Shown: positions 1 to 64,000 of the stretch, in pieces
How positions within the stretch are numbered: position 1 is the stretch's first letter
Layout: every line of letters begins with the position of its first letter
Assembly: GCA_036275915.1 (NCBI GenBank)
Contig: DASUCV010000022.1
Span: 62,001 to 126,000 of the forward strand
Direction: 5' to 3'
Source of the DNA: Candidatus Polarisedimenticolaceae bacterium
GTDB taxonomy: Bacteria; Acidobacteriota; Polarisedimenticolia; Polarisedimenticolales; DASRJG01
Length of the DNA stretch: 64,000 nt
The notes under the pieces: model-generated
Told to the model about the DNA's origin: nothing
Databases searched by the model: none
Seen by the model: only the letters and a program-made list of their open reading frames with translations
Position numbers and translations under genes: made by a program

Positions 1-1
1 G

Positions 2-1297
2 ATCGGCGGCATCACGAACGGCGAGTGCGCGGATCGCGCGATCGTCCAGATCAACGTGCTGACGTCGACGGGCTCACCGACGAACTGGGTCAAGATCTTC
101 CCGTACGCGAACGCCTACGAGGAGCAGGGCACGGACGATTTCACCAACTGCACGTTCGACCCGACCGACGATGGGAACAACGAGGACTCGTTCTTCAATC
201 CGACCGATCCGAACCGCCGGCTCGGGCCGTCGTCGACGTGTTACCCCGAGTTCGTGTTTGCGCACTCGGGCGACACCGACTACCGCCACGGCTACGACCC
301 GACGCACGTCGGGCTCGCCGATGCCGGAGCCGCGCTCCGGGGCTCGATCAACGTCGGCACCTGGGTCCGGCCGCGCTTCTCGCTCCTGCCTTACGCCGCG
401 CGCCGCATCCGCCTGCGCTTCCTCGGCACCTCGATCGAGCTGGGCACCAGCCAGACCTGGGACTCGTTCTTCGGACGCGACGACCAGCCGCAGGACGACG
501 GCTGGTACATCGACGACATCCACATCGTCGGGGCGCTCGGCGGCACTCCCTACACGATGACGCAGGACACCCGCACGATCACCGCGCTCCCGACCTGCTC
601 GGCCGGCTGCACGTCGATCACGGCGGCGCTCGTCGCCACGCCGTCCACGACCTCGGGACCCGGACAGGCCGTGGGCCTCGAGGCCAAGACGTCGGCGATC
701 GACGCCTGCCTGAACGGCATCTCGCAATATCAGTTCTGGCTCGACGGCAACGGCAACTCGGTCGTCGGCGACGCCGGGGACACGCTGCTCCGCGATTGGA
801 CCGACAGCTCCGCCTTCGCGGACGCTCCCAACTTCACCACCCGGTACGGCGTGAAGGTGCGCTGCTCGACGAGCCCCTCGTGCGATCAAGCGGACGGGTC
901 GGCGGCCGTCACCGCGCTGGTCACGGTCCCCTGCCCCTCGACCGGTACCGCGAAGGCCAGGTTCACGCAGAACATCGGCGTGAGCAAGACGAGCGTGAGC
1001 TGGGCGACGACGGCCGTCGTCGACGCGATCCGCGGCAACCTCATCGGCCTCAGGAGCGCCGGCGGCGACTACAACGGCACCGTGCTCGCCTGCATCGGCG
1101 ACAACGTCTCGGCGAGCTCGATCGCCGAAGCGACGAGCCCGGGGCCGGGCGCCGCCTTCTACTACCTCGTCCGTCCGGCCGTCACGACGTACTGCAATGA
1201 GACCGTCAGCTACCGCGAGGGTGTGGTCTCCGAGCTCGCGGGCGCGGGCGGAGATCGCGACGCCGACCTCTCGCTCGATCCGAACGCCTGTCCGTAG
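2..1297 (+). CDS. Large secreted protein, C-terminal part only (terminal Cys-Pro module)
   Basis: Only the last 431 residues are visible: the frame is open through base 2, so the gene begins outside the window. No catalytic motif is seen. Residues ~85-180 look like a beta-sandwich (jelly-roll/MAM-like) domain, including GWYIDDIHI, the kind of strand that closes such domains in secreted proteins; a second beta-rich, Cys-containing segment follows. The last ~110 residues form the module shared with five other proteins in this window: a W-containing strand, DAIRGNLIGL, an internal Cys, FYYLVRP, and a terminal Cys-Pro. It was probably exported through Sec, but the signal peptide is out of view. 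Convergent with the DUF2252 gene, 4 bases away. Function unknown. Confidence 0.75.
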   Translation: MGGITNGECADRAIVQINVLTSTGSPTNWVKIFPYANAYEEQGTDDFTNCTFDPTDDGNNEDSFFNPTDPNRRLGPSSTCYPEFVFAHSGDTDYRHGYDPTHVGLADAGAALRGSINVGTWVRPRFSLLPYAARRIRLRFLGTSIELGTSQTWDSFFGRDDQPQDDGWYIDDIHIVGALGGTPYTMTQDTRTITALPTCSAGCTSITAALVATPSTTSGPGQAVGLEAKTSAIDACLNGISQYQFWLDGNGNSVVGDAGDTLLRDWTDSSAFADAPNFTTRYGVKVRCSTSPSCDQADGSAAVTALVTVPCPSTGTAKARFTQNIGVSKTSVSWATTAVVDAIRGNLIGLRSAGGDYNGTVLACIGDNVSASSIAEATSPGPGAAFYYLVRPAVTTYCNETVSYREGVVSELAGAGGDRDADLSLDPNACP

Positions 1298-1301
1298 AAC
1301 G

Positions 1302-2369
1302 CTAGCCGGACTTCCAATCCTCGTGGTCGCGCGCGACGGCCTTTCGCAATCGCCGGACCGCCGCGACCAACGTCGATTTCCGGATCGCTCCCACGGCCTT
1401 CCGTAGCCGCTTCCGATTGCGTCCGCCGAGATGCGCGTTCGCGGCCTCGAGCCCCATGCACCGCAGCACCTCGTCCATCTCGGGTGTTTTCCGGAGAGAT
1501 TCGAGCTCGATCCGTCGGTTGGACGGCGAGAGGCGGCGGCCGACCCAGTCGCCGCGATGCAGGAGGAACGGATCCGGGCAGCGGACCGCTGCGTCGAGCA
1601 TTTCGGAATAAAGGATCCGCCCGGATCTGTCCTTGTCCGCCCACCGCGACGCCGGCGGCAACAGCTCCTTCACCTCGCGAGCGACGAGTCCGCCCGAGAG
1701 CTCTCCGATGGCCGTATAGCGCCGGCGGCCCAGGCTCCCCAGTCCGGCGGAACGGTGGATCAGCTTGACCGGCTTCGCCTGCGGCGGCATCAAGCGCTCC
1801 AGCAGTCGCCGGGCCGGGCGCGGTGGCCGATCGGATGCCGGATGATCGACGAGCTTTCCCCAGAAGGTCCCGGCGGCCTTGAGACGACTGGAAGCGATCT
1901 CCCGCAGCGACCGGTGGCGCTCTTCGAGGACGAACGGCATGCCGCCGGACCTGATCCCTTCGCGATAGCCGTCGAGGATCAGCGCGACCGCATCGCCGTC
2001 GTGCAGCGGCAACGCCTTCTGCTCGATCGCGATCACGGCGCTGACCGAGAGGCGGATGAGGTCGTTCGTGAACGGGAGCTCGTCGGCTTCGTCGAAGTCG
2101 TTGATCCCCCAGACGAGCCGGCCCTCGGCGTCGCGCCACGTTCCGAAGTTCTCGACGTGAAGGTCGCCGACCGAAAGAACCGCGGGCATCTTGGCGAGAT
2201 CCGCGGCGAGCTCCCTCCAGATCTGTGCCCACCGGTAGTAGGTGGCGCGAAGAAAAGAGAACGCGTCGGCTCTCATCGCCCGGTGCTTCGCCTTGAGGTC
2301 CGCGTCGATCAAGGGGACGCGGCGTGCCGCCCAGCGCTCGTAGTCGGATGTCGCGTCGATGATGGTCAT
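1302..2369 (-). CDS. DUF2252 family protein (COG4320)
   Basis: 355 residues. It matches the DUF2252 family by the segments VGDLHVENFG (about 67-76) and INDFDEADELPF (about 89-100), which resemble the catalytic and metal-binding loops of aminoglycoside-phosphotransferase/protein-kinase-like folds, and by the DGYREG region. No signal peptide or membrane segment is seen, so it is probably cytoplasmic. The family has no established biochemical role; kinase-like phosphotransfer is inference from fold resemblance. The shorter length compared with many family members suggests a compact version. It is divergent from the TMTC-like gene, with which it shares only a short start region, and convergent with the truncated secreted protein. 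Confidence 0.8.
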   Translation of the reverse strand: MTIIDATSDYERWAARRVPLIDADLKAKHRAMRADAFSFLRATYYRWAQIWRELAADLAKMPAVLSVGDLHVENFGTWRDAEGRLVWGINDFDEADELPFTNDLIRLSVSAVIAIEQKALPLHDGDAVALILDGYREGIRSGGMPFVLEERHRSLREIASSRLKAAGTFWGKLVDHPASDRPPRPARRLLERLMPPQAKPVKLIHRSAGLGSLGRRRYTAIGELSGGLVAREVKELLPPASRWADKDRSGRILYSEMLDAAVRCPDPFLLHRGDWVGRRLSPSNRRIELESLRKTPEMDEVLRCMGLEAANAHLGGRNRKRLRKAVGAIRKSTLVAAVRRLRKAVARDHEDWKSG

Positions 2370-2415
2370 CGGAGCCCTCCCCCCGTATTGTCTCGTCTTC
2401 TGTAAGATCCTGCGG

Positions 2416-4224
2416 GTGCGGGGAGCCGGGAAAAAGCCGAAGGATCCGAAGGGGCCGCCTGGGATGGCGATCGCCGCCGGCCTCCTCCTCCTCGTCGCGA
2501 TCGCGTACGGCGGCGCGACCCGGAACGGGTTCGTCGCCTACGACGACGGGGTTTACGTCTCGGATAACCCGCACGTGCGCAGCGGACTCTCCGGCGGGTC
2601 GGTCGCGTGGGCATTCACGACGTTCGAGAACTCCAACTGGCATCCGCTCACGTGGCTGTCGCACATGGCCGACGTCGAGATGTTCGGCCTCGATGCGGGA
2701 CGGCATCACGTCACGAGCGTCGTCCTCCATGCCGCCAGCTCGATCCTCCTGTTCCTTCTCCTCGGCGCGATGACCGGTACCACGTGGCGGCCGGCGCTCG
2801 TCGCGGCGCTCTTCGCCGTGCACCCGCTCCACGTCGAATCGGTCGCGTGGATCGCGGAGCGCAAGGACGTCTTGAGCACGCTCCTCGGCCTGCTCGCGCT
2901 CACGGCTTGGCTGCGCTGGCTCCGGTCCTCGCGCAAGGCGGCCTACGGCGCCGCGATCGCGTTCTACGCCGCGTCGCTCATGGCGAAGCCAATGCTCGTG
3001 ACGTTCCCGTTTCTCCTCATGCTTCTCGATTTCTGGCCGCTCGAGCGCGCCGCATTCCCTCCGCGCTGGAAGGAGAAGCTGCCGCTCCTCGCGCTGTCGG
3101 CCGCGTCGTGCGTGGTGACGATCGCCGCGCAGCGCGCCGGCGGGGCGCTCCAGACGCTCGAGCGCATCCCGCTCCCATCACGACTCGCGAACGCAGCGGT
3201 CACGTACGCGACCTACCTCGTAAAGACGATCCGGCCATCCCCGCTCGCGGTCTTCTATCCGTATCCGAGCTCCGGGCATCCGGTGTGGGAGGTCGTGGTC
3301 GCGGTCGTCCTGCTCGCGGCAATCACCGCGGCCGCGTTCCGGTTCAGAAGCGCGGCGCCGTGGGCTCTCACAGGCTGGCTCTTCTACCTCGTCGCGCTGG
3401 TCCCGGTCATCGGCATCGTGCAGGTGGGCGAGCAATCGATGGCCGACCGTTACACGTACCTTCCGCTCGTCGGCGTCTTCGTCGTCGTGGCGTGGGGCGC
3501 CGGCGCGATCGCGGAGCGTGGACGCGCGGCCTTGAGTACGGCGTCGTGCGTCGCACTCGCCGCGCTCGTCGTCCTCACACGCGGGCAAGTCGCGCTCTGG
3601 TCGGACAGCGTGACGCTGTTCACGCACGCGATCGCCGTGACCGACGGCAACTGGGCGATGCGGAACAACCTCGGCGGCGTCCTCTCACGTGAAGGGAAGT
3701 CCGACGCGGCGCTCGCGCAGTTCGAAGAGGTCGCGCGGCTGCGGCCCGAGTTTGCCGAGGGGCAGTACAACCTCGCCCTCGAGCTCGCGAATCGAGGGAG
3801 CCTTCCGGAAGCGATCGACCGCTACCAGCGAGCGCTGCGACTCAGACCGGACTACGTCGAGGCGCACTACAACCTCGGCAACGCGCTCCTCCACGCGAAG
3901 CGGCTCGATGACGCCATCCGCGAGTACGGTGAAGCATTGCGCCTGCGCCCCGGCGACGCGCGGGCGCACAACAACCTCGCGATCGCGCTCGCGCGTGCCG
4001 GCCGCGACCCCGAGGCGATCGAACACTACCGGGAAGCCGTGCGCCTCGAGCCCGGCTTCGCTGAGGCGCATTTCAACCTCGGCGGAGCGCTCGTGCGCGC
4101 GGGACGGCCCGAGGAAGCGCTCGAGGAGCTCCGGGCCGCTGTGCGCGCCCGGCCGGACTACGTCGAGGCGCGAGAAGCGGCGGAAAGGCTGAGCCAACTG
4201 GCGCCCCGGTCTCCTCGACCCTAG
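2416..4224 (+). CDS. TMTC-like multispanning glycosyltransferase (GT-C type) with C-terminal TPRs
   Basis: 602 residues from GTG 2416. A basic N-terminus (KKPKDPKG) precedes the first membrane segment; about ten hydrophobic segments follow to residue ~400, then five TPR units (~410-590, with repeats of the type AxxxYxxALRLRPDYVEAHYNLG). The first extracytoplasmic loop carries AYDDGVYVSDN, the acidic loop typical of GT-C enzymes and of TMTC O-mannosyltransferase-like proteins; HPLHVESVAWIAERKD is a further family hallmark. Likely transfers a sugar from a lipid carrier to an extracytoplasmic acceptor; the acceptor is unknown. Other starts are possible (ATG 2359, overlapping the DUF2252 start, or ATG 2464 behind AAGGGG). 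It is followed 9 bases later by a small secreted protein, suggesting an operon. Confidence 0.75.
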   Translation: MRGAGKKPKDPKGPPGMAIAAGLLLLVAIAYGGATRNGFVAYDDGVYVSDNPHVRSGLSGGSVAWAFTTFENSNWHPLTWLSHMADVEMFGLDAGRHHVTSVVLHAASSILLFLLLGAMTGTTWRPALVAALFAVHPLHVESVAWIAERKDVLSTLLGLLALTAWLRWLRSSRKAAYGAAIAFYAASLMAKPMLVTFPFLLMLLDFWPLERAAFPPRWKEKLPLLALSAASCVVTIAAQRAGGALQTLERIPLPSRLANAAVTYATYLVKTIRPSPLAVFYPYPSSGHPVWEVVVAVVLLAAITAAAFRFRSAAPWALTGWLFYLVALVPVIGIVQVGEQSMADRYTYLPLVGVFVVVAWGAGAIAERGRAALSTASCVALAALVVLTRGQVALWSDSVTLFTHAIAVTDGNWAMRNNLGGVLSREGKSDAALAQFEEVARLRPEFAEGQYNLALELANRGSLPEAIDRYQRALRLRPDYVEAHYNLGNALLHAKRLDDAIREYGEALRLRPGDARAHNNLAIALARAGRDPEAIEHYREAVRLEPGFAEAHFNLGGALVRAGRPEEALEELRAAVRARPDYVEAREAAERLSQLAPRSPRP

Positions 4225-4233
4225 CTTCCCCAC

Positions 4234-4773
4234 GTGAAGGCTCTCGCGGCCGCCGTGCTCGTCGCCGCCGTCGCGCGCGGTGCCGTCGCGAACTGTCAGC
4301 TCGGCGGCACGGCGTGCGGCGATCCGGTCGCCGTCGATTGCAACAACGGCACCGTGTGCTTCCCGCCGTATCGCACTTGCGCGAGCTGCACCTGCACGAC
4401 GACGAACGAGGGGAAGACCTGCCTCTCCAACACCTCCGAGCCGGGAACGGTCGCGACGGTGCTCGTCGCGAAGAGCGTGGCGGTTCCCGGCGATCTCGAT
4501 CTCGAGTGGACGGCGAGCTGCCGCGCGGCAGCGACCGACTACGGTATCTACGAGGGGGTCCTGACTTCGTGGTACTCGCACGAGCCGCGGCAGTGCTCGT
4601 CCGGCGGACTCCTCTCGGCGACGATCGCGCCGACGGCGGGCGACCACTATTACCTCGTCGTCGCGATCTCGTCCGACTTCATGGGATCGCTCGGCACGAG
4701 CTCGAGCGGCACGGAACGGCCGGACGGGTTGGGGTCGTGCGGGAGCGATCGCGCCTTCGCTCCCTGCCCGTAG
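4234..4773 (+). CDS. Small secreted Cys-rich protein ending in the Cys-Pro module
   Basis: 179 residues, GTG start, placed 9 bases after the TMTC-like gene and probably translated from the same mRNA. Residues 1-19 are a signal peptide (LAAAVLVAAVARGAVA, cleavage before NCQ). The mature N-terminus is Cys-rich (about seven Cys in residues 20-70). Residues ~75-179 resemble the C-terminal module of the giant secreted proteins here: DLDLEWTASC strand, YGIYEGVL in place of the usual YDVVRGxL, HYYLVVAIS in place of WYLVR, and terminal APCP. It is the smallest member of that set, essentially signal peptide + short Cys-rich segment + module. Function unknown; the operon with a GT-C enzyme makes it a candidate glycosylation substrate (inference). 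Confidence 0.65.
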   Translation: MKALAAAVLVAAVARGAVANCQLGGTACGDPVAVDCNNGTVCFPPYRTCASCTCTTTNEGKTCLSNTSEPGTVATVLVAKSVAVPGDLDLEWTASCRAAATDYGIYEGVLTSWYSHEPRQCSSGGLLSATIAPTAGDHYYLVVAISSDFMGSLGTSSSGTERPDGLGSCGSDRAFAPCP

Positions 4774-4820
4774 CGCTCACTCCGACGCGCGCGTCGCGCT
4801 CGCCTTCCGGATTTTGGATC

Positions 4821-4854
4821 GTCGCGCCGGTCGCCCCCCAGCGCCCGGCGCGAC
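4821..4854. terminator. Inverted repeat between convergent genes, possible bidirectional terminator
   Basis: Perfect 10-bp arms (4821-4830 GTCGCGCCGG and 4845-4854 CCGGCGCGAC) with a 14-base loop, lying in the 90-base gap between two convergent genes. There is no T tract, so intrinsic termination is uncertain. Confidence 0.45.
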
Positions 4855-4863
4855 TCGCGATCG

Positions 4864-5061
4864 CTAGTTGTTCACGCAGACAGGACAACACTGGCCCGGG
4901 GGAACCTGCAAGTGCTGGTTGTCCTCGCACGCAGGCGCAGCGCAGCTCACGAACCTGCAGTTGATGAACGCCTGGGCCGGGGTCGCCGTCACCGCGACGA
5001 ACGCCGCCACCGCGATGACCACGCTGCCGAGAACCAACCAGATCGCCTTCTTCCTCTCCAT
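4864..5061 (-). CDS. 65-residue secreted Cys-rich peptide (VWC-like CCPVC motif)
   Basis: A strong Shine-Dalgarno (AAGGAGAGG) precedes ATG 5061; longer in-frame starts upstream have no such signal. Residues 1-31 are a signal peptide (MERKKAIWLVLGS..., cleavage after AQA). The mature ~34 residues contain seven Cys including CAAPACEDNQ and PPGQCCPVCVNN. The PPGxCCPxC ending is the hallmark of the C-terminal half of von Willebrand factor type C domains and similar disulfide-knotted mini-domains. Probably exported and disulfide-bonded. No function can be assigned. It lies alone, upstream (in transcription direction) of nothing on its strand, and downstream of the hydrolase start region by about 95 bases. 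Confidence 0.7.
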   Translation of the reverse strand: MERKKAIWLVLGSVVIAVAAFVAVTATPAQAFINCRFVSCAAPACEDNQHLQVPPGQCCPVCVNN

Positions 5062-5156
5062 GTGCCTCTCCTTCCTGGCGCGAAGCGCCGTAAACGTGTT
5101 CGTGGATGCTCTCACGTTCGGCGACGGGAGGAGCCGCCTCCGAAGAGTGGCACGGA

Positions 5157-6059
5157 TCATCGGGCGAGGAACGCCTGGACTCTTTCGAGAAACGCCGCCG
5201 GCTCCTCGCAGAACGGAAGGTGACCGCTCTTCTCGAAGACGGCGAGCTCCGAGCCGGGGATCGCCCGGTGGATCGCGAAGGCGACCGACGCCGCGACGTT
5301 GAAGTCGTAGCGCCCGGTGATCACGAGCGTCGGGAACTTGAACTTGGACAGCTCGGGGTTGAGGTCGAAGCGCTGCAGATCGCTCCACACCGACTTGTTG
5401 ACCTTCTGCCGGTAGACGAAGCTCGACGATCGCGCCATGAACGCGTCACGCGCCGCCGGCGAGTAGAACAGCATCGTCATGTACTCATGGAGGTCCGCCG
5501 CGACCGCCTTGTCGTCGCCCAGCTCGACGGCGAACGCGAGCGCGTCTTCGCGGGCCGTCGTCTCGGGGTAGATGTTCTTGAACAGAAAGACGGTGTCCTG
5601 GATCTTCGGCGCGGCGGAATCGACGATCATCAGGTGCGCGATGCGGTCGGGATGCCGCGACGCGTAGGCCATCACGAGATAGCCGCCCCACGAGTGGCCG
5701 AGCAGGTCGAACTTCTCGAACCCGAGGTGCGCCCGGAGCGCATCGAGATCCTCGATCTGCTCTTCCAGGCCGCACGGCTGCCCTTCTTTCAGCTCGGACG
5801 AGCGGCCGTTCCCCCGCTGGTCGTAGAGGACGACCTTGCGGCCCTTGGCGAGGGTGTCCCACACGTCGCCGCAGAGCAGGTAGCTGTGGTCGAAACCGGG
5901 GCCGCCGTTCGCGACGATGAGCGGCGTCCCGGAGCCGCTTCCCGTCACCTCGTACCAGATCGTCACGCCACCGGTTTGAAAGGTGGCGCCCTGGTCCGCT
6001 GCGACGACGGCGCTTCCGAGTGTCAGTGAGAGAACGATGCCCGAGACCAGTCGCAACAT
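5157..6059 (-). CDS. Exported alpha/beta hydrolase, proline iminopeptidase-like (S33 type)
   Basis: 300 residues with a signal peptide (residues 1-21, ending VVAADQG). The alpha/beta-hydrolase hallmarks are all present: NGGPG oxyanion-hole motif at 51-55, nucleophile elbow GHSWGG with Ser123, acidic residue Asp252 (GRYDFNV) and His280 (SGHLPF), in the order expected for S33 peptidases such as proline iminopeptidase. Predicted to hydrolyse N-terminal prolyl or other small peptide/amide substrates outside the cytoplasm; the true substrate cannot be read from sequence. ATG 6059 has GAGGT upstream. It starts 7 bases after the kinase-propeller gene stop, so the two are probably co-transcribed. Confidence 0.8.
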   Translation of the reverse strand: MLRLVSGIVLSLTLGSAVVAADQGATFQTGGVTIWYEVTGSGSGTPLIVANGGPGFDHSYLLCGDVWDTLAKGRKVVLYDQRGNGRSSELKEGQPCGLEEQIEDLDALRAHLGFEKFDLLGHSWGGYLVMAYASRHPDRIAHLMIVDSAAPKIQDTVFLFKNIYPETTAREDALAFAVELGDDKAVAADLHEYMTMLFYSPAARDAFMARSSSFVYRQKVNKSVWSDLQRFDLNPELSKFKFPTLVITGRYDFNVAASVAFAIHRAIPGSELAVFEKSGHLPFCEEPAAFLERVQAFLAR

Positions 6060-6066
6060 GGAGACC

Positions 6067-8814
6067 TCAGTGCCGCGGCGCCTTCGCCTCGACGTCGGAG
6101 AGCCAGTTCACGATCTCGAGGACGCGGTCGCCGGGAAATTGCGGAGCGACCGGCCGGACCGCAAGGAAGCGCTGGCCGTCGGGCGAGAAGCCGACGATGT
6201 CGGTCGTGTTCGGGACCTTCATCACCTCGACGGGAGCGGCGGTGGAGATTCCGGAAGGAGTCTCGGTCACCCGGACCGACATGAGCGTGCGGTCGAGCTC
6301 GTTCAGATGCACGTAGATCAGCTCGTCGCCGTGGGGTGACCACACGGGGACGTCGCCGCCGGTCCGGGAGATCTGCCACGTTCCGTTCCCCGAGGGGAAC
6401 GGGTGCACGAAGATCTCCCGGCGGCCGGAGACGTCGGCGTCGTACGCCATCCAACGTCCGTTCGGGGAGATCGTCGGCCGGCCCGGTTGCACCTCTCCCG
6501 CGCCGCTGATGCGTTGCCTCGACGACGCGCCGTCGAGGCTCATGAGCTCGAGATCGTTCTCGAGCTGGACCACGAGCTGGACGCCCGACGGCGTCGTGGC
6601 GAGGAGACGCGCCTGCAGTCCCGAGATCTGCGGCGCGACGGCGCGCGGCGCACCGGATCCGTCCGCCGGTGTGAGATACAGACGCTGCGCACTCCCGCCT
6701 TCCGCATCGGACGACACGAGAAGCTGGCGGCCGTCGGGGTGCCAAGCCACGAGCGACGTGTTGCCTGCCGATTTCACCTGCACCGAGGAGCCGCGGGCGA
6801 TGTCGTAGACGACCACGGTATCCGTGGCACCGAACACCGTCGATGCGACGCGGGTCGCGTCCGGAGAAAGTCTCGGCTGGTAGTAGGGCTCCAGCGGCGC
6901 ACCCACGGATGCAATCGCCCCATGACGGTCGAGCCAGACGAGCTCGTGCCGGTGGATGTTCGGCCCGCCGGGAACGTAGAGGAGCGCTCCCGCCTTGGCA
7001 GCGACGGCGAACTGTGCGGCGCCGCTGCCCGGCTCGGTCATCACGCCCGGGACGATCGTGACCGGGCTCCCCGTCACTTTTTCGGCGCCGAGATCGAACG
7101 GCACCGCGACGATCGCTCCGGCGCGCGTATAGACGATGTGACCGGTGGGAACGTAGCGGGCGTACGACCCGCCCTCGATGAGCGTCTTCCATTTCTTGGT
7201 CTCGAGGTCGAGGAGCGCGATCGCCGCCTGATCGAACGAGGTGATCCCCTCCTTCTTGATCGTGAAGAGAAGGTGGCGGCCGTCAGGAAGGGCCGCTGGC
7301 CACCGGTGCGAGACCTCACCCTTCGACACGTCGGGAATCGTCAACGCCTCCGGAACACCTCCATTCTCGCCGACGAGAAACAACCCGGACTTCGCCGCCG
7401 GAGCGAAGATGATGCCGCGCTCGGTCCAGACGGCCCCCTTCATTCCACCGACGCTTCGCCGCTCGACGAGAGGGACCGGCTGCCCGCCGGTCACCGGGAT
7501 CTTGTAGAGGCCCGTCGCCGAGAAGCCGATCCACTTGCCGTCGGGGGAGAAGAACGGATTCGAGATGCCGAACCCGGGCTCGGGCGGCGGCACCTTCTGC
7601 ATCACGCCGATCTCGTCCGCGCGCCGCAGGCAGAGCTCGCCCTCGAACCAGCTTCCCGTCGGCGAGACGCCGAGGTACGCGATCGTCTGGCCGTCATCCG
7701 AGATCGCGATCGACGCCACGTCCGCGATCGCGAAGCGAAGCGCTCCGGGATCGGTCACGTCGACCTTCAGCGGGCGGGCCGACGCCGCGCGCGTGGCTTC
7801 CGGCGCGTCGCTCTGGTTTCTCCCCGGCACGAACCACGCGAGCATCGCGGCGACCACCGCGACCGCGGCGATCGTCCAGGGAACATTGGAGGGTAGGCGC
7901 CGAGTCGGCGCAGCCGCAGGCACACCCCCGGTCGAGGTCCACTCACGCGCCTCGCGCGCGCGCTCGAGCTCGATCCGGATGTCGCCGGCGTCGCGAAGGC
8001 GGCGCCTCAGGTCCTTCTCGAGACAACGCTGCAGCAGCTCGCGGATGCGCGGCGGCGTGCGCGCGGGCAGCGCGCCCCAATCCGGCTCGCGCTCGACGAT
8101 CTTCGCGAGCACGTCGGTCGCCGTCTCCCCTTCGAAGGCGCGGCGGCCGGTGAGGCATTCGTAGAGGACGCAGCCCAGCGCCCAGACGTCCGACCGCCGG
8201 TCGACGGCGCGCCCACGCGCCTGCTCGGGGCTCATGTAGGGGAAGGTGCCGACCATCATCCCCGGCGACGTGAGGTGAATCGACACGGTCGGCGAATGGT
8301 CCAGCGCGCCGGCGGGACTCTCTTCGTCGAGCGCCTTCGCGAGACCGAAGTCGAGGATCTTCGCTTTGCCGTCCGGCGTGAGCATCACGTTCGACGGCTT
8401 GAGATCGCGGTGGACGATTCCGGCGTCGTGCGCCGCCTCGAGCGCGCCGGCGATCTGCTCGACGACCGCGAGCGCGTCGTCGATCGGCAGCGGGCCCTGC
8501 TTCAGCCGATCGGCGAGCGACCGTCCCTCGACCAGCTCCATGACGAGGAAGTGGGCGTCGCCTTCGTCCTCGAAGCCGTAGATCGCGGCGATGTTCGAGT
8601 GGTTGAGCGACGCGGCGACGCGCGCCTCGCGCTTGAAGCGCCCGATGCGCTCGGGGTCGCGCGCGACGTTCTCGAGGAGGACCTTGATCGCGACCTCGCG
8701 CCCGAGACGCGTGTCGGTGGCGCGGTAGACCTCGCCTACGCCGCCGCTCCCGAGGCGCGAGACGATCTTGTAAGGCCCGATCGATCCTTGCCTGGGCCCG
8801 GACGATTCGAGCAT
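6067..8814 (-). CDS. Transmembrane Ser/Thr protein kinase with C-terminal TolB/WD40-like propeller
   Basis: 915 residues. Cytoplasmic PknB-type kinase domain at ~14-275: glycine loop LGSGGVGEVY (21-30), Lys44 in VAIKVL, catalytic HRDLKPSN with Asp137, DFG at 155-157, SPEQARG after the activation loop. One membrane segment at about 312-330 (WTIAAVAVVAAMLAWFVPG) separates it from a ~580-residue extracytoplasmic region with TolB/PD40-like blade motifs (FSPDGKWIGFSATG, ISPNGRWMAYDADVSG, FSPDGQRFLAV). This architecture is very common in Acidobacteriota and suggests a sensor kinase that reads an extracytoplasmic signal; substrates are unknown. AAGGGGG lies upstream of ATG 8814. Heads a two-gene unit with the hydrolase. 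Confidence 0.88.
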   Translation of the reverse strand: MLESSGPRQGSIGPYKIVSRLGSGGVGEVYRATDTRLGREVAIKVLLENVARDPERIGRFKREARVAASLNHSNIAAIYGFEDEGDAHFLVMELVEGRSLADRLKQGPLPIDDALAVVEQIAGALEAAHDAGIVHRDLKPSNVMLTPDGKAKILDFGLAKALDEESPAGALDHSPTVSIHLTSPGMMVGTFPYMSPEQARGRAVDRRSDVWALGCVLYECLTGRRAFEGETATDVLAKIVEREPDWGALPARTPPRIRELLQRCLEKDLRRRLRDAGDIRIELERAREAREWTSTGGVPAAAPTRRLPSNVPWTIAAVAVVAAMLAWFVPGRNQSDAPEATRAASARPLKVDVTDPGALRFAIADVASIAISDDGQTIAYLGVSPTGSWFEGELCLRRADEIGVMQKVPPPEPGFGISNPFFSPDGKWIGFSATGLYKIPVTGGQPVPLVERRSVGGMKGAVWTERGIIFAPAAKSGLFLVGENGGVPEALTIPDVSKGEVSHRWPAALPDGRHLLFTIKKEGITSFDQAAIALLDLETKKWKTLIEGGSYARYVPTGHIVYTRAGAIVAVPFDLGAEKVTGSPVTIVPGVMTEPGSGAAQFAVAAKAGALLYVPGGPNIHRHELVWLDRHGAIASVGAPLEPYYQPRLSPDATRVASTVFGATDTVVVYDIARGSSVQVKSAGNTSLVAWHPDGRQLLVSSDAEGGSAQRLYLTPADGSGAPRAVAPQISGLQARLLATTPSGVQLVVQLENDLELMSLDGASSRQRISGAGEVQPGRPTISPNGRWMAYDADVSGRREIFVHPFPSGNGTWQISRTGGDVPVWSPHGDELIYVHLNELDRTLMSVRVTETPSGISTAAPVEVMKVPNTTDIVGFSPDGQRFLAVRPVAPQFPGDRVLEIVNWLSDVEAKAPRH

Positions 8815-8852
8815 GCGGCAGCCGCCCCCTTGGGTTCGGCCATCTTAAGGCC

Positions 8853-10153
8853 TCAGCACCGCATCCGGAACCGCGCCCCTCCCCCGTGGGCGTTGTCGAG
8901 CTCGAAGCCGAAGCGGTGCTGCGCGAGGATCTCGCGGACGAGGGTGAGGCCGAGGCCGCGGCCGTCGCGCTTGGTGCTGAAGAAGGGAGTGAAGAGGCGG
9001 CGGCGCGTTTCCTCGCTGAGTCCGGGGCCGGAGTCGGCGATGTCGAGGGTGACGCGGCCCCGCTCCGCGCGGATCCCGAGCGTGATGCGGCCGTCCTCGC
9101 CGATCGCCTCCATCGCGTTCTTCACGACGTTGACGAGCACCTGCTCGATCTGGTTGCGGTCGAGGAGCGACGGGCCAGCGGCGGCGCGCTCGGACCACGT
9201 GGCTTCGATCCGGCGCGCGGCGAGCTGCGGGCCCATGAGGACGAGGATGTCGTCGACGAGGTCGATGAGGACCCACGGACGCACGTCGGGCGGCGGGATG
9301 CGCACGACTTCGGCGAACCCCCTCATGAACGCGTTGAGATGGTCGAGACGGGTGACCGCGACGTCGATCCCCTTCGAGAAGTCTCCGCGATCCTCGGCGC
9401 CGAGCTGCGGCGCGTAGGTGCCGACCGACTCGAGGAGCGAGCGCACCGCGGCGACCGAGTTGTTGACCTCGTGCGTCGTCATGCGGATGAGCTTGTCGTA
9501 GGCCGCCTTCTCGGTCGCATGGAGGTCGGCGGTGAGATCCTCGACGACGTAGAACCCGCGCGGATGCCCCCGGTCGTAGAACGTGCCGCGGGTCGCCTTG
9601 TAGCGGCGGCGGCCGTGGATCGTGACGATCTCGGAGCCCGCTTCGGGAAGCCGCGAGAGCGCGCGGACGAGCGGCAGGTCCAGCTCGTCCAAGGTCCGTC
9701 CGAGCACGAGCCCGGCGGGGGTCTCGAGGAAACGGTCCGCGGCGGCGTTGACGAGCGCGACCTTCCCGTCGTGGTCGAGCGTGACGACGCCGTGCGGCGA
9801 GGCGGCGATGAGCTTCTGAACGAACCCTTCCTGCTCGCGCCCGCGCGTCCGCTCCTCGCGCAGCGAGTCGATCATCCGGTTGTACACCGCGATCATGGCG
9901 TCGATCTCGGCGTGGCCCGTCGGCCGGAAGTGGGCGGTGAAGTCGCCGTCCTCCATGAGGTTCGTCCCCGAGCGGACGAGGCGCGAGGGAAGCGCCGACG
10001 CTCGCGCGAGGGCGAGCCCGGAGGCCGCCGAGAGCGCGAGGATCGCTTCGGCGATCACCAGGAGGCCCGGGCGATCGTAGAGGGTCGCGAAAGCGATCCC
10101 CGCGAAGATGACGTGCGCGACGATCACGTAGGTGACGAGCTTCGCGCGGAGCG

Positions 10154-10157
<4 letters not shown>
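8853..10157 (-). CDS. Membrane histidine kinase (NtrY/NtrB-like, HAMP-PAS-HisKA-HATPase)
   Basis: 434 residues from GTG 10157, whose GTGA overlaps the regulator stop, the usual sign of translational coupling. Two membrane segments at ~8-27 and ~31-52 with almost no loop between them, then a HAMP-like segment (~55-105), a PAS domain (~110-210), a dimerisation/phospho-acceptor helix with His229 (MTTHEVNNS), N-box NVVKNAMEAI, and G boxes DSGPGL and GRGLGL. The very short extracytoplasmic loop suggests it senses membrane or cytoplasmic signals. It should phosphorylate the NtrC-type regulator encoded just upstream; together they probably control the adjacent ABC exporter genes. Confidence 0.88.
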
Positions 10158-11509
<1,352 letters not shown>

Positions 11510-11513
11510 CCGG

Positions 11514-12710
11514 TCACTCGTCCCTGAGCGCGTCCGCCGGATGGACCCGCGTCGCGAGCCAGCTCGGATACGCCGCCGCGGTGAGGGCCAGGCCGACGAC
11601 CACCACGATCGCCAGGACGGCGCCGGCGGTGAGCGTCCCGAAGGAGAGGAAACCGAGGAGCGGGATGAGCGGGACCTGCGCCACGAGCAGGAGCCCGACG
11701 GCAACGGCGAGTGCGGCGGTGAGCGTGATCTCCATGAGAACCTGGCTTTGGATGTCGCGTTGCGAGGCGCCCGCGGCGCGCCGTAAACCGAACTCGCGCG
11801 CGCGCCTCGTCACATTCTGCCACAGCACGCCGATCATCCCGAGGGCGACCATGATGAGGAGGAACGCGGCGACGAGGCCGAGGATGAGAAGGGGTGCCAA
11901 GCGCATGCGGAAGGAGGTCGCGCGGCTCGCCTCGAGCGGCCGGGCCTCGAGGGTCCACTCCGGCGTCACCTGTTGCAGCCCCCGCACGAGCCGCTCCTCG
12001 AAGCCGGCGTCGACGCCCGGCCGCGCGCGGACGACGAGCTTCTGCGGTGGGCGGACCTTCGGATCGCCGACCGGGATGCGGCGGAAGATGAAGGGATGCG
12101 AGAGCGAGAGCTCGCCCCCCTTCCGGTAGTCCGAGACGACGCCGACGATCCTCGATTCCGGCTCGTCCTTGCCGTCGACCGGCACGACCTTGCCGACCGG
12201 GTCTTCTCCGGGATAGGCGATCTCCGCCATCTCCTCGTTCACGACGATAGGCCTCCAACTCGACGCGTCGTCGTCCGCCGTGAACCATCGTCCGCGCACG
12301 ACGTCGAGGCGCACGGCGTCGCGATACGCGTCGGTGGCCTCCGAGAACTCCGGGTCGACGGCGCGGCCGCGGATCGTGATGCCGCCGACCATCGTGCTGA
12401 AGTCGTACGGGGCGTTGGAGGCGCCCGCGATCGTCTCGACGCCTTCGATGCCAGCGCCTTCCTTCAGCAAGCGCGTGAAGCCGGCGGTCTCCTCCGGGCT
12501 CCAGGTGTCGTCGGTCGACTTGTGCCGGTCGACCGAGATCTCCCAGACGTTCCGGTAGTCGAACCCGACCGGCTTGCCGTACGAGCGTGCGAGCTGGACG
12601 CCCGCCGTGGCCACCGCGAAGACGACGAGGAACGAGGCGAGGATCTCGACGATGAGGAGTGCGTTGCCGCGCTTCCTGCGCCAGGCGAGCTTGAGGAAGT
12701 GACGGATCAT
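11514..12710 (-). CDS. FtsX/MacB-type ABC transporter permease (second of two)
   Basis: 398 residues from ATG 12710, whose ATGA overlaps the previous permease stop. Topology is the FtsX/MacB one: an N-terminal membrane segment (~18-40, NALLIVEILASFLVVFAVA), a ~220-residue periplasmic MacB_PCD-like domain, then three C-terminal membrane segments (~275-390) with the conserved REFGLRRAAGAS segment and the closing YPSWLATRVHPADALR. Pairs with the neighbouring permease to form the membrane core of the exporter; the ATPase is separate (13971-14636). Substrate unknown. Families with this design move lipoproteins, peptides or toxic compounds, often acting mechanically rather than as classical pumps. 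Confidence 0.87.
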   Translation of the reverse strand: MIRHFLKLAWRRKRGNALLIVEILASFLVVFAVATAGVQLARSYGKPVGFDYRNVWEISVDRHKSTDDTWSPEETAGFTRLLKEGAGIEGVETIAGASNAPYDFSTMVGGITIRGRAVDPEFSEATDAYRDAVRLDVVRGRWFTADDDASSWRPIVVNEEMAEIAYPGEDPVGKVVPVDGKDEPESRIVGVVSDYRKGGELSLSHPFIFRRIPVGDPKVRPPQKLVVRARPGVDAGFEERLVRGLQQVTPEWTLEARPLEASRATSFRMRLAPLLILGLVAAFLLIMVALGMIGVLWQNVTRRAREFGLRRAAGASQRDIQSQVLMEITLTAALAVAVGLLLVAQVPLIPLLGFLSFGTLTAGAVLAIVVVVGLALTAAAYPSWLATRVHPADALRDE

Positions 12711-13963
12711 GACGCCACCCCGCGGAGCGCCTCGGCGGGATGCAGGCGCGACATCCGCCACGCCGGGTAGACGCCCGAGAGGACGCCGAAGAAGACCGCC
12801 GCCACGAGCCCCTCGCCGAGGATGCGCCAGTTCACCGCGAGCTGCGAGTACGGGAGGAGCCCGCTGAGGTTGATCGCCATGAGGATGGGGGCGGCGGCGA
12901 CCGCCGCCACGAAACCGCCGACGATCGTAAGGAGGACGTTCTCGGCGACGAACTGCGCGACGAGCGCACGCGACGTGGCCCCGAACGCCTTCCGCACGCC
13001 GATCTCCGGCGCGCGGTCGAGGATGCGGCTGAGATTGACGTTGACCAGGTTGATCGCCGGCAGCGTCATGAAGAGGACGGCGAGGATCGAGAGCCCGATC
13101 CGGAGCTTCACCGCCGCGGAGAGGCCTCCGCTTCCGGTCTCGGGCGCGATGTCGAACATCTTCCGGCCAATCGTCCCGGCCATCGTGTCGAGCGTGCCGT
13201 CGAGCTGCTTGTAATGCGCGGGATCGGGGATGGGGTGGCGCTTCACGCGCGCGGCGAACTCGGCCCTGAGCGCCGGGAAATCCGCGGCGTCCTTCGCCAG
13301 CACGATCGCGCCGAAGTTCCCGAGCGCGTCCTTGCGCCACGAATCTCCGCGCATCGTCGCGATCGGAACCCAGACGTCGGAGAAGATCAGGACGCGCTCG
13401 CTCGGCACGTCTTCGACGACACCGACGACGCGGAAGCTCTGGCCGGCGATCTCGATCGTCCGCCCCAGCGCCTTGTCGCCGCCGAAGAACCGGTCCCGCG
13501 TGGAGGCGTTGATGACGGCGACGAGGTTCGCGTCGCGGTCGTCCGCTTCGGTCATCGGACCGCCTTCGAGGAAGGTGAAGTCGAGGATCTTCCAGAACCC
13601 CGCGTCGGTTCTCTTGAAGAATGCGTCGACGCGATGTCCCGAGGCGTAGCTGACCGCCTGGCTCGGCATCGTGAAGAACGCGATGCGCTCCGCACCGGGA
13701 AGGTCGCGGACCTCGGCGTCGAGGAAGCCGTAGCCCGCCCCGGAGGTGCTGGTCCAGTGCGGCCCCGAGAGCTTCATCTCGGTGACGTAGAGCGACCGCG
13801 CGACGCGGATCTCGGGGGGATGGGGTCCGACCGCATGGTCGAGCAGCGCGCTCCCGATCAGGATCATGAGCAGCGTGAACGCGATCCCGAAGAGCGAGAT
13901 GAAGGTGAAGAACTTCCGCCGGAGGAGCCCGCGCAGGGCCACTTTGAAGGTGCTGGCGTTCAT
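12707..13963 (-). CDS. FtsX/MacB-type ABC transporter permease (first of two)
   Basis: 418 residues. N-terminal membrane segment (~18-42, FFTFISLFGIAFTLLMILIG), a large periplasmic domain (~45-280) and three C-terminal membrane segments with EIGVRKAFGATSRALVAQF and YPAWRMSRLHPAEALRG, the permease signature of MacB/LolC/FtsX families. The start is 7 bases after the ATPase stop and the stop overlaps the next permease start by four bases, so both permeases are probably made in equal amounts and form a heterodimer. Together with the fusion protein and ATPase they make a complete exporter in one operon. Confidence 0.87.
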   Translation of the reverse strand: MNASTFKVALRGLLRRKFFTFISLFGIAFTLLMILIGSALLDHAVGPHPPEIRVARSLYVTEMKLSGPHWTSTSGAGYGFLDAEVRDLPGAERIAFFTMPSQAVSYASGHRVDAFFKRTDAGFWKILDFTFLEGGPMTEADDRDANLVAVINASTRDRFFGGDKALGRTIEIAGQSFRVVGVVEDVPSERVLIFSDVWVPIATMRGDSWRKDALGNFGAIVLAKDAADFPALRAEFAARVKRHPIPDPAHYKQLDGTLDTMAGTIGRKMFDIAPETGSGGLSAAVKLRIGLSILAVLFMTLPAINLVNVNLSRILDRAPEIGVRKAFGATSRALVAQFVAENVLLTIVGGFVAAVAAAPILMAINLSGLLPYSQLAVNWRILGEGLVAAVFFGVLSGVYPAWRMSRLHPAEALRGVAS

Positions 13964-13970
13964 CGCGCGC

Positions 13971-14636
13971 TCACTGGACCTGGCGGCCGTCGAAGAGACG
14001 GATGACCCGGTCGGTCGACTCGGCGAGGCGCGGGTCGTGCGTGACCATGGCGATCGTCGTCCCGCCCTCGCGATTGATCGCGTGAAGGATCGCCATCACC
14101 TCGTCGCCCATCGCGCTGTCGAGGTTGCCGGTCGGCTCGTCGGCGAGGAGCAGGCGCGGCTCGCCGACGATCGCGCGGGCGATCGCGACGCGTTGTTGCT
14201 GCCCGCCGGAGAGCTGGCCGGGGAAGTGGTGCACGCGAGAGGCGAGACCGACGCGGTCGAGCGCGGCGCGGGCGCGCTTCCTTCGTTCCTTCGCCCCCAT
14301 GCGGCGGTAGAGGAGCGGCAGCTCGACGTTGTCCTGCACCGTCAGGTCGGCGACGAGGTGGAACGACTGGAAGATGAATCCGATCTTCTCGTTCCTGACG
14401 CGCGCGACGGCCTTGTCCTTGTAGCTCCCGACCGGAGCGCCGTCCAGGACGACCCGGCCCCCGCTCGGCGCGTCGAGAAGCCCCATGAGGTTGAGGAGCG
14501 TCGTCTTGCCGCATCCCGAGGGACCCATGATGGAGACGAACGAGCCGGCGGGGACGTCGAGCTCGATCTTGTCGAGCGCGAGCGTCTCGATGCGCTCCGT
14601 CCGGTAAACCTTGCTGACGCCTTCCAAGCGGATCAC
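13971..14636 (-). CDS. ABC transporter ATP-binding protein (MacB/LolD class)
   Basis: 221 residues, the usual length of a stand-alone LolD/MacB-class ATPase. Walker [12 protein letters not shown] (~38-48), Q-loop FIFQSFHLV, signature [14 protein letters not shown], Walker [15 protein letters not shown], and the switch His in [12 protein letters not shown] 14636 is preceded by GGAGGCAGAA, a good ribosome site. It lies 9 bases after the fusion protein gene and powers the two FtsX-type permeases encoded downstream. Confidence 0.92.
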
Positions 14637-14645
14637 TTCTGCCTC

Positions 14646-15890
14646 CTACCGAAGGCGCACCGTCTCGAGGTGCGCGTAGTCCTGCATGTCCGAGAGCACG
14701 ATCGTGCCGCCGGGCGCCACGCCCTCCTCGATCTCGAGCCGGTCGAATCCGACGAGACCGAAGCGCACGCTCCGCCGCACGAGGCGCGAGCCGTCGACGA
14801 CGAAGACCGGCTGCACCGCGCCGGTCACGGCGAAGACGCCGCGCTCGACCGTGGGAACGCCGCTCTTCGACGCGACGACGACGTGAACGTCGACCCGGAG
14901 GTTCTGCCGCAGCTCCGGATCCGACGGCCGCGCGAGATCGACGAGAAACCGTGCCGTCCCGCCCTCGATCGCCGGGAGCACGGTCGCGACCGTCCCGTCC
15001 ATCGGTCTTCCCGCCGCGACGACGTGGACCCGCTGGCCCGCAAAGAGACGCGCGACGTGGACGTCGGAGATCGTCCCCTCGACGCGGAAGAGGTCCGGCC
15101 GCGCCACGCGCGCCACCGGATCGCCGCGGTGGACCGCGGTCCCCTCCTGGCTCGCCACCCAGGCGACGACGCCGTCCATGTCGGCCCGCGCCGTCGCCAG
15201 CTCGAGCTGACGCCGTGACTCCGCCGCTTCCTTCTCGAGGGTCCGTGCGGCGAGCGCCACGCCGTCGAGCTGCGCCTTCGCCGCCTTCTCGGCCATCGCC
15301 GCCGACTCCTCGAGCTGCCGCACCTCGATCGCCGCCTTCTTCGCCTCCGCCCGGACTGCCTCGAGCGCCTCGTCGGAGACGAGCCCGTCGACGCGCAGCT
15401 TCTCGCTCTGGGCGGCCTTGTGGGCGAGCACCTCCGCATCGAGGCGCCGGCTCTCCGCCTGTGCCCGGAGGCCGAGCAGCTCGCGATCGAGGCTGAGGCG
15501 CACGCGCTCGCGCTCGCTCTCCTGCTCGGCGAGACGATCGGTGAGCCGCTCGAGGTCCAGCTTCGCGGCGCCCGTGTCCAGCTCGACCAGCGGATCGCCG
15601 GTCTTGACCCTCTCCCCCGCCCTCTTGAGGACCTTGAGGACGCGGCTCTCGATCGGCGACACGATCGAGCGCTCGGCCGCGGGCACGATGACGCCCGACG
15701 CATCGAGGGTCGCTTCGACCGTTCCGATCTCGACGCGGCCGAGGCGGAGCCGCGATTTCTCGACGGAGGGACGGAGCCAGCCCGGCAACAGGAGGAGCGC
15801 CGCGACCGCGAGGCCGCACGTCACCGTCACGACGGCGATCCTCTTCGCACGCCGCCGCCGCACGATCCCTTCGTCGATGGCCCGATCCAT
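14646..15890 (-). CDS. Periplasmic membrane fusion protein (HlyD/MacA-like)
   Basis: 414 residues from ATG 15890. A basic N-terminus (MDRAIDEGIVRRRRAKR) is followed by one membrane anchor (~18-36), a lipoyl-like half (IVSPIESRVLKVLKRAGERV), a ~130-residue coiled-coil hairpin rich in Glu/Ala/Leu, the second lipoyl half (ARADMDGVVAWVASQEGTAV) and C-terminal beta-barrel domains. This is the adaptor linking an inner-membrane ABC pump to the periplasm or an outer-membrane channel; no outer-membrane factor gene is present here. The N-terminal MDRxI...RRRxxKR pattern is usual for this family and favours ATG 15890, although GTG 15863 has the better ribosome site (GAAGGG). First gene of the exporter operon. 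Confidence 0.88.
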   Translation of the reverse strand: MDRAIDEGIVRRRRAKRIAVVTVTCGLAVAALLLLPGWLRPSVEKSRLRLGRVEIGTVEATLDASGVIVPAAERSIVSPIESRVLKVLKRAGERVKTGDPLVELDTGAAKLDLERLTDRLAEQESERERVRLSLDRELLGLRAQAESRRLDAEVLAHKAAQSEKLRVDGLVSDEALEAVRAEAKKAAIEVRQLEESAAMAEKAAKAQLDGVALAARTLEKEAAESRRQLELATARADMDGVVAWVASQEGTAVHRGDPVARVARPDLFRVEGTISDVHVARLFAGQRVHVVAAGRPMDGTVATVLPAIEGGTARFLVDLARPSDPELRQNLRVDVHVVVASKSGVPTVERGVFAVTGAVQPVFVVDGSRLVRRSVRFGLVGFDRLEIEEGVAPGGTIVLSDMQDYAHLETVRLR

Positions 15891-15903
15891 GAGGGGCAGG
15901 CAA

Positions 15904-15919
15904 GGCAATCGCGATGCCA
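15904..15919 (-). promoter_or_regulatory. Possible sigma-54 (-24/-12) promoter upstream of the exporter operon
   Basis: On the minus strand the bases read TGGCAT-CGCGA-TTGCC, close to the consensus TGGCAC-N5-TTGCW with the GG and GC pairs correctly spaced. The operon encodes its own NtrC-family activator, which fits. Against it: the predicted transcription start (~15893) is only about three bases before the fusion protein ATG, so translation would be nearly leaderless or use GTG 15863. Confidence 0.4.
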
Positions 15920-15985
15920 GCGATCGAGGGCGAATCGTCGCGGCCGGCGGCCCTTGAAGCGTGCGGATCCGGACGCCGGCGTTCG

Positions 15986-17554
15986 CTATCGCCCGGGAAA
16001 TCCGCGAAAACCGGTCGCGACCGCGAGGTCGAACTCGCGCAGGATCCGTCCGTCGCGCTCGAGCGTCACATGAATCGGCGGCGAGAGCGACTCGAACGAG
16101 GGGCGCACCGCGTCGAAGAAGCCGGCGTGCCACCGGTCGTCGACGATGACGGCACTCCATCCGCGGAGGTCGCTCTCGGCTTTCCAGGTGTCGTACGCGG
16201 CGCCGTTCCGTGGCGCGGGTTGCCACAAGAAGACCGGCGGCCGGCCCCGCGTATAGAACGACGCGAGGCCCGCGATCGAGTAGCCGTCGTGGCACAGCAG
16301 AAACGTTCGTCCCGGATCGCGCTCGACGAGCGGAGCGATCGCGGCTCCGAGCTCCTTCCAGTCGACGATGTCGTTGAGGCGCGAGGTTCCAAACTTCTTG
16401 GAATAGGACCACGAGAACGCGATGAGGCTCGGGCGAAGGGGGACGAGATAGAGGAGGCCTGTGATGACGAGGCACGGCGCCACCGCCGCGATGACGACCG
16501 CCCGCGACGGCCGCCGCTCGAGCGCGAATGCGCCGAGCGCCACGAAGCCGGTCATGTAGCCGACGGCCGGCCAGTGATTGTCGACCGCGGCGTGAAGGCT
16601 GTACGCGGCGTAGAAGAGGAACGGAACCGCCGCGAACGATCCCAAGAGCACCGCGCGCGCGTCGGACCTCCGCCGCCAGCACGCCACGAGCGCCCAGAGG
16701 AACCCTGCGAAGAACACCGGCGACACCGCGACGAGCTGCATCGCGAAAAGCTCGCCGAGCGGACGCAGGGTGAACTGAGGAGAGACCTTGTAGCCGACGC
16801 GCATGAGGAGCGTCACCCACCCGTGCCGGCTGTTCCAGATCAGATCGGGCAGGAAGACGAGCACGGCGAGGAGGGCCGCCACGTACGGTCCCGCGCGACG
16901 AAGCTGCGAGCGCCCCTCGGCCGTCGCGACGAGCACGAGCGCGACGGCGGGCACGAGCAGGATCGCGGGAAGCTTCGAAAGCAGCGCGAGACCTGCCGCG
17001 AGCCCCGCGGCGGGCCACGCCCACGTCCGCCCGTCGAGCACCGCCTTCTTCACGGTGTAGGCCGTCAGCGTCCAGAAGCACGTGAGGAGCGCGTCGGTCG
17101 TCGCGAGCACGCCCCCGGCGGCCGCGATCGGCGTGATGAGGAGCGCCCCGACACAGTAGAACGCGGCGCGCGCGCCGTAGAGCTCGCGCGCAAGACGGAA
17201 GGCGACGCCGAGCGCGACCGTCATCGCGACGACGGAGACGAGACGCACGGTGCGCTCGGACGTTCCGAAAGCGCGCGTGATGGCGGCGATCGACCACGCG
17301 ATGAGCGGTGGATGCTCCGGATAGCCGAGCGCGAGGTGACGCGACCACTGCCAGTGCATCAGCTCGTCGCCCGTCAGCTCGACCCAGCCGCTGTAGAGCA
17401 GCCGGAAGACAAAGCTTGAGGCGAGGATGGCGGCGAACCAAAGCGCGTACCGGCGCTCCGCCTCGGGACCCCGTAACTCCTCCCGGCGCGCGCCGGGAGG
17501 AGCGGGGCTGTCACGCGGACCGGAGCTTTTCGGGGGGATCCGGTCCGCGATCAA
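15986..17554 (-). CDS. GT39-type (PMT/ArnT-like) membrane glycosyltransferase
   Basis: 522 residues from a TTG at 17554; no ATG or GTG precedes the conserved region in frame, so the start is uncertain. The first membrane segment (~43-60) is followed by ELTGDELMHWQWS, the acidic catalytic loop of the dolichyl-phosphate-mannose/ArnT superfamily, then EHPPLIAW and about ten further membrane segments to residue ~400; a soluble periplasmic tail closes the protein. Predicted to use a polyprenyl-phosphate-linked sugar and transfer it outside the membrane. It starts 4 bases after the TIGR03118-type gene. Two strong inverted repeats lie within the first ~30 codons, so a later, non-canonical start or a terminator in this region cannot be excluded. 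Confidence 0.75.
   Translation of the reverse strand: MIADRIPPKSSGPRDSPAPPGARREELRGPEAERRYALWFAAILASSFVFRLLYSGWVELTGDELMHWQWSRHLALGYPEHPPLIAWSIAAITRAFGTSERTVRLVSVVAMTVALGVAFRLARELYGARAAFYCVGALLITPIAAAGGVLATTDALLTCFWTLTAYTVKKAVLDGRTWAWPAAGLAAGLALLSKLPAILLVPAVALVLVATAEGRSQLRRAGPYVAALLAVLVFLPDLIWNSRHGWVTLLMRVGYKVSPQFTLRPLGELFAMQLVAVSPVFFAGFLWALVACWRRRSDARAVLLGSFAAVPFLFYAAYSLHAAVDNHWPAVGYMTGFVALGAFALERRPSRAVVIAAVAPCLVITGLLYLVPLRPSLIAFSWSYSKKFGTSRLNDIVDWKELGAAIAPLVERDPGRTFLLCHDGYSIAGLASFYTRGRPPVFLWQPAPRNGAAYDTWKAESDLRGWSAVIVDDRWHAGFFDAVRPSFESLSPPIHVTLERDGRILREFDLAVATGFRGFPGR
17477..17502. repeat. Perfect 26-bp palindrome inside the start region of the GT39-type gene
   Basis: Two 13-base arms with no spacer; the left arm is CTCCTCCCGGCGC. 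It falls in the poorly conserved N-terminal tail of the GT39-type ORF (around PAPPGARREEL), before the first membrane segment. Confidence 0.6.
17515..17548 (-). terminator. Hairpin after the TIGR03118-type gene, possible terminator or attenuator
   Basis: Perfect 10-bp arms (GCGGACCGGA / TCCGGTCCGC) around a 14-base loop, 10 bases past the stop of the TIGR03118-type gene on the minus strand. No T tract follows. It overlaps the first codons of the proposed GT39-type CDS. Confidence 0.4.
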
Positions 17555-17558
17555 GTTC

Positions 17559-18677
17559 CTAAGGACCGGACTCCAACGTGATGCGGCCGAACGAACCGTG
17601 GGACTCACCGCTCGGCCCCGCCGCGAAGTAGAGCGAATCGGGGCTGCCGGCCTCCCCACCGTTGCCGAAGGCGATCCCCCAAAGGCCGTCGATCCGGATC
17701 GGCCGGTGCGACGCGTCGCGCAGCACACCGTCCGGAGTGAGGCGGTTGAAGTCGTCGGTCATCCGGAACGTGGCGATGGTGCCGTCGCCGAAGTTGCCGA
17801 CGAGGAGCTTCCCGCTCGCGGCTCCGAATCCGGCAGCCGGTGCGAGCGCCATCCCCCACGGTGCGTCGAGCGCGCCACGGATGGCGACTTCGCCGAGAAA
17901 CACTCCGTCGGTGTCGAACGCGGCCAGCATTCCGAGCCCTTGGCCGGCGACCTCGTCCATCTTCTCGGGGTCCTGCTTGGCGTAGCTCACGAAGACGCGA
18001 CCGGCGAGCGTCTGGATCCCGAACGGAGCGAAGCCGGGGGGAACCCTCGGCGTGGCGAACGCATCCGGCTTCGTCACCGGCTTGAAATTCTCGTCGAAGA
18101 CGTCCACCCGCGCGTTGTGGAAGTCGGTGGCCATCAGTCGAGGCCCGTCGAGCGTCCTCGCGACCGCGAGCCCCTTGTAGACCGCGCCGTCCGACGAGCG
18201 GTCGACGCCCACGAACGCTTCCTGCTCGGGAGCCGGCGGGCCGACGGACGGATTCCACCCCACGATCTTGCCGCTCTCGAGGGCGAAAAGGAACCGTGAC
18301 GGGCCCGAATTCGTCCCGTCGGTCACGGCGAACCCGTCCCCGTTCCAGTGGACGATGCCGGTGGGCGGCCCGGACAGCGACACGTGCAGCCCCTGGACTG
18401 TGCCGTTCTCATCGACCACGGCCGCGCTGTCGATCTCGTTGACCGCGACCCACCACGGCCCCGTCCCGCTCGCGGCCAGGCCCCAGCCGTTCCGGAACTC
18501 CGGATCTACCTGCCGCGTCGCAATCGTGCCGTCGGAGAGGAGGTAGTCGACGTGATAGCCGTCCTCGAGCCCGCCGAAGCTGAGCGACGACGCCGACCCG
18601 AGGGGTTGAAGCGTGACGGCCGACACGGTCACGATCGCCGCGCTCACGCTCTGAGTGATCCGCCGAGGGATTCGCAC
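17559..18677 (-). CDS. TIGR03118 family secreted beta-propeller protein
   Basis: 372 residues from GTG 18677, chosen because AAGGAGG sits 5 bases upstream; a longer ORF from 18770 lacks this. Signal-like N-terminus (ITQSVSAAIVTVSAVTLQPLG). The sequence follows the TIGR03118 pattern: VDPEFRNGWGLA, PWWVAVN, GPPTGIVHW, FLFALESGKIVGW, VYKGLAVA, LMATDFHNARVDVFDENF, FAPFGIQ, VSYAKQ, and the closing LWGIAFGNG. Such proteins fold as NHL/YVTN-like propellers and are exported; no enzymatic function is established. The divergent 242-base region upstream holds its promoter and that of the next plus-strand gene. Confidence 0.82.
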   Translation of the reverse strand: MRIPRRITQSVSAAIVTVSAVTLQPLGSASSLSFGGLEDGYHVDYLLSDGTIATRQVDPEFRNGWGLAASGTGPWWVAVNEIDSAAVVDENGTVQGLHVSLSGPPTGIVHWNGDGFAVTDGTNSGPSRFLFALESGKIVGWNPSVGPPAPEQEAFVGVDRSSDGAVYKGLAVARTLDGPRLMATDFHNARVDVFDENFKPVTKPDAFATPRVPPGFAPFGIQTLAGRVFVSYAKQDPEKMDEVAGQGLGMLAAFDTDGVFLGEVAIRGALDAPWGMALAPAAGFGAASGKLLVGNFGDGTIATFRMTDDFNRLTPDGVLRDASHRPIRIDGLWGIAFGNGGEAGSPDSLYFAAGPSGESHGSFGRITLESGP

Positions 18678-18919
18678 GCCAACCTCCTTGCGCCCCGCGC
18701 ACCCTCTTAGCGAGGCGCGTGCCGCCGTTTTCGTCGAGCGGACGTGCTCGCGCCTTCGCGCGGTGAGCATTCGCGCCCCACGACGCTCCTTTCGTGTACC
18801 GAGGCCGGCGAGTCCAGTTCCCCTATCAGGGAACGGATCAACGAACTATTGTCGTCGAGCGCAAACCGTTCGGCGAGTCGCGCGTATAGGTCTATGAGAC
18901 TCGCGAAAGGCGGTGCGCC

Positions 18920-19333
18920 ATGGATCTCGGAGCGCGTCGTGCAGTGGGTTCGGCGGCATTCCTCTTCACAGCACTCATCGTCACGACGGGCGCGCAGGCG
19001 GCGGACACGTGCGTCCAGACACGGGTGACCGACGCGTTCGTCTCGCCCGACGGGCACGTGCACGGGCCCGGCGTGGTGAAGGTCTGTCCCTACTGGTCGG
19101 TCACACCGTCCCTCCGCCTGAACAGCGTGTCGTTCAACGGCACGACGCTCGGGATCTGGATGACCCGCGCCGGCGAAGCCGGGAAGTTCGCGGACGGCAC
19201 GATGATCGCCCTGCGACGCCTCCCGGAGGGACGCATCGCGCTGGCCGATTACTACTGGCCGGGACGCGACGGTCGCCCGGAAGCGCCGGGGCTACGCGCG
19301 GCGAGCTCCGCCGCGGCTTCGGCCGGGCCGTAG
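18920..19333 (+). CDS. Hypothetical secreted protein
   Basis: 137 residues. ATG 18920 has AAAGGCGG upstream; the first 27 residues are a signal peptide (AAFLFTALIVTTGAQAAD). The mature ~110 residues are beta-rich with two Cys (DTCVQTRV and VKVCPYW, possible disulfide), contain DGHVHGPGVVKV, and end in an Ala-rich tail. I do not recognise a family. It is convergent with the cupin gene, whose stop is three bases away. Confidence 0.6.
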   Translation: MDLGARRAVGSAAFLFTALIVTTGAQAADTCVQTRVTDAFVSPDGHVHGPGVVKVCPYWSVTPSLRLNSVSFNGTTLGIWMTRAGEAGKFADGTMIALRRLPEGRIALADYYWPGRDGRPEAPGLRAASSAAASAGP

Positions 19334-19336
19334 CCG

Positions 19337-19819
19337 CTACTTCTTCTTCCGCGTGCTCGGGTCGTCCGCCGGGTTCACGTACGTGAGCTGGAACGGGCCC
19401 ATGCCGTGGACCTGCACCGTGCACGCCGTCTTCGCCATCGCGTAGTGGCGCATCTCGGCGGGAAGGAGCACGTAGCCGCCGACGGGTAGGTCCTTCATCG
19501 ACCCTTTCTCGAACTTCTCACCCATCCCGATGTCGAAGGTGCCCGAGAGCACCGTGACGTGCTCGTCGGTCGGATGCCAGTGCGGCATGATCCTGTAACC
19601 GGCCGGCATCTGGAGGCGGACGACGTAGAGTCCGGCCTTACCCGGGTCGCCCGAGATGACGGTGAACTTCGCGTTCTGTTCGAAAACCGGCGGCGGCGGG
19701 CCCCACTTGAGCTCCGACGGCATGGCGATGACGTGACCCGGCTTGCCCGCATCCTGGGCCCAAGCGGTCACGACGACGAAGGCGAGAACGGCCAACCCCA
19801 CAGCGATGAGCTTACGCAC
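19337..19819 (-). CDS. Exported cupin-domain protein
   Basis: 160 residues from GTG 19819, which has GGAGG upstream; the ORF could extend seven codons to ATG 19840. Signal peptide ~1-22 (IAVGLAVLAFVVVTAWAQ). Cupin motif 1 is HWHPTDEHVTVLSG (two His plus Glu as metal ligands), followed by motif 2 PAEMRHY with the third His. A Lys-rich tail (STRKKK) closes the protein. It resembles single-domain, periplasmic cupins of unknown substrate (DUF4437-like or anti-sigma ChrR-like cupins); a binding or small-molecule dioxygenase role is possible but not shown by sequence. Confidence 0.75.
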   Translation of the reverse strand: MRKLIAVGLAVLAFVVVTAWAQDAGKPGHVIAMPSELKWGPPPPVFEQNAKFTVISGDPGKAGLYVVRLQMPAGYRIMPHWHPTDEHVTVLSGTFDIGMGEKFEKGSMKDLPVGGYVLLPAEMRHYAMAKTACTVQVHGMGPFQLTYVNPADDPSTRKKK

Positions 19820-19905
19820 ACGGCACCTCCATGCGCGCATCTTAAGCCCGCGGGGTGCGCAAGAGACGTGGGATTCTCGTCGCGCCGGTCAGAGAAGCGG
19901 AACGA

Positions 19906-20367
19906 TCAGAGAGGCTCGGACGGGGACTTGTTGTGTCCCTTCTTCTTGCCCTTGCCGTTACCGCTGTTGCCCGGGTCGGTGCCGCCGGTTCCGCTGCCGT
20001 CGATCTGGTACGGAGTCGGGGACCCGGCCTTGGCACCGGTTTGCAGCTGCGCGCTGAAGCCCGTCATGAACGAGTTCACCTGCGTGTCGGTCACGACATT
20101 TCCGGGCCGCGTGGTCGTCACGTTGAGGCCGAGCGCGCCGGCGATCGACGCCACGTCGCCTTCCGTGAGGGCCTTGTCGAGCGAAAGCGCCGGCAGCGTG
20201 TAGCCCGCTCCGCGGAGGCTCGCCTCGGCGGCCACGGGGCCGGAGGCCTCGAGCTTCTTCGCCTGAGCCAGCCGCGTGTAGAAGTTCCCGACCGTCGGAC
20301 CGGCCGCGAACGCGGGCAGGCCGATGGCAAGTACGCCGAACATCGTGAACGCCAAGAATCTCTTCAT
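19906..20367 (-). CDS. Hypothetical secreted protein with Gly/Ser/Lys-rich tail
   Basis: 153 residues. ATG 20367 has an excellent ribosome site (GGAGGAAAG), which sets the start downstream of longer in-frame ORF starts. Signal peptide 1-22 (MKRFLAFTMFGVLAIGLPAFA). The mature part has helical stretches (FYTRLAQAKKLEASG, LTEGDVASIAGALGL) and a low-complexity C-terminal tail, SGTGGTDPGNSGNGKGKKKG. No family recognised. About 285 bases separate it from the divergent TMTC-like gene. Confidence 0.6.
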   Translation of the reverse strand: MKRFLAFTMFGVLAIGLPAFAAGPTVGNFYTRLAQAKKLEASGPVAAEASLRGAGYTLPALSLDKALTEGDVASIAGALGLNVTTTRPGNVVTDTQVNSFMTGFSAQLQTGAKAGSPTPYQIDGSGTGGTDPGNSGNGKGKKKGHNKSPSEPL

Positions 20368-20652
20368 CGAACTTTCCTCCCCCTGCTCGGGATCCGAGAG
20401 ACACCGCCCAGCGTGTCGAGTTGGGTCTGCCGTGCCGATCCGCCCATCGAGTTGCGACGACAACAATACTGGCAGAACGGCCGTTCGTCCAAGGCTCCTT
20501 TTCGAGCGCCCGTACGCCTCACTTTTGCGTTTGGGGGACGGCAGCCGATCGGCGCCGGGCGCTCGCTCGACGAGAGTTACCGGGATCGCGGCCCCGAGTC
20601 AATCGGCCGGCGAAGGTCTCTGTTGCATCCGTGCAACGGATAGAATCGCGGC

Positions 20653-22356
20653 GTGATGGGGCCGTTCCGCCGATCGCCCTGGTCCGCAGCGCCGGCGGTG
20701 GCCGCCTTCCTGGTGTACGCGGCCACCCTCGGCGCCGGCTTTCTCTACGACGACGAGGCGTTCCTTCGAACGAACAGGTACGTGCAAGATGCCTCGCTCT
20801 TGGTGCGCCTGCCGGCGATGCCGTTCCTGTCTTCGCCGGCGATGGGCAACACGAACTACTACCGCCCGGTCGTCGGCGTCCTCGACAACCTGACGTGGCA
20901 CGCGCTCTCCGGCCGGCCGCTCGCCTTCCATCTGCTGAGCATCCTCCTGCACATGACGAACGCCACGCTCGTCATGCTGCTCGTCCGCAAGACGTCGGCC
21001 GTCCTTCCCTTCGTCGCCGCCGGCGCGGGCGTGCTGTTCGCGGTGCACCCGCTCGCGAGCGAGGCGGTCGCGTGGCCGAGCTGCCTCGCCGAGCTAGCGT
21101 TCACGGCGTTCGGCCTCGGCGCGCTCCTGCTCCACGTCTCCTCATGGGAGGCGCCCGCCGCTCTCGCGAGAAGCCGGCGCCTCACCGCCTGTCTGCTCTT
21201 CGGGCTCTCGTGCGGGTGCAAGGAGACGGCGGTCGCCTTCCTTCCGCTCCTCTTCCTCGCCGAGCTGTGGCTCCGGCCCGGCGGCCGTATCGGCTCCGCA
21301 TGCCGCGCGGTGCTCCCGTGGATCGCGGTCGTCGGAGCGTTCTTCGCGGTCCGGTTCGCGATCATCGGCGGGCTCGCAGGCGGCCGCGGCATGCGAACGG
21401 CGGCCCAGTCGCTCTGGAACGCTCCCGGTCTTCTCCTCCGCTACCTGCGTTGGATGGTCGTGCCGTCGCCGCTCCTCATCGAGCACGTCGTCTCACTCGC
21501 GCGCGGACCGGGGGCGGCCTTCGCGATCGGGGCGGCGGTCCTCGCCCTCGCGGGCGCCGGCGTCCTCCGCCTTCGGCGCTCGCGTCCCGATCTGGCGTTG
21601 GCGGCCGCGCTCACGGTGGTCCCGCTCCTTCCGGCCCTCTACCTCCCGGCACTCGGCCGCGACCCGTTCGCCGAGCGCTACGCGTACCTGGCGCTCGCCG
21701 GATTCTCCTGGCTCGTCGCCGGGGGTGTTGGGTCGATCGCCGCGCGGCCGAGCGGTCGCGTGCCCGCTTGGGTCGCTCCCGCCGTCCTCTATATCCTCGC
21801 GATCGCGGGCGCGACCCGGACGGTGAGGCGCTGCGGCGACTGGATCGATGACGGCACCCTCGGCCATGCGTCGGTGCGTGACGAGCCGAGGGCGGCGATC
21901 GGTTATCTCCTCGAGGGAGGCTGGCTCAAGGCCGAGGGACGGCACGAAGAGGCGTGGCGGGTCTATCGCGCAGGACTCGACGCCGTTCCCACGAGCACCG
22001 AGCTTCCGGTCAAGGCCGTGGAGCTCGGCGTCGAGCTACGGCATCTGAGCCATGACGACGTCCTCGCGCTCTACGAGCGCCTGGTTCCCCTCTCGCGCGA
22101 CAGCGCGCCGGCGCAGTTCAACCTCGGGCACGCGCTTCTCGAGGGTGGCCGTCTCGACGCCGCCCACGCCGCGTTCGCGCGCGCGCTCGAGCTCGTCCCC
22201 GATTCCGCCCCGAGCATGACGGCGCTCGCCGAGGTGACCCTGAGGCAAGGGGACGCCGCGAGCGCGGAGGCGCTCTGCCGCCGCGCGCTCGTCCTCCGCC
22301 CCGGCGACGCCGCCACCCTCGCGATCCTCGAGGAAGCGCAGAAGCGGGCTCCGTGA
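20653..22356 (+). CDS. TMTC-like multispanning glycosyltransferase (GT-C type) with TPR tail
   Basis: 567 residues from GTG 20653 (ATG one codon later is equally possible). Family hallmarks: FLYDDEAFLRTN, the acidic first loop; YYRPVVGVLDNLTW; HPLASEAVAWPSCLAEL; GCKETAVAFLPLL. About ten membrane segments run to residue ~375, followed by TPR-like helices (~400-565; AQFNLGHALLEGGRLDAA is the clearest unit). Predicted to transfer a lipid-linked sugar to an extracytoplasmic acceptor, as TMTC proteins do for cadherins in animals; the bacterial acceptor is unknown. Second of three such genes in the window. Convergent with the phosphatase-superfamily/TPR gene, 7 bases away. Confidence 0.78.
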   Translation: MMGPFRRSPWSAAPAVAAFLVYAATLGAGFLYDDEAFLRTNRYVQDASLLVRLPAMPFLSSPAMGNTNYYRPVVGVLDNLTWHALSGRPLAFHLLSILLHMTNATLVMLLVRKTSAVLPFVAAGAGVLFAVHPLASEAVAWPSCLAELAFTAFGLGALLLHVSSWEAPAALARSRRLTACLLFGLSCGCKETAVAFLPLLFLAELWLRPGGRIGSACRAVLPWIAVVGAFFAVRFAIIGGLAGGRGMRTAAQSLWNAPGLLLRYLRWMVVPSPLLIEHVVSLARGPGAAFAIGAAVLALAGAGVLRLRRSRPDLALAAALTVVPLLPALYLPALGRDPFAERYAYLALAGFSWLVAGGVGSIAARPSGRVPAWVAPAVLYILAIAGATRTVRRCGDWIDDGTLGHASVRDEPRAAIGYLLEGGWLKAEGRHEEAWRVYRAGLDAVPTSTELPVKAVELGVELRHLSHDDVLALYERLVPLSRDSAPAQFNLGHALLEGGRLDAAHAAFARALELVPDSAPSMTALAEVTLRQGDAASAEALCRRALVLRPGDAATLAILEEAQKRAP

Positions 22357-22363
22357 CGGGCCG

Positions 22364-24391
22364 TCACTCTTCCTTCGACAGCTCGTCGATCGCATCGGCG
22401 AGGCGTGCGCGCTCGGCGGGATCGCGCTCGATCTCGAGGGCTTGACGAAAGGCCCTCCGCGCCCCGGCGAGATCGTGCCGGTCGTTCCAGAGAATGGCGC
22501 CGATCGACTTCAGGAAGCTCGGATCGGCGGGTGCGGCGGCCGCGGCCGCGCGGTAACGGGCGATCGCCTCGTCGAACTTACCTTCCTGGTAGGCGAGCTG
22601 GGCGAGGTCACCCAGCGCCTGAGCGTCGTCCGGGCGGAGACGGAGCGCCGTTTCGAACGCGCGGCGCGCGTCGTCGAGGCGGCCCGCGGTCGCGAGCACG
22701 ACACCGGTCTCGACGGAGAGCTCGGCGCTCTCGGCGCCCGCGGCTTGCGCGTCGGTCGCGGCCGCGAGCGCGCCGGAAAGGTCGCCGCGCGCGTGGGAGG
22801 ACGCGATGAGCGACGCGCGCGGCGCGGCGAAGTGCGGATCGAGGGCGATCGCCTTCCGCCATTCGGCCTCGGCGCTCGTGACGTCGCCCGCGCCGGCGAA
22901 GGCGGAGCCGAGGTCGAACCGGTTGACCGCCGACGTGGGCGCGAGCGCGAGCGCCGCCTGGAACGACCCGATCGCATCGCGGTAACGCCTGTCCGCCAGG
23001 AGCGCCTGTGCGCGCACCGAGAGGGCGGGAACGTTCCGGGGATTCCGCCGGAGGATCGCGTCGGCAGCCGCGATCGTCTCCCGATGGCGGCCGCTCGCGT
23101 ACAGCTCCTTTGCCCGATCGACCGCTTCCGCCAGGTCGACGACGTCCTTCGGGTCGAGGATCGGGGCCGCGGCGGGCGCCGACGCCCGTCCCACGTAACC
23201 GAGCGACGCGAGCTTCGCGCGCTCTTCCTCCGAGATCGGTGCCTCGGAAGCGGCGGCGGGCGGCGGTCCGAGCGCCTCGAGGAACCGGCGCCCGACCGGG
23301 TCGCCGTCGGTATAGATGTTCTTCGTCTGGCCCGGATCCGCCGTGAGGTCGTAGAGCTCGCGCTTCGGCAGATCGATGAAGGCGTAGCGGCCGTCGGTGA
23401 GGCCGCGAGGCGCCGCCCACCCGTACGAATCGTTCGGCAGCATCGACTCGTACCCGATCGTGCGGGGAGGGAGGGACTCGCCGCCGACGGCGGAGACGAG
23501 CGATCGGCCGTCCTCGCGTTCCGCCCCCGGAAGCCCGGCGAGCGCGGCGACGGTCGGGGCGAGGTCGACGAGCGACACCAGGCCGGGAACCACGCGGCCG
23601 CGCGGGACGCCGGGACCGGCGATGACGAACGGGACGCGCAGCGTCGAGCGGTACGTGAAGATGCCGTGGGTGCGCTCACCGTGCTCGCCGAGGCTCTCCC
23701 CATGATCGCCCGCGACGACCACGATCAGCGGCTGCTCCGGACGTGACAGGCCGTCCAGGAGCTTCCCGATCTCGGCGTCCATCGCGGCGATCTCGCCCTG
23801 GTACGGGTCTTCTCTGTAACGGGTTCGGAACGGCTCGGGCGGCTCGTACGGCCAGTGCGGCTCGAAGTAATGGACCCAGAGGAAGAACGGCGAGGAGCCG
23901 GCGCGGGCCATCTCGAGCGCGCGCGCCGTGGTACCGGCGCCCGAGCGCTCGCGCGGTCCGTCGAGGTGCGCGTCGTAGGTGCCGAACCCGGCGTCGATCC
24001 CCCACACCGAATCGAGCACCGGCGCCGAGACGACCGCCGCCGTGCGCCAGCCGGCCGCGGCGAAGCGGGCGGCCAGGGTCGGTATCCGTCCGTCGTAGCG
24101 CGACACGCCGTTGTCCCGGACACCGTGCGTCGCCGGCGTGCATCCGGTCATCATCGCCAGGTGAGCGGGGAGGGTGATCGGCGCGGGCGACCAGCACTCC
24201 GCGAATCGCGCGCCCGAACTGGCCAGACGGTCGAGCGAAGGCGTTCCGGCGCCGGCCCGCCCGTAGCAGCCGATGCGATCCGCACGCGTCGTATCGAGCG
24301 TGATGAGCACGACGCTCGGGCGCGGCGTGGCCCCCGCCGGCGGCTTCGCGGCGGCGAGCGCGAGCGCCAGGAGCTGGGCGAAGAAAACCAT
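22364..24391 (-). CDS. Alkaline-phosphatase-superfamily (sulfatase-like) protein fused to TPRs
   Basis: 675 residues from ATG 24391 with a signal-like N-terminus (FFAQLLALALAAA). Sulfatase-fold domain ~25-430: metal-binding LITLDTTRADR (Asp33), GDHGESLGEHGE, and RELYDLTADPGQTKN. The formylglycine site C/S-x-P-x-R is replaced by T-L-P-A-H (Thr73 at the nucleophile position), so it is probably not a formylglycine sulfatase; Thr nucleophiles occur in phosphodiesterases and phosphoethanolamine transferases of this superfamily. Residues ~440-670 are five to six TPR units. This fusion is common in Acidobacteriota. Substrate unknown. Divergent from the metallo-beta-lactamase-fold gene with 69 bases between starts. 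Confidence 0.82.
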   Translation of the reverse strand: MVFFAQLLALALAAAKPPAGATPRPSVVLITLDTTRADRIGCYGRAGAGTPSLDRLASSGARFAECWSPAPITLPAHLAMMTGCTPATHGVRDNGVSRYDGRIPTLAARFAAAGWRTAAVVSAPVLDSVWGIDAGFGTYDAHLDGPRERSGAGTTARALEMARAGSSPFFLWVHYFEPHWPYEPPEPFRTRYREDPYQGEIAAMDAEIGKLLDGLSRPEQPLIVVVAGDHGESLGEHGERTHGIFTYRSTLRVPFVIAGPGVPRGRVVPGLVSLVDLAPTVAALAGLPGAEREDGRSLVSAVGGESLPPRTIGYESMLPNDSYGWAAPRGLTDGRYAFIDLPKRELYDLTADPGQTKNIYTDGDPVGRRFLEALGPPPAAASEAPISEEERAKLASLGYVGRASAPAAAPILDPKDVVDLAEAVDRAKELYASGRHRETIAAADAILRRNPRNVPALSVRAQALLADRRYRDAIGSFQAALALAPTSAVNRFDLGSAFAGAGDVTSAEAEWRKAIALDPHFAAPRASLIASSHARGDLSGALAAATDAQAAGAESAELSVETGVVLATAGRLDDARRAFETALRLRPDDAQALGDLAQLAYQEGKFDEAIARYRAAAAAAPADPSFLKSIGAILWNDRHDLAGARRAFRQALEIERDPAERARLADAIDELSKEE

Positions 24392-24460
24392 CACGGCATG
24401 GTAGCCTTGCCGGCCGTTCCGATCGTCGCGGAGGAGAGTCCCATCGCCACCGCGTCCCTC

Positions 24461-25363
24461 ATGCGTCGACTCGCGCTCGCATGCCTCCTGGCCGCGTATC
24501 CCGTCGCGGCGGCCGAGCCCGTGCGGCTCGTCCTGCTCGGCACGGCGGGTGGCCCCACGCCGAAGGCGAAGCGCGCCGCACCGGCGGAGGCGCTCGAGAT
24601 CGGCGATCGCGTCTACGTCATCGATTGCGGGAACGGGGTCGGGCGCCAGCTCGCGCTCGCCGGCCTCCCCCTCGACCACGTGCGCGAGATCTTCGTGACG
24701 CACCACCACTCGGACCACACCGCCGACCTGACGACGCTTCCCCTCCTCCTCTGGGGGACATCGCTCCAGGGCACGCTGGGGATCCACGGCCCACCGCCGC
24801 TCGCGAGGAGCGTGAAGGCCGGCCTCAAGGCGTCCGCGTTCGACATCGCCGCCCGAGTGAAGGATGAGGGACGCACACCCCTTCCCCAGCAGCTCCGCGT
24901 CGATGAGTTCCGGCACGATGGCGTCGTCTTCAAGGACGACCGCGTCACCGTGACCGCCGCGCGGGTCGACCATCCGCCGATCGAGCAGGCCTACGCGTAC
25001 CGCTTCGACGCAAGGGACCGCAGCATCGTCTTCTCGGGCGACACCGCGCCGTCGGCGAGCCTCGTCCGCCTCGCACGCGGCGCCGACGTTCTCGTCCATG
25101 AGGTGCTTCTCCTCGACCGCGACGAGGTGGCGGCATGGCTGAAGCTGCCCTCCGATGACCCGCTCGTCCGTCACATCGTGAGCAGCCACACGAGCTACCG
25201 CGACGTGGGGCGGATCGCGCGCGACGCCGGGGTCAAGACGCTCGTCCTCACGCATTTCGTTCCCGGAAATCTGGACGTCGATCGCGACCGCGTCGTCGGC
25301 GAGATCCGGAAGACCTTCGCCGGCGAGATCGTCCTCGGCGAAGACCTGATGGAAGTGAAGTAG
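24461..25363 (+). CDS. Exported metallo-beta-lactamase-fold hydrolase (RNase Z/arylsulfatase-like)
   Basis: 300 residues from ATG 24461, which begins a signal peptide (MRRLALACLLAAYPVAAAE); an upstream in-frame ATG at 24398 would bury the signal. The zinc motif HxHxDH is at 81-86 (THHHSDHTADL). Further ligands expected of the fold: FSGDTAPS with its Asp, VHEVLL, and the C-terminal His in LVLTHFVPG. The length and the DCGNG segment are like RNase Z/AtsA-type members rather than true beta-lactamases. Being exported, an RNA-processing role is unlikely; hydrolysis of a small ester, phosphodiester or sulfate ester is inferred only from the fold. Confidence 0.82.
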   Translation: MRRLALACLLAAYPVAAAEPVRLVLLGTAGGPTPKAKRAAPAEALEIGDRVYVIDCGNGVGRQLALAGLPLDHVREIFVTHHHSDHTADLTTLPLLLWGTSLQGTLGIHGPPPLARSVKAGLKASAFDIAARVKDEGRTPLPQQLRVDEFRHDGVVFKDDRVTVTAARVDHPPIEQAYAYRFDARDRSIVFSGDTAPSASLVRLARGADVLVHEVLLLDRDEVAAWLKLPSDDPLVRHIVSSHTSYRDVGRIARDAGVKTLVLTHFVPGNLDVDRDRVVGEIRKTFAGEIVLGEDLMEVK

Positions 25364-25446
25364 CGCCAACTTCCGGTCCGGCCCGCTGTATTTCCTCGCG
25401 AGGGTGGAATTCGGGAGCGGTCCACGAACCGCACCCCGGGTTGAGA

Positions 25447-25509
25447 GCCCCGGCGACAGGGGGACGCGCGAGAAGTGGGGCAGGTCTCACGCGATTCCGT
25501 CGCCGGGGC
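25447..25509. other. Long imperfect hairpin (possible structured RNA)
   Basis: Outer arms are a perfect 11-bp inverted repeat (25447-25457 GCCCCGGCGAC, 25499-25509 GTCGCCGGGGC). Inside them a second stem forms: CGCG, a one-base mismatch, and GAGA pairing with TCTC, closing an 11-base loop. The two-tier structure lies directly after the stop of the 31-codon ORF on the minus strand, and ~85 bases after the metallo-beta-lactamase-fold gene on the plus strand. No T tract on either side. Confidence 0.5.
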
Positions 25510-25515
25510 GATCCG

Positions 25516-25611
25516 CTAGCGGCCGATCAGCGGATTGATCGGCTGTGGATCGTCGCCGATCTCCCAGACCTTCATCGCAAGCATCGCCACAGTCAGGGTG
25601 AGCTCCATCAT
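25516..25611 (-). CDS. Putative 31-residue small protein
   Basis: ATG 25611 is preceded by GGAGG with a 5-base spacer, as good a ribosome site as any in the window. The product begins MMELTLTVAMLAMKVWEIGD and ends PINPLIGR: a short hydrophobic N-terminal half and a polar tail, possibly membrane-associated. Too short for family recognition. It stops 6 bases before the long hairpin. It may be a real small protein or a leader peptide, or a chance ORF. Confidence 0.4.
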   Translation of the reverse strand: MMELTLTVAMLAMKVWEIGDDPQPINPLIGR

Positions 25612-25762
25612 CGTGACCTCCGTGGTTGTGGGACCCGGGGTCATCGAACCGCCGTGGCTCAACTATCGGACCGGGCGTGGCCTGCGGAGCCGTTACCGAA
25701 CGGCAACCGCGCCGGCGGTGGCCGCTCGAGAGCGCGCGCTGCCGCGCGAATCCCCTGCGCAA

Positions 25763-25782
25763 TTGTTGCTTGACAGCAACAA
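25763..25782. promoter_or_regulatory. Palindrome enclosing a TTGACA box
   Basis: Perfect 7-bp arms TTGTTGC and GCAACAA around the hexamer TTGACA, in the AT-richest spot of the gene-poor stretch. It may be an operator or small hairpin. No convincing -10 box is found at the right distance on the plus strand. Confidence 0.35.
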
Positions 25783-25905
25783 GGAATGGTCACACACTTC
25801 GGCCAGCTACGACGGAGCTCCGGCCATCGAGACCAGCGGGTGGACGCGCACGGGAGGCCACCGGGCGCGTCCGCCAGCACCCCCCCGCGACCCCCGCTCC
25901 CGCCC

Positions 25906-26430
25906 TTACTTCGCGGGGGGGATTTTGAGCGCGGCGAGCTTTGCGGCGAGATCGGTGCCCGCGGTCTTCGCGTGCACCTCGCGATCGACGGCGGCGATCT
26001 TCCCATCGGCGCCGATGTAGAACGTCCATCGGTTGGCGAGGCCCATGCCGGGGATCAGCACGCCGTAGGACTCGGCGACCTTCTTGTCGGGATCGGAGAG
26101 GATCGGATAATCGGCCTGAAGCTCTTCAGCAAACTTCTTGTTCGTCTCGGCGTCATCGACCGACGCGGTGAAGTAGACAACGTCGAACGCGCGGATGGCG
26201 GCGCCGCTCTCACGGAGCGACTTGCACTCCGCGGTTCAGCCTCCGGTGAACGCCTTCGGGAACCAGGCCAGCACGACCGTCTTCCCTTTGAGCGCGGCGA
26301 GGTCGTGCACCTTGCCGTCCGACCCCTGGAGCTTGAACGGCGGGGCCGGGTCCCCCACCTTGAGCTCGGCCGCGAGAGCGACGCCCCCGAGCCCGAAGAT
26401 CGCAAGAACGCCCGCCAAGACCTTGCGCAT
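25906..26430 (-). CDS. Periplasmic peroxiredoxin, probable selenoprotein (Sec encoded by TGA at codon 65)
   Basis: 174 residues if the in-frame TGA at 26238-26236 is read as selenocysteine. Signal peptide 1-21 (MRKVLAGVLAIFGLGGVALA). The thioredoxin-fold AhpC/TSA sequence runs on both sides of the TGA: KVGDPAPPFKLQG before, TAECKSLRESGAAIRAF, YPILSDPDKKVAESYGV and RWTFYIGADGKI after. The TGA occupies exactly the peroxidatic Cys of the family motif PxxxTxxC (Pro58, Thr62, Sec65), with a candidate resolving Cys69. A SECIS-like hairpin lies at the expected distance (26203-26221). GAGGGA precedes ATG 26430. Role: reduction of peroxides or disulfide exchange in the periplasm. The alternative, a nonsense-mutated pseudogene, is less likely because the downstream frame is intact. 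Confidence 0.85.
26203..26221 (-). promoter_or_regulatory. Candidate bacterial SECIS element in the peroxiredoxin mRNA
   Basis: On the minus strand GUCGCUC-CGUGA-GAGCGGC folds as a 7-bp stem (one U.G pair) with a five-base loop. The loop begins 22 bases after the UGA and has G at its second position. These match the established bacterial SECIS rules (loop 16-37 bases from UGA, G among the first two loop bases). An alternative overlapping hairpin at 26213-26231 is too close to the UGA. Confidence 0.65.
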
Positions 26431-26516
26431 GATCCGGTCCCTCCGCGGACAGTGTGGCAGCGGCGGCGTCAGGTTCCAAGGGGACGCCCCGCCCTCAATT
26501 CATGATGGCCGTCACC

Positions 26517-26750
26517 TCAGGGAGCGTAGGCCAGGCAGCAGTACGAGCCGTCGGCCTGCGCCGAGCAAATGATCCCCGGGTTGTTCGGATTGCATGGTTG
26601 GCCGACCTGGGACGCACTGCACGACTTGATCCCACGCTGGCAGTGCGCGCCGCCGGGCGCGGCCTGAGTGCGGAGCGATTGGACGCCCGCCCCTGCGGCG
26701 GCGATCGCGACGGCGAGGCAGACGAGACGCAGGACTCGGTTCAACTTCAT
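26517..26750 (-). CDS. 77-residue exported Cys-rich peptide
   Basis: GGGAGGT precedes ATG 26750. Signal peptide ~1-30 (MKLNRVLRLVCLAVAIAAAGAG). The mature part has six Cys in a compact pattern (HCQRGIKSCSASQVGQPCN, GIICSAQADGSYCCLAYAP), indicating a disulfide-rich fold. I recognise no family. A TATAAC box on the minus strand at 26777-26772, 22 bases upstream, could be its -10 element. It is divergent from the 1173-residue secreted protein. Confidence 0.65.
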   Translation of the reverse strand: MKLNRVLRLVCLAVAIAAAGAGVQSLRTQAAPGGAHCQRGIKSCSASQVGQPCNPNNPGIICSAQADGSYCCLAYAP

Positions 26751-26807
26751 GGGGACCTCCCGGATTCCACGGTTATACGCCCAATCCCGACGCCGCGAAA
26801 CAGTGGA

Positions 26808-26835
26808 TTGACCCTGCTCACGCTCCCGGTATATC
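26808..26835 (+). promoter_or_regulatory. Sigma-70-type promoter for the 1173-residue secreted protein
   Basis: TTGACC (26808-26813), 16-base spacer, TATATC (26830-26835), about 65 bases before ATG 26902. Confidence 0.5.
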
Positions 26836-26901
26836 TAAGGCGAATAGCTCGCGGACGTGCGTCGTCCGCGCCCGCCTGGGTGCCACGGAACTGGGGCCGC
26901 T

Positions 26902-29900
26902 ATGAAAGCCAACGCGATTCTCCTGCTAGGCCTCCTCGTCTCGCCGGCCGCGGCAGCGCCACCGGTGAACGACACCTGCGCGGGCGCCCTTCCGATCGCC
27001 GACGGCCCGTACCCGCTCCTGACGCCGCCGGTCGATGCCATCGACGCAACCCCTCAAGGCGTCGACGACGCCGGGCTGTTTCCTGCGTCCTGCAATGCCG
27101 ATGGGACCGACTACACGGTCTGGTACACGTTCACGCCATCGGTGAGCACGCTCTACACGTTCACGACCTGTCCGGGGCTCGCCGCCGGCGAGACGGTGGA
27201 CGACACCGTCCTCGCGATCTTCTCGTCCTCGGACGGCACGTGCGGCGGGACGCTCACCGCGCTCGACTGTCAGGATTCGGAACCGTCATGCCGCTCGGAC
27301 GTCGTCGACCCTTCGAAGATCTCGGCGGCGCTGGCCGGCGGGACGACCTACTACGTGGTCGCCGGTCACTGGGTACCGAACAGCACGATCGCGCCCGGCC
27401 ACGCCGATTTCGCCCTCTACGTTCAACGACTGAACACCGCGCCCAACGACACCTGCGACGGAGCGGTCGAGCTTCCGGTGGACCGGCTCGTTGAGGGATC
27501 GACGATTGCGGCGGGTGACGACTACCGGTCGCCATCGACGGCCGCCTGCTTCGGCGGACTGCCGGGCACGAACAATCCAACGACCGCGCCAGGGCACGAC
27601 GTCGTCTATACGTTCACCGCACCGGCGGCGGGAAGGTACTCGATCCGTACCGTGACACTGAATCCCACGACCGCTCTCGCCGGTCAAGACCTGGTGCTCT
27701 ACGCATCCGAGGCCTGCCCTGCGAGCGGCGGCACGGTGAGTTGCCTCGCAGGCGCCAATCGCGAGCTCGTTGGGAACAGCGTCACGACGGCCACCGGCGC
27801 GAACAACAATCGCTCCGAAGAGCTGCACTGCCTCGACCTGACGGCGAACGAGACGATCTATGTCTTCGTGGACGACGCGGCAGCCGACAACGCGGGAGGC
27901 ACCTTCGGTATCGAGGCCACTCCGTGCCACGACGAGGTCGAGCCGAACGACACACCGGCGACGGCAACCCCGTACAGCGCGGCCTCATGCGGCGATCAGG
28001 AAGGGACGATCTCGGCGGCCCCGACGTATCACTGCATCCTCGGCTCGACGCCGGGCGCTGCGTGTCAGGTCACGGCCACCGTCGCCGGCTCGCCGACCCA
28101 GCCGGTCAATTGCGGCGGCGCTCCAGGTTCGTGCTTCCCGGACTCGCTCTGCCAGTCCGGTCCGAATCTCGGCAACACGTGCGTTCCCCGTTGTGTCAAC
28201 GGTTCGACCCCCGGGATCGTCTGCACGGCCAGCGCACAGTGCGGCAGCGGCGGGACTTGTCAGACGAACGGCGGTTGCGGGATCTGCAGCTCCGGCACCA
28301 ACAGCGGCCAGCCGTGCGTCAACAACGCAAACTGCGGTACCGGCGGTGTCTGCGCCTCCGGCATTTGTGGCCGAGACGCCAACGAAGGCGACGTCGATTT
28401 CTGGAGTCTCGGGACCGTGGCACCCGGATCGAAGATCTACGCTACGGCGGCGGCCGCGAGTGCGAACGACACGGATCTGCGTCTGCGCGTGACGACGGCA
28501 ACCGACACGCTCGGGTTCGACGACGACGACGGCCAATCGATGAACGGCTCGCTCTCACCCGTCATCGCCGGCGCTCTGAACGTCTCCGGCGGCGACACGT
28601 ACGTCAGGATCAGCAAGACCTCGTCGTTCCTCGCCGAGCCGTATCGGCTGTACGCGGTCGTCGAGCCGCCGATTGCCCAGGCACAGAACGAGAATGGAGA
28701 GGGCTGGGACTTCACCTACGGCTGGCCTGCGGATGGTCTCTTCAACGACCCGGTCACGAATGGCGGTTACATCCGCGGCACGTTCTTCAACGGAACGGAC
28801 AGCGACTGCTACCGCATGTTCGCGCACAAGGGCGACGACATCGTGTGGTTCGGCGACTCGAACCCCGATCGCTCGACGTTCTCGCCGGCCGCCGGTCCCT
28901 CGATTCCGCAGATCATTCTCTACGACGCCAACGGCGCCGGGATCAGCAACTTCCTCTTCACGACGAACGCGACGATCCGCAACAACGGTCCGGTCTCCGT
29001 GGCGAACAACCTGATCTCCGAGGCTCCGGACGTCACGTCGTTCTTCCAGCACTGGCGTGCGACGTACACCGGCTCCTTCGAGCTGTGCTTCTATCCGTTC
29101 GCGGCTTCCGGCGTGAGCGTCCCCGGCCCGTTCCCCGCGCCGTACGCGGGCGCAATCACGCTGAACTGCGGCCCTGTCCCCGCGGCCGGCCCGGGGACCA
29201 CGACGGCGGACGTCGCGATCTCGATGACGGCGGCTCCGACCGGCCCGATGCCGACGAGCGGGCCGCTCACGTACACAATCATCATCACGAACGTCGGGAG
29301 CGACCTCGCGCAGATGGTGACGCTCGACGATCCGCTCCCTCATACCCTCCGCTATCTGTCGGCGACGGTCGACGACGGGTTCGGCGGCAACAACACGGCG
29401 TGCCTGGCGGTGCCGACGCCGGGCACCGCGGATGCGCCGTTCGACTGCACGACGATGTCGCTCGAGGCCGGCGCGTCCGTCAGGTACACCTTGAACGTGC
29501 AGGTCGCGGACTGTATCGGCGGTGGGATCGACGTCACCAACGCGGTGACGGTGTCGACCGAGTCGACCGACCCGAACACCGCGAACGACGCGGCGTCGAG
29601 CTCGTTCACGACGATTGAGAACAACAACTGCGATCAGCTCGCGTGCGACGCGAACGGCTGCGTCGTCGACCACTGTTACATGCCCGGGGTGTGCGTCGAG
29701 GGCGCGTGCAACGCTGTGGCGCGCAACTGCGACGACAACAACGTCTGCACGGCCGACTCCTGCAATCCAGCGGTCGGTTGCATCAACGATTCGGGCGCCG
29801 GGCAACCTTGCGATGATGGGAACCCCTGCTCGAACGACTACTGCGATCCGATCCTGGGCTGCGTTTTTCCGCCGGCCCCATCCGGCACGCCGTGCAACGA

Positions 29901-30423
29901 CTTTTCCCCGTGCACGACCAACGACGTCTGCGACGGGGCCGGCAGTTGCTCCGGCACGACACCGTGCGACGATGGGAACCCCTGCACGGACGACTTCATC
30001 GGCGACTTCACGAGCTGCTTCTGCGAGCACGTGCCCAGCCCCGACGGAACCCCGTGCACGGACAACGATCCCTGCACGGCGGGCGATACCTGCCAGGCCG
30101 GCGTCTGCGGCACGCGGCTCACCCCGCCGGAAACCCAGGGTGTTTCCTTCGACGCGGACAAACAGAACATCTGGTGGACGGCCGTAACCAACGCCACGGC
30201 GTACGACGTCGTGCGAGGCTTGGTCAGCGGCCTACCGGTCGGCCCGGGCGGTGGCGACGAAACGTGCTTCGGCGGCCTCGCTGTCAACGGCCTCGTGGAT
30301 GCCGCGACGCCGGCGCCGGCTACGGGCTACTGGTACCTCTCGCGCGGCACGCACGGAAGCTGCGTGGGCACGTTCGGGCAAGCCAGCGGCGGAACGGAGC
30401 GCGCGACGGCGACGTGCCCGTAA
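26902..30423 (+). CDS. Giant secreted modular protein with DUF11-like and CTDC-like Cys repeats and Cys-Pro module
   Basis: 1173 residues from ATG 26902, which opens a signal peptide (MKANAILLLGLLVSPAAAA). Two N-terminal beta-domains of the PPC-like kind (TDYTVWYTFTPSVSTLYTFT; GHDVVYTFTAPAAGRYSI) are followed by a Cys/Gly-rich linker (~380-500), further PPC-like beta-domains, a DUF11-like repeat (~770-905; PLTYTIIITNVGSDLAQMV), and a Cys-rich stretch (~915-1070) of repeats such as CDDGNPCTDD and CTAGDTCQAGVC, like Dictyostelium CTDC repeats. The final ~100 residues are the shared module: YDVVRGLVSGLPVGPGGGDE, YWYLSRGTHGSC, terminal ATCP. No catalytic motif seen; probably adhesive or structural surface protein. 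Its last bases overlap the VWFA-related gene. Confidence 0.85.
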   Translation: MKANAILLLGLLVSPAAAAPPVNDTCAGALPIADGPYPLLTPPVDAIDATPQGVDDAGLFPASCNADGTDYTVWYTFTPSVSTLYTFTTCPGLAAGETVDDTVLAIFSSSDGTCGGTLTALDCQDSEPSCRSDVVDPSKISAALAGGTTYYVVAGHWVPNSTIAPGHADFALYVQRLNTAPNDTCDGAVELPVDRLVEGSTIAAGDDYRSPSTAACFGGLPGTNNPTTAPGHDVVYTFTAPAAGRYSIRTVTLNPTTALAGQDLVLYASEACPASGGTVSCLAGANRELVGNSVTTATGANNNRSEELHCLDLTANETIYVFVDDAAADNAGGTFGIEATPCHDEVEPNDTPATATPYSAASCGDQEGTISAAPTYHCILGSTPGAACQVTATVAGSPTQPVNCGGAPGSCFPDSLCQSGPNLGNTCVPRCVNGSTPGIVCTASAQCGSGGTCQTNGGCGICSSGTNSGQPCVNNANCGTGGVCASGICGRDANEGDVDFWSLGTVAPGSKIYATAAAASANDTDLRLRVTTATDTLGFDDDDGQSMNGSLSPVIAGALNVSGGDTYVRISKTSSFLAEPYRLYAVVEPPIAQAQNENGEGWDFTYGWPADGLFNDPVTNGGYIRGTFFNGTDSDCYRMFAHKGDDIVWFGDSNPDRSTFSPAAGPSIPQIILYDANGAGISNFLFTTNATIRNNGPVSVANNLISEAPDVTSFFQHWRATYTGSFELCFYPFAASGVSVPGPFPAPYAGAITLNCGPVPAAGPGTTTADVAISMTAAPTGPMPTSGPLTYTIIITNVGSDLAQMVTLDDPLPHTLRYLSATVDDGFGGNNTACLAVPTPGTADAPFDCTTMSLEAGASVRYTLNVQVADCIGGGIDVTNAVTVSTESTDPNTANDAASSSFTTIENNNCDQLACDANGCVVDHCYMPGVCVEGACNAVARNCDDNNVCTADSCNPAVGCINDSGAGQPCDDGNPCSNDYCDPILGCVFPPAPSGTPCNDFSPCTTNDVCDGAGSCSGTTPCDDGNPCTDDFIGDFTSCFCEHVPSPDGTPCTDNDPCTAGDTCQAGVCGTRLTPPETQGVSFDADKQNIWWTAVTNATAYDVVRGLVSGLPVGPGGGDETCFGGLAVNGLVDAATPAPATGYWYLSRGTHGSCVGTFGQASGGTERATATCP

Positions 30424-32336
30424 GAACCCACGCGTTATTACTGGTGGCCGTGGCCGGGGTGGCCGCGACAATCGCGCCCGCCGACGACGAGCCGCAGCGC
30501 ACGGGGATGACCGAGCGTACCGGCCGGCGGCTGATCCAGGTCGACGTGTCGGTCACGGGCCCGGCGGACAAGATCGCCGGTCTCGCTCGTGACAGGTTCG
30601 AGGTCACGATCGGCGGCAAGACGGTCGTCCCGGTCGCCGTCGATGAATTCTGCTCCTCGGCGCAACTCGCGCCGCCGGGTGGAGGGCCATCGGCGACGAT
30701 ATCTTCCGCATCCTCGCCCGGGCCCCCGACCTCCTACCTCTTCTATTTCGATCAGAGGAACCTGACGGTCGACGGCCGGAGGCATGCCTGGGAACAGGCG
30801 GCCAATCTCGTTCGCACGCTCGTGCGCAACGGGAACCGGGCCTCGATCGTGGCCTCCGGTAGCCGCTTGGCCACCTTGCAGGACTTCACCGACCGGCCCG
30901 AGCTTCTCCTCGCCGCGCTGGAGCGTCTTGTCGCCGATCCCCGGCACTGGGACGATTACGCGACGCTGGAGTTCAAGCGCGAGCGCGACATCGCCGACCT
31001 CATCAAGCATCGCCAACCCGAGGCGGCGTGCGGCTTGGCGTTGACGTACATGCGTGAGGAGGCGGTACGGTCGCGCCAGGCGCTGGACCTCCTCGGAGCG
31101 ACGCTGACACGGTTCTCACGCCTCGACGAGCCGAAGATCGCCCTTTACTTCGCCGACACGCTGCGCGACGAGCCGGGCCGGCACTATGTCCTCCCGGTGG
31201 GGCGCGACTGCGTCCTCGGCGCCGGCGACATGATGTTGTCGTTCGGAAAGCTGCATGCGGACGCCGCGGCCTACGGCGTCAAGCTGTACGCAGTTCAAGG
31301 GGAAGGAATCGGCGAGGCCTACCCGTCCGGGTCGCCGCGCGAGATCGCGCGGCACGACGCCGAAGGCGGCCTGAAAGCGCTGGCGCTCGACACCGGCGGC
31401 GATGCCTTCTTCAGCGGGGCGAGCGCCGCCAACGTGGCGAAGAAGATCGTGGCGGACGCGGCGTGCGTCTACCTGCTCAGCTTCGACCCGAAGGACCTGC
31501 CGGAGGATCGGTCGGTCCCGATCGACGTGCGCGTCCTCGCTCGCGGCGTGCACGTGCGCACGCAGACGTCGGTCGTCGTTCAGAGCGAATCGGCACGCCG
31601 CACCTCGATGCTGCTCGCCTTGTTCCTCAACGAGACCGGCGGCGCCGACACGATCGCGATGCGCGGCGGCGTGGTGCCGCTCGCCGTCGTCGAAGGGCGC
31701 CTGCGCGTGCTCGTCCAGACCTCGCTCCCCGAGACACAAGGCCCGCATCGCGAGGCATGGGACGTCGGCCTGTCCGTCGTCTCGGGAGGCCAGGTGAGTC
31801 GCGAGGCGTCGGGGCGCGTCACCGTGGACCGTCCCGGCGTGAGGATCGTGCTCGAGTCCGAGACCGAGATCGAGCCGGGCGAGTACGAGGTCGCGACGGC
31901 GGCGGTGGAAGACCTCTCCGGACGCCTCGGCAACGGCAGGCTCGCGGGAACGTGGTCCGGCAAGATCGGGCCGAGCGGCATCGCGGGGATCGCCGTCCTC
32001 CAGCCGGGCACCGGCGCGTTCCTCAGAGACGGTGCGGTGCGCGAGAACGGCTCGATGGTCGTCGCCGACGGCGAGCCCGTCCATTCCGACCGGCCGGTCG
32101 CCTTCGTCAGTCTGATTTGCCGCACCGCGAAGAAGCAGAAGACCGCGCGCGTCCATCGCGTGCTCGGGGGCGCGACGATCACGCTCCCCGACGACGACGT
32201 CGCGTTCGAGGGCGCCGCATGCGTCCAGGTGCGCGACGTCGTCCCGCCCGGCACGCTCGCCCCGGGAACGGCGAGCTACGCCGTTCGCGTCGAGGGCGCA
32301 CCCGAGGGCGCGACTCGCGCCGTGGTGGTCGAGTAG
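30414..32336 (+). CDS. VWFA-related Acidobacterial-type secreted protein
   Basis: 640 residues from GTG 30414, overlapping the upstream gene by ten bases (GTG 30444 is an alternative). Signal-like N-terminus (HALLLVAVAGVAATIAPA). The pattern RRLIQVDVSVTG...IAGLARDRFEVTIGGK and a VWA-like domain (SYLFYFDQRNLTVDGRRHAW; SRLATLQDF; VYLLSFDPKDLP) match TIGR03436-type 'VWFA-related Acidobacterial domain' proteins. The metal site DxSxS is degenerate (FDQRNLT), so metal-dependent ligand binding is doubtful. The C-terminal ~250 residues are beta-rich. Translational coupling with the giant modular protein suggests the two act together at the cell surface. Confidence 0.8.
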   Translation: MPVRTHALLLVAVAGVAATIAPADDEPQRTGMTERTGRRLIQVDVSVTGPADKIAGLARDRFEVTIGGKTVVPVAVDEFCSSAQLAPPGGGPSATISSASSPGPPTSYLFYFDQRNLTVDGRRHAWEQAANLVRTLVRNGNRASIVASGSRLATLQDFTDRPELLLAALERLVADPRHWDDYATLEFKRERDIADLIKHRQPEAACGLALTYMREEAVRSRQALDLLGATLTRFSRLDEPKIALYFADTLRDEPGRHYVLPVGRDCVLGAGDMMLSFGKLHADAAAYGVKLYAVQGEGIGEAYPSGSPREIARHDAEGGLKALALDTGGDAFFSGASAANVAKKIVADAACVYLLSFDPKDLPEDRSVPIDVRVLARGVHVRTQTSVVVQSESARRTSMLLALFLNETGGADTIAMRGGVVPLAVVEGRLRVLVQTSLPETQGPHREAWDVGLSVVSGGQVSREASGRVTVDRPGVRIVLESETEIEPGEYEVATAAVEDLSGRLGNGRLAGTWSGKIGPSGIAGIAVLQPGTGAFLRDGAVRENGSMVVADGEPVHSDRPVAFVSLICRTAKKQKTARVHRVLGGATITLPDDDVAFEGAACVQVRDVVPPGTLAPGTASYAVRVEGAPEGATRAVVVE

Positions 32337-32344
32337 CGCGGGCC

Positions 32345-33370
32345 CTACTTCGCTTTCGGCCTCGCGACGAGGATCTTGCCTTCGGGGCCGTCGGCGATGA
32401 AGACGACGTCGTCGTCGGACGCGACGGCGTTCCGCGCGCCTTTCGCCGTCGCCACCGAGCCGGCTTTCGTGAGGCCGCCCTTCCCGTCGAGCGTCGCGAC
32501 CGTGAGCGTTCCGGCGCGTCCCGCCGCGGCGTAGAGCTTGTGGGTCTTCGGGACGTAGTCGAGGTTGTCGACCCCTTCGCCGGTCTCGAGCTTCGCCAGG
32601 ATCTTCCCGTCGCCGGCGGCATCGAGCGTCGCAACGTGGTCGGTGCACGCGACGACGAGGACGCGACCCTCGGGCTCGACGGCGAGGCCCCGCGGACCGG
32701 CTTCGCCGCACCCGGGCTCCCACGTCGCCGTCACCTTGCGCGACTTGAGATCGATCCGGAGCGTCTTGTCCTTGTCCTCGAGGTTCGTGAAGAAGAGTCC
32801 GTGCGCATCGTCGACCGCGTAGCCTTCGGGATCGCCTTCGACCTTGAACGAGCCCGCGACCTTGGGGGCCTTCGCGTTCGAGACGTCGAGGACGACGATC
32901 GACTGGTCGCGCGGCGTCGTAACCCAGACTTCTTTCGTCTTGCCGACGTAGACGACGCCGTCGGGCGAACCGGGGAGCGTCACGCAGCCGAGCTTCGCCA
33001 GGCTGGCGACGTCGATCGCGCACACGCTCTGATCGCCGCGATTGCCGACGTAGACGACGCCGTCGCCGACGCTCGCGGAGGTGGGGCCCACGCTCCGCTT
33101 GGTGCCGTTCCTTTCGATCTCCTGGGTCTTGAACCCGTCGACCTTCTTCACGTCACCGGTTTTCGCGTCGATGACCGCGACCGATCCGGTGCCCGCGGCG
33201 GGCACCCACGCGCGGCCGCGCGTGCGGTCGATCGCGAGGTAGTCGAGGAAGAGGCCTCCGGCCGGCGCTCCGGGGAGCGCCACGGATGTCACCGTGTACG
33301 TGTCATTCGGCGTGTCGGCGGCGAACGTGAGCGAGACTACGGCCAATGAGCAGATGAGAACGGATCGCAT
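32345..33370 (-). CDS. Secreted YVTN/NHL-type beta-propeller protein
   Basis: 341 residues from ATG 33370 (GGAGGTGCCC upstream), with a signal peptide (MRSVLICSLAVVSLTFAAD). Repeats of the YVTN type are clear: VGDGVVYVGNRGDQSVCAID, SPDGVVYVGKTKEVWVTTP, DPEGYAVDDAHGLFFTNLED, GLAVEPEGRVLVVACTDHVA, NLDYVPKTHKLYAAAGRAG. About six blades are expected. Such proteins are exported binding propellers with no assigned reaction. Last gene on the minus strand after rdgB (96 bases away); convergent with the VWFA-related gene. Confidence 0.8.
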   Translation of the reverse strand: MRSVLICSLAVVSLTFAADTPNDTYTVTSVALPGAPAGGLFLDYLAIDRTRGRAWVPAAGTGSVAVIDAKTGDVKKVDGFKTQEIERNGTKRSVGPTSASVGDGVVYVGNRGDQSVCAIDVASLAKLGCVTLPGSPDGVVYVGKTKEVWVTTPRDQSIVVLDVSNAKAPKVAGSFKVEGDPEGYAVDDAHGLFFTNLEDKDKTLRIDLKSRKVTATWEPGCGEAGPRGLAVEPEGRVLVVACTDHVATLDAAGDGKILAKLETGEGVDNLDYVPKTHKLYAAAGRAGTLTVATLDGKGGLTKAGSVATAKGARNAVASDDDVVFIADGPEGKILVARPKAK

Positions 33371-33466
33371 GGGCACCTCCGGAAACAAGGAGGTTACTCC
33401 CGGGCGGCCGAACGTGAGCCGAATGGGCCGTCCGCCGTACGATCATCCAGGCGGTGTCGGCGGCAT

Positions 33467-34063
33467 TCATGCGACCTCCCCGCGGGACACGGCGGCGACG
33501 AGCTGGCGCAGCGCGGCTCCCCGGTGCGAGACCTTCTCTTTCTCGTGGCGCGACAGCTCGGCGAACGCCCGGCCGGACGGCGGGTGGAAGAAGACCGGAT
33601 CGTACCCGAACCCGTTGGTCCCGCGCGGCGCGCGCAGGATGAGCCCCTCGACCACGCCGTGATAGGTCGCAAGCGTGGCGCCTCCGCGCGCGACGGCAAG
33701 CACGCAGCGGAAACGGGCGGTGCGCGCAGGGTCGGCGGTGCCGTCGAGCTCGTGCAGGAGCGCGCGGCAGCGCGCGGGGTCGTCCAGGCCCGGGCCGCCG
33801 TACCGCGCCGAGAGCACGCCGGGCCGTCCGCCGAGCGCATCGACCTCGAGACCCGAGTCGTCCGCCACCACGAGATGCGGCGTGCGCCGCGAATACTCCT
33901 CGGCCTTGAGTCTGGCGTTGGCCTCGAACGTGTCTCCGGTTTCCACGACCGGCGTCCGGTCGCTCAGGGACTGTAAACCGTCGACCGTGAACTTCTCTTT
34001 CAGCGCTTGCGCCAGCTCCGCGACCTTCCCTGGATTCCCGCTCGCCAGCACGAGGGTCGGCAT
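33467..34063 (-). CDS. rdgB: XTP/dITP pyrophosphatase (RdgB/HAM1)
   Basis: 198 residues, the family's usual length. Removes non-canonical purine nucleotides (ITP, dITP, XTP) from the cytoplasmic pool by hydrolysis to the monophosphate. Hallmarks: ASGNPGKVAEL near the N-terminus, LVVADDSGLEVDALGGRPGV, GFGYDPVF, and SHRGAAL near the C-terminus. It starts 10 bases after rph; rph-rdgB is a widespread conserved pair. The rdgB stop is followed by a 96-base gap before the propeller gene. Confidence 0.95.
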   Translation of the reverse strand: MPTLVLASGNPGKVAELAQALKEKFTVDGLQSLSDRTPVVETGDTFEANARLKAEEYSRRTPHLVVADDSGLEVDALGGRPGVLSARYGGPGLDDPARCRALLHELDGTADPARTARFRCVLAVARGGATLATYHGVVEGLILRAPRGTNGFGYDPVFFHPPSGRAFAELSRHEKEKVSHRGAALRQLVAAVSRGEVA

Positions 34064-34073
34064 CGCGTCGTCC

Positions 34074-34820
34074 TCAGCGCGCGACGGTGACTCGCGTCAG
34101 GGCGTCGCCGAGCGCCTCACGCTGGGCTTCGTGGAGCTTGTCGATGCCGACGTTCGCCAGGTCGAGAAGGCTGTCCAGACGCTCGCGGCGGAACGGCTCG
34201 GTCTCGGCGGTTCCCTGAACCTCGACGAACCGACCGTCGTCGATCCGCACGACGTTCATGTCGACCTCGGCCGTCGAGTCCTCGACGTAGTCGAGATCGA
34301 GGAGCGGCCGCCCCGTGACCATCCCGACGGACACCGCCGCGAGCATCCCGGTCAAGACCGGCGAGCCGATGAGGCGCTTCTCCCGCAGCCTCGCCAAGGC
34401 CAGCGCGAGCGCCACGTACGCGCCGGTGATGCTCGCGGTCCGCGTCCCGCCGTCGGCCTGAAGGACGTCGCAGTCCACCCACAGCGTGCGCGCGCCGAGG
34501 GCGGACCGGTCGACGACGCTCCGGAGCGCGCGGCCGATCAGACGCTGGATCTCCATCGTGCGGCCCGACGGACGGCCCTTCACGCTTTCGCGCGCCGTGC
34601 GGTCGCGCCCCGAAGCGGGGAGCATCGCGTATTCACCGGTGACCCAGCCTTGACCGCTGTCCTTGAGGTGCGGGGGCACGCGGTCCTCGACGGTGACGGC
34701 GCAGAGCACGCGCGTGTCGCCCATCGCGATGAGCGCCGAGCCGGGCGCATGGCGGAGCCAGCCGGGCGTGATCGTCACCGGGCGCAGCGCGTCGTCGGCG
34801 CGACCGTCATGACGGGGCAT
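34074..34820 (-). CDS. rph: Ribonuclease PH
   Basis: 248 residues. Phosphorolytic 3'-5' exoribonuclease that trims tRNA 3' ends. Clear motifs: GDTRVLCAVTVEDRVPP, GWVTGEYAMLPAS, RPSGRTMEIQRLIGRALRSV, CDVLQADGGTRTASITGAYV and LLDLDYVEDSTAEVDMN. Starts 3 bases after the GerMN lipoprotein stop and precedes rdgB by 10 bases, so it sits in the middle of the amidase-GerMN-rph-rdgB operon. Confidence 0.96.
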   Translation of the reverse strand: MPRHDGRADDALRPVTITPGWLRHAPGSALIAMGDTRVLCAVTVEDRVPPHLKDSGQGWVTGEYAMLPASGRDRTARESVKGRPSGRTMEIQRLIGRALRSVVDRSALGARTLWVDCDVLQADGGTRTASITGAYVALALALARLREKRLIGSPVLTGMLAAVSVGMVTGRPLLDLDYVEDSTAEVDMNVVRIDDGRFVEVQGTAETEPFRRERLDSLLDLANVGIDKLHEAQREALGDALTRVTVAR

Positions 34821-34823
34821 CCC

Positions 34824-35408
34824 TTACTCCTTCTTTCCGGCCGTCGCGACGAGGCTCGCGTCCGGCCCGATGGGGCGTCGCACGTCGACGTGCCCGCCGA
34901 GCGTCTCGCGCTCGCGGCCGTCGATGAGAATCCCGACCCTCTTGATCTCGGGGACGTTGGTCGTCAACGAGTCGACGATCGCGTACAGCCGCAGGATCTC
35001 CTCGGAGCTTCCCGCGAGCCCGTCGGCGAGGCCGCTCGAAAAATCCGCGTAGGCGGTCCCGTCGTCCCGCACCCAGAGGCGGCGGAGCGTCGTCCCGTCC
35101 GGAGCGAACGGCAGCGCGCCCTCTCCTTCCGGCCCGTCCAGGAGCGCCGCCAGGATCTGCGCACCTCGGTCGGCGGGACGCGGCGTCTCGATGATGGCCC
35201 GCGACTCGGCGACGAGGCGGTCGTCGGTCGCCGACGGAAAGTAGAGCGTGACGGTGCTCTTCGCGAGCGGCGCCGCCTCGGCCGCGGGTGGCGGCGAGGC
35301 GGGAGGCGCCGAAGGCGTCTCCGGCGACGGTGCGCCGGCGTTCCTGTTGCCTCCGCCGCACGCCACCGCCGCAAGGAGCGTGAGGCCGAGCGCGAGCGCG
35401 CGGCTCAC
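34824..35408 (-). CDS. GerMN-domain lipoprotein
   Basis: 194 residues from GTG 35408, whose GTGA overlaps the amidase stop. Lipoprotein signal with lipobox LAAVAC (Cys ~17) followed by a flexible Pro/Ala/Ser-rich linker (GAPSPETPSAPPASPPPAAE). The ~140-residue GerMN domain follows (VTLYFPSATDDRLV, LLDGPEGEGALPFAPDGTTL, AYADFSSGLADGLAGSSEE, RVGILIDGRERETLGGHVD). Such domains are thought to act with peptidoglycan amidases; the coupling with an amidase gene here fits that. Confidence 0.9.
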   Translation of the reverse strand: MSRALALGLTLLAAVACGGGNRNAGAPSPETPSAPPASPPPAAEAAPLAKSTVTLYFPSATDDRLVAESRAIIETPRPADRGAQILAALLDGPEGEGALPFAPDGTTLRRLWVRDDGTAYADFSSGLADGLAGSSEEILRLYAIVDSLTTNVPEIKRVGILIDGRERETLGGHVDVRRPIGPDASLVATAGKKE

Positions 35409-36496
35409 CGGCTCGCCGCCAGCTGCTGGCGAAACTCGGCGACCGCCCCTGCCACCGCCTGCGCGATCTTGTCCCGGTACGCATCGTCCTTGAGCCGGCT
35501 CTCCTCGTCGGGGTTCGAGATGAACCCGCTCTCGACGAGGATCGCGGGCATCGTCGCTCCCATGAGAACCCGAAACGGCGCCTGGCGCACTCCGCGATCC
35601 TTCACGCCGGTCAGGGTGTTGAGCGAGCGCTGAACCGCCTCGGCGAGCTTGCTCGACTCGGCGAGGTGCGAGTTCTGCGCGAGGTCCCACAGAATGAGGT
35701 CGAGCCCGGCGCCGGTGTCGCGCGTCGCGGGCGTGGCGGGCGTCGCATCGCCGGCGCTGGGCGAGGCGTTCTCGGCGGCGGCCGAGCTCTTCGCGTCGGC
35801 GTCGGAGGCGCTGGGAGCGAGGAAGTACGTCTCCGCGCCGACCGCCGCCTTCCGCTTCGAGGCGTTCAAGTGAAGGGAGAGGAACAGCTCCGCCCGGTTC
35901 TGGTTCGCGATCGCGGTGCGATCGTCGAGCGGCAGGACGCGGTCGTCGTCCCGTGTCAGCACGACGGTGACTCCCTGCTTCTGCAGGAGGTCCTTGAGGC
36001 GCCTCGCGAGATCGAGGGTGACGTCTTTCTCCTGGAGGCCGCCGGGCCCCACCGCTCCGGTCTCGACGCCGCCGTGACCCGGGTCGATGACGACGATGGG
36101 AACGGTCTGCGAAGCGGCGGGTGCCACCTCGACCGCCTTCGCGGTGCGGGTGCCCTGCGCGTCGAGGACGAGACGGTAGGGATTCTTGAGCTCGAAGGAG
36201 TCGGCGCGCTTGTACCCCGGACCGGTCGCGAACCCGAGCGTGCGCTCGCCGTCCTGACGCCATTCGGTGAGGATCGAGTCGTCGAGCTTGCCGGTCGCCG
36301 GGTCGGGGTCGAGCGCGGCATCGCAGGATACGGTGACGCGCCCCGCCTGCTCGGCGACCTTGCACGACGTGCTCTTCGCGAACGTCAGGACGACACGCGT
36401 CGAGGGCCCCGAGGTGTCGGAGGAGATGCGCACGCCGACCGCGGCGGCGGCATGCATCGAAACGAGGACGGCCAGAACGGCGAGGAGCGCTCTCAT
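35405..36496 (-). CDS. N-acetylmuramoyl-L-alanine amidase (AMIN + Amidase_3, AmiC-like)
   Basis: 363 residues from ATG 36496 with a signal peptide (MRALLAVLAVLVSMHAAAA). An AMIN-like domain (~20-130, RVVLTFAKSTSCKVAEQ) is followed by the zinc amidase domain: IDPGHGGVETGAVGPGG with ligand His, LQEKDVTLDLARRLKDLLQ, FLSLHLNAS with the second His, and ILVESGFISNP with the catalytic Glu. An Ala/Ser-rich insertion (~240-285) lies inside the domain and may form the autoinhibitory region seen in AmiC-type enzymes. Cleaves the sugar-peptide bond of peptidoglycan in cell separation. Translationally coupled to the GerMN lipoprotein. Confidence 0.92.
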   Translation of the reverse strand: MRALLAVLAVLVSMHAAAAVGVRISSDTSGPSTRVVLTFAKSTSCKVAEQAGRVTVSCDAALDPDPATGKLDDSILTEWRQDGERTLGFATGPGYKRADSFELKNPYRLVLDAQGTRTAKAVEVAPAASQTVPIVVIDPGHGGVETGAVGPGGLQEKDVTLDLARRLKDLLQKQGVTVVLTRDDDRVLPLDDRTAIANQNRAELFLSLHLNASKRKAAVGAETYFLAPSASDADAKSSAAAENASPSAGDATPATPATRDTGAGLDLILWDLAQNSHLAESSKLAEAVQRSLNTLTGVKDRGVRQAPFRVLMGATMPAILVESGFISNPDEESRLKDDAYRDKIAQAVAGAVAEFRQQLAASR

Positions 36497-36521
36497 GACG
36501 GCCCGGGATTGTGTCACAACG

Positions 36522-37343
36522 CTACGAACATGACGTGAGCTCGAGGATCTCGGCGGACAACGTGACGTCCAGCTCCTTGAGAAGCGCGAGCCGGTCGCGC
36601 TCGCGCTTGCGGACACCGCGGTAGCTCATCACGGCCGCGTCGAGGAGCGCGGCGCGGTCGAGGCGCGCGGCGTGACGCCAGCGCAATTGCCGCTTGAGCG
36701 CGAAGGCGGGATGGAGCGCCGCGAGAGCGCCGACGACGCGGTCACGGCCCGCGGCCTCTCCTTGCGACGTCCGGCGAAGCTCCGCCAGATCGTCGGCGCC
36801 GGGGAGGACGACGACGAGGAGGCCGCCGGGCGCGATGATGCGCGACAGCTCCGCGGCCGGCCGCCGCCCGAAGATCGAGACCGCGAGCGGGATCGATCGG
36901 TCGGCGAGCGGCAGCGCGCGATCGGCGTTGGCGACGAGCCAGGTGAAGCGCGGCTCCTTGCGGGCCGCGAGCGTGACGGCGCGGCGCGAGAGATCGACGC
37001 CGCAAACGGACGAGGCGCCCTTGAAGAGCTTCGCGGTCAAGCTCCCCTCGCCGCAGCCGACGTCGAGGGCGTCCTGCGGCAGCACTCCCGCGGGAGCGAC
37101 GATCTCGCGCAGCACCTCGACGAGCCCGTCCGCGAAACCCCGGCCGATGAAGCGGCGGCGTGCATCGGTCGCCTGATCGCGATCGCCCGCGGCGGCGGAG
37201 CGCTTGTCCTGCGGCTGAAGGAGGTTCCAGTACCCCTCTCGCGCGCGGTCGAAGGTGTGCTTCGACGCGCAGACGAGGCGCGAGCCTTCGCGCGCGAGCG
37301 GCAGCCCGCAGTCGCGAACGGTGCAGCGAAGCTCCAGGCTCAT
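36522..37343 (-). CDS. rlmA: 23S rRNA (guanine-N1)-methyltransferase, RlmA-like
   Basis: 273 residues from ATG 37343, whose ATGA overlaps the oxidoreductase stop. N-terminal zinc-binding segment with Cys7, Cys12, Cys25 and His29 (LVCASKHTFDRAREGYWNLL), the signature of the RlmA/TlrB family, then the SAM motif ALDVGCGEGSLTAKL (~92-106), LVANADRALPLADRS, and SIFGRRPAAELSRIIAPGGLLVVVLPG. Modifies G745/G748 of helix 35 in 23S rRNA; the exact position here is not predictable from sequence. First of the housekeeping cluster with the amidase 25 bases downstream. Confidence 0.85.
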   Translation of the reverse strand: MSLELRCTVRDCGLPLAREGSRLVCASKHTFDRAREGYWNLLQPQDKRSAAAGDRDQATDARRRFIGRGFADGLVEVLREIVAPAGVLPQDALDVGCGEGSLTAKLFKGASSVCGVDLSRRAVTLAARKEPRFTWLVANADRALPLADRSIPLAVSIFGRRPAAELSRIIAPGGLLVVVLPGADDLAELRRTSQGEAAGRDRVVGALAALHPAFALKRQLRWRHAARLDRAALLDAAVMSYRGVRKRERDRLALLKELDVTLSAEILELTSCS

Positions 37344-38458
37344 GACATCCCGAAGCGCGCGTCCTCCGTCTTGCGGAGGCTCGGCGTGCGCCAGCCGAAG
37401 CGGCGAAGGGCGTCGTTCGCGCGGCCCTCGACCGCGTCGGCGACGATGGCGCCCAGGACCGGCGCGAACTTGAAGCCGTGCCCCGAGTCGCCCGCGGCGA
37501 CGACGAGGCCGGGGCGATCGGGATCCGCGCCGATCCAGAAGTCGCCGTCGAACGAGTCGGAGTAGAGGCACGTCTTCGACGCGCGGAGGGGCAATTCGGC
37601 GAGCTCGGGGAGACTCTCCTCGAGGAAGCGCCTGAGCGCCGCTTCCTCCGAGGGCAACGTCACGCGGGGTGCGTCGGGCTCGACGCGCCTCCCGGGTCCG
37701 TGGTTCGCGATCTTCACGATCCCGTCCGCGTTAGCGGGGAAGCCGTACCAGCCGGTCCGCGCAATGTCGGCCGCCCAGACCGGGAAGCGGTCCGCGCGCC
37801 AGCGCTCGGGATCCGGCGGCTTCAAGTGAAAGACCGGCTGCGCCACCGGCCACAACGCCTCCGAGAGGTGAGGGAGGAGATCGGTCGTCCACGCTCCCGC
37901 AGCGACCACGGTGGCGTCCGCGTCCTGAGCTTCGAGACCACGCACAGAGGTGCCATTGCGAACGACCACTCCGGCCTCACGTGCCTCCGCCATGAGGCAC
38001 GCGACGACGGCACCGCTTTCGACCCACCCCGCCGAAGGATTGAAATAGCCGTCGACGTAACCCGAGCGATCCCACGCGGGAAAGCGCTCGCGGAGAGTTC
38101 TCCGCGTTAGACGCGTGACGTCGTGACCGCGGCTCGTCAAGAGCGCGAGACTGTCGCCTTCGAATGTGCCCGTTTCCAGGATCGTGCGCGAGAGCAAGAG
38201 GAACCCGGTCTCATGAAAGAGCGGGCGCGGCCAGCGTGCGTTCCATCGACGCCACTCCAGGATCGCTCGTTCCATCAATTCCGTATAGAAGGCGTCGGCG
38301 CCGTAGTCCATGCGCACGATCTTGCTGATGTCGGTCGACGCCGCTTCTTCGCGCGGTGCAATCCCCGCATCGAGCAACGTCACGACGTGTCCCCGCGCGC
38401 GCAGCGCGAGCGACGTCGTGATGCCGAAGATCCCGGAACCCACGATGATGACGCGCAC
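37340..38458 (-). CDS. FAD-dependent amine/amino-acid oxidase (DAO superfamily, sarcosine-oxidase-like)
   Basis: 372 residues from GTG 38458 (a longer start at 38506 adds a basic tail with no ribosome site). Dinucleotide-binding RVIIVGSGIFGITTSLALRA at the N-terminus with the acidic LLDAG at the end of strand 2, then the DAO fold: DISKIVRMDYG, AGWVESGAVVACL, VVAAGAWTTDLLP, and the C-terminal VVAAGDSGHGFKFAPVLG, which resembles the monomeric sarcosine/N-methyltryptophan oxidase family. A Cys in KTCLYSDSFDGDFWIG is at the position that binds FAD covalently in that family. Substrate unknown, probably an N-methyl or secondary amino acid. Overlaps rlmA by four bases. Confidence 0.85.
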   Translation of the reverse strand: MRVIIVGSGIFGITTSLALRARGHVVTLLDAGIAPREEAASTDISKIVRMDYGADAFYTELMERAILEWRRWNARWPRPLFHETGFLLLSRTILETGTFEGDSLALLTSRGHDVTRLTRRTLRERFPAWDRSGYVDGYFNPSAGWVESGAVVACLMAEAREAGVVVRNGTSVRGLEAQDADATVVAAGAWTTDLLPHLSEALWPVAQPVFHLKPPDPERWRADRFPVWAADIARTGWYGFPANADGIVKIANHGPGRRVEPDAPRVTLPSEEAALRRFLEESLPELAELPLRASKTCLYSDSFDGDFWIGADPDRPGLVVAAGDSGHGFKFAPVLGAIVADAVEGRANDALRRFGWRTPSLRKTEDARFGMS

Positions 38459-38523
38459 GGCCGCAGCATGTCGGCGCTTCGCGCGGCGGTCAAGATCGGT
38501 CGGCAACGCATCGAAAAAAGACC

Positions 38524-38552
38524 TTCACGCCCTATCGAACTCTGGGTAAATT
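38524..38552 (+). promoter_or_regulatory. Sigma-70-type promoter for the M36-like metalloprotease
   Basis: TTCACG (38524-38529), 17-base spacer, TAAATT (38547-38552), in the A/T-rich divergent region; the RBS GGGGGGAA follows before ATG 38581. Confidence 0.5.
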
Positions 38553-38580
38553 CTGGATGGTGCTCTCGGGGGGAATTTTC

Positions 38581-41500
38581 ATGACTCGACTACTGCGGGT
38601 TCGACCGTCCGCGGCGCTCGTCCTGCTCGCGCTCTTGACCTGCGGCGTGACGATGACGCTCGCCTTCAAGGCGCCCGACAAGGCGGGCCGGTTCGATTCA
38701 CTCGTCATCTTGGATCCGAGCATTCCTCAGTACGTCACCTCCAAGCCGATCGAGTCGCTCCCCGCGACCGACGCGATCCGCCAGAGATGGGAAGGCTTCC
38801 GTGCCTCCCATGCCGGTGACTGGCGCGTGGCTCTCGAGGATCGGACCGGTGCGCCGCTTCTCGTCGAGGGACGAGGGATCGCGTTCGTGCCCGGGTCCGG
38901 CAACGCTCTTCCGCCGGGACAGCCTTTGACCGTCGATGCGCTCGCGTCGAAGCTGCAAACGTTCGTCGGCAGCAACAGCTCGCTCCTCCTCACGGACAGC
39001 GGCGACCTCCGCCTGAACGCAGCCGCCTCCGGTGAGATCGCGAAGGACGTCTGGCTCGTGGTCTTCGACCACGTCGTCGCCGGCGTCCCGGTCGCGGGCG
39101 ACCGCTATCAGTTCGCGATCAGCCACGGAAACCTCGTACAGTTCGGTGCGTCACGCTGGAGCAAGGTTACCGCGAGCCCGATCCCGGACGTCGCACCCGA
39201 GGCGGCGTTCGGTCACCTGCTCGCCTACATGGGCGTCCGCGACGGCGAGAGCTACAAGGTCGCCGAGGGCGCCAAGCTCCAGTATCTTCCCGTCCGCACC
39301 GTCGACCAGACCGCCGCGTACACCGGCAGCGTGGGGAACGGGTACAACGCCAAGCTCGCGTGGCGCGTCGGCGTCAGCGTCGCGGGCGAGCCTGGAACGT
39401 GGGTCGGTCTCATCGACGCTCACAGCGGCGAGATCCTCGGCTTCTTCGACGACGACGAGTACGCCCAGGCCAAGGGTGGCGTCTTTCCCGTGAGCAACGA
39501 CGGCATCCTTCCCGACGGCGTCGAGATCCCCGGGTACCCAATGCCGTTCACGAACATCACGATCGGCGCGTCGACCACGTTCGCCAGCTCCAGCGGCAGC
39601 TTCGCGTGCACGCCGGGCGGGTCGTCCGCCACCACGACGCTCGCCGGCCAGTACGTCAAGGTCGCCGACTCCTGCGGCGCCATCTCGAAGTCGGTCACCT
39701 GCGACAACGACCTCGACATGGGCGGCAGCGCCGGCACGGACTGCGCGGTTCCGGCGGGCGGCGGCGGTACGGGCAACACGCACTCCGCGCGCAGCAGCTT
39801 CTACCACCTGAACCGAATCGCGGAGCACGGCCGCTCGTGGCTCCCCGGCAACGCATGGCTGAACTCCCAGCTCACCGACAACGTCAACCTGAACCAGACC
39901 TGCAACGCGTACTGGCAGCCGAGCACCGGTACCGTCAACTTCTTCAAGTCGGGCGGCGGCTGCGGCAACACCGGCGAGATCGCGGGCGTCTTCCTCCACG
40001 AGTGGGGCCACGGCCTCGATCAGAACGACGGCGGCGGCACCGACAACCCCGGCGAAGCGTACGGCGACATCACCGCCCTCATGTCGACCCACGTCTCCTG
40101 CGTCGGCCGCGGGTTCTACGCCAGCCCGCCGTCGAACTGCTCCGGCTACGGCAACGCGTGCCTCAACTGCACGGGGATCCGCGACCAGGACTGGAACAAA
40201 CGAGCCAACCACGCGCCCTCGACCGTGAGCGTGTTCATCCCGACCTGCAACTCGGGCAGCGGCCCCTGCGGCAGGGAGGTCCACTGTGAAGGTTATCTCG
40301 CCGGCGAGACCCTCTGGGATCTCGCGAACCGCGATCTCCCTGCCTCGGGGATGGACACGGCGACGGCGTGGCAGCTCGCCGACAAGCTCTGGTACAAGTC
40401 TCGGAACGGCTCGGGCGGCAACGCGTACGCCTGCTCCACGGCGACGCCCCAGACGAACGGCTGTGCTGCGAACGCTTGGTTCTCCATGCTTCGCGTCGCG
40501 GACGACGACGACGGCAACCTTGCGAACGGCACCCCTCACGCCGCCGCGATCTTCGCCGCCTTCAACCGCCACACGATCGCGTGCGGTCTCGCCACCGACG
40601 CCTCGAACCAGAACTCGTCGTCGTGCCCGGCGCTCGCCGCTCCCGCCTTGGCGACGACCCCCGGCTCGTCGTCGGCGGCGTTGACATGGAATCCGGTGCC
40701 CAACGCCGTCACCTATCGCGTCCTTCGCACCGACGCCGGATGCGACACCGCCTCGACGACGATCGCCACCCCGGCCACGACGAACTACACCGACTCCGGC
40801 CTCGCGAACGGCTTTACCGAGTACTACCACGTGCAGGCGATGGGCTCGAACCCCGCGTGCGAGGGCGTTCTCTCGAACTGCCAGGCGGTGACGCCGCAGC
40901 CGTTCGCCGGCACCATCAAGCTCGACGCCTCGACGTACAACTGCTCGGCGACGATCCACATCACGGTCACCGACGGAAACGTCGCCGGCGCCACGACGAG
41001 CATCAACATCAAGTCGGGCACCGAGCCGGCCGGCGAGACGGTGACGCTGAGCCAGACCGGCGTGGCCACGTACACCGGCTCGATCGTGGTGACGAGCGCG
41101 GCGCCCGGATCCGACGGGCTCCTCTCCGTTACCAGTGGCGACACGATCACGGCGACCTACGTCGACGCCGACGACGGCCAGGGCGGGACGAACGTTCCCC
41201 GCACGACGACCGCCGATGCCGACTGCAACGCGCCGACCATCTCGAACGTCCAGTCGTCGAACGTGACCGGCCAGAGCGCGCGGATCACCTGGGCGACGAA
41301 CGAGAGCTCGGACAGTGTGGTCCATTACGGGCTCGCACCACCGCCGGGATCGACCTCGGGCAACCCGGCGCCGGTCAGCGCGCACCAGATCGATCTCCTT
41401 GGACTCCAGGAGTGCACGCCGTACGTCTTCTCGGTCTCCTCGACCGACGGCGTCGGCAATGCCGCCAGCGACAACAACGGCGGCGCGTACTACGGCTTCA

Positions 41501-43287
41501 CGACCCTCAAGAACATGCAATTCAACTACCCGTCCCCGGACACGCCGAAGCCGATCCCGGACCTCACGACGACCAACAGCGCCCTCGTGGTGGCCGATAA
41601 CAGGATCATCCAGGACGTCAACGTCAAGGTGAACTTGAACCACACCTACGACTCCGACCTCGCGATCAAGCTGATCGGACCGAACAACGTCGTCGTGAAC
41701 CTGTCGCTCAACAACGGTGGACCCGGCGATGACTACATCGACACGGTCTTCGACGACCAGGCATCGACGCCGATCGCGAGCGGCGCGCCGCCGTTCACCG
41801 GCTCGTTCATTCCGCAGCAACCGCTCTCGGTCTTCAACGGGCTCCAAGGGAACGGCACCTGGACTCTGCGCGTCATCGACAGCGTCGGCGGAGACTCGGG
41901 CACCCTGAACAGCTGGAGCCTCTCGCTGACCTACCCGAACCAGCCGTGCGGGCCTCACGCTATCTACAACTTCAATGCGCCGATCGCCGACACCTGCGGG
42001 AGCGGCGGCGCTGGGAACGACAACCTGATCTGGGAAGCAGGCGAGACCGTGCAGTTCAGGGTCAACCTGATGAACGACGGCACGGCGCCGCTGACCGGCG
42101 TCACCGCAACGCTCGTCCCGACGACACCGGGGGTCACGATGGTCAACGCCACCGCGAGCTATCCGGCGATCGCGGTCGGCGCTTCGGCCGATTCCAACGC
42201 CCCGCACTTCACTGCCAAGCTCGCGACGAACCTGCCGTGCGGCTCCCCCGTCTCGTTCCAGGTCAACATCCACGCAAACGAGGGGTCCTGGACCGGCAGC
42301 TTCAACCACACGGTCGGAGCGATCGTCTTCGCCATCGACACCGCGCTGCAGGAGGACTTCTCGGGCGGCATCCCGGCGACCTGGACCGTCGTCGACGGCG
42401 GTACGGGTGGCCTGGCCGGCGCCAACACGTGGACGACGGCCAATCCCGGAGCCCGCTCGCCGGCGCCTCCGATCTCGAATCCGTTCGCCATCGTCGACAG
42501 CGACAAAGCCGGAACCGGCGCGATTCAGGACGAGCAGCTCATCACCCCGGCGATGGACCTCACGACCGCGACCTCGGCGCAGCTCGAGTTCGACCAGTGG
42601 TTCAAGTGGTGGAGCGGCGGCAACGCGGAGCTCGGAGACGTCGACGTGAGGTCGTCTCTCAGCGGCGGCAACTGGGTGAACGTCTACAGAACCCCGCAGA
42701 ACAACGTGCCGGCGGCGTGCGACGGCACGACGTGCTCGACTGCCGACCATCGCGTCCTCGACATCACCGCGCAAGCGGCCGGAGCGTCGAGCGTCCAGAT
42801 CCGCTACCACTACTACAACGGGGCGTACGAATGGTGGTGGGAGGTCGACAACGTCAAGGTGACCTACACCGAACCGACCGGGTGCACCCAGACGGTCTGC
42901 TCTGCGGCGCCGACCTCGGTCAAGCCGGTTCCCGACGGCTCGTTCGGAACGTCGTTCAAGGCGACGCGGAACGACGCGGCGGGGACGCAGATCGGCGTCA
43001 CGTGGGACGTCTCGACCTGCGTCTCGACCGGTTACCACATCCTGTACGGCAATCTGGCGAGCGTGGCGTCGCTCACCCCCACGGGATCGGCGTGCGGGAT
43101 CGGCGTTTCCGGGAGCTATAGCTGGACCGGCGTCCCGGCCGGCAATCTCTGGTACGTGATCGCCGCCGACGACGGCGCGACGAACGAAGGAAGCTGGGGT
43201 CTGACGTCGAGCGGTGAGCGCGGCGGCGGCTCGGCTTCGGGTCAGTGCAGCATGGCCACGAGAGACAACTCGGGCAGCTGCCCGTAA
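38581..43287 (+). CDS. Giant secreted M36 (fungalysin)-like zinc metalloprotease with P-domain and Cys-Pro module
   Basis: 1568 residues from ATG 38581 (GGGGGGAA upstream; ATG 38557 is possible). Signal peptide ~1-30. A propeptide (~30-290) precedes the catalytic domain, whose zinc motif is HEWGH at 473-477 with the third-ligand segment NPGEAYGD ~20 residues later, equivalent to GEGWGD of fungalysins. Then fibronectin-III-like domains (~695-790), a YxC beta-domain (~780-880), another fibronectin-III-like domain, a proprotein-convertase-type P-domain (~980-1120; NHTYDSDLAIKLIGPN, GTWTLRVIDSVGGDSGTL), a CARDB-like domain, a MAM-like domain (WWWEVDNVKV) and the terminal module (LWYVIAADDG, ending GSCP). 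Extracellular proteolysis; substrates unknown. Convergent with the third TMTC-like gene. Confidence 0.87.
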   Translation: MTRLLRVRPSAALVLLALLTCGVTMTLAFKAPDKAGRFDSLVILDPSIPQYVTSKPIESLPATDAIRQRWEGFRASHAGDWRVALEDRTGAPLLVEGRGIAFVPGSGNALPPGQPLTVDALASKLQTFVGSNSSLLLTDSGDLRLNAAASGEIAKDVWLVVFDHVVAGVPVAGDRYQFAISHGNLVQFGASRWSKVTASPIPDVAPEAAFGHLLAYMGVRDGESYKVAEGAKLQYLPVRTVDQTAAYTGSVGNGYNAKLAWRVGVSVAGEPGTWVGLIDAHSGEILGFFDDDEYAQAKGGVFPVSNDGILPDGVEIPGYPMPFTNITIGASTTFASSSGSFACTPGGSSATTTLAGQYVKVADSCGAISKSVTCDNDLDMGGSAGTDCAVPAGGGGTGNTHSARSSFYHLNRIAEHGRSWLPGNAWLNSQLTDNVNLNQTCNAYWQPSTGTVNFFKSGGGCGNTGEIAGVFLHEWGHGLDQNDGGGTDNPGEAYGDITALMSTHVSCVGRGFYASPPSNCSGYGNACLNCTGIRDQDWNKRANHAPSTVSVFIPTCNSGSGPCGREVHCEGYLAGETLWDLANRDLPASGMDTATAWQLADKLWYKSRNGSGGNAYACSTATPQTNGCAANAWFSMLRVADDDDGNLANGTPHAAAIFAAFNRHTIACGLATDASNQNSSSCPALAAPALATTPGSSSAALTWNPVPNAVTYRVLRTDAGCDTASTTIATPATTNYTDSGLANGFTEYYHVQAMGSNPACEGVLSNCQAVTPQPFAGTIKLDASTYNCSATIHITVTDGNVAGATTSINIKSGTEPAGETVTLSQTGVATYTGSIVVTSAAPGSDGLLSVTSGDTITATYVDADDGQGGTNVPRTTTADADCNAPTISNVQSSNVTGQSARITWATNESSDSVVHYGLAPPPGSTSGNPAPVSAHQIDLLGLQECTPYVFSVSSTDGVGNAASDNNGGAYYGFTTLKNMQFNYPSPDTPKPIPDLTTTNSALVVADNRIIQDVNVKVNLNHTYDSDLAIKLIGPNNVVVNLSLNNGGPGDDYIDTVFDDQASTPIASGAPPFTGSFIPQQPLSVFNGLQGNGTWTLRVIDSVGGDSGTLNSWSLSLTYPNQPCGPHAIYNFNAPIADTCGSGGAGNDNLIWEAGETVQFRVNLMNDGTAPLTGVTATLVPTTPGVTMVNATASYPAIAVGASADSNAPHFTAKLATNLPCGSPVSFQVNIHANEGSWTGSFNHTVGAIVFAIDTALQEDFSGGIPATWTVVDGGTGGLAGANTWTTANPGARSPAPPISNPFAIVDSDKAGTGAIQDEQLITPAMDLTTATSAQLEFDQWFKWWSGGNAELGDVDVRSSLSGGNWVNVYRTPQNNVPAACDGTTCSTADHRVLDITAQAAGASSVQIRYHYYNGAYEWWWEVDNVKVTYTEPTGCTQTVCSAAPTSVKPVPDGSFGTSFKATRNDAAGTQIGVTWDVSTCVSTGYHILYGNLASVASLTPTGSACGIGVSGSYSWTGVPAGNLWYVIAADDGATNEGSWGLTSSGERGGGSASGQCSMATRDNSGSCP

Positions 43288-43292
43288 GTCAC

Positions 43293-43329
43293 GCTTGGGG
43301 GCGAGGCGGCGCTCGCCTCGCCCTCAAGC
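43293..43329. terminator. Strong hairpin between convergent genes, likely bidirectional terminator
   Basis: 16-bp stem with one G.T pair (left arm 43293-43308, right arm 43314-43329) and a 5-base loop GCGCT, filling the 43-base gap between two convergent stops. No long T tract, but position and stability suggest termination. Confidence 0.65.
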
Positions 43330-43330
43330 T

Positions 43331-45646
43331 TCAGGCGAGCTGCTTGAGCGTCGATTCGAGCTGCGGGCGCATCGGCGAGTCCGGGACGAGGCGAAGGTAC
43401 TCTCGGATCTCGGCGGCGGCGCGCTTCGGCTCGCGATGCGAGCGCAAGAGCACGATCGCGAGGTCGAGGTGGGCGTCGCCGTTGTCCGGCTCCAGCTCGA
43501 TCGCGCGCGCGAACGAGGCGATCGCCTGGTCGATCAGCGGGCCGGGATCGGGCACGGTCTCCGCCTTCGAGGCGAGCGTCGTGCCGATCCCGAGGTGAAC
43601 CCGCGCGGCGCGCGGCGTCAGCGCCTCCGCGGCGTGGAACTCTAGGAGCGCCTCGTCGAACCGTTTCTCCTCGAGCAATCGCTGCCCTCTCAGCCCGTGG
43701 AGATTCGCCGCCGCGCTGGGGTCGGTGAGCGCCGGGGACGCGGCCAAGGCCCGACGCTCGTACGCGTCCGCCTGGCGCGTCCGGTCCGCGGCGAGCGCAG
43801 GGCTCGCCGTCTCCTGCGCGAGCGCCCGTAGCGTCGCGGCGGCGTTCTGGAGCGCCTCGGCGTGCCCCGGATCGCGGTCGATGACGCTCCGGAGCTGCGC
43901 CAGCGCGGCGGTGTTCAGCGCCTCGCGCCGCCCGGCGTCGGTCTCGCCTCGCGCGCGGGCGGCGAGGACGACGCCGAGCCCTTCGGTGGCAACGAGGTCG
44001 TTCGGCTCGAGGGCGAGCGCCTTCCGGAGCGCGTCCTCCGCCCGTACGAGATCGCCGGCGTCGAGCGCAAGGCCGCCCTGGATCGACCACGCGTCGGCCC
44101 GCGACTCGAGGTCGCCGCTCGCGAGCGCCGCCTCCGCGTGCGCGCGGGCCTGGCCCTGGAGCACGGCGCGCGAGGCGGCGTCGTGCTCGCCCTGTGCGAG
44201 CACGCGCTCGGCCTTGGCGAGCGTGCGATGCGCCTCGGGGTACGCCGGATCGATCGCGAGCGCGCGCTCGGCGAAGCGGCGCGCCTCCGCCATCTCGCCG
44301 CGCGCGTAGAGCTCCGCGGCGTAGCCGCCCGCCGCCTTGCACGAGCGCGGCGCGGTCAGGACCGTCGCCGCGAAGAGGGTGCGGTTGTCGGACCAGGCGG
44401 GAACGCGGGCGACCGTTCTCCCCGCCCCCGCGAGAACGAGCGCGCCGCCGAGGACGGCCGCGACCCACGGCGCGCCGAGCCGGCGCCCCACGGCGGCGAT
44501 CGCGACCGCCGCCGCGAGGCAGATCCCGGCGGACGGGAGGTAGAGGAGACGCTCCCCGAAGATGGTGCCGATCGGCAGGACGAGGTTCGACGTGAGGAGC
44601 CACGCGAGCAGGAAGAACGCGAGACCGAACGCCGCCGCCGGCGATCTCCGGCGCAGGACGATCGCGGAGGCGATCGCGGCCGCGAGGAGGAGAAGGCACG
44701 CCGCGGTTCCGAGGTCGAGGTGCGTCGCGAGCGGGATCTCGTCGTAGGAGTAGTCGGCGGAGAGTATCCGGGGGAAGACGAGAAGGCGCACCGCCTCCCC
44801 GAAGACCCGGACCGGCGTGAGCACCCGCGCCGCTCCCGCCGCCGATGCGACCGGATTGTCGACGTCGAGAACACCCGGGGGCGGAGGGGTCGTGCCGGTC
44901 CACGACCCGAGGACGTACGCGCGCGCCCCGAGATAGACCGCGGCGCCCACGACGAGCGCGACGAGGACGCGGCGGACCGCCGGACGCCTCCACGCTTCGC
45001 GCCCCTCGTAGGCAACCCACACGCAAGCGATCGCCGGCACGACGATCGCCTGCTCTTTCGCGGCGAGGCCGGCGAGGAGCGCCACGCCTGCCGCGATCGC
45101 GTTCCCCTCCCCGTCGTCGCCTCGCGCGGCCCGCACGACGGAGCGGAGCGCGATGAATGCGAAGAACGCGGCGACGAGCTCGGCGCGTCCGACGATCCCG
45201 AGGACCGCCTCGCCGTGCACGGGATGCACGGCGAAGAGCGCCGCCGCGAGCACAGGCACGGCGACGCCGCCCTCCATCGCGGCGAGCAAGAAGAAGAACG
45301 CCACGCTCGCCGCGGCGTGCCAGAGCAGGTTCTGGAGGTGGAACGGCGCGGCCGAGTTGTCCGGCAGACGCACCGGCACCGGCGCCGGCAGACGTGCGAG
45401 CGGGTAGTCGACCGCGAACGTCGCCATCGTGAGCGGGCGCCAGAGCAGGCTCTGCGGCCGCCTCCCGTCCCACCAGTCGGTCGCGAGCATCCGCCCGGGG
45501 TGCGCCCACGTGCGGATCCGAGCGTTCTCCGCCACGAGCGGGATGTCGTCGAAGGTGAAGCCATGACGGACGGAGGCGACGTACGGAAGAACGGCCAGGA
45601 GCGCGATGGCGGCGCCGAGGAGCGCCCTCGAACCGGTGCGCGGCAT
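43331..45646 (-). CDS. TMTC-like multispanning glycosyltransferase (GT-C type) with long TPR tail
   Basis: 771 residues. First loop FTFDDIPLVAENARIRTW carries the paired Asp of the family; other hallmarks are LLWRPLTMATFAVDY, HPVHGEAVLGIVGRAELVA and AAKEQAIVVPAIA. About ten membrane segments to residue ~385, followed by ~370 residues of TPR-like helices (APRSCKAAGGYAAELYARG, AHRTLAKAERVLAQ, DLVRAEDALRKALALEPND, GDAHLDLAIVLLRSHREPK). Predicted to transfer a lipid-linked sugar to exported acceptors. Third and largest such protein in the window; its start is only 26 bases from the divergent membrane protein gene. Confidence 0.8.
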   Translation of the reverse strand: MPRTGSRALLGAAIALLAVLPYVASVRHGFTFDDIPLVAENARIRTWAHPGRMLATDWWDGRRPQSLLWRPLTMATFAVDYPLARLPAPVPVRLPDNSAAPFHLQNLLWHAAASVAFFFLLAAMEGGVAVPVLAAALFAVHPVHGEAVLGIVGRAELVAAFFAFIALRSVVRAARGDDGEGNAIAAGVALLAGLAAKEQAIVVPAIACVWVAYEGREAWRRPAVRRVLVALVVGAAVYLGARAYVLGSWTGTTPPPPGVLDVDNPVASAAGAARVLTPVRVFGEAVRLLVFPRILSADYSYDEIPLATHLDLGTAACLLLLAAAIASAIVLRRRSPAAAFGLAFFLLAWLLTSNLVLPIGTIFGERLLYLPSAGICLAAAVAIAAVGRRLGAPWVAAVLGGALVLAGAGRTVARVPAWSDNRTLFAATVLTAPRSCKAAGGYAAELYARGEMAEARRFAERALAIDPAYPEAHRTLAKAERVLAQGEHDAASRAVLQGQARAHAEAALASGDLESRADAWSIQGGLALDAGDLVRAEDALRKALALEPNDLVATEGLGVVLAARARGETDAGRREALNTAALAQLRSVIDRDPGHAEALQNAAATLRALAQETASPALAADRTRQADAYERRALAASPALTDPSAAANLHGLRGQRLLEEKRFDEALLEFHAAEALTPRAARVHLGIGTTLASKAETVPDPGPLIDQAIASFARAIELEPDNGDAHLDLAIVLLRSHREPKRAAAEIREYLRLVPDSPMRPQLESTLKQLA

Positions 45647-45672
45647 CGGCGGATAGTAGATGATGGCGCGCC

Positions 45673-47517
45673 ATGCGTCGCCCCGGTCCGAGAGGACGAA
45701 ACCTCGCCACCGCAGCGGCGCCCCTCGCGGTCCTCGGCGTCGCGGCGGCGTTCGCGCTCCGGAAGCTCGACGACTTCGATACCTTTTGGCACTTGGCCGC
45801 CGGCCGGTTCATCGCACGGCACGGGATTCCCGAGACCGACGTGCTTTCGCACACGGTCAGGGACCATGCGTGGATCAACCTGCAGTGGGCGTTCGACGTC
45901 GCGATCTACGCCCTCCACGCCGCCGGCGGATTCGCGCTCCTCTCCGTCGTCTCGGCGGTCGCGTTCACGGGGACCGCGTGGCTCGTCCTCCGTCTCGTGC
46001 GCCCGCACCTCGGGGACGTCTTGGGCGCGGCGCTCGTCCTCTTGGCGATCCTCGTCGCGCAGGACCGGTTCAACGTCCGGCCCGAGATGGCGTCGTTTCC
46101 CCTGCTCCTCGCGGTGCTCGCCGTCCTCGAGCGCGCCAGGAACGACGACGGACGCGGGGCGCTCTGGCTCGTCCCGCTCATGCTCGTCTGGGTCAACGTG
46201 CACGCCCTCTTCATCGTCGGTGCCGTCGCGATCGTCTGCGCGATGGCGGGCTCGCCGTCAAGGCGCCTCGCGATCGCGGGCGGGAGCGCGCTCGCCGTGA
46301 CGCTCGTCAACCCGTACGGCTGGCGCGGCGTCGCCTTCCCCCTGAAGCTTCTCTCGCGGATCGACCGGTCGAACCCCGCGTTCCAATCGATCGCCGAGTT
46401 CCATTCGCCTTTCGCTCCGGACGTCTTCGGCGTCGCGGTGAACGCGTACAAGGCGACGCTCGTCCTCGGGATCGCGGCCGTCCTCTCGGCGCTCGTGCTG
46501 CGCTGGCGCGCCGGCCTCCGGCGGCTCGCGGCGTTCGACCTCGGCGGCGTCGCCTTCTTCGCGGCGCTCGTGGCGCTCTCGGTTCTCGCACGGAGGAACC
46601 TGGCGCTCCTGGCACTCGGCGGCGCGCCGATGATCGCGCGCTCCGGTGCCGTGCTCGTGGCCTCGGCCGGCGAGCGCGGGCGACGGTGGGAGCGTCCCCT
46701 CGCCGCCGGTCTCGTCGCCGGCTCGCTCCTCCTCGCCGGCCTCGTCGTCACCGGATGGTTCTACCGTGCGGACGATCAATGCCGTGCGTTCGGAACCGGC
46801 GTCATCGACGGGTGGTTCCCCGAGCGCGCCGCCGCTTTCGCACGCGAGGCGCAGCTCCCGGGGACGCTCTACAACGATCTCGCCTCGGGAGGCTACCTGG
46901 CGTGGGACGACCCGGTCGGCGGAGGCGTCTTCATCGACGGCCGCCTCGAGGTTTACGACACCGAGTTCTATGACCGCTACGTGGATGGGATGTACGACCA
47001 GGCGCTCTGGAACCGCGAGGCCGCCCGGTACGGCGTCCAGACCGTCATGCTCTTTCATCACTGGGACAACCGGCGCCAGCTCTTGAAGCGCCTCATCGAC
47101 ACCGGAGCCTGGGCGCTCGTCTACGCCGACGAGTCCGCCGCGATCCTGGTGCGGCGGCAGGGCAACGACGTGGTGCTGGCCCGGGCCGACGCGCTCCAAG
47201 CCGTCTGGAACGGGCGCACGAAGGCCTGGCTCGAGCGACCGGCCGGAAAATACACCTTCGATGCCGGCCGCGTGGAAGGGACGCGGGCGTTCGCGCGGCT
47301 CCTGGCGGTGCTGGGCGACGGGGACGGGTCGGTCGAGGAATACCATCGGCTCATAGGCCTGGGGATCACACGGCGGGAGGAACGGGAGGTCCGCCTCAGC
47401 CTCGCCCGGTACTTCCGTGAGGTCGGGAGGCGCCCGGAGATGAGGCAAGAAGCGGGCCGTGTCCTCGAAATCGACCCCGGCAACGACGAGGCGCGGTCAA
47501 TGCTGGAGCGGGATTGA
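45673..47517 (+). CDS. Multispanning membrane protein, GT-C-like
   Basis: 614 residues. Residues 1-30 enter the first membrane segment; the loop that follows reads LDDFDTFWHLAAGRFIARHG and LSHTVRDHAWINLQW, a pattern conserved in a family of uncharacterised GT-C-like bacterial membrane proteins with an acidic first loop. About eleven membrane segments run to ~370. The C-terminal ~240 residues are extracytoplasmic, with LPGTLYNDLASGGYLAWDDP, VFIDGRLEVYDTEFYDRY, and a short TPR-like end (LGDGDGSVEEYHRLIGLGI). Likely a glycosyltransferase; donor and acceptor unknown. Shares a 26-base divergent start region with the TMTC-like gene and lies upstream of the S8 protease gene. Confidence 0.7.
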   Translation: MRRPGPRGRNLATAAAPLAVLGVAAAFALRKLDDFDTFWHLAAGRFIARHGIPETDVLSHTVRDHAWINLQWAFDVAIYALHAAGGFALLSVVSAVAFTGTAWLVLRLVRPHLGDVLGAALVLLAILVAQDRFNVRPEMASFPLLLAVLAVLERARNDDGRGALWLVPLMLVWVNVHALFIVGAVAIVCAMAGSPSRRLAIAGGSALAVTLVNPYGWRGVAFPLKLLSRIDRSNPAFQSIAEFHSPFAPDVFGVAVNAYKATLVLGIAAVLSALVLRWRAGLRRLAAFDLGGVAFFAALVALSVLARRNLALLALGGAPMIARSGAVLVASAGERGRRWERPLAAGLVAGSLLLAGLVVTGWFYRADDQCRAFGTGVIDGWFPERAAAFAREAQLPGTLYNDLASGGYLAWDDPVGGGVFIDGRLEVYDTEFYDRYVDGMYDQALWNREAARYGVQTVMLFHHWDNRRQLLKRLIDTGAWALVYADESAAILVRRQGNDVVLARADALQAVWNGRTKAWLERPAGKYTFDAGRVEGTRAFARLLAVLGDGDGSVEEYHRLIGLGITRREEREVRLSLARYFREVGRRPEMRQEAGRVLEIDPGNDEARSMLERD

Positions 47518-47532
47518 CGAGTTCGAAGTTAT

Positions 47533-47573
47533 TTGGCGTTCCACAGGATTCCGGAGAGTCCCGACAACGCCAA
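47533..47573. repeat. Inverted repeat upstream of the S8 protease promoter
   Basis: Perfect 8-bp arms TTGGCGTT (47533-47540) and AACGCCAA (47566-47573), 25 bases apart, ending 6 bases before the -35 box. It may be an operator, or a weak terminator for the preceding gene. Confidence 0.4.
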
Positions 47574-47579
47574 AAGTGG

Positions 47580-47607
47580 TTGACTTATGGCCGATTAACG
47601 GTATTTC
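47580..47607 (+). promoter_or_regulatory. Sigma-70-type promoter for the S8 protease gene
   Basis: TTGACT (47580-47585), 16-base spacer, TATTTC (47602-47607), in a locally AT-rich stretch 50 bases before ATG 47657. Confidence 0.55.
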
Positions 47608-47656
47608 CACAAGGTGTTTCGGCGTAGAGCCTCATCAGGGGTTCCCGGGAGGAATC

Positions 47657-50600
47657 ATGGGTAGAGTTCTCACTCGAATCGTGGTCGTCGTGTCGGCTTT
47701 CGCGCTGGGGGGCCTGGCGCTCGCCGATGACGCCACAGCGCCCCAGAAGGTCCAAGGCGACAAGGAACTGCAGAAGCGCGGCGTCGTGTCGGTCACCGAC
47801 GCGAATGGCACCCCGATCGACCTGCGCGGCAGCGCGGCGCCTCCGAAGCCCGAGACCGCGAAGCACAAGGTCACCGGGGCCGACGCCGCGGTGCCGACGA
47901 TCCAGCGCGGCCAGGCGTGGTGGCCGTATGCCGAGCCGCTCGCCCGCCCTGCGGTCTCCGCCCGCACCGCCGCGACCCTCCGCGAGGAGGAGATCGACGT
48001 CAACGGCGTCGTCACGATCGACGTTCGCGATCCGCAGGCCGCGATGCAGAAACTCCCGAAGGAGCTCCTCGTCGATCAGAGCCGCCAGACCGGCGTCGAC
48101 GCCGGCTATTACCTCGTCAAGATCCGCGGGCTCTCCCGCACGCAGCATGAGGTCGACGCGCTCGAAGGGGCCGGTGCGGTTCTCGGCGAGTACCTCAACG
48201 TGAACACCTACATCGCGAAGATCCCCACCGCCTCCGTCGAGGCGGTCCGGGCGCTTCCGTTCGTGACCTACGTCGGCGACTACCAGCCGGCCTACAAGAT
48301 CAGCCCGCTGCTCGGCCTGCAGGACGTTCCGGTCAGCGAGGCCTACGACCAGGCGACCGGCCGCGAGCTTCCGTGGGTCCTCGAGATCGTGCTCCACAAG
48401 GGCGCGACGCCCGAAGACGTCCTGAGCGGGCTCGCGCGGCTCAGCCTCTTCCCCGATCGCAACGCGGACATCTTCGGGAACGATGCCGTCCGGCTGATCC
48501 ACGTGCGGTCGGCGCCCGACTTCATCCCGATGCTCGCGCAGATCCCCGGCGTCAAGTGGATCGCCGAGAAGCCGTACCCGCGACTCCTCGCGAGCGGGAC
48601 CTCGCCGAACGTGAACCCGATGCTCCTCCAGAACAACGGCGTGTTCACCACGAACAAGCTTACCGGCTGGAAGCTGTGGAACGCCGGCATCGACGGCAAT
48701 CTGAACGGCACGGCGCAGATCGTCACGATGATGGACACGGGCCTCAACACGAACGCGTATCACTTCTCCCAGGACACCGTGACCGCCGGAACGCTCGGCG
48801 CCGCCCACCGCAAGGTCGTCGGCTACGACGTCTACGGCGGCGACCAGTGCGTCAACAACTCGATCACGGCCGACGGGGGCCACGGCACCGAGACGTCCCA
48901 GCACGCCGTGGGCTCGATCTCGAACATGTCGACGAATCCCGACACGGTCCACACGCCCAACGAGAACTGGGACGACGGCATCGCGCGCGACGGCAAGGTC
49001 TACTTCCAGGACATCGGCAACGCGGCGGGGACGCTCAATCCCCCGGTCGACCTCGGCCCCGCGATCACCGCCGCGATCGCCAAGGGCTCGTTCATCCAGA
49101 ACCACTCGTGGGGCGCCGCGACGGCCACCTACGACTCGCAGGCGAGCCTCCTCGACACGGCGATCTTCAACAATCCGAACTTCATCGTGACCGCATCGGC
49201 GGGCAACAACGGCATCCTCGGCACCAGCACGATCGACGACGTCTGCACCGCGAAGAACTCGATCTGCGTCGGCGGCGCCGACCCGGGCAATCCGAACCTG
49301 CTCTTCGAGAACTGCGCGTGGGACGGCACGGCGGGCACCTGCTCGGGGAACGACCTGGGCTCGTCGCGCGGCCCGGTCCTCACCTCGGGCCGTGTCAAAC
49401 CCGACATCGTCACCTACATGGCGAACTGGACCAGCATCGGCGGCGAGTTCGAGGCGGTGAATCTCTCGCACCAGATGTGCCAGACCGACGCCACGAAGAC
49501 CCCGTACTGGGACTACGTCAACAACAGCGGTGTGGGTGGAACCTCCTTCTCCGCGCCCGAGACCGCCGGTCTCGCCGCGCTCGTCCGTGACTACTTCCTC
49601 TCCGGCTTCTACCCGTCCGGCGCGGCGACGCCCGCGAACGCGGTCACGCCTTCCGGCTCGCTCGTCAAGGCCGTCATCCTGGCGTCCGGCGAGAACATGG
49701 GCACGACCGGATGGCCCGACACGGGGCTCTTCCCTTCGATCCTCCAGCGCTACAGCTCGGACGTGGGCTTCGGCCGCGCGAACCTGCCGGCCGCACTCCA
49801 CATCGGCGCGGGCGCGCCGTTCCTCTGGATCCAGAACAACGACAACTTGGGTGACGGCAGCACCAAGAAATTCTTTTACACGATCAACAACAACGCGACG
49901 CCGCTGCGCGTCATGCTCGTCTGGTACGACGCCGCGGGGAACGCTCTCCAAAAGGACGCCGATCTGAAGGTCATCGTCGGCGCCAACACCTACCTGGGCA
50001 ACGTCCTCAGCGGCGGTTGGAGCACGACCGGCGGCAGCGCCGACCGCGCGAATACGACCGAGGGCGTCTTCCTCGACTCGGCGCACGGTCTGCCGGCCTC
50101 GGGCACGGTGGAAGTCGACGTCGTCGGCTTCAACGACCCCGCCGGGATGAACTACTCGCTCGTCGTCGTGGGCGACGTCGCCAGCCAGTCGGTCACGCAG
50201 GTCTCCTTCGACTCCTCGAAGTACTCCTGCAATAAGACGATGAACATCACGGTCAACGACACCGGCGCGACCTCGCCGGTCTCGGTCACCGTGACGAGCC
50301 GTGATTCCGGCTCGAACGTCATCGACACGAAGCTCGTCTCGTGCTCGGGATCGAACGGCGAGTTCAACGGCTCGATCATCGCGGGAAGCGGGATCACCGT
50401 CGCCGACGGCGGCACGGTCACCGCGACCTACGCCGCGGCGACCCCCTCCGTCGCCAACATCGTCTGCAAGCTGGCAGCGGGAGACGGCGGCTACATCCTG
50501 AACGGCGGCTGCGACAACTCGGCGGCCGGCACCGACCAGGTGGCCGGCCCGCTCACGAACAGCGGCCAGAACGAGTTCTACACCCGCTACATGGACGCGG

Positions 50601-53476
50601 GCGAGAACACCGCCTACACCTTCGGGTTCACCAACCAGACGGGCGCGCCGCTCTCCGACGTCTACGTCAACCTCAGCTTCTCCGGACCGGGCGCCGGCAA
50701 GATGACGGTGCTCAACAACCCGGTCCACGTCGGCGCGGTCCCGGTCGATGCCCTCACCGGCGCCGTCTTCCAGGTTCGCACCGACAACACGACGACGGGC
50801 CTGACCAGCGTCAACATGGACTTCGACATCACCTCCACGCCCGACGGATTCACGACCCCGAAGCGCCTGACGCAGGTCCAGCTCCTCCAGGCGAACGACG
50901 TCATCGTTCGGGAGAAGCAGTGCACGACGTTCAACACGTCGCTCGGGACGTTCTTCGAGTCCACCGTGAACGGCCACCCGACCAACCCGTGGAAGTGGAT
51001 CGGCTCGGCGACGGCGCCTTCGACGGTCGGCAGCGAGAACCGCGTCGACGGCATCTGCAGCAACAACACGGCGAACGCGGGCGCGATGATCGGAAACTCC
51101 GCGATCACCTCCGGTAACAACTTCACCGGGAACGCGGACTCGGTCATCCTCCAGCGGTTCCAGCCGCTGCTCCTGGGGAACGGGCCGAGCGGCCAGCCGT
51201 ACCACTACGCGTGGAAGTGGCACTCGTTCTATCACGCGTCGGAGACGAACGGAGCGACCACCGGCGTGTGGGGCGCGTTCTACAACGACCAGTGGAACCA
51301 GGCGGTCAATCCGACCGGCGATCAGGCGACGAACTTCCCGATCTCGCTGGCCTACTTCTACCAGACGGTCTTCGATTATCCGTCGGGCGTGGTCGGAAGC
51401 TGGAATTGGGAGCTCTCGAACACCGGTACTCCGGACGATCCGCGACTGAGCGCCACCTCGACGCCGGTCGCCGCACCGAACCAGATCTTCATCACCTTCA
51501 ACAACGTCACGGGCCTCGCCTCGGCGAGCACCTGGTTCTCGTACGGCCAGGAGCACGCCGATCTCACGGTCTTCGGCGGCACATCGACCGTGTTGACACG
51601 CCGTGACGTGGCGTTCGACAACGACAACCTGGTCTACGACGAGTACTACGCCGCAGCGCAAACCGGAGCCTCGTGCGCCTCGCCCCAGGTCGGGCTCGTC
51701 GCCTTCGACCGCTACGCCTACAACAACTGTCCGACGTCCCAGGCGGTCATCAGCGTCACCGACGCCAACGCCGTCGGCCCGCTGACGGTGACGGTGTCGA
51801 GCCCGGGAACGGGTGACACCGAACAGGTCACGCTCACCGGCTCGGCGCCCTACTTCACCGGGACGGTCAATCTCTCGACCGACACGATCGGAGGTGTCAA
51901 CGACGGCACGCTCCTCGTGCTGCCGAACGAGACCATCACCGTCGCCTACACCGATGCCTCACCCGCCGCCACGAGCACCGCGTCGGCCCAGATCGGCTGC
52001 ACCGGCGGCAACGTCGTCCTCGTCTCGCACACGCAGGTGTCGGACAACGGGGACAACGACGGGATCCCGGACAACAACGAGACGGTCACGATGGATCTCA
52101 CGATCCAGAACAACGGCGCGACCGACCTCAACAACGTGAAGGTCGAGCTGCTCAGCCACTCGGCCAACATCGACTGCGTCGGCGACGCGCAGGCGCTCTA
52201 CGGCACCGTCGCGGCCGGCGCGACCGCCACGAACCCGCCCAGCGATCGCTTCAAGTTCCACGTCGCCTCGTCGGTGGCGTGCGCGGATTGGCAAAACGCG
52301 CCGAAGGGGCAGTTCACCGTCCTCATCACGGCCGACGGGGTCAACGGGGCGCAGGCGCTCCAGACCTTCACGCTCGATCTCGATCTCGACAACCAGAGCG
52401 GCGGCGCGTACACCTTCAGCCAGAACTTCACTACGAACCCCGGCTGGCAGACCGGGACGGTGCCGTCCGACAACGGACCGTCGTGCGACACCAATCCGTA
52501 CGTCAACGACTTCCACTGGTGCGCGGCCTGCGGCAACGCGGGCGGCGGCTACGGTGCATGGATCGGCAACGCGGCGTTCGGCACGGCCGGTCAGAACTAC
52601 ACGGCGGCCTACGAGAACGCGGCTCTCTACTCGCCGATCTTCACGGCGAACGGTCCGACGACCCTGCAGTTCCAGGTCGCCTATCGGACGGAGCCGACCT
52701 TCGACGGCGCGATCGTGCAGTACCAGTTGAACAACAGCGGCTGGACCCTGCTCGGCTTCACGACTCCGGCGCAAGCCGCGACGACGGCCAGCAACTTCTG
52801 CAGCCCGATCGCGGCGAGCACCGTGGCGTGGACGGGGAACGGCGTCTCGTGGACGACCACGAACATCGCCAACATCCCATCCGCCAACGGCAACACCCTC
52901 CAGTTCCGCTGGAGACTCGGCGGGGATACCAGCGTCAACGGCACCAGCTTCGGCGGATTGGGTGTCGACAACGTCACCATCACGAACCTCCTGCAGACGC
53001 AGGTGTGCGAGCCCACGCGCAACACCCTCCTGCCCGGCTGCTCGGCCTGCGCGAGCGCGCCGGACGGCACACCCTGCGACGACAGCAACCCGTGCACGCA
53101 GACCGACACGTGCCAGAGCGGCGCGTGCGTCGGGTCGAATCCGGTGCCGGTACCGGGCGACGTCGGCAACACGGTGCAGGTCAACAAGTCGGGCACAGAC
53201 GCCAACCTCAGCTGGACGGCGGCGTCGAACGCGACGACGTCGGACGGCTTGCGCGGCAATCTCTCGGCGCTCCCGGTCGGTCCGGGCGGCGGCGACGAGC
53301 TGTGCTTCCCCGGCATCGGCGGGACGTTGCTCACCGACACCGCCGTCCCCGCTCCAGGAACCGGCTTCTGGTACCTCATCCGTGGCCACAACTCGTGCCA
53401 GGGCGGAGGCACCTACGGCAACCAGGGCGTGAACGGCTCGCCGGGCGCGCTTCGGGTGAGCACGACCTGTCCGTAG
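47657..53476 (+). CDS. Giant secreted S8 (subtilisin-like) serine protease with beta-domains, CTDC-like repeat and Cys-Pro module
   Basis: 1939 residues from ATG 47657 (GGGAGGAATC upstream). Signal peptide 1-23. A long prodomain (~25-330) precedes the S8 domain: Asp360 in MMDTGLN, His409 in GGHGTETSQH, oxyanion Asn in SAGNNG, and Ser630 in GGTSFSAPETAG. Then at least two copies of a YxC beta-domain (~850-930 and ~1350-1440; KYSCNKTMNITVNDT, AYNNCPTSQAVISVTDAN), a CARDB-like domain (~1460-1570), a MAM-like domain ending LGVDNVTITN, a CTDC-like repeat (CDDSNPCTQTDTCQSGACVG) and the terminal module (WYLIRGHNSC, ending TTCP). The last four domains repeat the order found in the M36-like protease. 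Extracellular protease; substrate unknown. Confidence 0.88.
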   Translation: MGRVLTRIVVVVSAFALGGLALADDATAPQKVQGDKELQKRGVVSVTDANGTPIDLRGSAAPPKPETAKHKVTGADAAVPTIQRGQAWWPYAEPLARPAVSARTAATLREEEIDVNGVVTIDVRDPQAAMQKLPKELLVDQSRQTGVDAGYYLVKIRGLSRTQHEVDALEGAGAVLGEYLNVNTYIAKIPTASVEAVRALPFVTYVGDYQPAYKISPLLGLQDVPVSEAYDQATGRELPWVLEIVLHKGATPEDVLSGLARLSLFPDRNADIFGNDAVRLIHVRSAPDFIPMLAQIPGVKWIAEKPYPRLLASGTSPNVNPMLLQNNGVFTTNKLTGWKLWNAGIDGNLNGTAQIVTMMDTGLNTNAYHFSQDTVTAGTLGAAHRKVVGYDVYGGDQCVNNSITADGGHGTETSQHAVGSISNMSTNPDTVHTPNENWDDGIARDGKVYFQDIGNAAGTLNPPVDLGPAITAAIAKGSFIQNHSWGAATATYDSQASLLDTAIFNNPNFIVTASAGNNGILGTSTIDDVCTAKNSICVGGADPGNPNLLFENCAWDGTAGTCSGNDLGSSRGPVLTSGRVKPDIVTYMANWTSIGGEFEAVNLSHQMCQTDATKTPYWDYVNNSGVGGTSFSAPETAGLAALVRDYFLSGFYPSGAATPANAVTPSGSLVKAVILASGENMGTTGWPDTGLFPSILQRYSSDVGFGRANLPAALHIGAGAPFLWIQNNDNLGDGSTKKFFYTINNNATPLRVMLVWYDAAGNALQKDADLKVIVGANTYLGNVLSGGWSTTGGSADRANTTEGVFLDSAHGLPASGTVEVDVVGFNDPAGMNYSLVVVGDVASQSVTQVSFDSSKYSCNKTMNITVNDTGATSPVSVTVTSRDSGSNVIDTKLVSCSGSNGEFNGSIIAGSGITVADGGTVTATYAAATPSVANIVCKLAAGDGGYILNGGCDNSAAGTDQVAGPLTNSGQNEFYTRYMDAGENTAYTFGFTNQTGAPLSDVYVNLSFSGPGAGKMTVLNNPVHVGAVPVDALTGAVFQVRTDNTTTGLTSVNMDFDITSTPDGFTTPKRLTQVQLLQANDVIVREKQCTTFNTSLGTFFESTVNGHPTNPWKWIGSATAPSTVGSENRVDGICSNNTANAGAMIGNSAITSGNNFTGNADSVILQRFQPLLLGNGPSGQPYHYAWKWHSFYHASETNGATTGVWGAFYNDQWNQAVNPTGDQATNFPISLAYFYQTVFDYPSGVVGSWNWELSNTGTPDDPRLSATSTPVAAPNQIFITFNNVTGLASASTWFSYGQEHADLTVFGGTSTVLTRRDVAFDNDNLVYDEYYAAAQTGASCASPQVGLVAFDRYAYNNCPTSQAVISVTDANAVGPLTVTVSSPGTGDTEQVTLTGSAPYFTGTVNLSTDTIGGVNDGTLLVLPNETITVAYTDASPAATSTASAQIGCTGGNVVLVSHTQVSDNGDNDGIPDNNETVTMDLTIQNNGATDLNNVKVELLSHSANIDCVGDAQALYGTVAAGATATNPPSDRFKFHVASSVACADWQNAPKGQFTVLITADGVNGAQALQTFTLDLDLDNQSGGAYTFSQNFTTNPGWQTGTVPSDNGPSCDTNPYVNDFHWCAACGNAGGGYGAWIGNAAFGTAGQNYTAAYENAALYSPIFTANGPTTLQFQVAYRTEPTFDGAIVQYQLNNSGWTLLGFTTPAQAATTASNFCSPIAASTVAWTGNGVSWTTTNIANIPSANGNTLQFRWRLGGDTSVNGTSFGGLGVDNVTITNLLQTQVCEPTRNTLLPGCSACASAPDGTPCDDSNPCTQTDTCQSGACVGSNPVPVPGDVGNTVQVNKSGTDANLSWTAASNATTSDGLRGNLSALPVGPGGGDELCFPGIGGTLLTDTAVPAPGTGFWYLIRGHNSCQGGGTYGNQGVNGSPGALRVSTTCP

Positions 53477-53480
53477 AGAA

Positions 53481-53515
53481 GTCGACAGTCGACAGTTAGC
53501 AGTCGACAGTAAGTA
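53481..53515 (+). repeat. Short tandem heptamer repeat (GTCGACA)
   Basis: Five consecutive 7-base units: GTCGACA, GTCGACA, GTTAGCA, GTCGACA, GTAAGTA, with the first, second and fourth identical. Located just after the S8 protease stop and before its terminator. Confidence 0.6.
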
Positions 53516-53520
53516 CCAAG

Positions 53521-53557
53521 GGCCCGCGGCGCGAGAGCGCCGCGGGCCTTTTGTTGT
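53521..53557 (+). terminator. Rho-independent terminator of the S8 protease gene
   Basis: Perfect 12-bp stem (53521-53532 GGCCCGCGGCGC, 53537-53548) with a GAGA tetraloop, followed directly by TTTTGTTGT. The clearest intrinsic terminator in the window. Confidence 0.85.
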
Positions 53558-53568
53558 CTGTAGACAAC
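53553..53568. promoter_or_regulatory. 16-base palindrome upstream of the HicB/HTH gene, possible operator
   Basis: GTTGTCT-GT-AGACAAC: perfect 7-bp arms, 56 bases before the start of a gene encoding a DNA-binding protein. HicB-type proteins commonly bind palindromes at their own promoters. The left arm also overlaps the terminator T tract. Confidence 0.45.
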
Positions 53569-53623
53569 CCCTTCGGATGAGAGATCGAGACTGACCAGCG
53601 ACGTCGCGCTGTACGTTCGGGCC

Positions 53624-54049
53624 ATGCGATTCCCCGGCACACTCACGAGACGCGGCAAGTTCTGGATCCTGGGGATCCCGGCTTTCGATGCGAAGACTCA
53701 GGGCCGGACGAAGCGCGAGGCGCTGTCGATGACGGAAGATCTCCTCGAGACGATGGTCGATGCGGAAGGATTCAAAGCGACGGCATACGCGACCGGGCCG
53801 GACTCATTCGAAATTGAAGGCAACAAGACCGGCGTGATGATCCGGTTACTTCTTCGAAGGCAACGCGAGCGCCATGGCCTAAAGGTCGCGGATGTGGATG
53901 AGCGACTAGGGAGGAAGAACGCCTACGCCCCGTACGAATACGGCTGTTTCAAACCGACGGTCGAGAAGTTGGAGCAGTTGCTTCAGGCGATTGCGCCGGA
54001 GTTGAAACTCGTCTTGCAAATCAAGCTTGCGCCGATGGTTCGCCGCTAG
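53624..54049 (+). CDS. HicB-like protein with C-terminal helix-turn-helix (solo antitoxin-like)
   Basis: 141 residues. The N-terminal half has the HicB partial-RNase-H pattern: KFWILGIPAFDAKTQGRTKREALSMTEDLLE, where a beta-hairpin is followed by a helix beginning at TKREA. The C-terminal half (~80-130) is an XRE-like helix-turn-helix (RLLLRRQRERHGLKVADVDERL). HicB proteins neutralise HicA RNases and repress their operon. No HicA-sized gene lies on either side: the S8 protease terminator is upstream and the convergent M3 peptidase gene downstream. It may be an orphan regulator. Local codon use is slightly less GC-rich (GAATTCAA/CGTATGA-like stretches) than its neighbours, consistent with transfer. 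Confidence 0.7.
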   Translation: MRFPGTLTRRGKFWILGIPAFDAKTQGRTKREALSMTEDLLETMVDAEGFKATAYATGPDSFEIEGNKTGVMIRLLLRRQRERHGLKVADVDERLGRKNAYAPYEYGCFKPTVEKLEQLLQAIAPELKLVLQIKLAPMVRR

Positions 54050-54054
54050 CGTGC

Positions 54055-55959
54055 CTACTTCTTCCCCGCCGTCCCCTTCTTGTTCAGGATCTCTTCCATC
54101 GCGTCGATCGTCTTGTTCATCTCGCGCATCGCGGCCGCGAACGGCTCGGGTGTCGCCATGTCGACGCCGGCGTCCTTGAGCATGTCGTAGGCGTACTTGG
54201 ACGAGCCGGAGGAGAGCATGCCGAGGTAGGCGTCGCGCTTGGCGGTCGAGGCCGGCTTGGCGGCGGCCTCGGCGCGGATGCCATCGGCGAGCTTGGCCGA
54301 GGCGATCATGCTGGTCGCGTACTGGTAGACGTAGAAGTCGTAGTACATGTGCGGGATGTAGGCCCACTCGGCCTTGTAGGTGTCCTTCACCTCGCACACG
54401 CCCTGGTCGTGGCCGTAGTACTCGCGCAGGAGCTTGAGGTACAGCTCCGACACGTTGTCGCCGGTCAGGGGCTCGCCCTTGGCGACCATCTCGTGGACGC
54501 GCAGCTCGAACTCGGCGAGGAGGCCCTGGCGGAAGAGGGTCGTGCGGAGGCTATCGAGGTAGCTGCCCAGCAACGAGAGGCGCTCGTCGTCGGTCTTCGC
54601 CTTCGCGATCATCGAGTGGACGAGGAGGTTCTCGTTCAGCGTCGAGGCGACTTCCGCGATGAAGATCGGGTAGTCGTGCGTCGCGTAGGGCTGCGCCTTG
54701 TCAGCCAGGTAGGTGTGCATCGAGTGGCCGGATTCGTGGGCAAGGGTCGAGACCTCGTCGTAGAGGCCGGTGAAGTTCTGGAGCTGGAACGGATGCGTGC
54801 CGTAGGTGCCGGTGCTGTACGCGCCCGAGCGCTTGCCGGGGCGCGGGAACCAGTCGATCCAGCGGCTCGCGAAGCCCTGGCGCAGCGCGTTCTGATAGTC
54901 GGGGCCGAGCATCGCGACGGCGTCGAGCGTGGCGGCCATCGCCTCTTCTGGGGTGAAGCGGCGGTCGACCTTGCCGACGATCGGCGCGTAGAGGTCCTCG
55001 TAGCCGAGCTTGTCTAGACCCATCATCCGCTGGCGGAGCTTCAGGTAGCGGTGGAGCGTGCCGAGGTTGGCGTGGAGGTCCTTGATCAGCTCGTTGTAGA
55101 CGGCCGTCGGGACGTTGTCGTTGAACAGGGCCTCTTCGAGCGACGAGTCGTACTTGTGCATCTTGCGCGAGAACTCGTGGGCCTGGACGCCGGCGCCCAG
55201 CGCGGTGCCGAGCGTGCGCGTGTAGTCGCCATAGGTGCTCCAGAATGCCTGGAAGACCGCGAGTCGGTCGGCACGGTTCGCGACGGCGCGGTACTTCGTG
55301 TAACCCTGGGCGTCGAGGCGGACCTTCTCACCGGTCGAGAGCGTGACGGTGGGGTACGGGAAGTCGGCGTTGACGAAGACATCGCGGATCGACTGGCCTG
55401 TTCCCTGGACGATCCTCGATTCGGCGAGGATGCGCTCGGACTCGGGGTCGAGCGTGTGCGCCGCCCGCCGCAACACGTCTTCGAGCGGCTGCTTGTAGAC
55501 GGCGAGGCGGGACTCGGAGGCGACGAAGCCGCGGATCTTGTCGGCGCCCACGGCCTGAAGCTCCGGATTGACCCAGGAGGTCGCCGCGGCGAACGCCGTA
55601 CCGGCGAGGCGCGCCTGGTCGTTCATCTGCTGCATGCTCGAGACCCGAGTGTCGAGGTCGAACGACATGCTCGCGTAGACGCCGACCTTGGAAAGGCGCT
55701 TGCCGACGTCGGAGATCAGGTCGAGACAATCGGCCAACGCTTTCGCGGAGTCGCCGAGGTGGCCCTTGCACATCTCGATCTTCGGCAGATCGGCGACGGT
55801 GGCGTTCTTCGCCGCGGCCCACGCCTCCTGGTTCGGGTACAGGTCGGTCAGGTTCCACGTGTACTTGGGATCGACCGGCCTCCCGGCCTCGTCGGCGGCG
55901 AATGCCACGGGGGCGGTGAGCGCCAGTACGAGCGAGAGTCCGAGCATTCGACGCGTCAT
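54055..55959 (-). CDS. pepF: Exported M3-family oligoendopeptidase (PepF-like)
   Basis: 634 residues from ATG 55959 (GGAGGACTCCC upstream). Signal peptide 1-22 (MTRRMLGLSLVLALTAPVAFA) is unusual for PepF, which is normally cytoplasmic, so this copy probably acts in the periplasm. The zinc motif HESGH is at 408-412 with the downstream Glu ligand in FIAEVASTLNENLL, as in M3 peptidases; TWNLTDLYPN near the N-terminus and YIPHMYYDFYVYQYATS near the C-terminus are also family hallmarks. Cleaves short peptides; with the neighbouring secreted proteins it may clear signal peptides or proteolysis products. 53 bases after the S1-domain gene. Confidence 0.9.
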   Translation of the reverse strand: MTRRMLGLSLVLALTAPVAFAADEAGRPVDPKYTWNLTDLYPNQEAWAAAKNATVADLPKIEMCKGHLGDSAKALADCLDLISDVGKRLSKVGVYASMSFDLDTRVSSMQQMNDQARLAGTAFAAATSWVNPELQAVGADKIRGFVASESRLAVYKQPLEDVLRRAAHTLDPESERILAESRIVQGTGQSIRDVFVNADFPYPTVTLSTGEKVRLDAQGYTKYRAVANRADRLAVFQAFWSTYGDYTRTLGTALGAGVQAHEFSRKMHKYDSSLEEALFNDNVPTAVYNELIKDLHANLGTLHRYLKLRQRMMGLDKLGYEDLYAPIVGKVDRRFTPEEAMAATLDAVAMLGPDYQNALRQGFASRWIDWFPRPGKRSGAYSTGTYGTHPFQLQNFTGLYDEVSTLAHESGHSMHTYLADKAQPYATHDYPIFIAEVASTLNENLLVHSMIAKAKTDDERLSLLGSYLDSLRTTLFRQGLLAEFELRVHEMVAKGEPLTGDNVSELYLKLLREYYGHDQGVCEVKDTYKAEWAYIPHMYYDFYVYQYATSMIASAKLADGIRAEAAAKPASTAKRDAYLGMLSSGSSKYAYDMLKDAGVDMATPEPFAAAMREMNKTIDAMEEILNKKGTAGKK

Positions 55960-56012
55960 GGGAGTCCTCCGGGCCCTCAGAAGAGCACAGGAACGATGTA
56001 CGCGTCGAACGC

Positions 56013-57437
56013 TTACGAGTTCTTGGGAGTCTTGAGAGCGCCGCGCAGCTTGTCGGCGAGCGAGCCGAACGCTTCCTTCGGCGCGTGGTCCTCGCGCGCC
56101 GCGTAGCCGCGCACTTCGTCGCGCTCCTCGCGGTCGATGACCGCCTTGCGGCTGAGGCGGATGCGCCGCCCGCCCGGGTCGACCTCGAGGATCTCGACCT
56201 CGACGTCGGCGCCGGCGGGGAACGCCTTCGGGAGGTCCGCCTCCTTGGCGACGCCGGTCTCGGCGATCGGGATCAGTCCGGTTTTCCCGGGTGCGAGATA
56301 GACGAAGACGCCGTAGCGCTCGATCCGGTCGACCTTGCCGCGGACGCGAGCGCCGGGCGCGATCTCGCTCTTGGGTAACGCCTGGGCGGCGGAGCGGACG
56401 AGCGCCACGCCGATGCGCTTCTTGTCGGGCTCGACGGTCAGGATCTCGAAGTCGCCGACGAGGCCGACGGGCACCTCGGTCTTCCAGCCTTCCGCGGTGC
56501 CGGTCGGCGGGAACGTCGAGACGTGCGCGAGCCCCTCGATCCCCGGCGCCAGCTCGACGAACGCGCCGAACTCGGCCAGGCGCGTCACGCGTCCCGCGTG
56601 GACCTGTCCGGGTGCGTAAGTGACGGCGGCCGCGGCCCACGGATCGTCCTGGAGCTGCTTCAGGCCGAGCGCGATCTTGCCGCCCTCCGCCTCGACGCGC
56701 AGGACCTTGACGGCGATCTCGTCCCCCGGCTTCAGGATCGAGCCTGGGTCGGTCACACGCGACCAGCCCATCTCGGAGACGTGAAGGAGGCCCTGAATCC
56801 CCGCGCCGAGTTCGATGAAGGCCCCGTACTCCCGGACCGAGGCGACGCGGCCCGGGAGCACCGCCCCCGGCACGATCTCCTTCCTGACCTCGGCCGCCTT
56901 CTCGCGCTCTTCTTCTTCGAGGAGAGCCCGTCGCGAGACGACGAGGTTCTTGCCGCCTTCCTTCCATTCGACGATCCGGAACGAGTAGACGCGCCCCTCG
57001 TGGCCGGTCGCGTCGGCTCCCCGGAGGCCGATCTGCGAGATCGGGCAGAAGGCGCGCTGACCGGCGATGCGGACCTCGAAGCCGCCCTTGATCGCCCGCT
57101 CGACCTTCCCCTCGACCGGGATCCCCGCCCGATACGCGTCTTCGACCTGCCGTGCCGAAGCGGCGCCGCGCGCGAGCTTGCGGGAGAGCTTCAGGCCCCC
57201 GGCGGTTGCCACGACGACCGCGTCGATGCGGTCGCCCACCTCGACTTCGAGGTCGCCCTCGGCGTCCTTGAGGTCGTCGAGGTCGATCGTGGCCTCGCCC
57301 TTGCCGCCGACGTCGACGAAGGCGACGTCGGGCCAGATCGCGATGATCCGGCCCGACACCGTCTGTCCCTGCTCGAACGGCTTCGCCTGGAGCGATTCCG
57401 CGAGCAGGCGCGCGAACTCGTCGTCCGGCTCGGTCAC
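56013..57437 (-). CDS. S1 RNA-binding-domain protein (ribosomal protein S1-like)
   Basis: 474 residues from GTG 57437, whose GTGA overlaps the stop of the giant secreted protein. Five S1 domains can be traced: ~22-85 (GQTVSGRIIAIWPDVAFVDV), ~105-170 (GIPVEGKVERAIKGGFEV), ~188-262 (GRVASVREYGAFIELGAGI), ~275-350 (GRVTRLAEFGAFVELAPGI) and ~362-435 (GKVDRIERYGVFVYLAPGK). The third, fourth and fifth carry the strongest S1 motif. Length is between RpsA (~550) and shorter S1 proteins, so it may be the S1 of this organism or a second S1-type RNA-binding protein. Its coupling to a secreted protein gene is odd. Confidence 0.88.
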   Translation of the reverse strand: MTEPDDEFARLLAESLQAKPFEQGQTVSGRIIAIWPDVAFVDVGGKGEATIDLDDLKDAEGDLEVEVGDRIDAVVVATAGGLKLSRKLARGAASARQVEDAYRAGIPVEGKVERAIKGGFEVRIAGQRAFCPISQIGLRGADATGHEGRVYSFRIVEWKEGGKNLVVSRRALLEEEEREKAAEVRKEIVPGAVLPGRVASVREYGAFIELGAGIQGLLHVSEMGWSRVTDPGSILKPGDEIAVKVLRVEAEGGKIALGLKQLQDDPWAAAAVTYAPGQVHAGRVTRLAEFGAFVELAPGIEGLAHVSTFPPTGTAEGWKTEVPVGLVGDFEILTVEPDKKRIGVALVRSAAQALPKSEIAPGARVRGKVDRIERYGVFVYLAPGKTGLIPIAETGVAKEADLPKAFPAGADVEVEILEVDPGGRRIRLSRKAVIDREERDEVRGYAAREDHAPKEAFGSLADKLRGALKTPKNS

Positions 57438-60400
57438 GGGCAGGTGTTCGCCGAGGCGGCGATCGCCGCGTCACGCGGCGCCGCCTGCTGGGCGGAGCCG
57501 TCGTCGTACGTGCCGGTCCCGCAGGCGGACGCGCGGACCAGATACCAGTCGCCGTCGTCCTGGGCGGGGACGTGCGGATCGTCGAGCGTCGTCGCCGCGA
57601 GGTCGTTCGCCACGCAGGCATCGAGCGCCGAGGAGAAGTCGCCCGAGACGCGCAGGGACGACAAGGTCCCGCGGACGACGTCGTAGGTGGAGGCGCCCGG
57701 GATCGGCGCCCAGGCCAGACCCGACCCTGACGAGAAGGCGACGCCGCTCACTGCGGCGGGCGGCGGAACCGGGGCTCCCGGCAGGCACGCCCCGCCACCG
57801 CAGATGTCGCCGGCGGTGCAGGCGTTGCCGTCGTCGCAGGCGGCGGTGTTGTTGGCGTGCGCGCAGCCGGTGAGCGTGTCGCAGTTGTCGTCCGTGCACG
57901 GGTTCAGGTCGTCGCAGCTGATCGGCGTTCCGGGCTGGCACGTGCCGGCGCCGCAGGCGTCGCCGGTCGTGCAGGCGTTGCCGTCGTTGCAGGCGCCGCC
58001 GTCGGCGGTCACGGTGGCCGGGGTCTGGCTCGATGCGACGGCGGACGCCCCGGAGAACACCGTCACGGTGTAGGTGCCGTTCGCCGCGGCGGAAGCGTTC
58101 ACGATCGTCGGATTCTGCTGGCTGGAGGTGAACCCGTTCGGCCCTGTCCACGAGTAGGTGGTGCCGGCCTGCGAATAGCTCGAGGTCAGGTGCAGCGTGC
58201 CGTGCTCGCAGATCGGCCCGTCGTTGCCGAGCGTGAGCGTACCCGACCCGGTCGTGCAGGCGCCGCCCGTCTGGATGTTGCCCAGCGACACGGTGTCGAC
58301 GTACCAGCCGGAGCCGCCGGTGCTCGTGTCGTCGCCTTCGTGCCAGCGCACCTGGATCGTCTTGTTGAGGAGGTTGGCGTCGCCGCCCAGGTTCAGGCTG
58401 ACCTGCGTCAGGGCCCCGATCGTTCCCTGACACCACGCGCGCTTGGCGCCCATGATGTTGTTCGTGCTCGTCGTCCCGGTGAAGCCGCCGGCGGTGAAGT
58501 CGGCGTCCGGCATCACCGTCCACGTCGTGCCGTTCAACGTGTACTCGAGCGTGCCGCCGTCCCAGCAGGTGCTCGCCGAGTACTCGAAGGCGTAGGTGTG
58601 CCAGAAGCTGAGCGTCGTCCCGGCGACGACGGTGAACGTCGGGCTCACGAGCACCTTGTCGTTCGAGGAGCTGTTGTCCTGGGCGAACCAGCTATGAGTC
58701 CCGTCATGGAACCGCGCCATCGACCACAGCCAGTTGAAGGTCCCGTTGACCGGAGCATGCGTCCAGCCCGCTTGGTCGAAGCCGCCACCCGACTGCGCGC
58801 CCTCGAACGTGTCGGTCCAGCTCGTGAGCGTGGGAGGGCCCGTCGGTGCCGCGGCCCTCTGGACCGTGTTGGTCTCCTCGAGGGCGTTGACGCCGTCGAC
58901 GGCGCGGACGACGTAGAAGTACGCCGTCCCTCCCGTGAGGCCGACACCGTCGCTGAACGCCAGCGTCGAGAGTCCGGTCGCGATACGGTTCGAGGGCGAA
59001 GGGGTGAACCCGCTCGTCGTGCTCCGGTAGACGTTGTAGGAGACGCCGCCGCCACACGTCGTCGTCGCCGCGGCCCAGGTGAGGTTGACGGTGCAGGTCG
59101 CGGTCCCGGGGTTCCCGGCCGAGGTGACGCCGGCGAAGCTCGGCGCCAGGATGCAGGCGCCGGTCGCGAGCGCGTTGACTTCTGCGGAAGCCTGCGAGAA
59201 GCAGGCGCCGCCGTCGTTCGACTTGACGACGTAGTAGTAGCGGGTCCCGCCGCTCACCGTGTCGTCGTGGTAGGTGTACGGTGCTCCGTTCGCCGTTCCC
59301 GGCGAGCTGTCGGGCACGCTCGCGATCTGCGTGTAGGGACCGCCGGAGGTCGTCGCGCGGAAGACCTGATACTGGACGATGGAGGCCGCCGCCGAGTCGT
59401 TCCAGCTCACGTCGATGCGGTTGTCCTGCGGTGCCACGGCCGAGGCCGACGGCGAAGGCGGCACCGCGAGGCAGCCGCAGGCGTCGAACTTGAACGCGGC
59501 GACCCGCGTCGCCCCGCTGCCGCCGTACTCGGAGGTGTACCAGAACGTGCAATCGTCGGCCGGGTCGATGCCGATCCCCGAGTAGTCGCCCCAGCGCTCG
59601 TTGTTCGTCTTCGAGGTGGACGCGACCTGGATCGCGTTCTCGCCCTGCGGCATCGTCCCGAGCGGATCGCCCGCCAGGCGCCCGGTGTAGTAGATCGACG
59701 GAAACAGGCTGTCTCCGGTGCGCGTGTACCCCATGGCGATGTTGCCGGATTGATCCATCGCGATCGATCCGACCGAGCGGTGGACGCCGGCTTCGCCCCC
59801 GACGAGGCCCTCCTGGTAGAGGCTCCAGGCGCCGGCGCCGCTCTTGCGCAGCTCGAACCAGCGGAGCGCGGCGTGATCGGTGCCGTCGACGTCCTCGGGG
59901 AAGGTGCCGACGAGCGTCTCATGATCGCCGAAGTTCCGGTACTGGAGCGGGAAGTGCAGCGGCTCGCGGATCGGATCGATCCTCTGGGTCGTTCCCGCCT
60001 GCGGCATGCAGTTCCACGTGTTGCCGAGGCCGCACAGCGACATGTCGTAGTCGCCGATCTGGATCGACGTGAGCTTCGTCAGCGTGGTGTTCCCGGGAGT
60101 CGCCCAATCGACGGCGAGCGCCCACATCTCGAGCAGGTCGTACGGCGTCGTCGCGCCGTCCTGTGCCTCGTCGTCGCGCGGACGCATGAAGATCGCCGGC
60201 GCTCCGTTCGGCGGCGGCGTGGGCCCCTGCATCGTCCCCGGGAGGACGAGCTGGAAGCCGGAGTTCGGAAGGCTGGGAACGGTCTTCTTCTGGAACGTCG
60301 CGGGCAGCCCGGCGAGCATCTTCGCGCGGTCGAGCGCGATCACGTCGCGCCCGCCTGAGCCGGCGTTCACGCCGAGGAGGTACGAGCCGCCGTTCCCGTT

Positions 60401-61105
60401 CTGCGGCCAGACGCCGTACTTCGGGTAGTCGGTCGTGCTCGTCTCGACGGCGAAGGTGTAGGCGTACCAAGCGCCGGTCGGATCCGGCGTCTGGGAGACG
60501 TAGACGCAGACGTTGCCGCCCGACGACGGCAGCTCGCTGATGAGCCAGCGGTCGGCGGCGCGGTCGTAGAGGACGACCGGGTCGCAGAAGCCGGTACGGC
60601 ACGGAGTCGCGGTCGTGAGCGATTGCATCGTGAAGGTCTTGAGGTTGGCCCCGTTGACCTTGCTCAGCACCTGGACCGTCGAGACCGACTGGTTCACGGC
60701 CTGGACGTAGTGGTTCGGGCCGACGTCTCCCACGGTATCGGGCGGCGATGCCGACGAAGTCTGTCCCGCGAAGTTGAGCAGCGGGGAGCTGAAGGCGTCG
60801 ACCTGACGGCCGGGGCCGGTCAGCGACTCCCGCTGCTGTTGGTAGAACAGCGGGTCGACCGTCGGCTTGATCGGGTAGGGGATCGGGAGGAAGCCGTAGT
60901 CTTCGCGCCGCTTCATCTCGAGGCCGAAGGCGTTCGGATCGGGGGTGTAGTCGGGCAGGTCGCGAACCGCCGGAGTCACGATCGGCACGACAGGGTCGCC
61001 GACCCAGATCGGGCCGTTCGCCGTGTCGATCTTCTTCACCGTCTCGGCATGAGCACTGCCGAACGCACACAAGGCCACACCGAGAGCAAGGGCGCCTCTA
61101 GTCAC
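57434..61105 (-). CDS. Giant secreted modular protein with fibronectin-III-like, MAM-like, CTDC-like repeats and Cys-Pro module
   Basis: 1223 residues from GTG 61105, which overlaps the repeat-protein stop by eight bases. Signal peptide (LALGVALCAFGSAHA). Residues ~90-560 form a large propeller-like domain (PPDTVGDVGPNHYVQAVNQS, DRAADRWLISELPS, NERWGDYSGIGIDPADDCTFW). Two fibronectin-III-like domains follow (~570-760; YQVFRATTSGGPYTQIASV), a MAM-like domain ending GSGWYVDTVSL (~790-960), an Ig/PKD-like domain (~975-1045), CTDC-like repeats (CNDGNACTTGDACGAGTCQ; CDDLNPCTDDNCDTLTGC), and the terminal module (YDVVRGTLSSL, DWYLVRASAC, ending NTCP). No catalytic motif seen. Confidence 0.85.
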   Translation of the reverse strand: MTRGALALGVALCAFGSAHAETVKKIDTANGPIWVGDPVVPIVTPAVRDLPDYTPDPNAFGLEMKRREDYGFLPIPYPIKPTVDPLFYQQQRESLTGPGRQVDAFSSPLLNFAGQTSSASPPDTVGDVGPNHYVQAVNQSVSTVQVLSKVNGANLKTFTMQSLTTATPCRTGFCDPVVLYDRAADRWLISELPSSGGNVCVYVSQTPDPTGAWYAYTFAVETSTTDYPKYGVWPQNGNGGSYLLGVNAGSGGRDVIALDRAKMLAGLPATFQKKTVPSLPNSGFQLVLPGTMQGPTPPPNGAPAIFMRPRDDEAQDGATTPYDLLEMWALAVDWATPGNTTLTKLTSIQIGDYDMSLCGLGNTWNCMPQAGTTQRIDPIREPLHFPLQYRNFGDHETLVGTFPEDVDGTDHAALRWFELRKSGAGAWSLYQEGLVGGEAGVHRSVGSIAMDQSGNIAMGYTRTGDSLFPSIYYTGRLAGDPLGTMPQGENAIQVASTSKTNNERWGDYSGIGIDPADDCTFWYTSEYGGSGATRVAAFKFDACGCLAVPPSPSASAVAPQDNRIDVSWNDSAAASIVQYQVFRATTSGGPYTQIASVPDSSPGTANGAPYTYHDDTVSGGTRYYYVVKSNDGGACFSQASAEVNALATGACILAPSFAGVTSAGNPGTATCTVNLTWAAATTTCGGGVSYNVYRSTTSGFTPSPSNRIATGLSTLAFSDGVGLTGGTAYFYVVRAVDGVNALEETNTVQRAAAPTGPPTLTSWTDTFEGAQSGGGFDQAGWTHAPVNGTFNWLWSMARFHDGTHSWFAQDNSSSNDKVLVSPTFTVVAGTTLSFWHTYAFEYSASTCWDGGTLEYTLNGTTWTVMPDADFTAGGFTGTTSTNNIMGAKRAWCQGTIGALTQVSLNLGGDANLLNKTIQVRWHEGDDTSTGGSGWYVDTVSLGNIQTGGACTTGSGTLTLGNDGPICEHGTLHLTSSYSQAGTTYSWTGPNGFTSSQQNPTIVNASAAANGTYTVTVFSGASAVASSQTPATVTADGGACNDGNACTTGDACGAGTCQPGTPISCDDLNPCTDDNCDTLTGCAHANNTAACDDGNACTAGDICGGGACLPGAPVPPPAAVSGVAFSSGSGLAWAPIPGASTYDVVRGTLSSLRVSGDFSSALDACVANDLAATTLDDPHVPAQDDGDWYLVRASACGTGTYDDGSAQQAAPRDAAIAASANTCP

Positions 61106-63173
61106 CGTCGTCTTCCCCTTCGTCGGACTCGATGGGTGAGCTTCCTCGGGTCCCCGCGCCCTCCAGAAGCTCCTCCGCGACGGTGGAAATGTACTTGTTG
61201 TTCGCCGTCCTCGCACGGTGAAGCTCGGCCTGATTGAAGCCGGTCAAGACCGCTTCGGCGACGGCAAGAAAGTCGATCTCGGCGGGGTGAATGCGGACCC
61301 GGTATCCGCCGTCGATCGGGTCGCCGGGAGAGAAGATTTCGAATTTCTTGGCTTTGTTGCCGCGGAAAGTCCGGCGAAATACGAGATCGTTCCCCCGTGT
61401 GATCTCGACCCGGATGCTCTCGACGACGACTTTCCCCTTCGTCCCTGCCTCGGAGCCCTCTCCACCCTGGACGTAGCGCTTTTCGTCGGCGGCCGGCTCG
61501 AATTCGAGCCGCAGGCCGCCGTGAGCGCGCACCGCGGGCTCGTCGAGGATCGCCTGGATCGCCTCCCGCCGGTCGTCGGCGGGCCGGCCGAGCAGCACCC
61601 GCTCCCGTCGCGAGACCGCCGTAACGAGCGCCGGAACGTCGCGCAGCGCCTCGAGGCGGATGGGATCGGTCAGCGCCTCGACCGCCGCCTCCGCGATCGT
61701 GCGGTCCCGGGAGCGTCGCGCGAGATCGGTCAGGACCGCTTGGTCCCGGATCGACCGGATCGCGTCGAGTCGCGCCGCCGGCGACGCCGCCGTCCGCGCG
61801 ATCGCGATGATCGACTTTTCGTCGAGGAGCAAGAGCGCGGACCGGCGCACGTCGGGGTCCTTGTCGGACGCGGCGACCGACGCGAGCGCGGTCGGATCGG
61901 TCAGACGCGACGTCGCGTCCCGCCGAACGACCCAGTCGGGGTGCGACTTCGCGATCGACGCGAGACGCGCGGGGTCGGAGAGGCGGTCGAGCGCGACCCG
62001 CCGGACGGCGGGCGATGGGTCCTTCCGGCAGATCGATTCGAGGAGGGAGGAGTCGTCGAGACGCGCGGCCGCGACGACGCGTACTTTCGCATCGGGATCG
62101 CGGAGGGCGAGCGCCCGGACCAGCTCGGGATCGCCCGACACGTTTCCAAGGGCGACGGCACGCACCTCCGCCGACGTGTCGGAGGCCGCGATCCGGCGCA
62201 GGACGGCCTGATCGGTCAGGCGGGCCGCCGCTTCGCGGCGCACCGACGGGTCGGCGTCCTTGGCGGCGATGCCGGCGAGCGCGCCTTGATCGTTCAGGCG
62301 AGCGGCCGCGCGTGCCCGCACCGCGGCATCGGGATCCGACGATGCGAGGCGGGCGAGGATCGCCGGGTCGGAGAGGACGTCGGCGGCCGCCCAGCGCACC
62401 TTGGCGTCGGGATCGTTCGCGAACGTGGCCGCATCGGAGAGTCTTCGCACCGCCGCCGCGCGCACGGCGCTCGTGTCCCCGCCCGCCGCGATCCCCGCGA
62501 GCGCTGCCTGGTCGGCGACGTGCGCGATCGCGGCGACACGGATCCTTTCATCGGGATCGCGCAGGAGCGCGCTCGCGTCGTCGAGGCGCTCGATCGCCGC
62601 GAGGCGGAGCTCCCGATCGGGGTCGCTCGCGGCGACCGACATCAGAAGAGCGCCGTCCTTGATCTTCGAGAGCGCCAGCGTCCGCACGTCGGGATCGTCG
62701 ATCGCCCTCGCGACCTTGAGCAGCGCGTTCGGGTCGCGGATGAGCGGGATCGCGACCGCACGCATGTCGCCGCGCGGATCGTGGAGCGCCACGTCGATCA
62801 GCCGCTCCTCGCCGCGGACCGCCGAGAGCGCGCGGAAGCGCACCGCGCGGGACGGGTCCCTGAGCGCGATCCGGGTCAGCAGGTCCTGGTCGTCGAGCTT
62901 CCCGACCGCCTCCTCGCGGACGAACGCGTCCGGATCGTCGAGGGCCGCCTCGACGAGAACACGGCGGTCGGAGAGGCGTGCGATCGCGGCGCGCCTCACG
63001 ACCCAGTTCTCGTCGTGGGCCAGCGCTTCGAGGATCGCGGGATCCTGGAGGCGGCCGATCGCCTCGACCTGCGCGCTCTCGCTCGACCGGTCGTTCGCCG
63101 CACGGACGAGCGCCGGGTCGTCGCCCGAGGGCAGAAGGAGAACTCCGGCGAGGATCGCCTCGATCGTCAGCAC
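61098..63173 (-). CDS. Solenoid protein of 26-residue HEAT/LRV-like repeats
   Basis: 691 residues from GTG 63173; weak ribosome site. Short hydrophobic N-terminus (IEAILAGVLLLPSGDDP) may be a signal peptide. Residues ~40-490 are ~17 tandem repeats of about 26 residues with consensus LxDxxxLxxIAxxDPDxxVRxxA(A/V)xR, for example LSDPAILARLASSDPDAAVR; two units are only 22 long (LDDASALLRDPDERIRVAAI and LSDAATFANDPDAKVRWAAA), lacking the IA segment. This spacing resembles leucine-rich-variant and HEAT solenoids, so a curved protein-binding scaffold is likely. The C-terminal ~150 residues differ and end in an acidic tail (ESDEGEDDGD). Overlaps the giant secreted protein gene by eight bases. Confidence 0.8.
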   Translation of the reverse strand: MLTIEAILAGVLLLPSGDDPALVRAANDRSSESAQVEAIGRLQDPAILEALAHDENWVVRRAAIARLSDRRVLVEAALDDPDAFVREEAVGKLDDQDLLTRIALRDPSRAVRFRALSAVRGEERLIDVALHDPRGDMRAVAIPLIRDPNALLKVARAIDDPDVRTLALSKIKDGALLMSVAASDPDRELRLAAIERLDDASALLRDPDERIRVAAIAHVADQAALAGIAAGGDTSAVRAAAVRRLSDAATFANDPDAKVRWAAADVLSDPAILARLASSDPDAAVRARAAARLNDQGALAGIAAKDADPSVRREAAARLTDQAVLRRIAASDTSAEVRAVALGNVSGDPELVRALALRDPDAKVRVVAAARLDDSSLLESICRKDPSPAVRRVALDRLSDPARLASIAKSHPDWVVRRDATSRLTDPTALASVAASDKDPDVRRSALLLLDEKSIIAIARTAASPAARLDAIRSIRDQAVLTDLARRSRDRTIAEAAVEALTDPIRLEALRDVPALVTAVSRRERVLLGRPADDRREAIQAILDEPAVRAHGGLRLEFEPAADEKRYVQGGEGSEAGTKGKVVVESIRVEITRGNDLVFRRTFRGNKAKKFEIFSPGDPIDGGYRVRIHPAEIDFLAVAEAVLTGFNQAELHRARTANNKYISTVAEELLEGAGTRGSSPIESDEGEDDGD

Positions 63174-63185
63174 GCGCGGCGGAAT

Positions 63186-64000
63186 CTACGACCGTTTCGG
63201 CGGTGCCGTGTGCTTCAAGAACGTCCCGTTCTGGAACTCGTCGAACGCCTGGCGCAACTCGTCCCTCGTGTTCATGACGATCGGGCCGTACCAGGCGACC
63301 GGCTCGCCGAGCGGCTTGCCCGACACGAGCAGGAACCGGATGCCCTTCTCGCCGGCCTGGACGGTGACCTCGTCCCCCGAGTCGAAGAGCACGAGCGAGC
63401 GGTTGTCGGCGTCGACCGGCGGCGTCGTATCGGCCCAGCCCACCGGCTCGGTCGGCACCGCGAGCGGCGACGAGGCGTTGCAGAAGCGCCCGGAACCGGC
63501 GAAGACGTAGGCGAACGCGTGGCGCGTGGTCGCGACCGGGAGGGTCTTCCGTTTCCCCGGCGGAACCGTGATGTCGAAGTAGTTGGGCTCCGCCGCGATC
63601 CCGTCGACCGGCCCTTTCGTCCCCCACAGCGTCCCGCAGATGATCCGCGCTTTCGTCCCGTCGTCGTCCGTGACATCGACGATGTCGGCCGACTTCACCT
63701 CCTGGTAGCGCGGCGAGGTCATCTTGAGCTGCGACGGGAGGTTCGCCCAGAGTTGGAACCCGTGCATGCGTCCGTGCTCGTCCCCTCGCGGCATCTCCTG
63801 GTGGATGATCCCGCTGCCTGCGGTCATCCACTGCACGTCGCCCGAGGCGATCGCCCCGCTGTTGCCGAGGCTGTCGGCGTGATCGACCTCTCCCGCGAGG
63901 ACGTAGGTGATCGTCTCGATCCCACGGTGCGGATGCCAGGGAAATCCGGCCATGTAGGCGCTCGGGTCGTCGTTGCGGAAGTCGTCGAGGAGAAGGAACG
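63186..64000 (-). CDS. Pirin family protein, 5' end beyond the window
   Basis: 271 residues visible, complete at the C-terminus; the frame continues to the window edge with LLLDDFRNDDPSAY, matching the segment that precedes the conserved core in pirins. The metal-binding motif MAGFPWHPHRGIETITYVLAG holds the two His and later Glu ligands; WMTAGSGIIHQEMP and HGFQLWANLP are also family hallmarks. A non-heme iron cupin; some members are quercetinases. It ends 12 bases before the repeat-protein start, suggesting it heads the operon continuing to the M3 peptidase. Confidence 0.92.
   Translation of the reverse strand, partial: FLLLDDFRNDDPSAYMAGFPWHPHRGIETITYVLAGEVDHADSLGNSGAIASGDVQWMTAGSGIIHQEMPRGDEHGRMHGFQLWANLPSQLKMTSPRYQEVKSADIVDVTDDDGTKARIICGTLWGTKGPVDGIAAEPNYFDITVPPGKRKTLPVATTRHAFAYVFAGSGRFCNASSPLAVPTEPVGWADTTPPVDADNRSLVLFDSGDEVTVQAGEKGIRFLLVSGKPLGEPVAWYGPIVMNTRDELRQAFDEFQNGTFLKHTAPPKRS

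Follow-up and report, generated by a model that had tools for sequence, protein, structure and literature searches.

Does the in-frame TGA in an AhpC/TSA-type gene of a Candidatus Polarisedimenticolaceae bacterium end the protein, or is it read as selenocysteine (Sec) at the peroxidatic position? The gene lies within the window, by which we mean the whole stretch of 64,000 nucleotides that was analyzed. On the minus strand, a frame that opens at ATG 26430, a short way downstream of the ribosome-binding-like sequence GGAGGG, and closes at TAA 25906 is interrupted only by TGA 26238-26236 at codon 65, which sits within FPKAFTGG*TAECKSLRES and is followed by 109 residues to the TAA. When the frame was read through, it matched the Pfam families AhpC-TSA (E = 6e-31) and Redoxin (E = 4e-23) in alignments that span the TGA; the TGA occupies the peroxidatic position in PxxxTxxC. 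The first-pass annotation of this DNA had described a peroxiredoxin frame broken by TGA alone, at the Cys of that motif, and both the frame and the Pfam matches bear this out.

25906..26430, minus strand: gene for a predicted peroxiredoxin selenoprotein, AhpC/TSA, PrxQ/BCP-like; 174 residues with Sec65, TAA stop.
26236..26238, minus strand: in-frame TGA, putative selenocysteine 65 at the peroxidatic position; TGA or TGC/TGT aligned in 96 homologues.

A scan of the region for promoters and terminators gave no minus-strand signal, the flanking window genes, inspected by eye, suggested no operon, and an Rfam scan of the window at the gathering threshold returned no match. Just upstream of the gene, at 26517-26750 on the minus strand, is a small Cys-rich protein of 77 aa that is predicted to be secreted.

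Genes for the Sec decoding machinery, selA, selB, selC (tRNA-Sec), and selD, had been named as the ones to look for, and all four were found in the window's own genome, a draft assembly of 4.53 Mb in 24 contigs that is 98% complete. SelA (518 bits), SelD (361 bits), and SelB (314 bits over two stretches) each scored above their curated cut-offs, and tRNA-Sec was identified at 72.4 bits, above the Rfam cut-off, and by ARAGORN as a tRNA-SeC with anticodon tca. The selD gene (L013:1531-1533, G000 contig C11) carries its own in-frame TGA within SYAACAGUASKMGP, at what we take to be the position occupied by the active-site Cys in other SelD proteins, and a stable hairpin is predicted downstream of this TGA; judging from its sequence, this SelD is probably itself a selenoprotein. 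A second AhpC/TSA-fold gene (L126:1613-1615, G000 contig C4, ~615.2 kb) has an in-frame TGA in HRGTWUPNC and is likely a UxxC Prx-like selenoprotein, which would make it the third selenoprotein candidate of the genome.

Homologues were collected by scanning one genome per species, which gave 80 loci, and by searching 60 relatives, which gave more. The resulting close set comprised 96 homologues, mostly from Acidobacteriota, Planctomycetota, and Verrucomicrobiota, plus the window sequence; seven distant PrxQ-like matches were left out. Across these 97 sequences, the codon aligned with position 65 was TGA in 47 (window included), TGC or TGT in 50, and nothing else, so that the Cys/Sec alternation the first-pass annotation proposed to look for is strict. 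The selA gene was present in 26 of 31 genomes with the Sec form and in 24 of 48 with the Cys form (Fisher p = 0.004). The five Sec-form genomes in which no SelA above cut-off was found are all draft MAGs or a single-cell genome, and their lack of SelA is therefore only weakly informative.

The tree, for which the active-site stretch was omitted, requires ~14 changes of the Sec/Cys label, as compared with 35 when labels were shuffled; well-supported branches force only 4 of these changes, the other forks being poorly resolved, and the tree leaves the direction of change undecided. One strongly supported sister pair from Verrucomicrobiales (L063 and L083) consists of one Sec and one Cys form and would lend itself to comparing the two forms directly. 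Two more distant PrxQ-like homologues from the same phylum (L114 and L118) also have TGA at the peroxidatic codon (FPKASTPGU and YPKADTPGU, respectively), and L118 carries the classical +5 Cys.

These alignments bear on the simplest alternative, namely that the true codon is TGC and was altered by a sequencing or assembly error, or that the gene is dead, a pseudogene with a nonsense mutation. In any one genome, a change from TGC to TGA would be enough to give this reading, and the window comes from a draft assembly, but 46 homologues, contributed by many sequencing projects, also have TGA at this codon, which thus recurs across independent genomes. The frame is otherwise undisrupted, and the sequence past the TGA is intact and has a matching conserved hairpin. 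We regard the probability of such an error or pseudogene as negligible.

The hairpin itself is located as follows.

26203..26221, minus strand: putative SECIS hairpin; 7-bp stem, loop CGUGA with G second, loop start 22 nt past the UGA.

Its sequence, GUCGCUC-CGUGA-GAGCGGC (26221-26203), forms seven base pairs, including one G-U, around a 5-base loop, and is the minimum free energy (MFE) structure of its stretch (z = -2.4 to -2.8). The 7-bp stem and the 5-base loop with G second are as first described, but the distance of 22 bases from the UGA that had been given for the beginning of the hairpin is that of the loop; the stem starts 15 bases after the UGA. When the bacterial SECIS consensus rules were applied by script, the loop at +22 fell within the range of 16-37 nt from the UGA and G was among the first two loop bases. 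A longer outer stem in the window's MFE structure was considered as a conserved element and rejected, its outer pairs being mostly unpaired in Sec homologues. The window contains 1,204 TGA trinucleotides over its two strands; 2 of these are followed by a hairpin of the exact geometry and ~10% by some 7-bp SECIS-like hairpin at 16-37 bases, so the hairpin alone is weak evidence. Nor was its stability exceptional relative to synonymous-codon shuffles, 32% of which were equally stable, a result that is probably due to the very G+C-rich codons.

Comparison across homologues turns this weak case into what we consider, on comparative sequence evidence, a strong one for a SECIS element. With the codon register fixed, we compared the 47 Sec forms (window included) with the 50 Cys forms. 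All seven stem pairs were present in 35 of 47 Sec forms and 0 of 50 Cys forms, and six pairs in 10 further Sec forms, counts that are drawn from related sequences and do not represent independent events. G occupied loop position 2 in every Sec form (47/47) and in 23 of 50 Cys forms. Stem cells were paired in 95% of cases in Sec forms versus 60% in Cys forms; in control analyses, column shuffles gave a mean of 87% and a maximum of 90% in 1,000, and stems slid along the alignment gave 29-65%. Changes on both sides were found at four of the seven stem pairs. At the innermost pair, a CTC-to-CTG change in a Leu codon, accompanied by Glu to Asp, turns C-G into G-C; at another pair, Leu to Phe accompanied by Ser to Asn turns C-G into U-A (SLRES to SFREN; L024 and L072). 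Protein constraint by itself does not readily account for substitutions paired in this way. The energy of the best SECIS-like hairpin was also lower in Sec than in Cys forms (Mann-Whitney p = 1e-7); Sec forms averaged -8.6 kcal/mol versus -4.3 kcal/mol for their synonymous-codon shuffles, and Cys forms hardly differed from theirs. The proposal that the hairpin is a SECIS element thus gains from its retention with compensatory changes in Sec homologues and its degradation in Cys homologues. Two Cys-form homologues, L079 and L017, retain much of a SECIS-like hairpin (e.g., TCGCTCCGTGAGAGTGG in L079) and are perhaps recent Sec-to-Cys switches.

The same evidence addresses whether UGA might be decoded as another residue, either Trp by general recoding or Cys by way of a tRNA-Sec-like suppressor. 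There is precedent, as variants of tRNA-Sec that insert other residues occur in some bacteria. Against it, the genome encodes both SelA and SelD, which serve to produce Sec and not Cys or Trp, together with a tRNA-Sec that scores above the Rfam cut-off; homologues have Cys at the site and never Trp; and conservation of the SECIS points to SelB-dependent decoding. We consider decoding as Trp or Cys very improbable. Sequencing error, a pseudogene, and general recoding of TGA were accordingly rejected.

The reading that we favor, with a probability of roughly 95%, is that the gene product is an exported, PrxQ/BCP-like Sec peroxiredoxin. At the level of sequence and prediction it is supported by the in-frame TGA, the genes for the decoding machinery, the alternation of Sec and Cys, and the conserved SECIS, as well as by invariant catalytic residues and the predicted fold; the three checks originally proposed, on machinery genes, SECIS, and Cys/Sec alternation, all agree with a Sec peroxiredoxin. 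The features of the protein that are relevant to its function are listed here.

26371..26430, minus strand: predicted secretion signal peptide, MRKVLAGVLAIFGLGGVALA then AELK, based on sequence, hydrophobic-core score, and homologues.
26224..26226, minus strand: Cys69 (U+4), presumed resolving cysteine; invariant in 96/96 homologues.
26029..26031, minus strand: Arg134, presumed active-site Arg of peroxiredoxins; invariant in a 50-sequence alignment.

The first 20 residues have low pLDDT and are interpreted as a signal peptide with its end at ALA|AE. An N-terminal hydrophobic stretch is present in 83 of 96 homologues, and several of the exceptions may reflect a wrong choice of start; the signal peptide noted originally is therefore predicted for most of the clade. 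Pro58, Thr62, position 65, Cys69, and Arg134 are invariant among 50 aligned homologues, the Pro, Thr, and Arg constituting the peroxiredoxin catalytic set. In the structure model (mean pLDDT 93.7), residues 65 and 69 lie approximately one turn apart in a single helix, 63-74. A Foldseek search with this model identified BCP, AhpE, and other peroxiredoxins (E of 1e-14 to 1e-16 for BCP and AhpE), and the closest sequences in the PDB are likewise BCP-type peroxiredoxins and AhpE. Scores against NCBIfam peroxiredoxin models were below cut-off throughout, including those for PrxQ/BCP: PrxU (NF040737) gave 46.1 bits against a curated cut-off of 270, and PrxQ/BCP NF006960 gave 75.5 bits against 140.

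A Sec-containing protein of the thioredoxin fold need not be a peroxidase, and it could instead be a thiol:disulfide oxidoreductase or periplasmic disulfide reductase. TlpA and ResA, which are exported proteins of the AhpC/TSA fold, work in thiol-disulfide exchange; the window protein has a weak match to the ResA profile, and a peroxidase substrate is only inferred for it. However, its site is PxxxTxxU rather than CxxC or UxxC and, with the invariant Arg134, constitutes the peroxiredoxin signature, and the best profile and fold matches are to BCP/PrxQ and AhpE. A non-peroxidase function therefore appears unlikely.

For an exported Sec peroxiredoxin, we propose the following mechanism. SelB with Sec-tRNA(Sec) would bind the hairpin that closely follows the UGA and direct insertion of Sec at codon 65, and the signal peptide would direct export through the inner membrane. 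On the far side, the Sec65 selenolate, positioned by Pro58, Thr62, and Arg134, would attack H2O2 or organic hydroperoxides, and the resulting selenenic acid would be resolved by Cys69, four residues on in the same helix, to give a Sec65-Cys69 selenenylsulfide that a periplasmic thiol partner would re-reduce.

Ordinary annotation would cut this gene at codon 64, and it provides a clean case of UGA recoding, useful for annotation, that is found again in dozens of genomes from three environmental phyla. Because about half of the homologues have Cys and the Sec/Cys label changes ~14 times, the clade lends itself well, as a natural experiment, to asking what drives the gain or loss of selenium at a peroxidatic site and what keeps a selenol reduced outside the cytoplasm. 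More tentatively, and with rather less than even confidence, these proteins may form a distinct, as yet undescribed subfamily of exported peroxiredoxins in three phyla, with a signal peptide and [U/C]xxxC in one helix, that would have switched repeatedly between Sec and Cys under the same fold and would use selenium outside the cytoplasm by means of a selenenylsulfide cycle between positions i and i+4 and a reductase dedicated to it in the periplasm.

Sec peroxiredoxins as such are already known, and the window gene belongs to this family. In the consulted portions of the literature, TxxU Sec peroxiredoxins date from 2001-2005 (PMC1088965, PMC13188914), beginning with Eubacterium acidaminophilum in 2001 (ref. 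83 in PMC13188914); metagenomic counts stand at 43 for the Sargasso Sea (PMC1088965) and 253 for GOS (PMC2398784), a list for bacterial genomes gives them along with Cys-to-Sec conversion events (PMC1794560), and a 2026 review treats them as an established family (PMC13188914). The earlier statement that Sec peroxiredoxins exist accordingly stands, for a recognized family (PMC1088965, PMC1794560, PMC13188914), and the claim that this one is unusual is softened. The portions of three of these surveys that were consulted do not mention export (PMC1088965, PMC2398784, PMC13188914), and the open-access literature, as far as it was covered, yielded no description of exported Sec peroxiredoxins or of an exported clade with the Cys at +4 in Acidobacteriota, Planctomycetota, and Verrucomicrobiota; this clade may, however, include some of the Prx sequences counted earlier in metagenomes.

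Comparison with individual systems places the window protein more closely. Its nearest relatives by fold include AhpE of M. tuberculosis (Rv2238c; E ~1e-14, 33% identity), which by its entry title is a 1-Cys peroxiredoxin, whereas the window clade has a second Cys at U+4. To our knowledge, AhpE is not a selenoprotein, and no signal peptide directs its export. The Prx-like UxxC thiol:disulfide oxidoreductases belong to the same Pfam family (PF00578) and also contain Sec, but at a thioredoxin-like UxxC site, as described in the consulted part of PMC1088965, rather than at TxxU. With the Sec peroxiredoxin family (Prx, COG1225/PF00578, TxxU), the window protein shares the AhpC/TSA domain, predicted Sec in PxxxTxxU, a conserved active-site Arg, a downstream SECIS, and common Cys homologues, insofar as these are set out in the text consulted (PMC1088965, PMC2398784, PMC13188914); its clade differs in the predicted secretion signal and the invariant U+4 Cys. 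PrxQ/BCP (C. glutamicum PrxQ, E. coli BCP; NF006960, NF053650) is closest by profile and fold and has the same catalytic motif and a second Cys a few residues downstream of the peroxidatic position. In classical PrxQ, exemplified by the C. glutamicum enzyme, this resolving Cys is at CP+5 according to the section of PMC5811025 consulted, whereas all 96 homologues in the window clade have the Cys at +4.

Follow-up and report, generated by a model that had tools for sequence, protein, structure and literature searches.

A modular C-terminal arm of exchangeable domains, ending in a class-wide Cys-Pro tail, on two giant proteases of an acidobacterium

Two very large proteases encoded close together on one contig raise the question of whether enzymes with unrelated catalytic domains can carry the same C-terminal arm and, if they do, what the arm might be for. 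The window analyzed here is the whole 64-kb stretch, bases 62001-126000 of contig C22, from a genome of 4.53 Mb in 24 contigs. An earlier note had read the two enzymes as M36 and S8 proteases sharing a four-domain arm (a YxC beta domain, a CARDB-like domain, a MAM-like domain and a Cys-Pro module) and had taken this to imply recombination of a complete surface-delivery arm onto different enzymes. In window coordinates, the two genes are the following:

38557-43287, + strand: P0001, predicted HEWGH metalloprotease with arm (1576 aa; HEWGHGLD at aa 481)
47459-53476, + strand: P0002, S8 subtilase with arm (2005 aa counted from GTG; PF00082 at aa 418-740, E = 3.8e-19)

The S8 label agrees with the PF00082 match and with catalytic Asp, His, and Ser motifs in P0002 (MMDTG, GGHGTE, and GTSFSAP), which place the enzyme in Peptidase S8. 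Judged by eye, its translation is likelier to start at the ATG at 47657, ahead of a signal-like stretch, than at the GTG. The M36 label was dropped for P0001: domain scans gave no match to PF02128, a genome-wide PF02128 search in which no control matched either was also empty, and the matches to M4 were weak and found in four of the nine family members scanned (best E = 8e-4). From its motif, P0001 is a HEWGH metalloprotease whose peptidase family we leave unassigned.

When P0001 and P0002 were compared by blastp, the YxC domain alone gave convincing matches (E = 4e-5 and 0.004). For comparison by hhalign, the arm profiles were built separately for each side so that neither protease could recruit the other; these replaced earlier profiles mixing both proteases, which had inflated the YxC and CARDB values. 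In a first round using own-genome paralogs alone (four on the P0001 side, two on the P0002 side), YxC was matched with probabilities of 96.7 and 96.5 and the CARDB-like domain with 83.5, and the MAM-like pair went undetected (0.6). In the second round, the P0001 profiles drew on the four paralogs plus up to nine ORFs from other genomes, and those for P0002 on two plus four. With the enlarged profiles, YxC of P0001 matched both P0002 copies (probabilities 99.2 and 99.1; E = 3e-19 and 6e-19), the CARDB-like domain matched the second P0002 copy (97.2, E = 4.7e-11) and, more weakly, the first (60.7, E = 8e-5), and the MAM-like domain matched the second P0002 repeat (70.3, E = 4e-5). Unlike domain pairs reached at most 5.5; like matched only like. 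The Cys-Pro tails, named A-type for P0001 and B-type for P0002, belong to one family (hhalign of the two alignments, probability 96.6, E = 5.9e-10). An AlphaFold2 model of the MAM-like domain of P0002 (pLDDT 73.5, pTM 0.78) has the MAM jelly-roll fold by both Foldseek and VIA superposition, matching the MAM domain of Limulus astacin (Z 14.3, 142 residues aligned, rmsd 2.7; Foldseek E = 2.3e-6) and the Kgp cleaved adhesin K1 (Z 12.6). The fold is that of meprin-type MAM domains and the gingipain cleaved adhesin, whereas at the level of sequence the domain has no convincing match among PDB chains. The domains of the two arms, all on the + strand, are these:

40897-41211, +: YxC beta domain of P0001 (matched to each P0002 copy by blastp and hhalign)
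41212-41511, +: fn3 domain of P0001 (PF00041 at aa 893-968, E = 7e-6; no profile match in the P0002 arm)
41512-41940, +: P-domain of proprotein convertase type, P0001 (PF01483, E = 2.8e-14; no counterpart in the P0002 arm)
41941-42330, +: CARDB-like domain of P0001 (hhalign to the second P0002 copy)
42331-42882, +: MAM-like / choice-of-anchor J domain of P0001 (NF038128, choice_anch_J, E = 3.8e-8; hhalign to the P0002 copy)
42940-43284, +: A-type C-terminal Cys-Pro tail of P0001 (four invariant Cys and a final CP in the alignment)
50183-50473, +: YxC copy 1 of P0002 (hhalign to P0001 YxC)
50468-50893, +: weak CARDB-like segment 1 of P0002 (hhalign to P0001 CARDB)
50879-51682, +: P0002 segment separating the two repeats (MAM-like profiles gave no match)
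51674-51994, +: YxC copy 2 of P0002 (blastp E = 4e-5 to P0001; hhalign)
51995-52402, +: CARDB-like domain 2 of P0002 (hhalign to P0001 CARDB-like)
52394-52996, +: MAM-like domain of P0002 (AlphaFold2 model)
52997-53176, +: Cys-rich insert of CDDSNPC type, P0002
53177-53473, +: B-type C-terminal Cys-Pro tail of P0002 (AlphaFold2 model of fn3 fold)

Both proteases, then, bear one kind of modular C-terminal arm built of exchangeable domains. The four domains described in the earlier note are all found in both proteins and in the same order, but the arms had been under-described: P0001 has an fn3 domain and a P-domain between YxC and CARDB, and P0002 has an upstream YxC, the weak CARDB-like segment, and the Cys-rich insert. 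The segment at 50879-51682 had been a candidate for a second MAM-like domain and was set aside when the separate profiles gave it no support. The Cys-rich motif directly before the P0002 tail is a repeated element, with 60 copies spread over 16 ORFs in the own-genome stretches that were fetched.

Of the 41 class genomes, 36 have YxC domains, and the YxC match list led us to fetch 20 stretches holding 22 YxC ORFs. Scans of 21 of them found S8 as catalytic partner in eight, a trypsin-like domain in two, and M28 in one; the HExxHG motif occurs in eight of the 22. The search for other enzymes with the same arm turned up a trypsin-like protease in another genome of the same order (L165), whose catalytic half reads LTASHC...GGSSGSP and matches Trypsin_2 just below the cut-off (E = 6.5e-6, 27.4 bits against 27.6). 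Over 800 columns, residues 498-1287 of this protein are 51.5% identical to the arm of P0001, from YxC through to the closing Cys-Pro, and the catalytic halves of the two proteins give no blastp match. Because L165 has the whole P0001 arm behind an unrelated catalytic half, the arm can move as a unit. A different combination is seen in L148 and L149, which have the catalytic domain, YxC, and fn3 in common with P0001 at 54% identity and differ in the remaining arm. Exchange of the arm between unrelated catalytic domains is therefore well supported, although "complete" is too strong a word for P0001 and P0002, in which the extra domains differ. The term "surface delivery" was a guess at function, and the evidence touching on it is indirect and concerns the last module. 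The genome also contains a YxC fragment (G000:C18:374692-374886) whose 77-aa frame is interrupted by a TAG; it may be what is left of a decayed protease gene.

The last module is a domain of ~90 aa with an fn3 fold, placed at the extreme C-terminus and closed by Cys-Pro-stop. It is present on both proteases but is not restricted to proteases. Searched against its own genome, the last 99 residues of P0002 gave 62 matches at E ≤ 0.1 and the last 115 residues of P0001 gave 11. For ORF counts, we used 55 own-genome stretches around tail matches: after iteration, the B-type module was found in 64 ORFs, in 57 of them at most 30 residues from the stop, and the A-type in nine more, and the genome encodes at least 66 tail-bearing proteins. 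The exact CP end is seen in 60 of 66 tail ORFs (six lack it) in comparison with 2 of 202 complete genes without a tail from the same stretches, identified as genes by their codon GC pattern (P = 4e-50, Fisher test). For the B-type, 51 of 57 tails end in CP-stop and none continues into a hydrophobic helix. Among 63 near-full B-type copies in the own-genome stretches, 51 lie within 5 residues of the stop, three at 6-25 residues, and nine are internal, a count that leans to terminal copies as the profile was made from 41 of these. Most of the internal copies retain the Cys, which makes this residue look structural; just one of the nine has Cys-Pro and eight lack it, so the Pro seems to belong to a free end. 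Five tail proteins are encoded in the window, three of them in addition to the two proteases:

1-1297, +: tail protein that begins upstream of the window (tail at C22:62980-63180, near the stop)
26857-30423, +: tail protein (tail at C22:92160-92420, at the stop)
57434-61216, -: tail protein (tail at C22:119488-119727, at the stop)

In the B-type alignment, the terminal Cys never varies and one mid-domain Cys hardly does; the A-type has four invariant Cys. The AlphaFold2 model of the B-type tail (pLDDT 88.4) shows an fn3 fold over residues 1-84 and superposes on fn3 domains with VIA Z up to 8.8 (76 residues, rmsd 1.9), the last 17 residues being hardly covered. When 41 tails were compared with Pfam and NCBIfam, no family described the tail, and the open-licence literature in PubMed Central yielded no account of such a tail in Acidobacteriota.

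The tail is a feature of the class, Ca. Polarisedimenticolia, given as Acidobacteriota subdivision 22 in PMC8528874. Of 297 genomes drawn from the phylum, 81 had a tail match: the 34 class genomes in the draw had from 8 to at least 17 matches each, and matching genomes outside the class had mostly 1-3 weak ones, with a few families exceptional. In the class as a whole, tails were found in 41 of 41 genomes (24 of 24 good ones), with 5 to at least 123 matches each at E ≤ 1e-4 (own genome: 92); the highest counts are minimum values, and some matches are expected to be ordinary fn3 domains. We looked at 40 stretches from 21 other genomes, 20 of them spread down the match list of genome G059 and 20 around strong matches, one per genome. 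There, 45 of 47 tail ORFs stop at most two residues after the tail; a CP end is seen in 35 of the 47 and is missing from 10 of the 45 terminal ones. These counts include two ORFs twice, as L103 and L121 overlap. A search of named genomes with 11 closely related tails gave four loci in three genomes. In other families, P0001 relatives carry a shorter fn3 tail, seen in 13 of 22 YxC ORFs; it stops at CG-x-EGP or close to it, and its profile matches the B-type up to the last strand of the latter (probability 97.6). Ends at or close to CG-x-EGP-stop were seen in L148, L149, L152, L154, L155, L156, L158, L161, L162, L163, and L166; one strand short, they leave an incomplete fold at the free end.

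The proteins that carry the tail are diverse. The cargo scan covered 61 tail proteins without their tails and up to the first 1100 aa, with five shorter than 300 aa omitted. The families among the matches listed include TSP_3 and the MopE motif (nine each), Kelch (seven), S8 and FG-GAP (six each), DUF11 (four), and Sortilin (two), as well as M1, the kumamolisin prodomain, FGE-sulfatase, and laminin-G. A strict, though crude, signal-peptide rule was satisfied by 33 of 61 tail proteins and 31 of 130 other genes (P = 6e-5) and failed by the other 28 tail proteins; it replaced a lax rule satisfied by 46 of 61 and 97 of 202, respectively. Counts of membrane helices were uninformative (10 of 61 against 35 of 202). 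By the strict rule, many of the tailed proteins are predicted to be exported.

What, then, could the arm and its tail do? Our best explanation as a whole, which we hold with about as much doubt as confidence, is a swapped modular arm whose tail serves as a C-terminal sorting or anchoring domain. The cargo would cross the inner membrane by Sec and fold in the periplasm; a dedicated apparatus, in the outer membrane or at the surface, would recognize the tail and release or attach the protein. A disulfide probably joins the terminal Cys to the conserved Cys in mid-domain and so staples the C-terminus, with the last residue, Pro, as a likely cap against carboxypeptidases. Between enzyme and tail, the YxC, CARDB-like, P, and MAM-like domains would serve as spacers or as binding modules. 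More tentatively, the tail-processing enzyme could be a C25 peptidase whose nearest annotated relatives are PorU and PorU2.

The closest known parallel is the C-terminal domains of the type IX secretion system (T9SS) of Bacteroidota, which, like the tail, form a beta-sandwich at the extreme C-terminus of many unrelated exported proteins (export of the tailed proteins being judged by the signal-peptide rule); a PorU-kind C25 peptidase in most of the class genomes is a further likeness. T9SS C-terminal domains are described as immunoglobulin-like 3+4 sandwiches (PMC11285876), whereas the tail has an fn3 fold with a terminal Cys-Pro, and none of 41 tails matched any of the T9SS C-terminal families (six from Pfam and five from NCBIfam) at E ≤ 1. 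The SprA/Sov translocon was found in none of 36 genomes, with no control genome matching either, and type IX membership by way of SprA gained no support. Among the genomes searched in PMC4793230, type IX secretion is reported in Bacteroidetes only. The tail may work like a type IX cargo domain, yet it fails the type IX sequence tests. MYXO-CTERM, GlyGly-CTERM, and PEP-CTERM are likewise C-terminal sorting tags on many cargo proteins, and MYXO-CTERM is described with an invariant Cys (PMC11980579). Unlike that type, the tail here has no transmembrane helix or basic end after its Cys and the chain normally stops one residue later, which places it outside this group.

Peptidase_C25 occurs in 29 of 41 class genomes (20 of 24 good ones) and in 0 of 14 controls. 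In the 20 loci fetched, 18 hold one orthologous protein of ~1450 aa, a member of the family by PF01364 (E = 7.9e-71) with the catalytic Cys and His in all 18 orthologs. As in PorU and PorU2, there is a C25 domain, a prodomain, and the two catalytic residues, and the own-genome protein has PorU as its best PDB match (6za2, E = 2e-9). The two best NCBIfam matches of three orthologs scanned are the PorU sortase (NF033707, E = 1.2e-61) and PorU2 (NF052324, E = 5.7e-51), with best scores of 208.6 and 173.7 bits, both under the curated cut-offs of 420 and 450. In P. gingivalis, PorU is described as cleaving C-terminal domains in a sortase-like reaction (PMC4560394). The orthologs here further differ from PorU in that they mostly end in a truncated fn3 domain, often with SPF, and have radical SAM neighbors. 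The median number of tail matches is 45 in genomes with C25 and 22.5 in those without (P = 0.015), a difference confounded by completeness, and the four of 24 good genomes in which C25 is missing still have 68, 40, 22, and 10 tail matches. The evidence that connects C25 with the tails is circumstantial.

A competing reading concerns this step alone: C25 may be unrelated to the tails and mature a radical-SAM-modified peptide encoded nearby. Radical SAM/SPASM genes are found in 13 of 20 C25 loci, HprK/ScmC-like genes in six, and PqqD-like genes in four (an ECF sigma factor is found in eight), and because radical SAM, PqqD, and HprK-like genes adjoin it, a different, peptide-modifying role for C25 has to be taken seriously; we consider it only a little short of probable. 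The sequence of C25, nearest to PorU, speaks against this role, as does a B-type-tail protein near C25 in 5 of the 20 loci, though chance could give the same. In the own genome, C25 lies in a gene set on contig C18 (L167:6584-14357) that recurs in loci L168-L184 and comprises C25, radical SAM/SPASM, PqqD-like, HprK/ScmC-like, and ECF sigma factor genes and a small repeat-bearing exported protein; it looks like a peptide-modifying cassette.

For the tail itself, the main competitor to a sorting or anchoring domain is an end-cap that is merely structural or adhesive, an fn3 domain, stapled by a disulfide, that shields the C-terminus or attaches to a polymer or the cell surface and was spread by domain shuffling without sorting machinery. 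The commonness of the fn3 fold, the Cys kept by most internal copies, the other beta modules in which the same proteins are rich, and the failure to find a channel in the SprA search, where controls also went unmatched, are all consistent with such a cap. Counting against a sorting role, too, are the nine internal copies, the tails that lack a CP end, the other, shorter tail on many P0001 relatives, and the 28 tail proteins that fail the strict signal-peptide rule. A near-strict terminal position and an exact CP over unrelated proteins in 41 genomes are, in contrast, hard to reconcile with a plain spacer or binding module, and we regard the end-cap as possible but doubtful. We prefer a sorting or anchoring domain to a plain structural module because of the position, the exact ending, the diversity of the cargo, and the class-wide spread.

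The fullest form of the sorting reading would be a complete pathway outside Bacteroidota, in which an fn3-type Cys-Pro tail marks dozens to more than 100 exported proteins, a PorU-like C25 cuts it and joins the protein to a surface anchor, SprA plays no part, and the radical-SAM/PqqD unit makes part of the apparatus or the anchor; we think this form unlikely. Another exit route is available, since all 41 class genomes have a GspD-family secretin, of either type II or pilus kind. Type II secretion, with the fn3 tail as the folded feature recognized or as a surface-retention module, would agree with the frequency of fn3-like and P-domains in type II cargo. It is improbable even so, given that no secretin in the 41 genomes reaches the GspD cut-off, so that these may be pilus secretins, and that type II cargo is not known to have a single terminal domain in common.

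If the sorting or anchoring role is correct, the tail would bear on how many large exported enzymes are placed in these Acidobacteriota, for which we found no description in the open-licence literature of PubMed Central. As a class-wide terminal domain unnamed in Pfam and NCBIfam, it allows candidate surface or secreted proteins to be listed from sequence alone; it also points to a candidate sorting enzyme and brings to light a putative delivery arm exchanged between proteases.

The surroundings of the two proteases offer two further observations, both made by eye. Between them lie two GT-C-glycosyltransferase-like membrane proteins, at 43331-45646 on the - strand and 45673-47517 on the + strand, one with TPRs and TMTC-like, which may glycosylate exported proteins. 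Adjoining the proteases at 54055-57621 on the - strand is an ORF that, in its C-terminal part, looks like an exported oligoendopeptidase of M3 type (HESGH).
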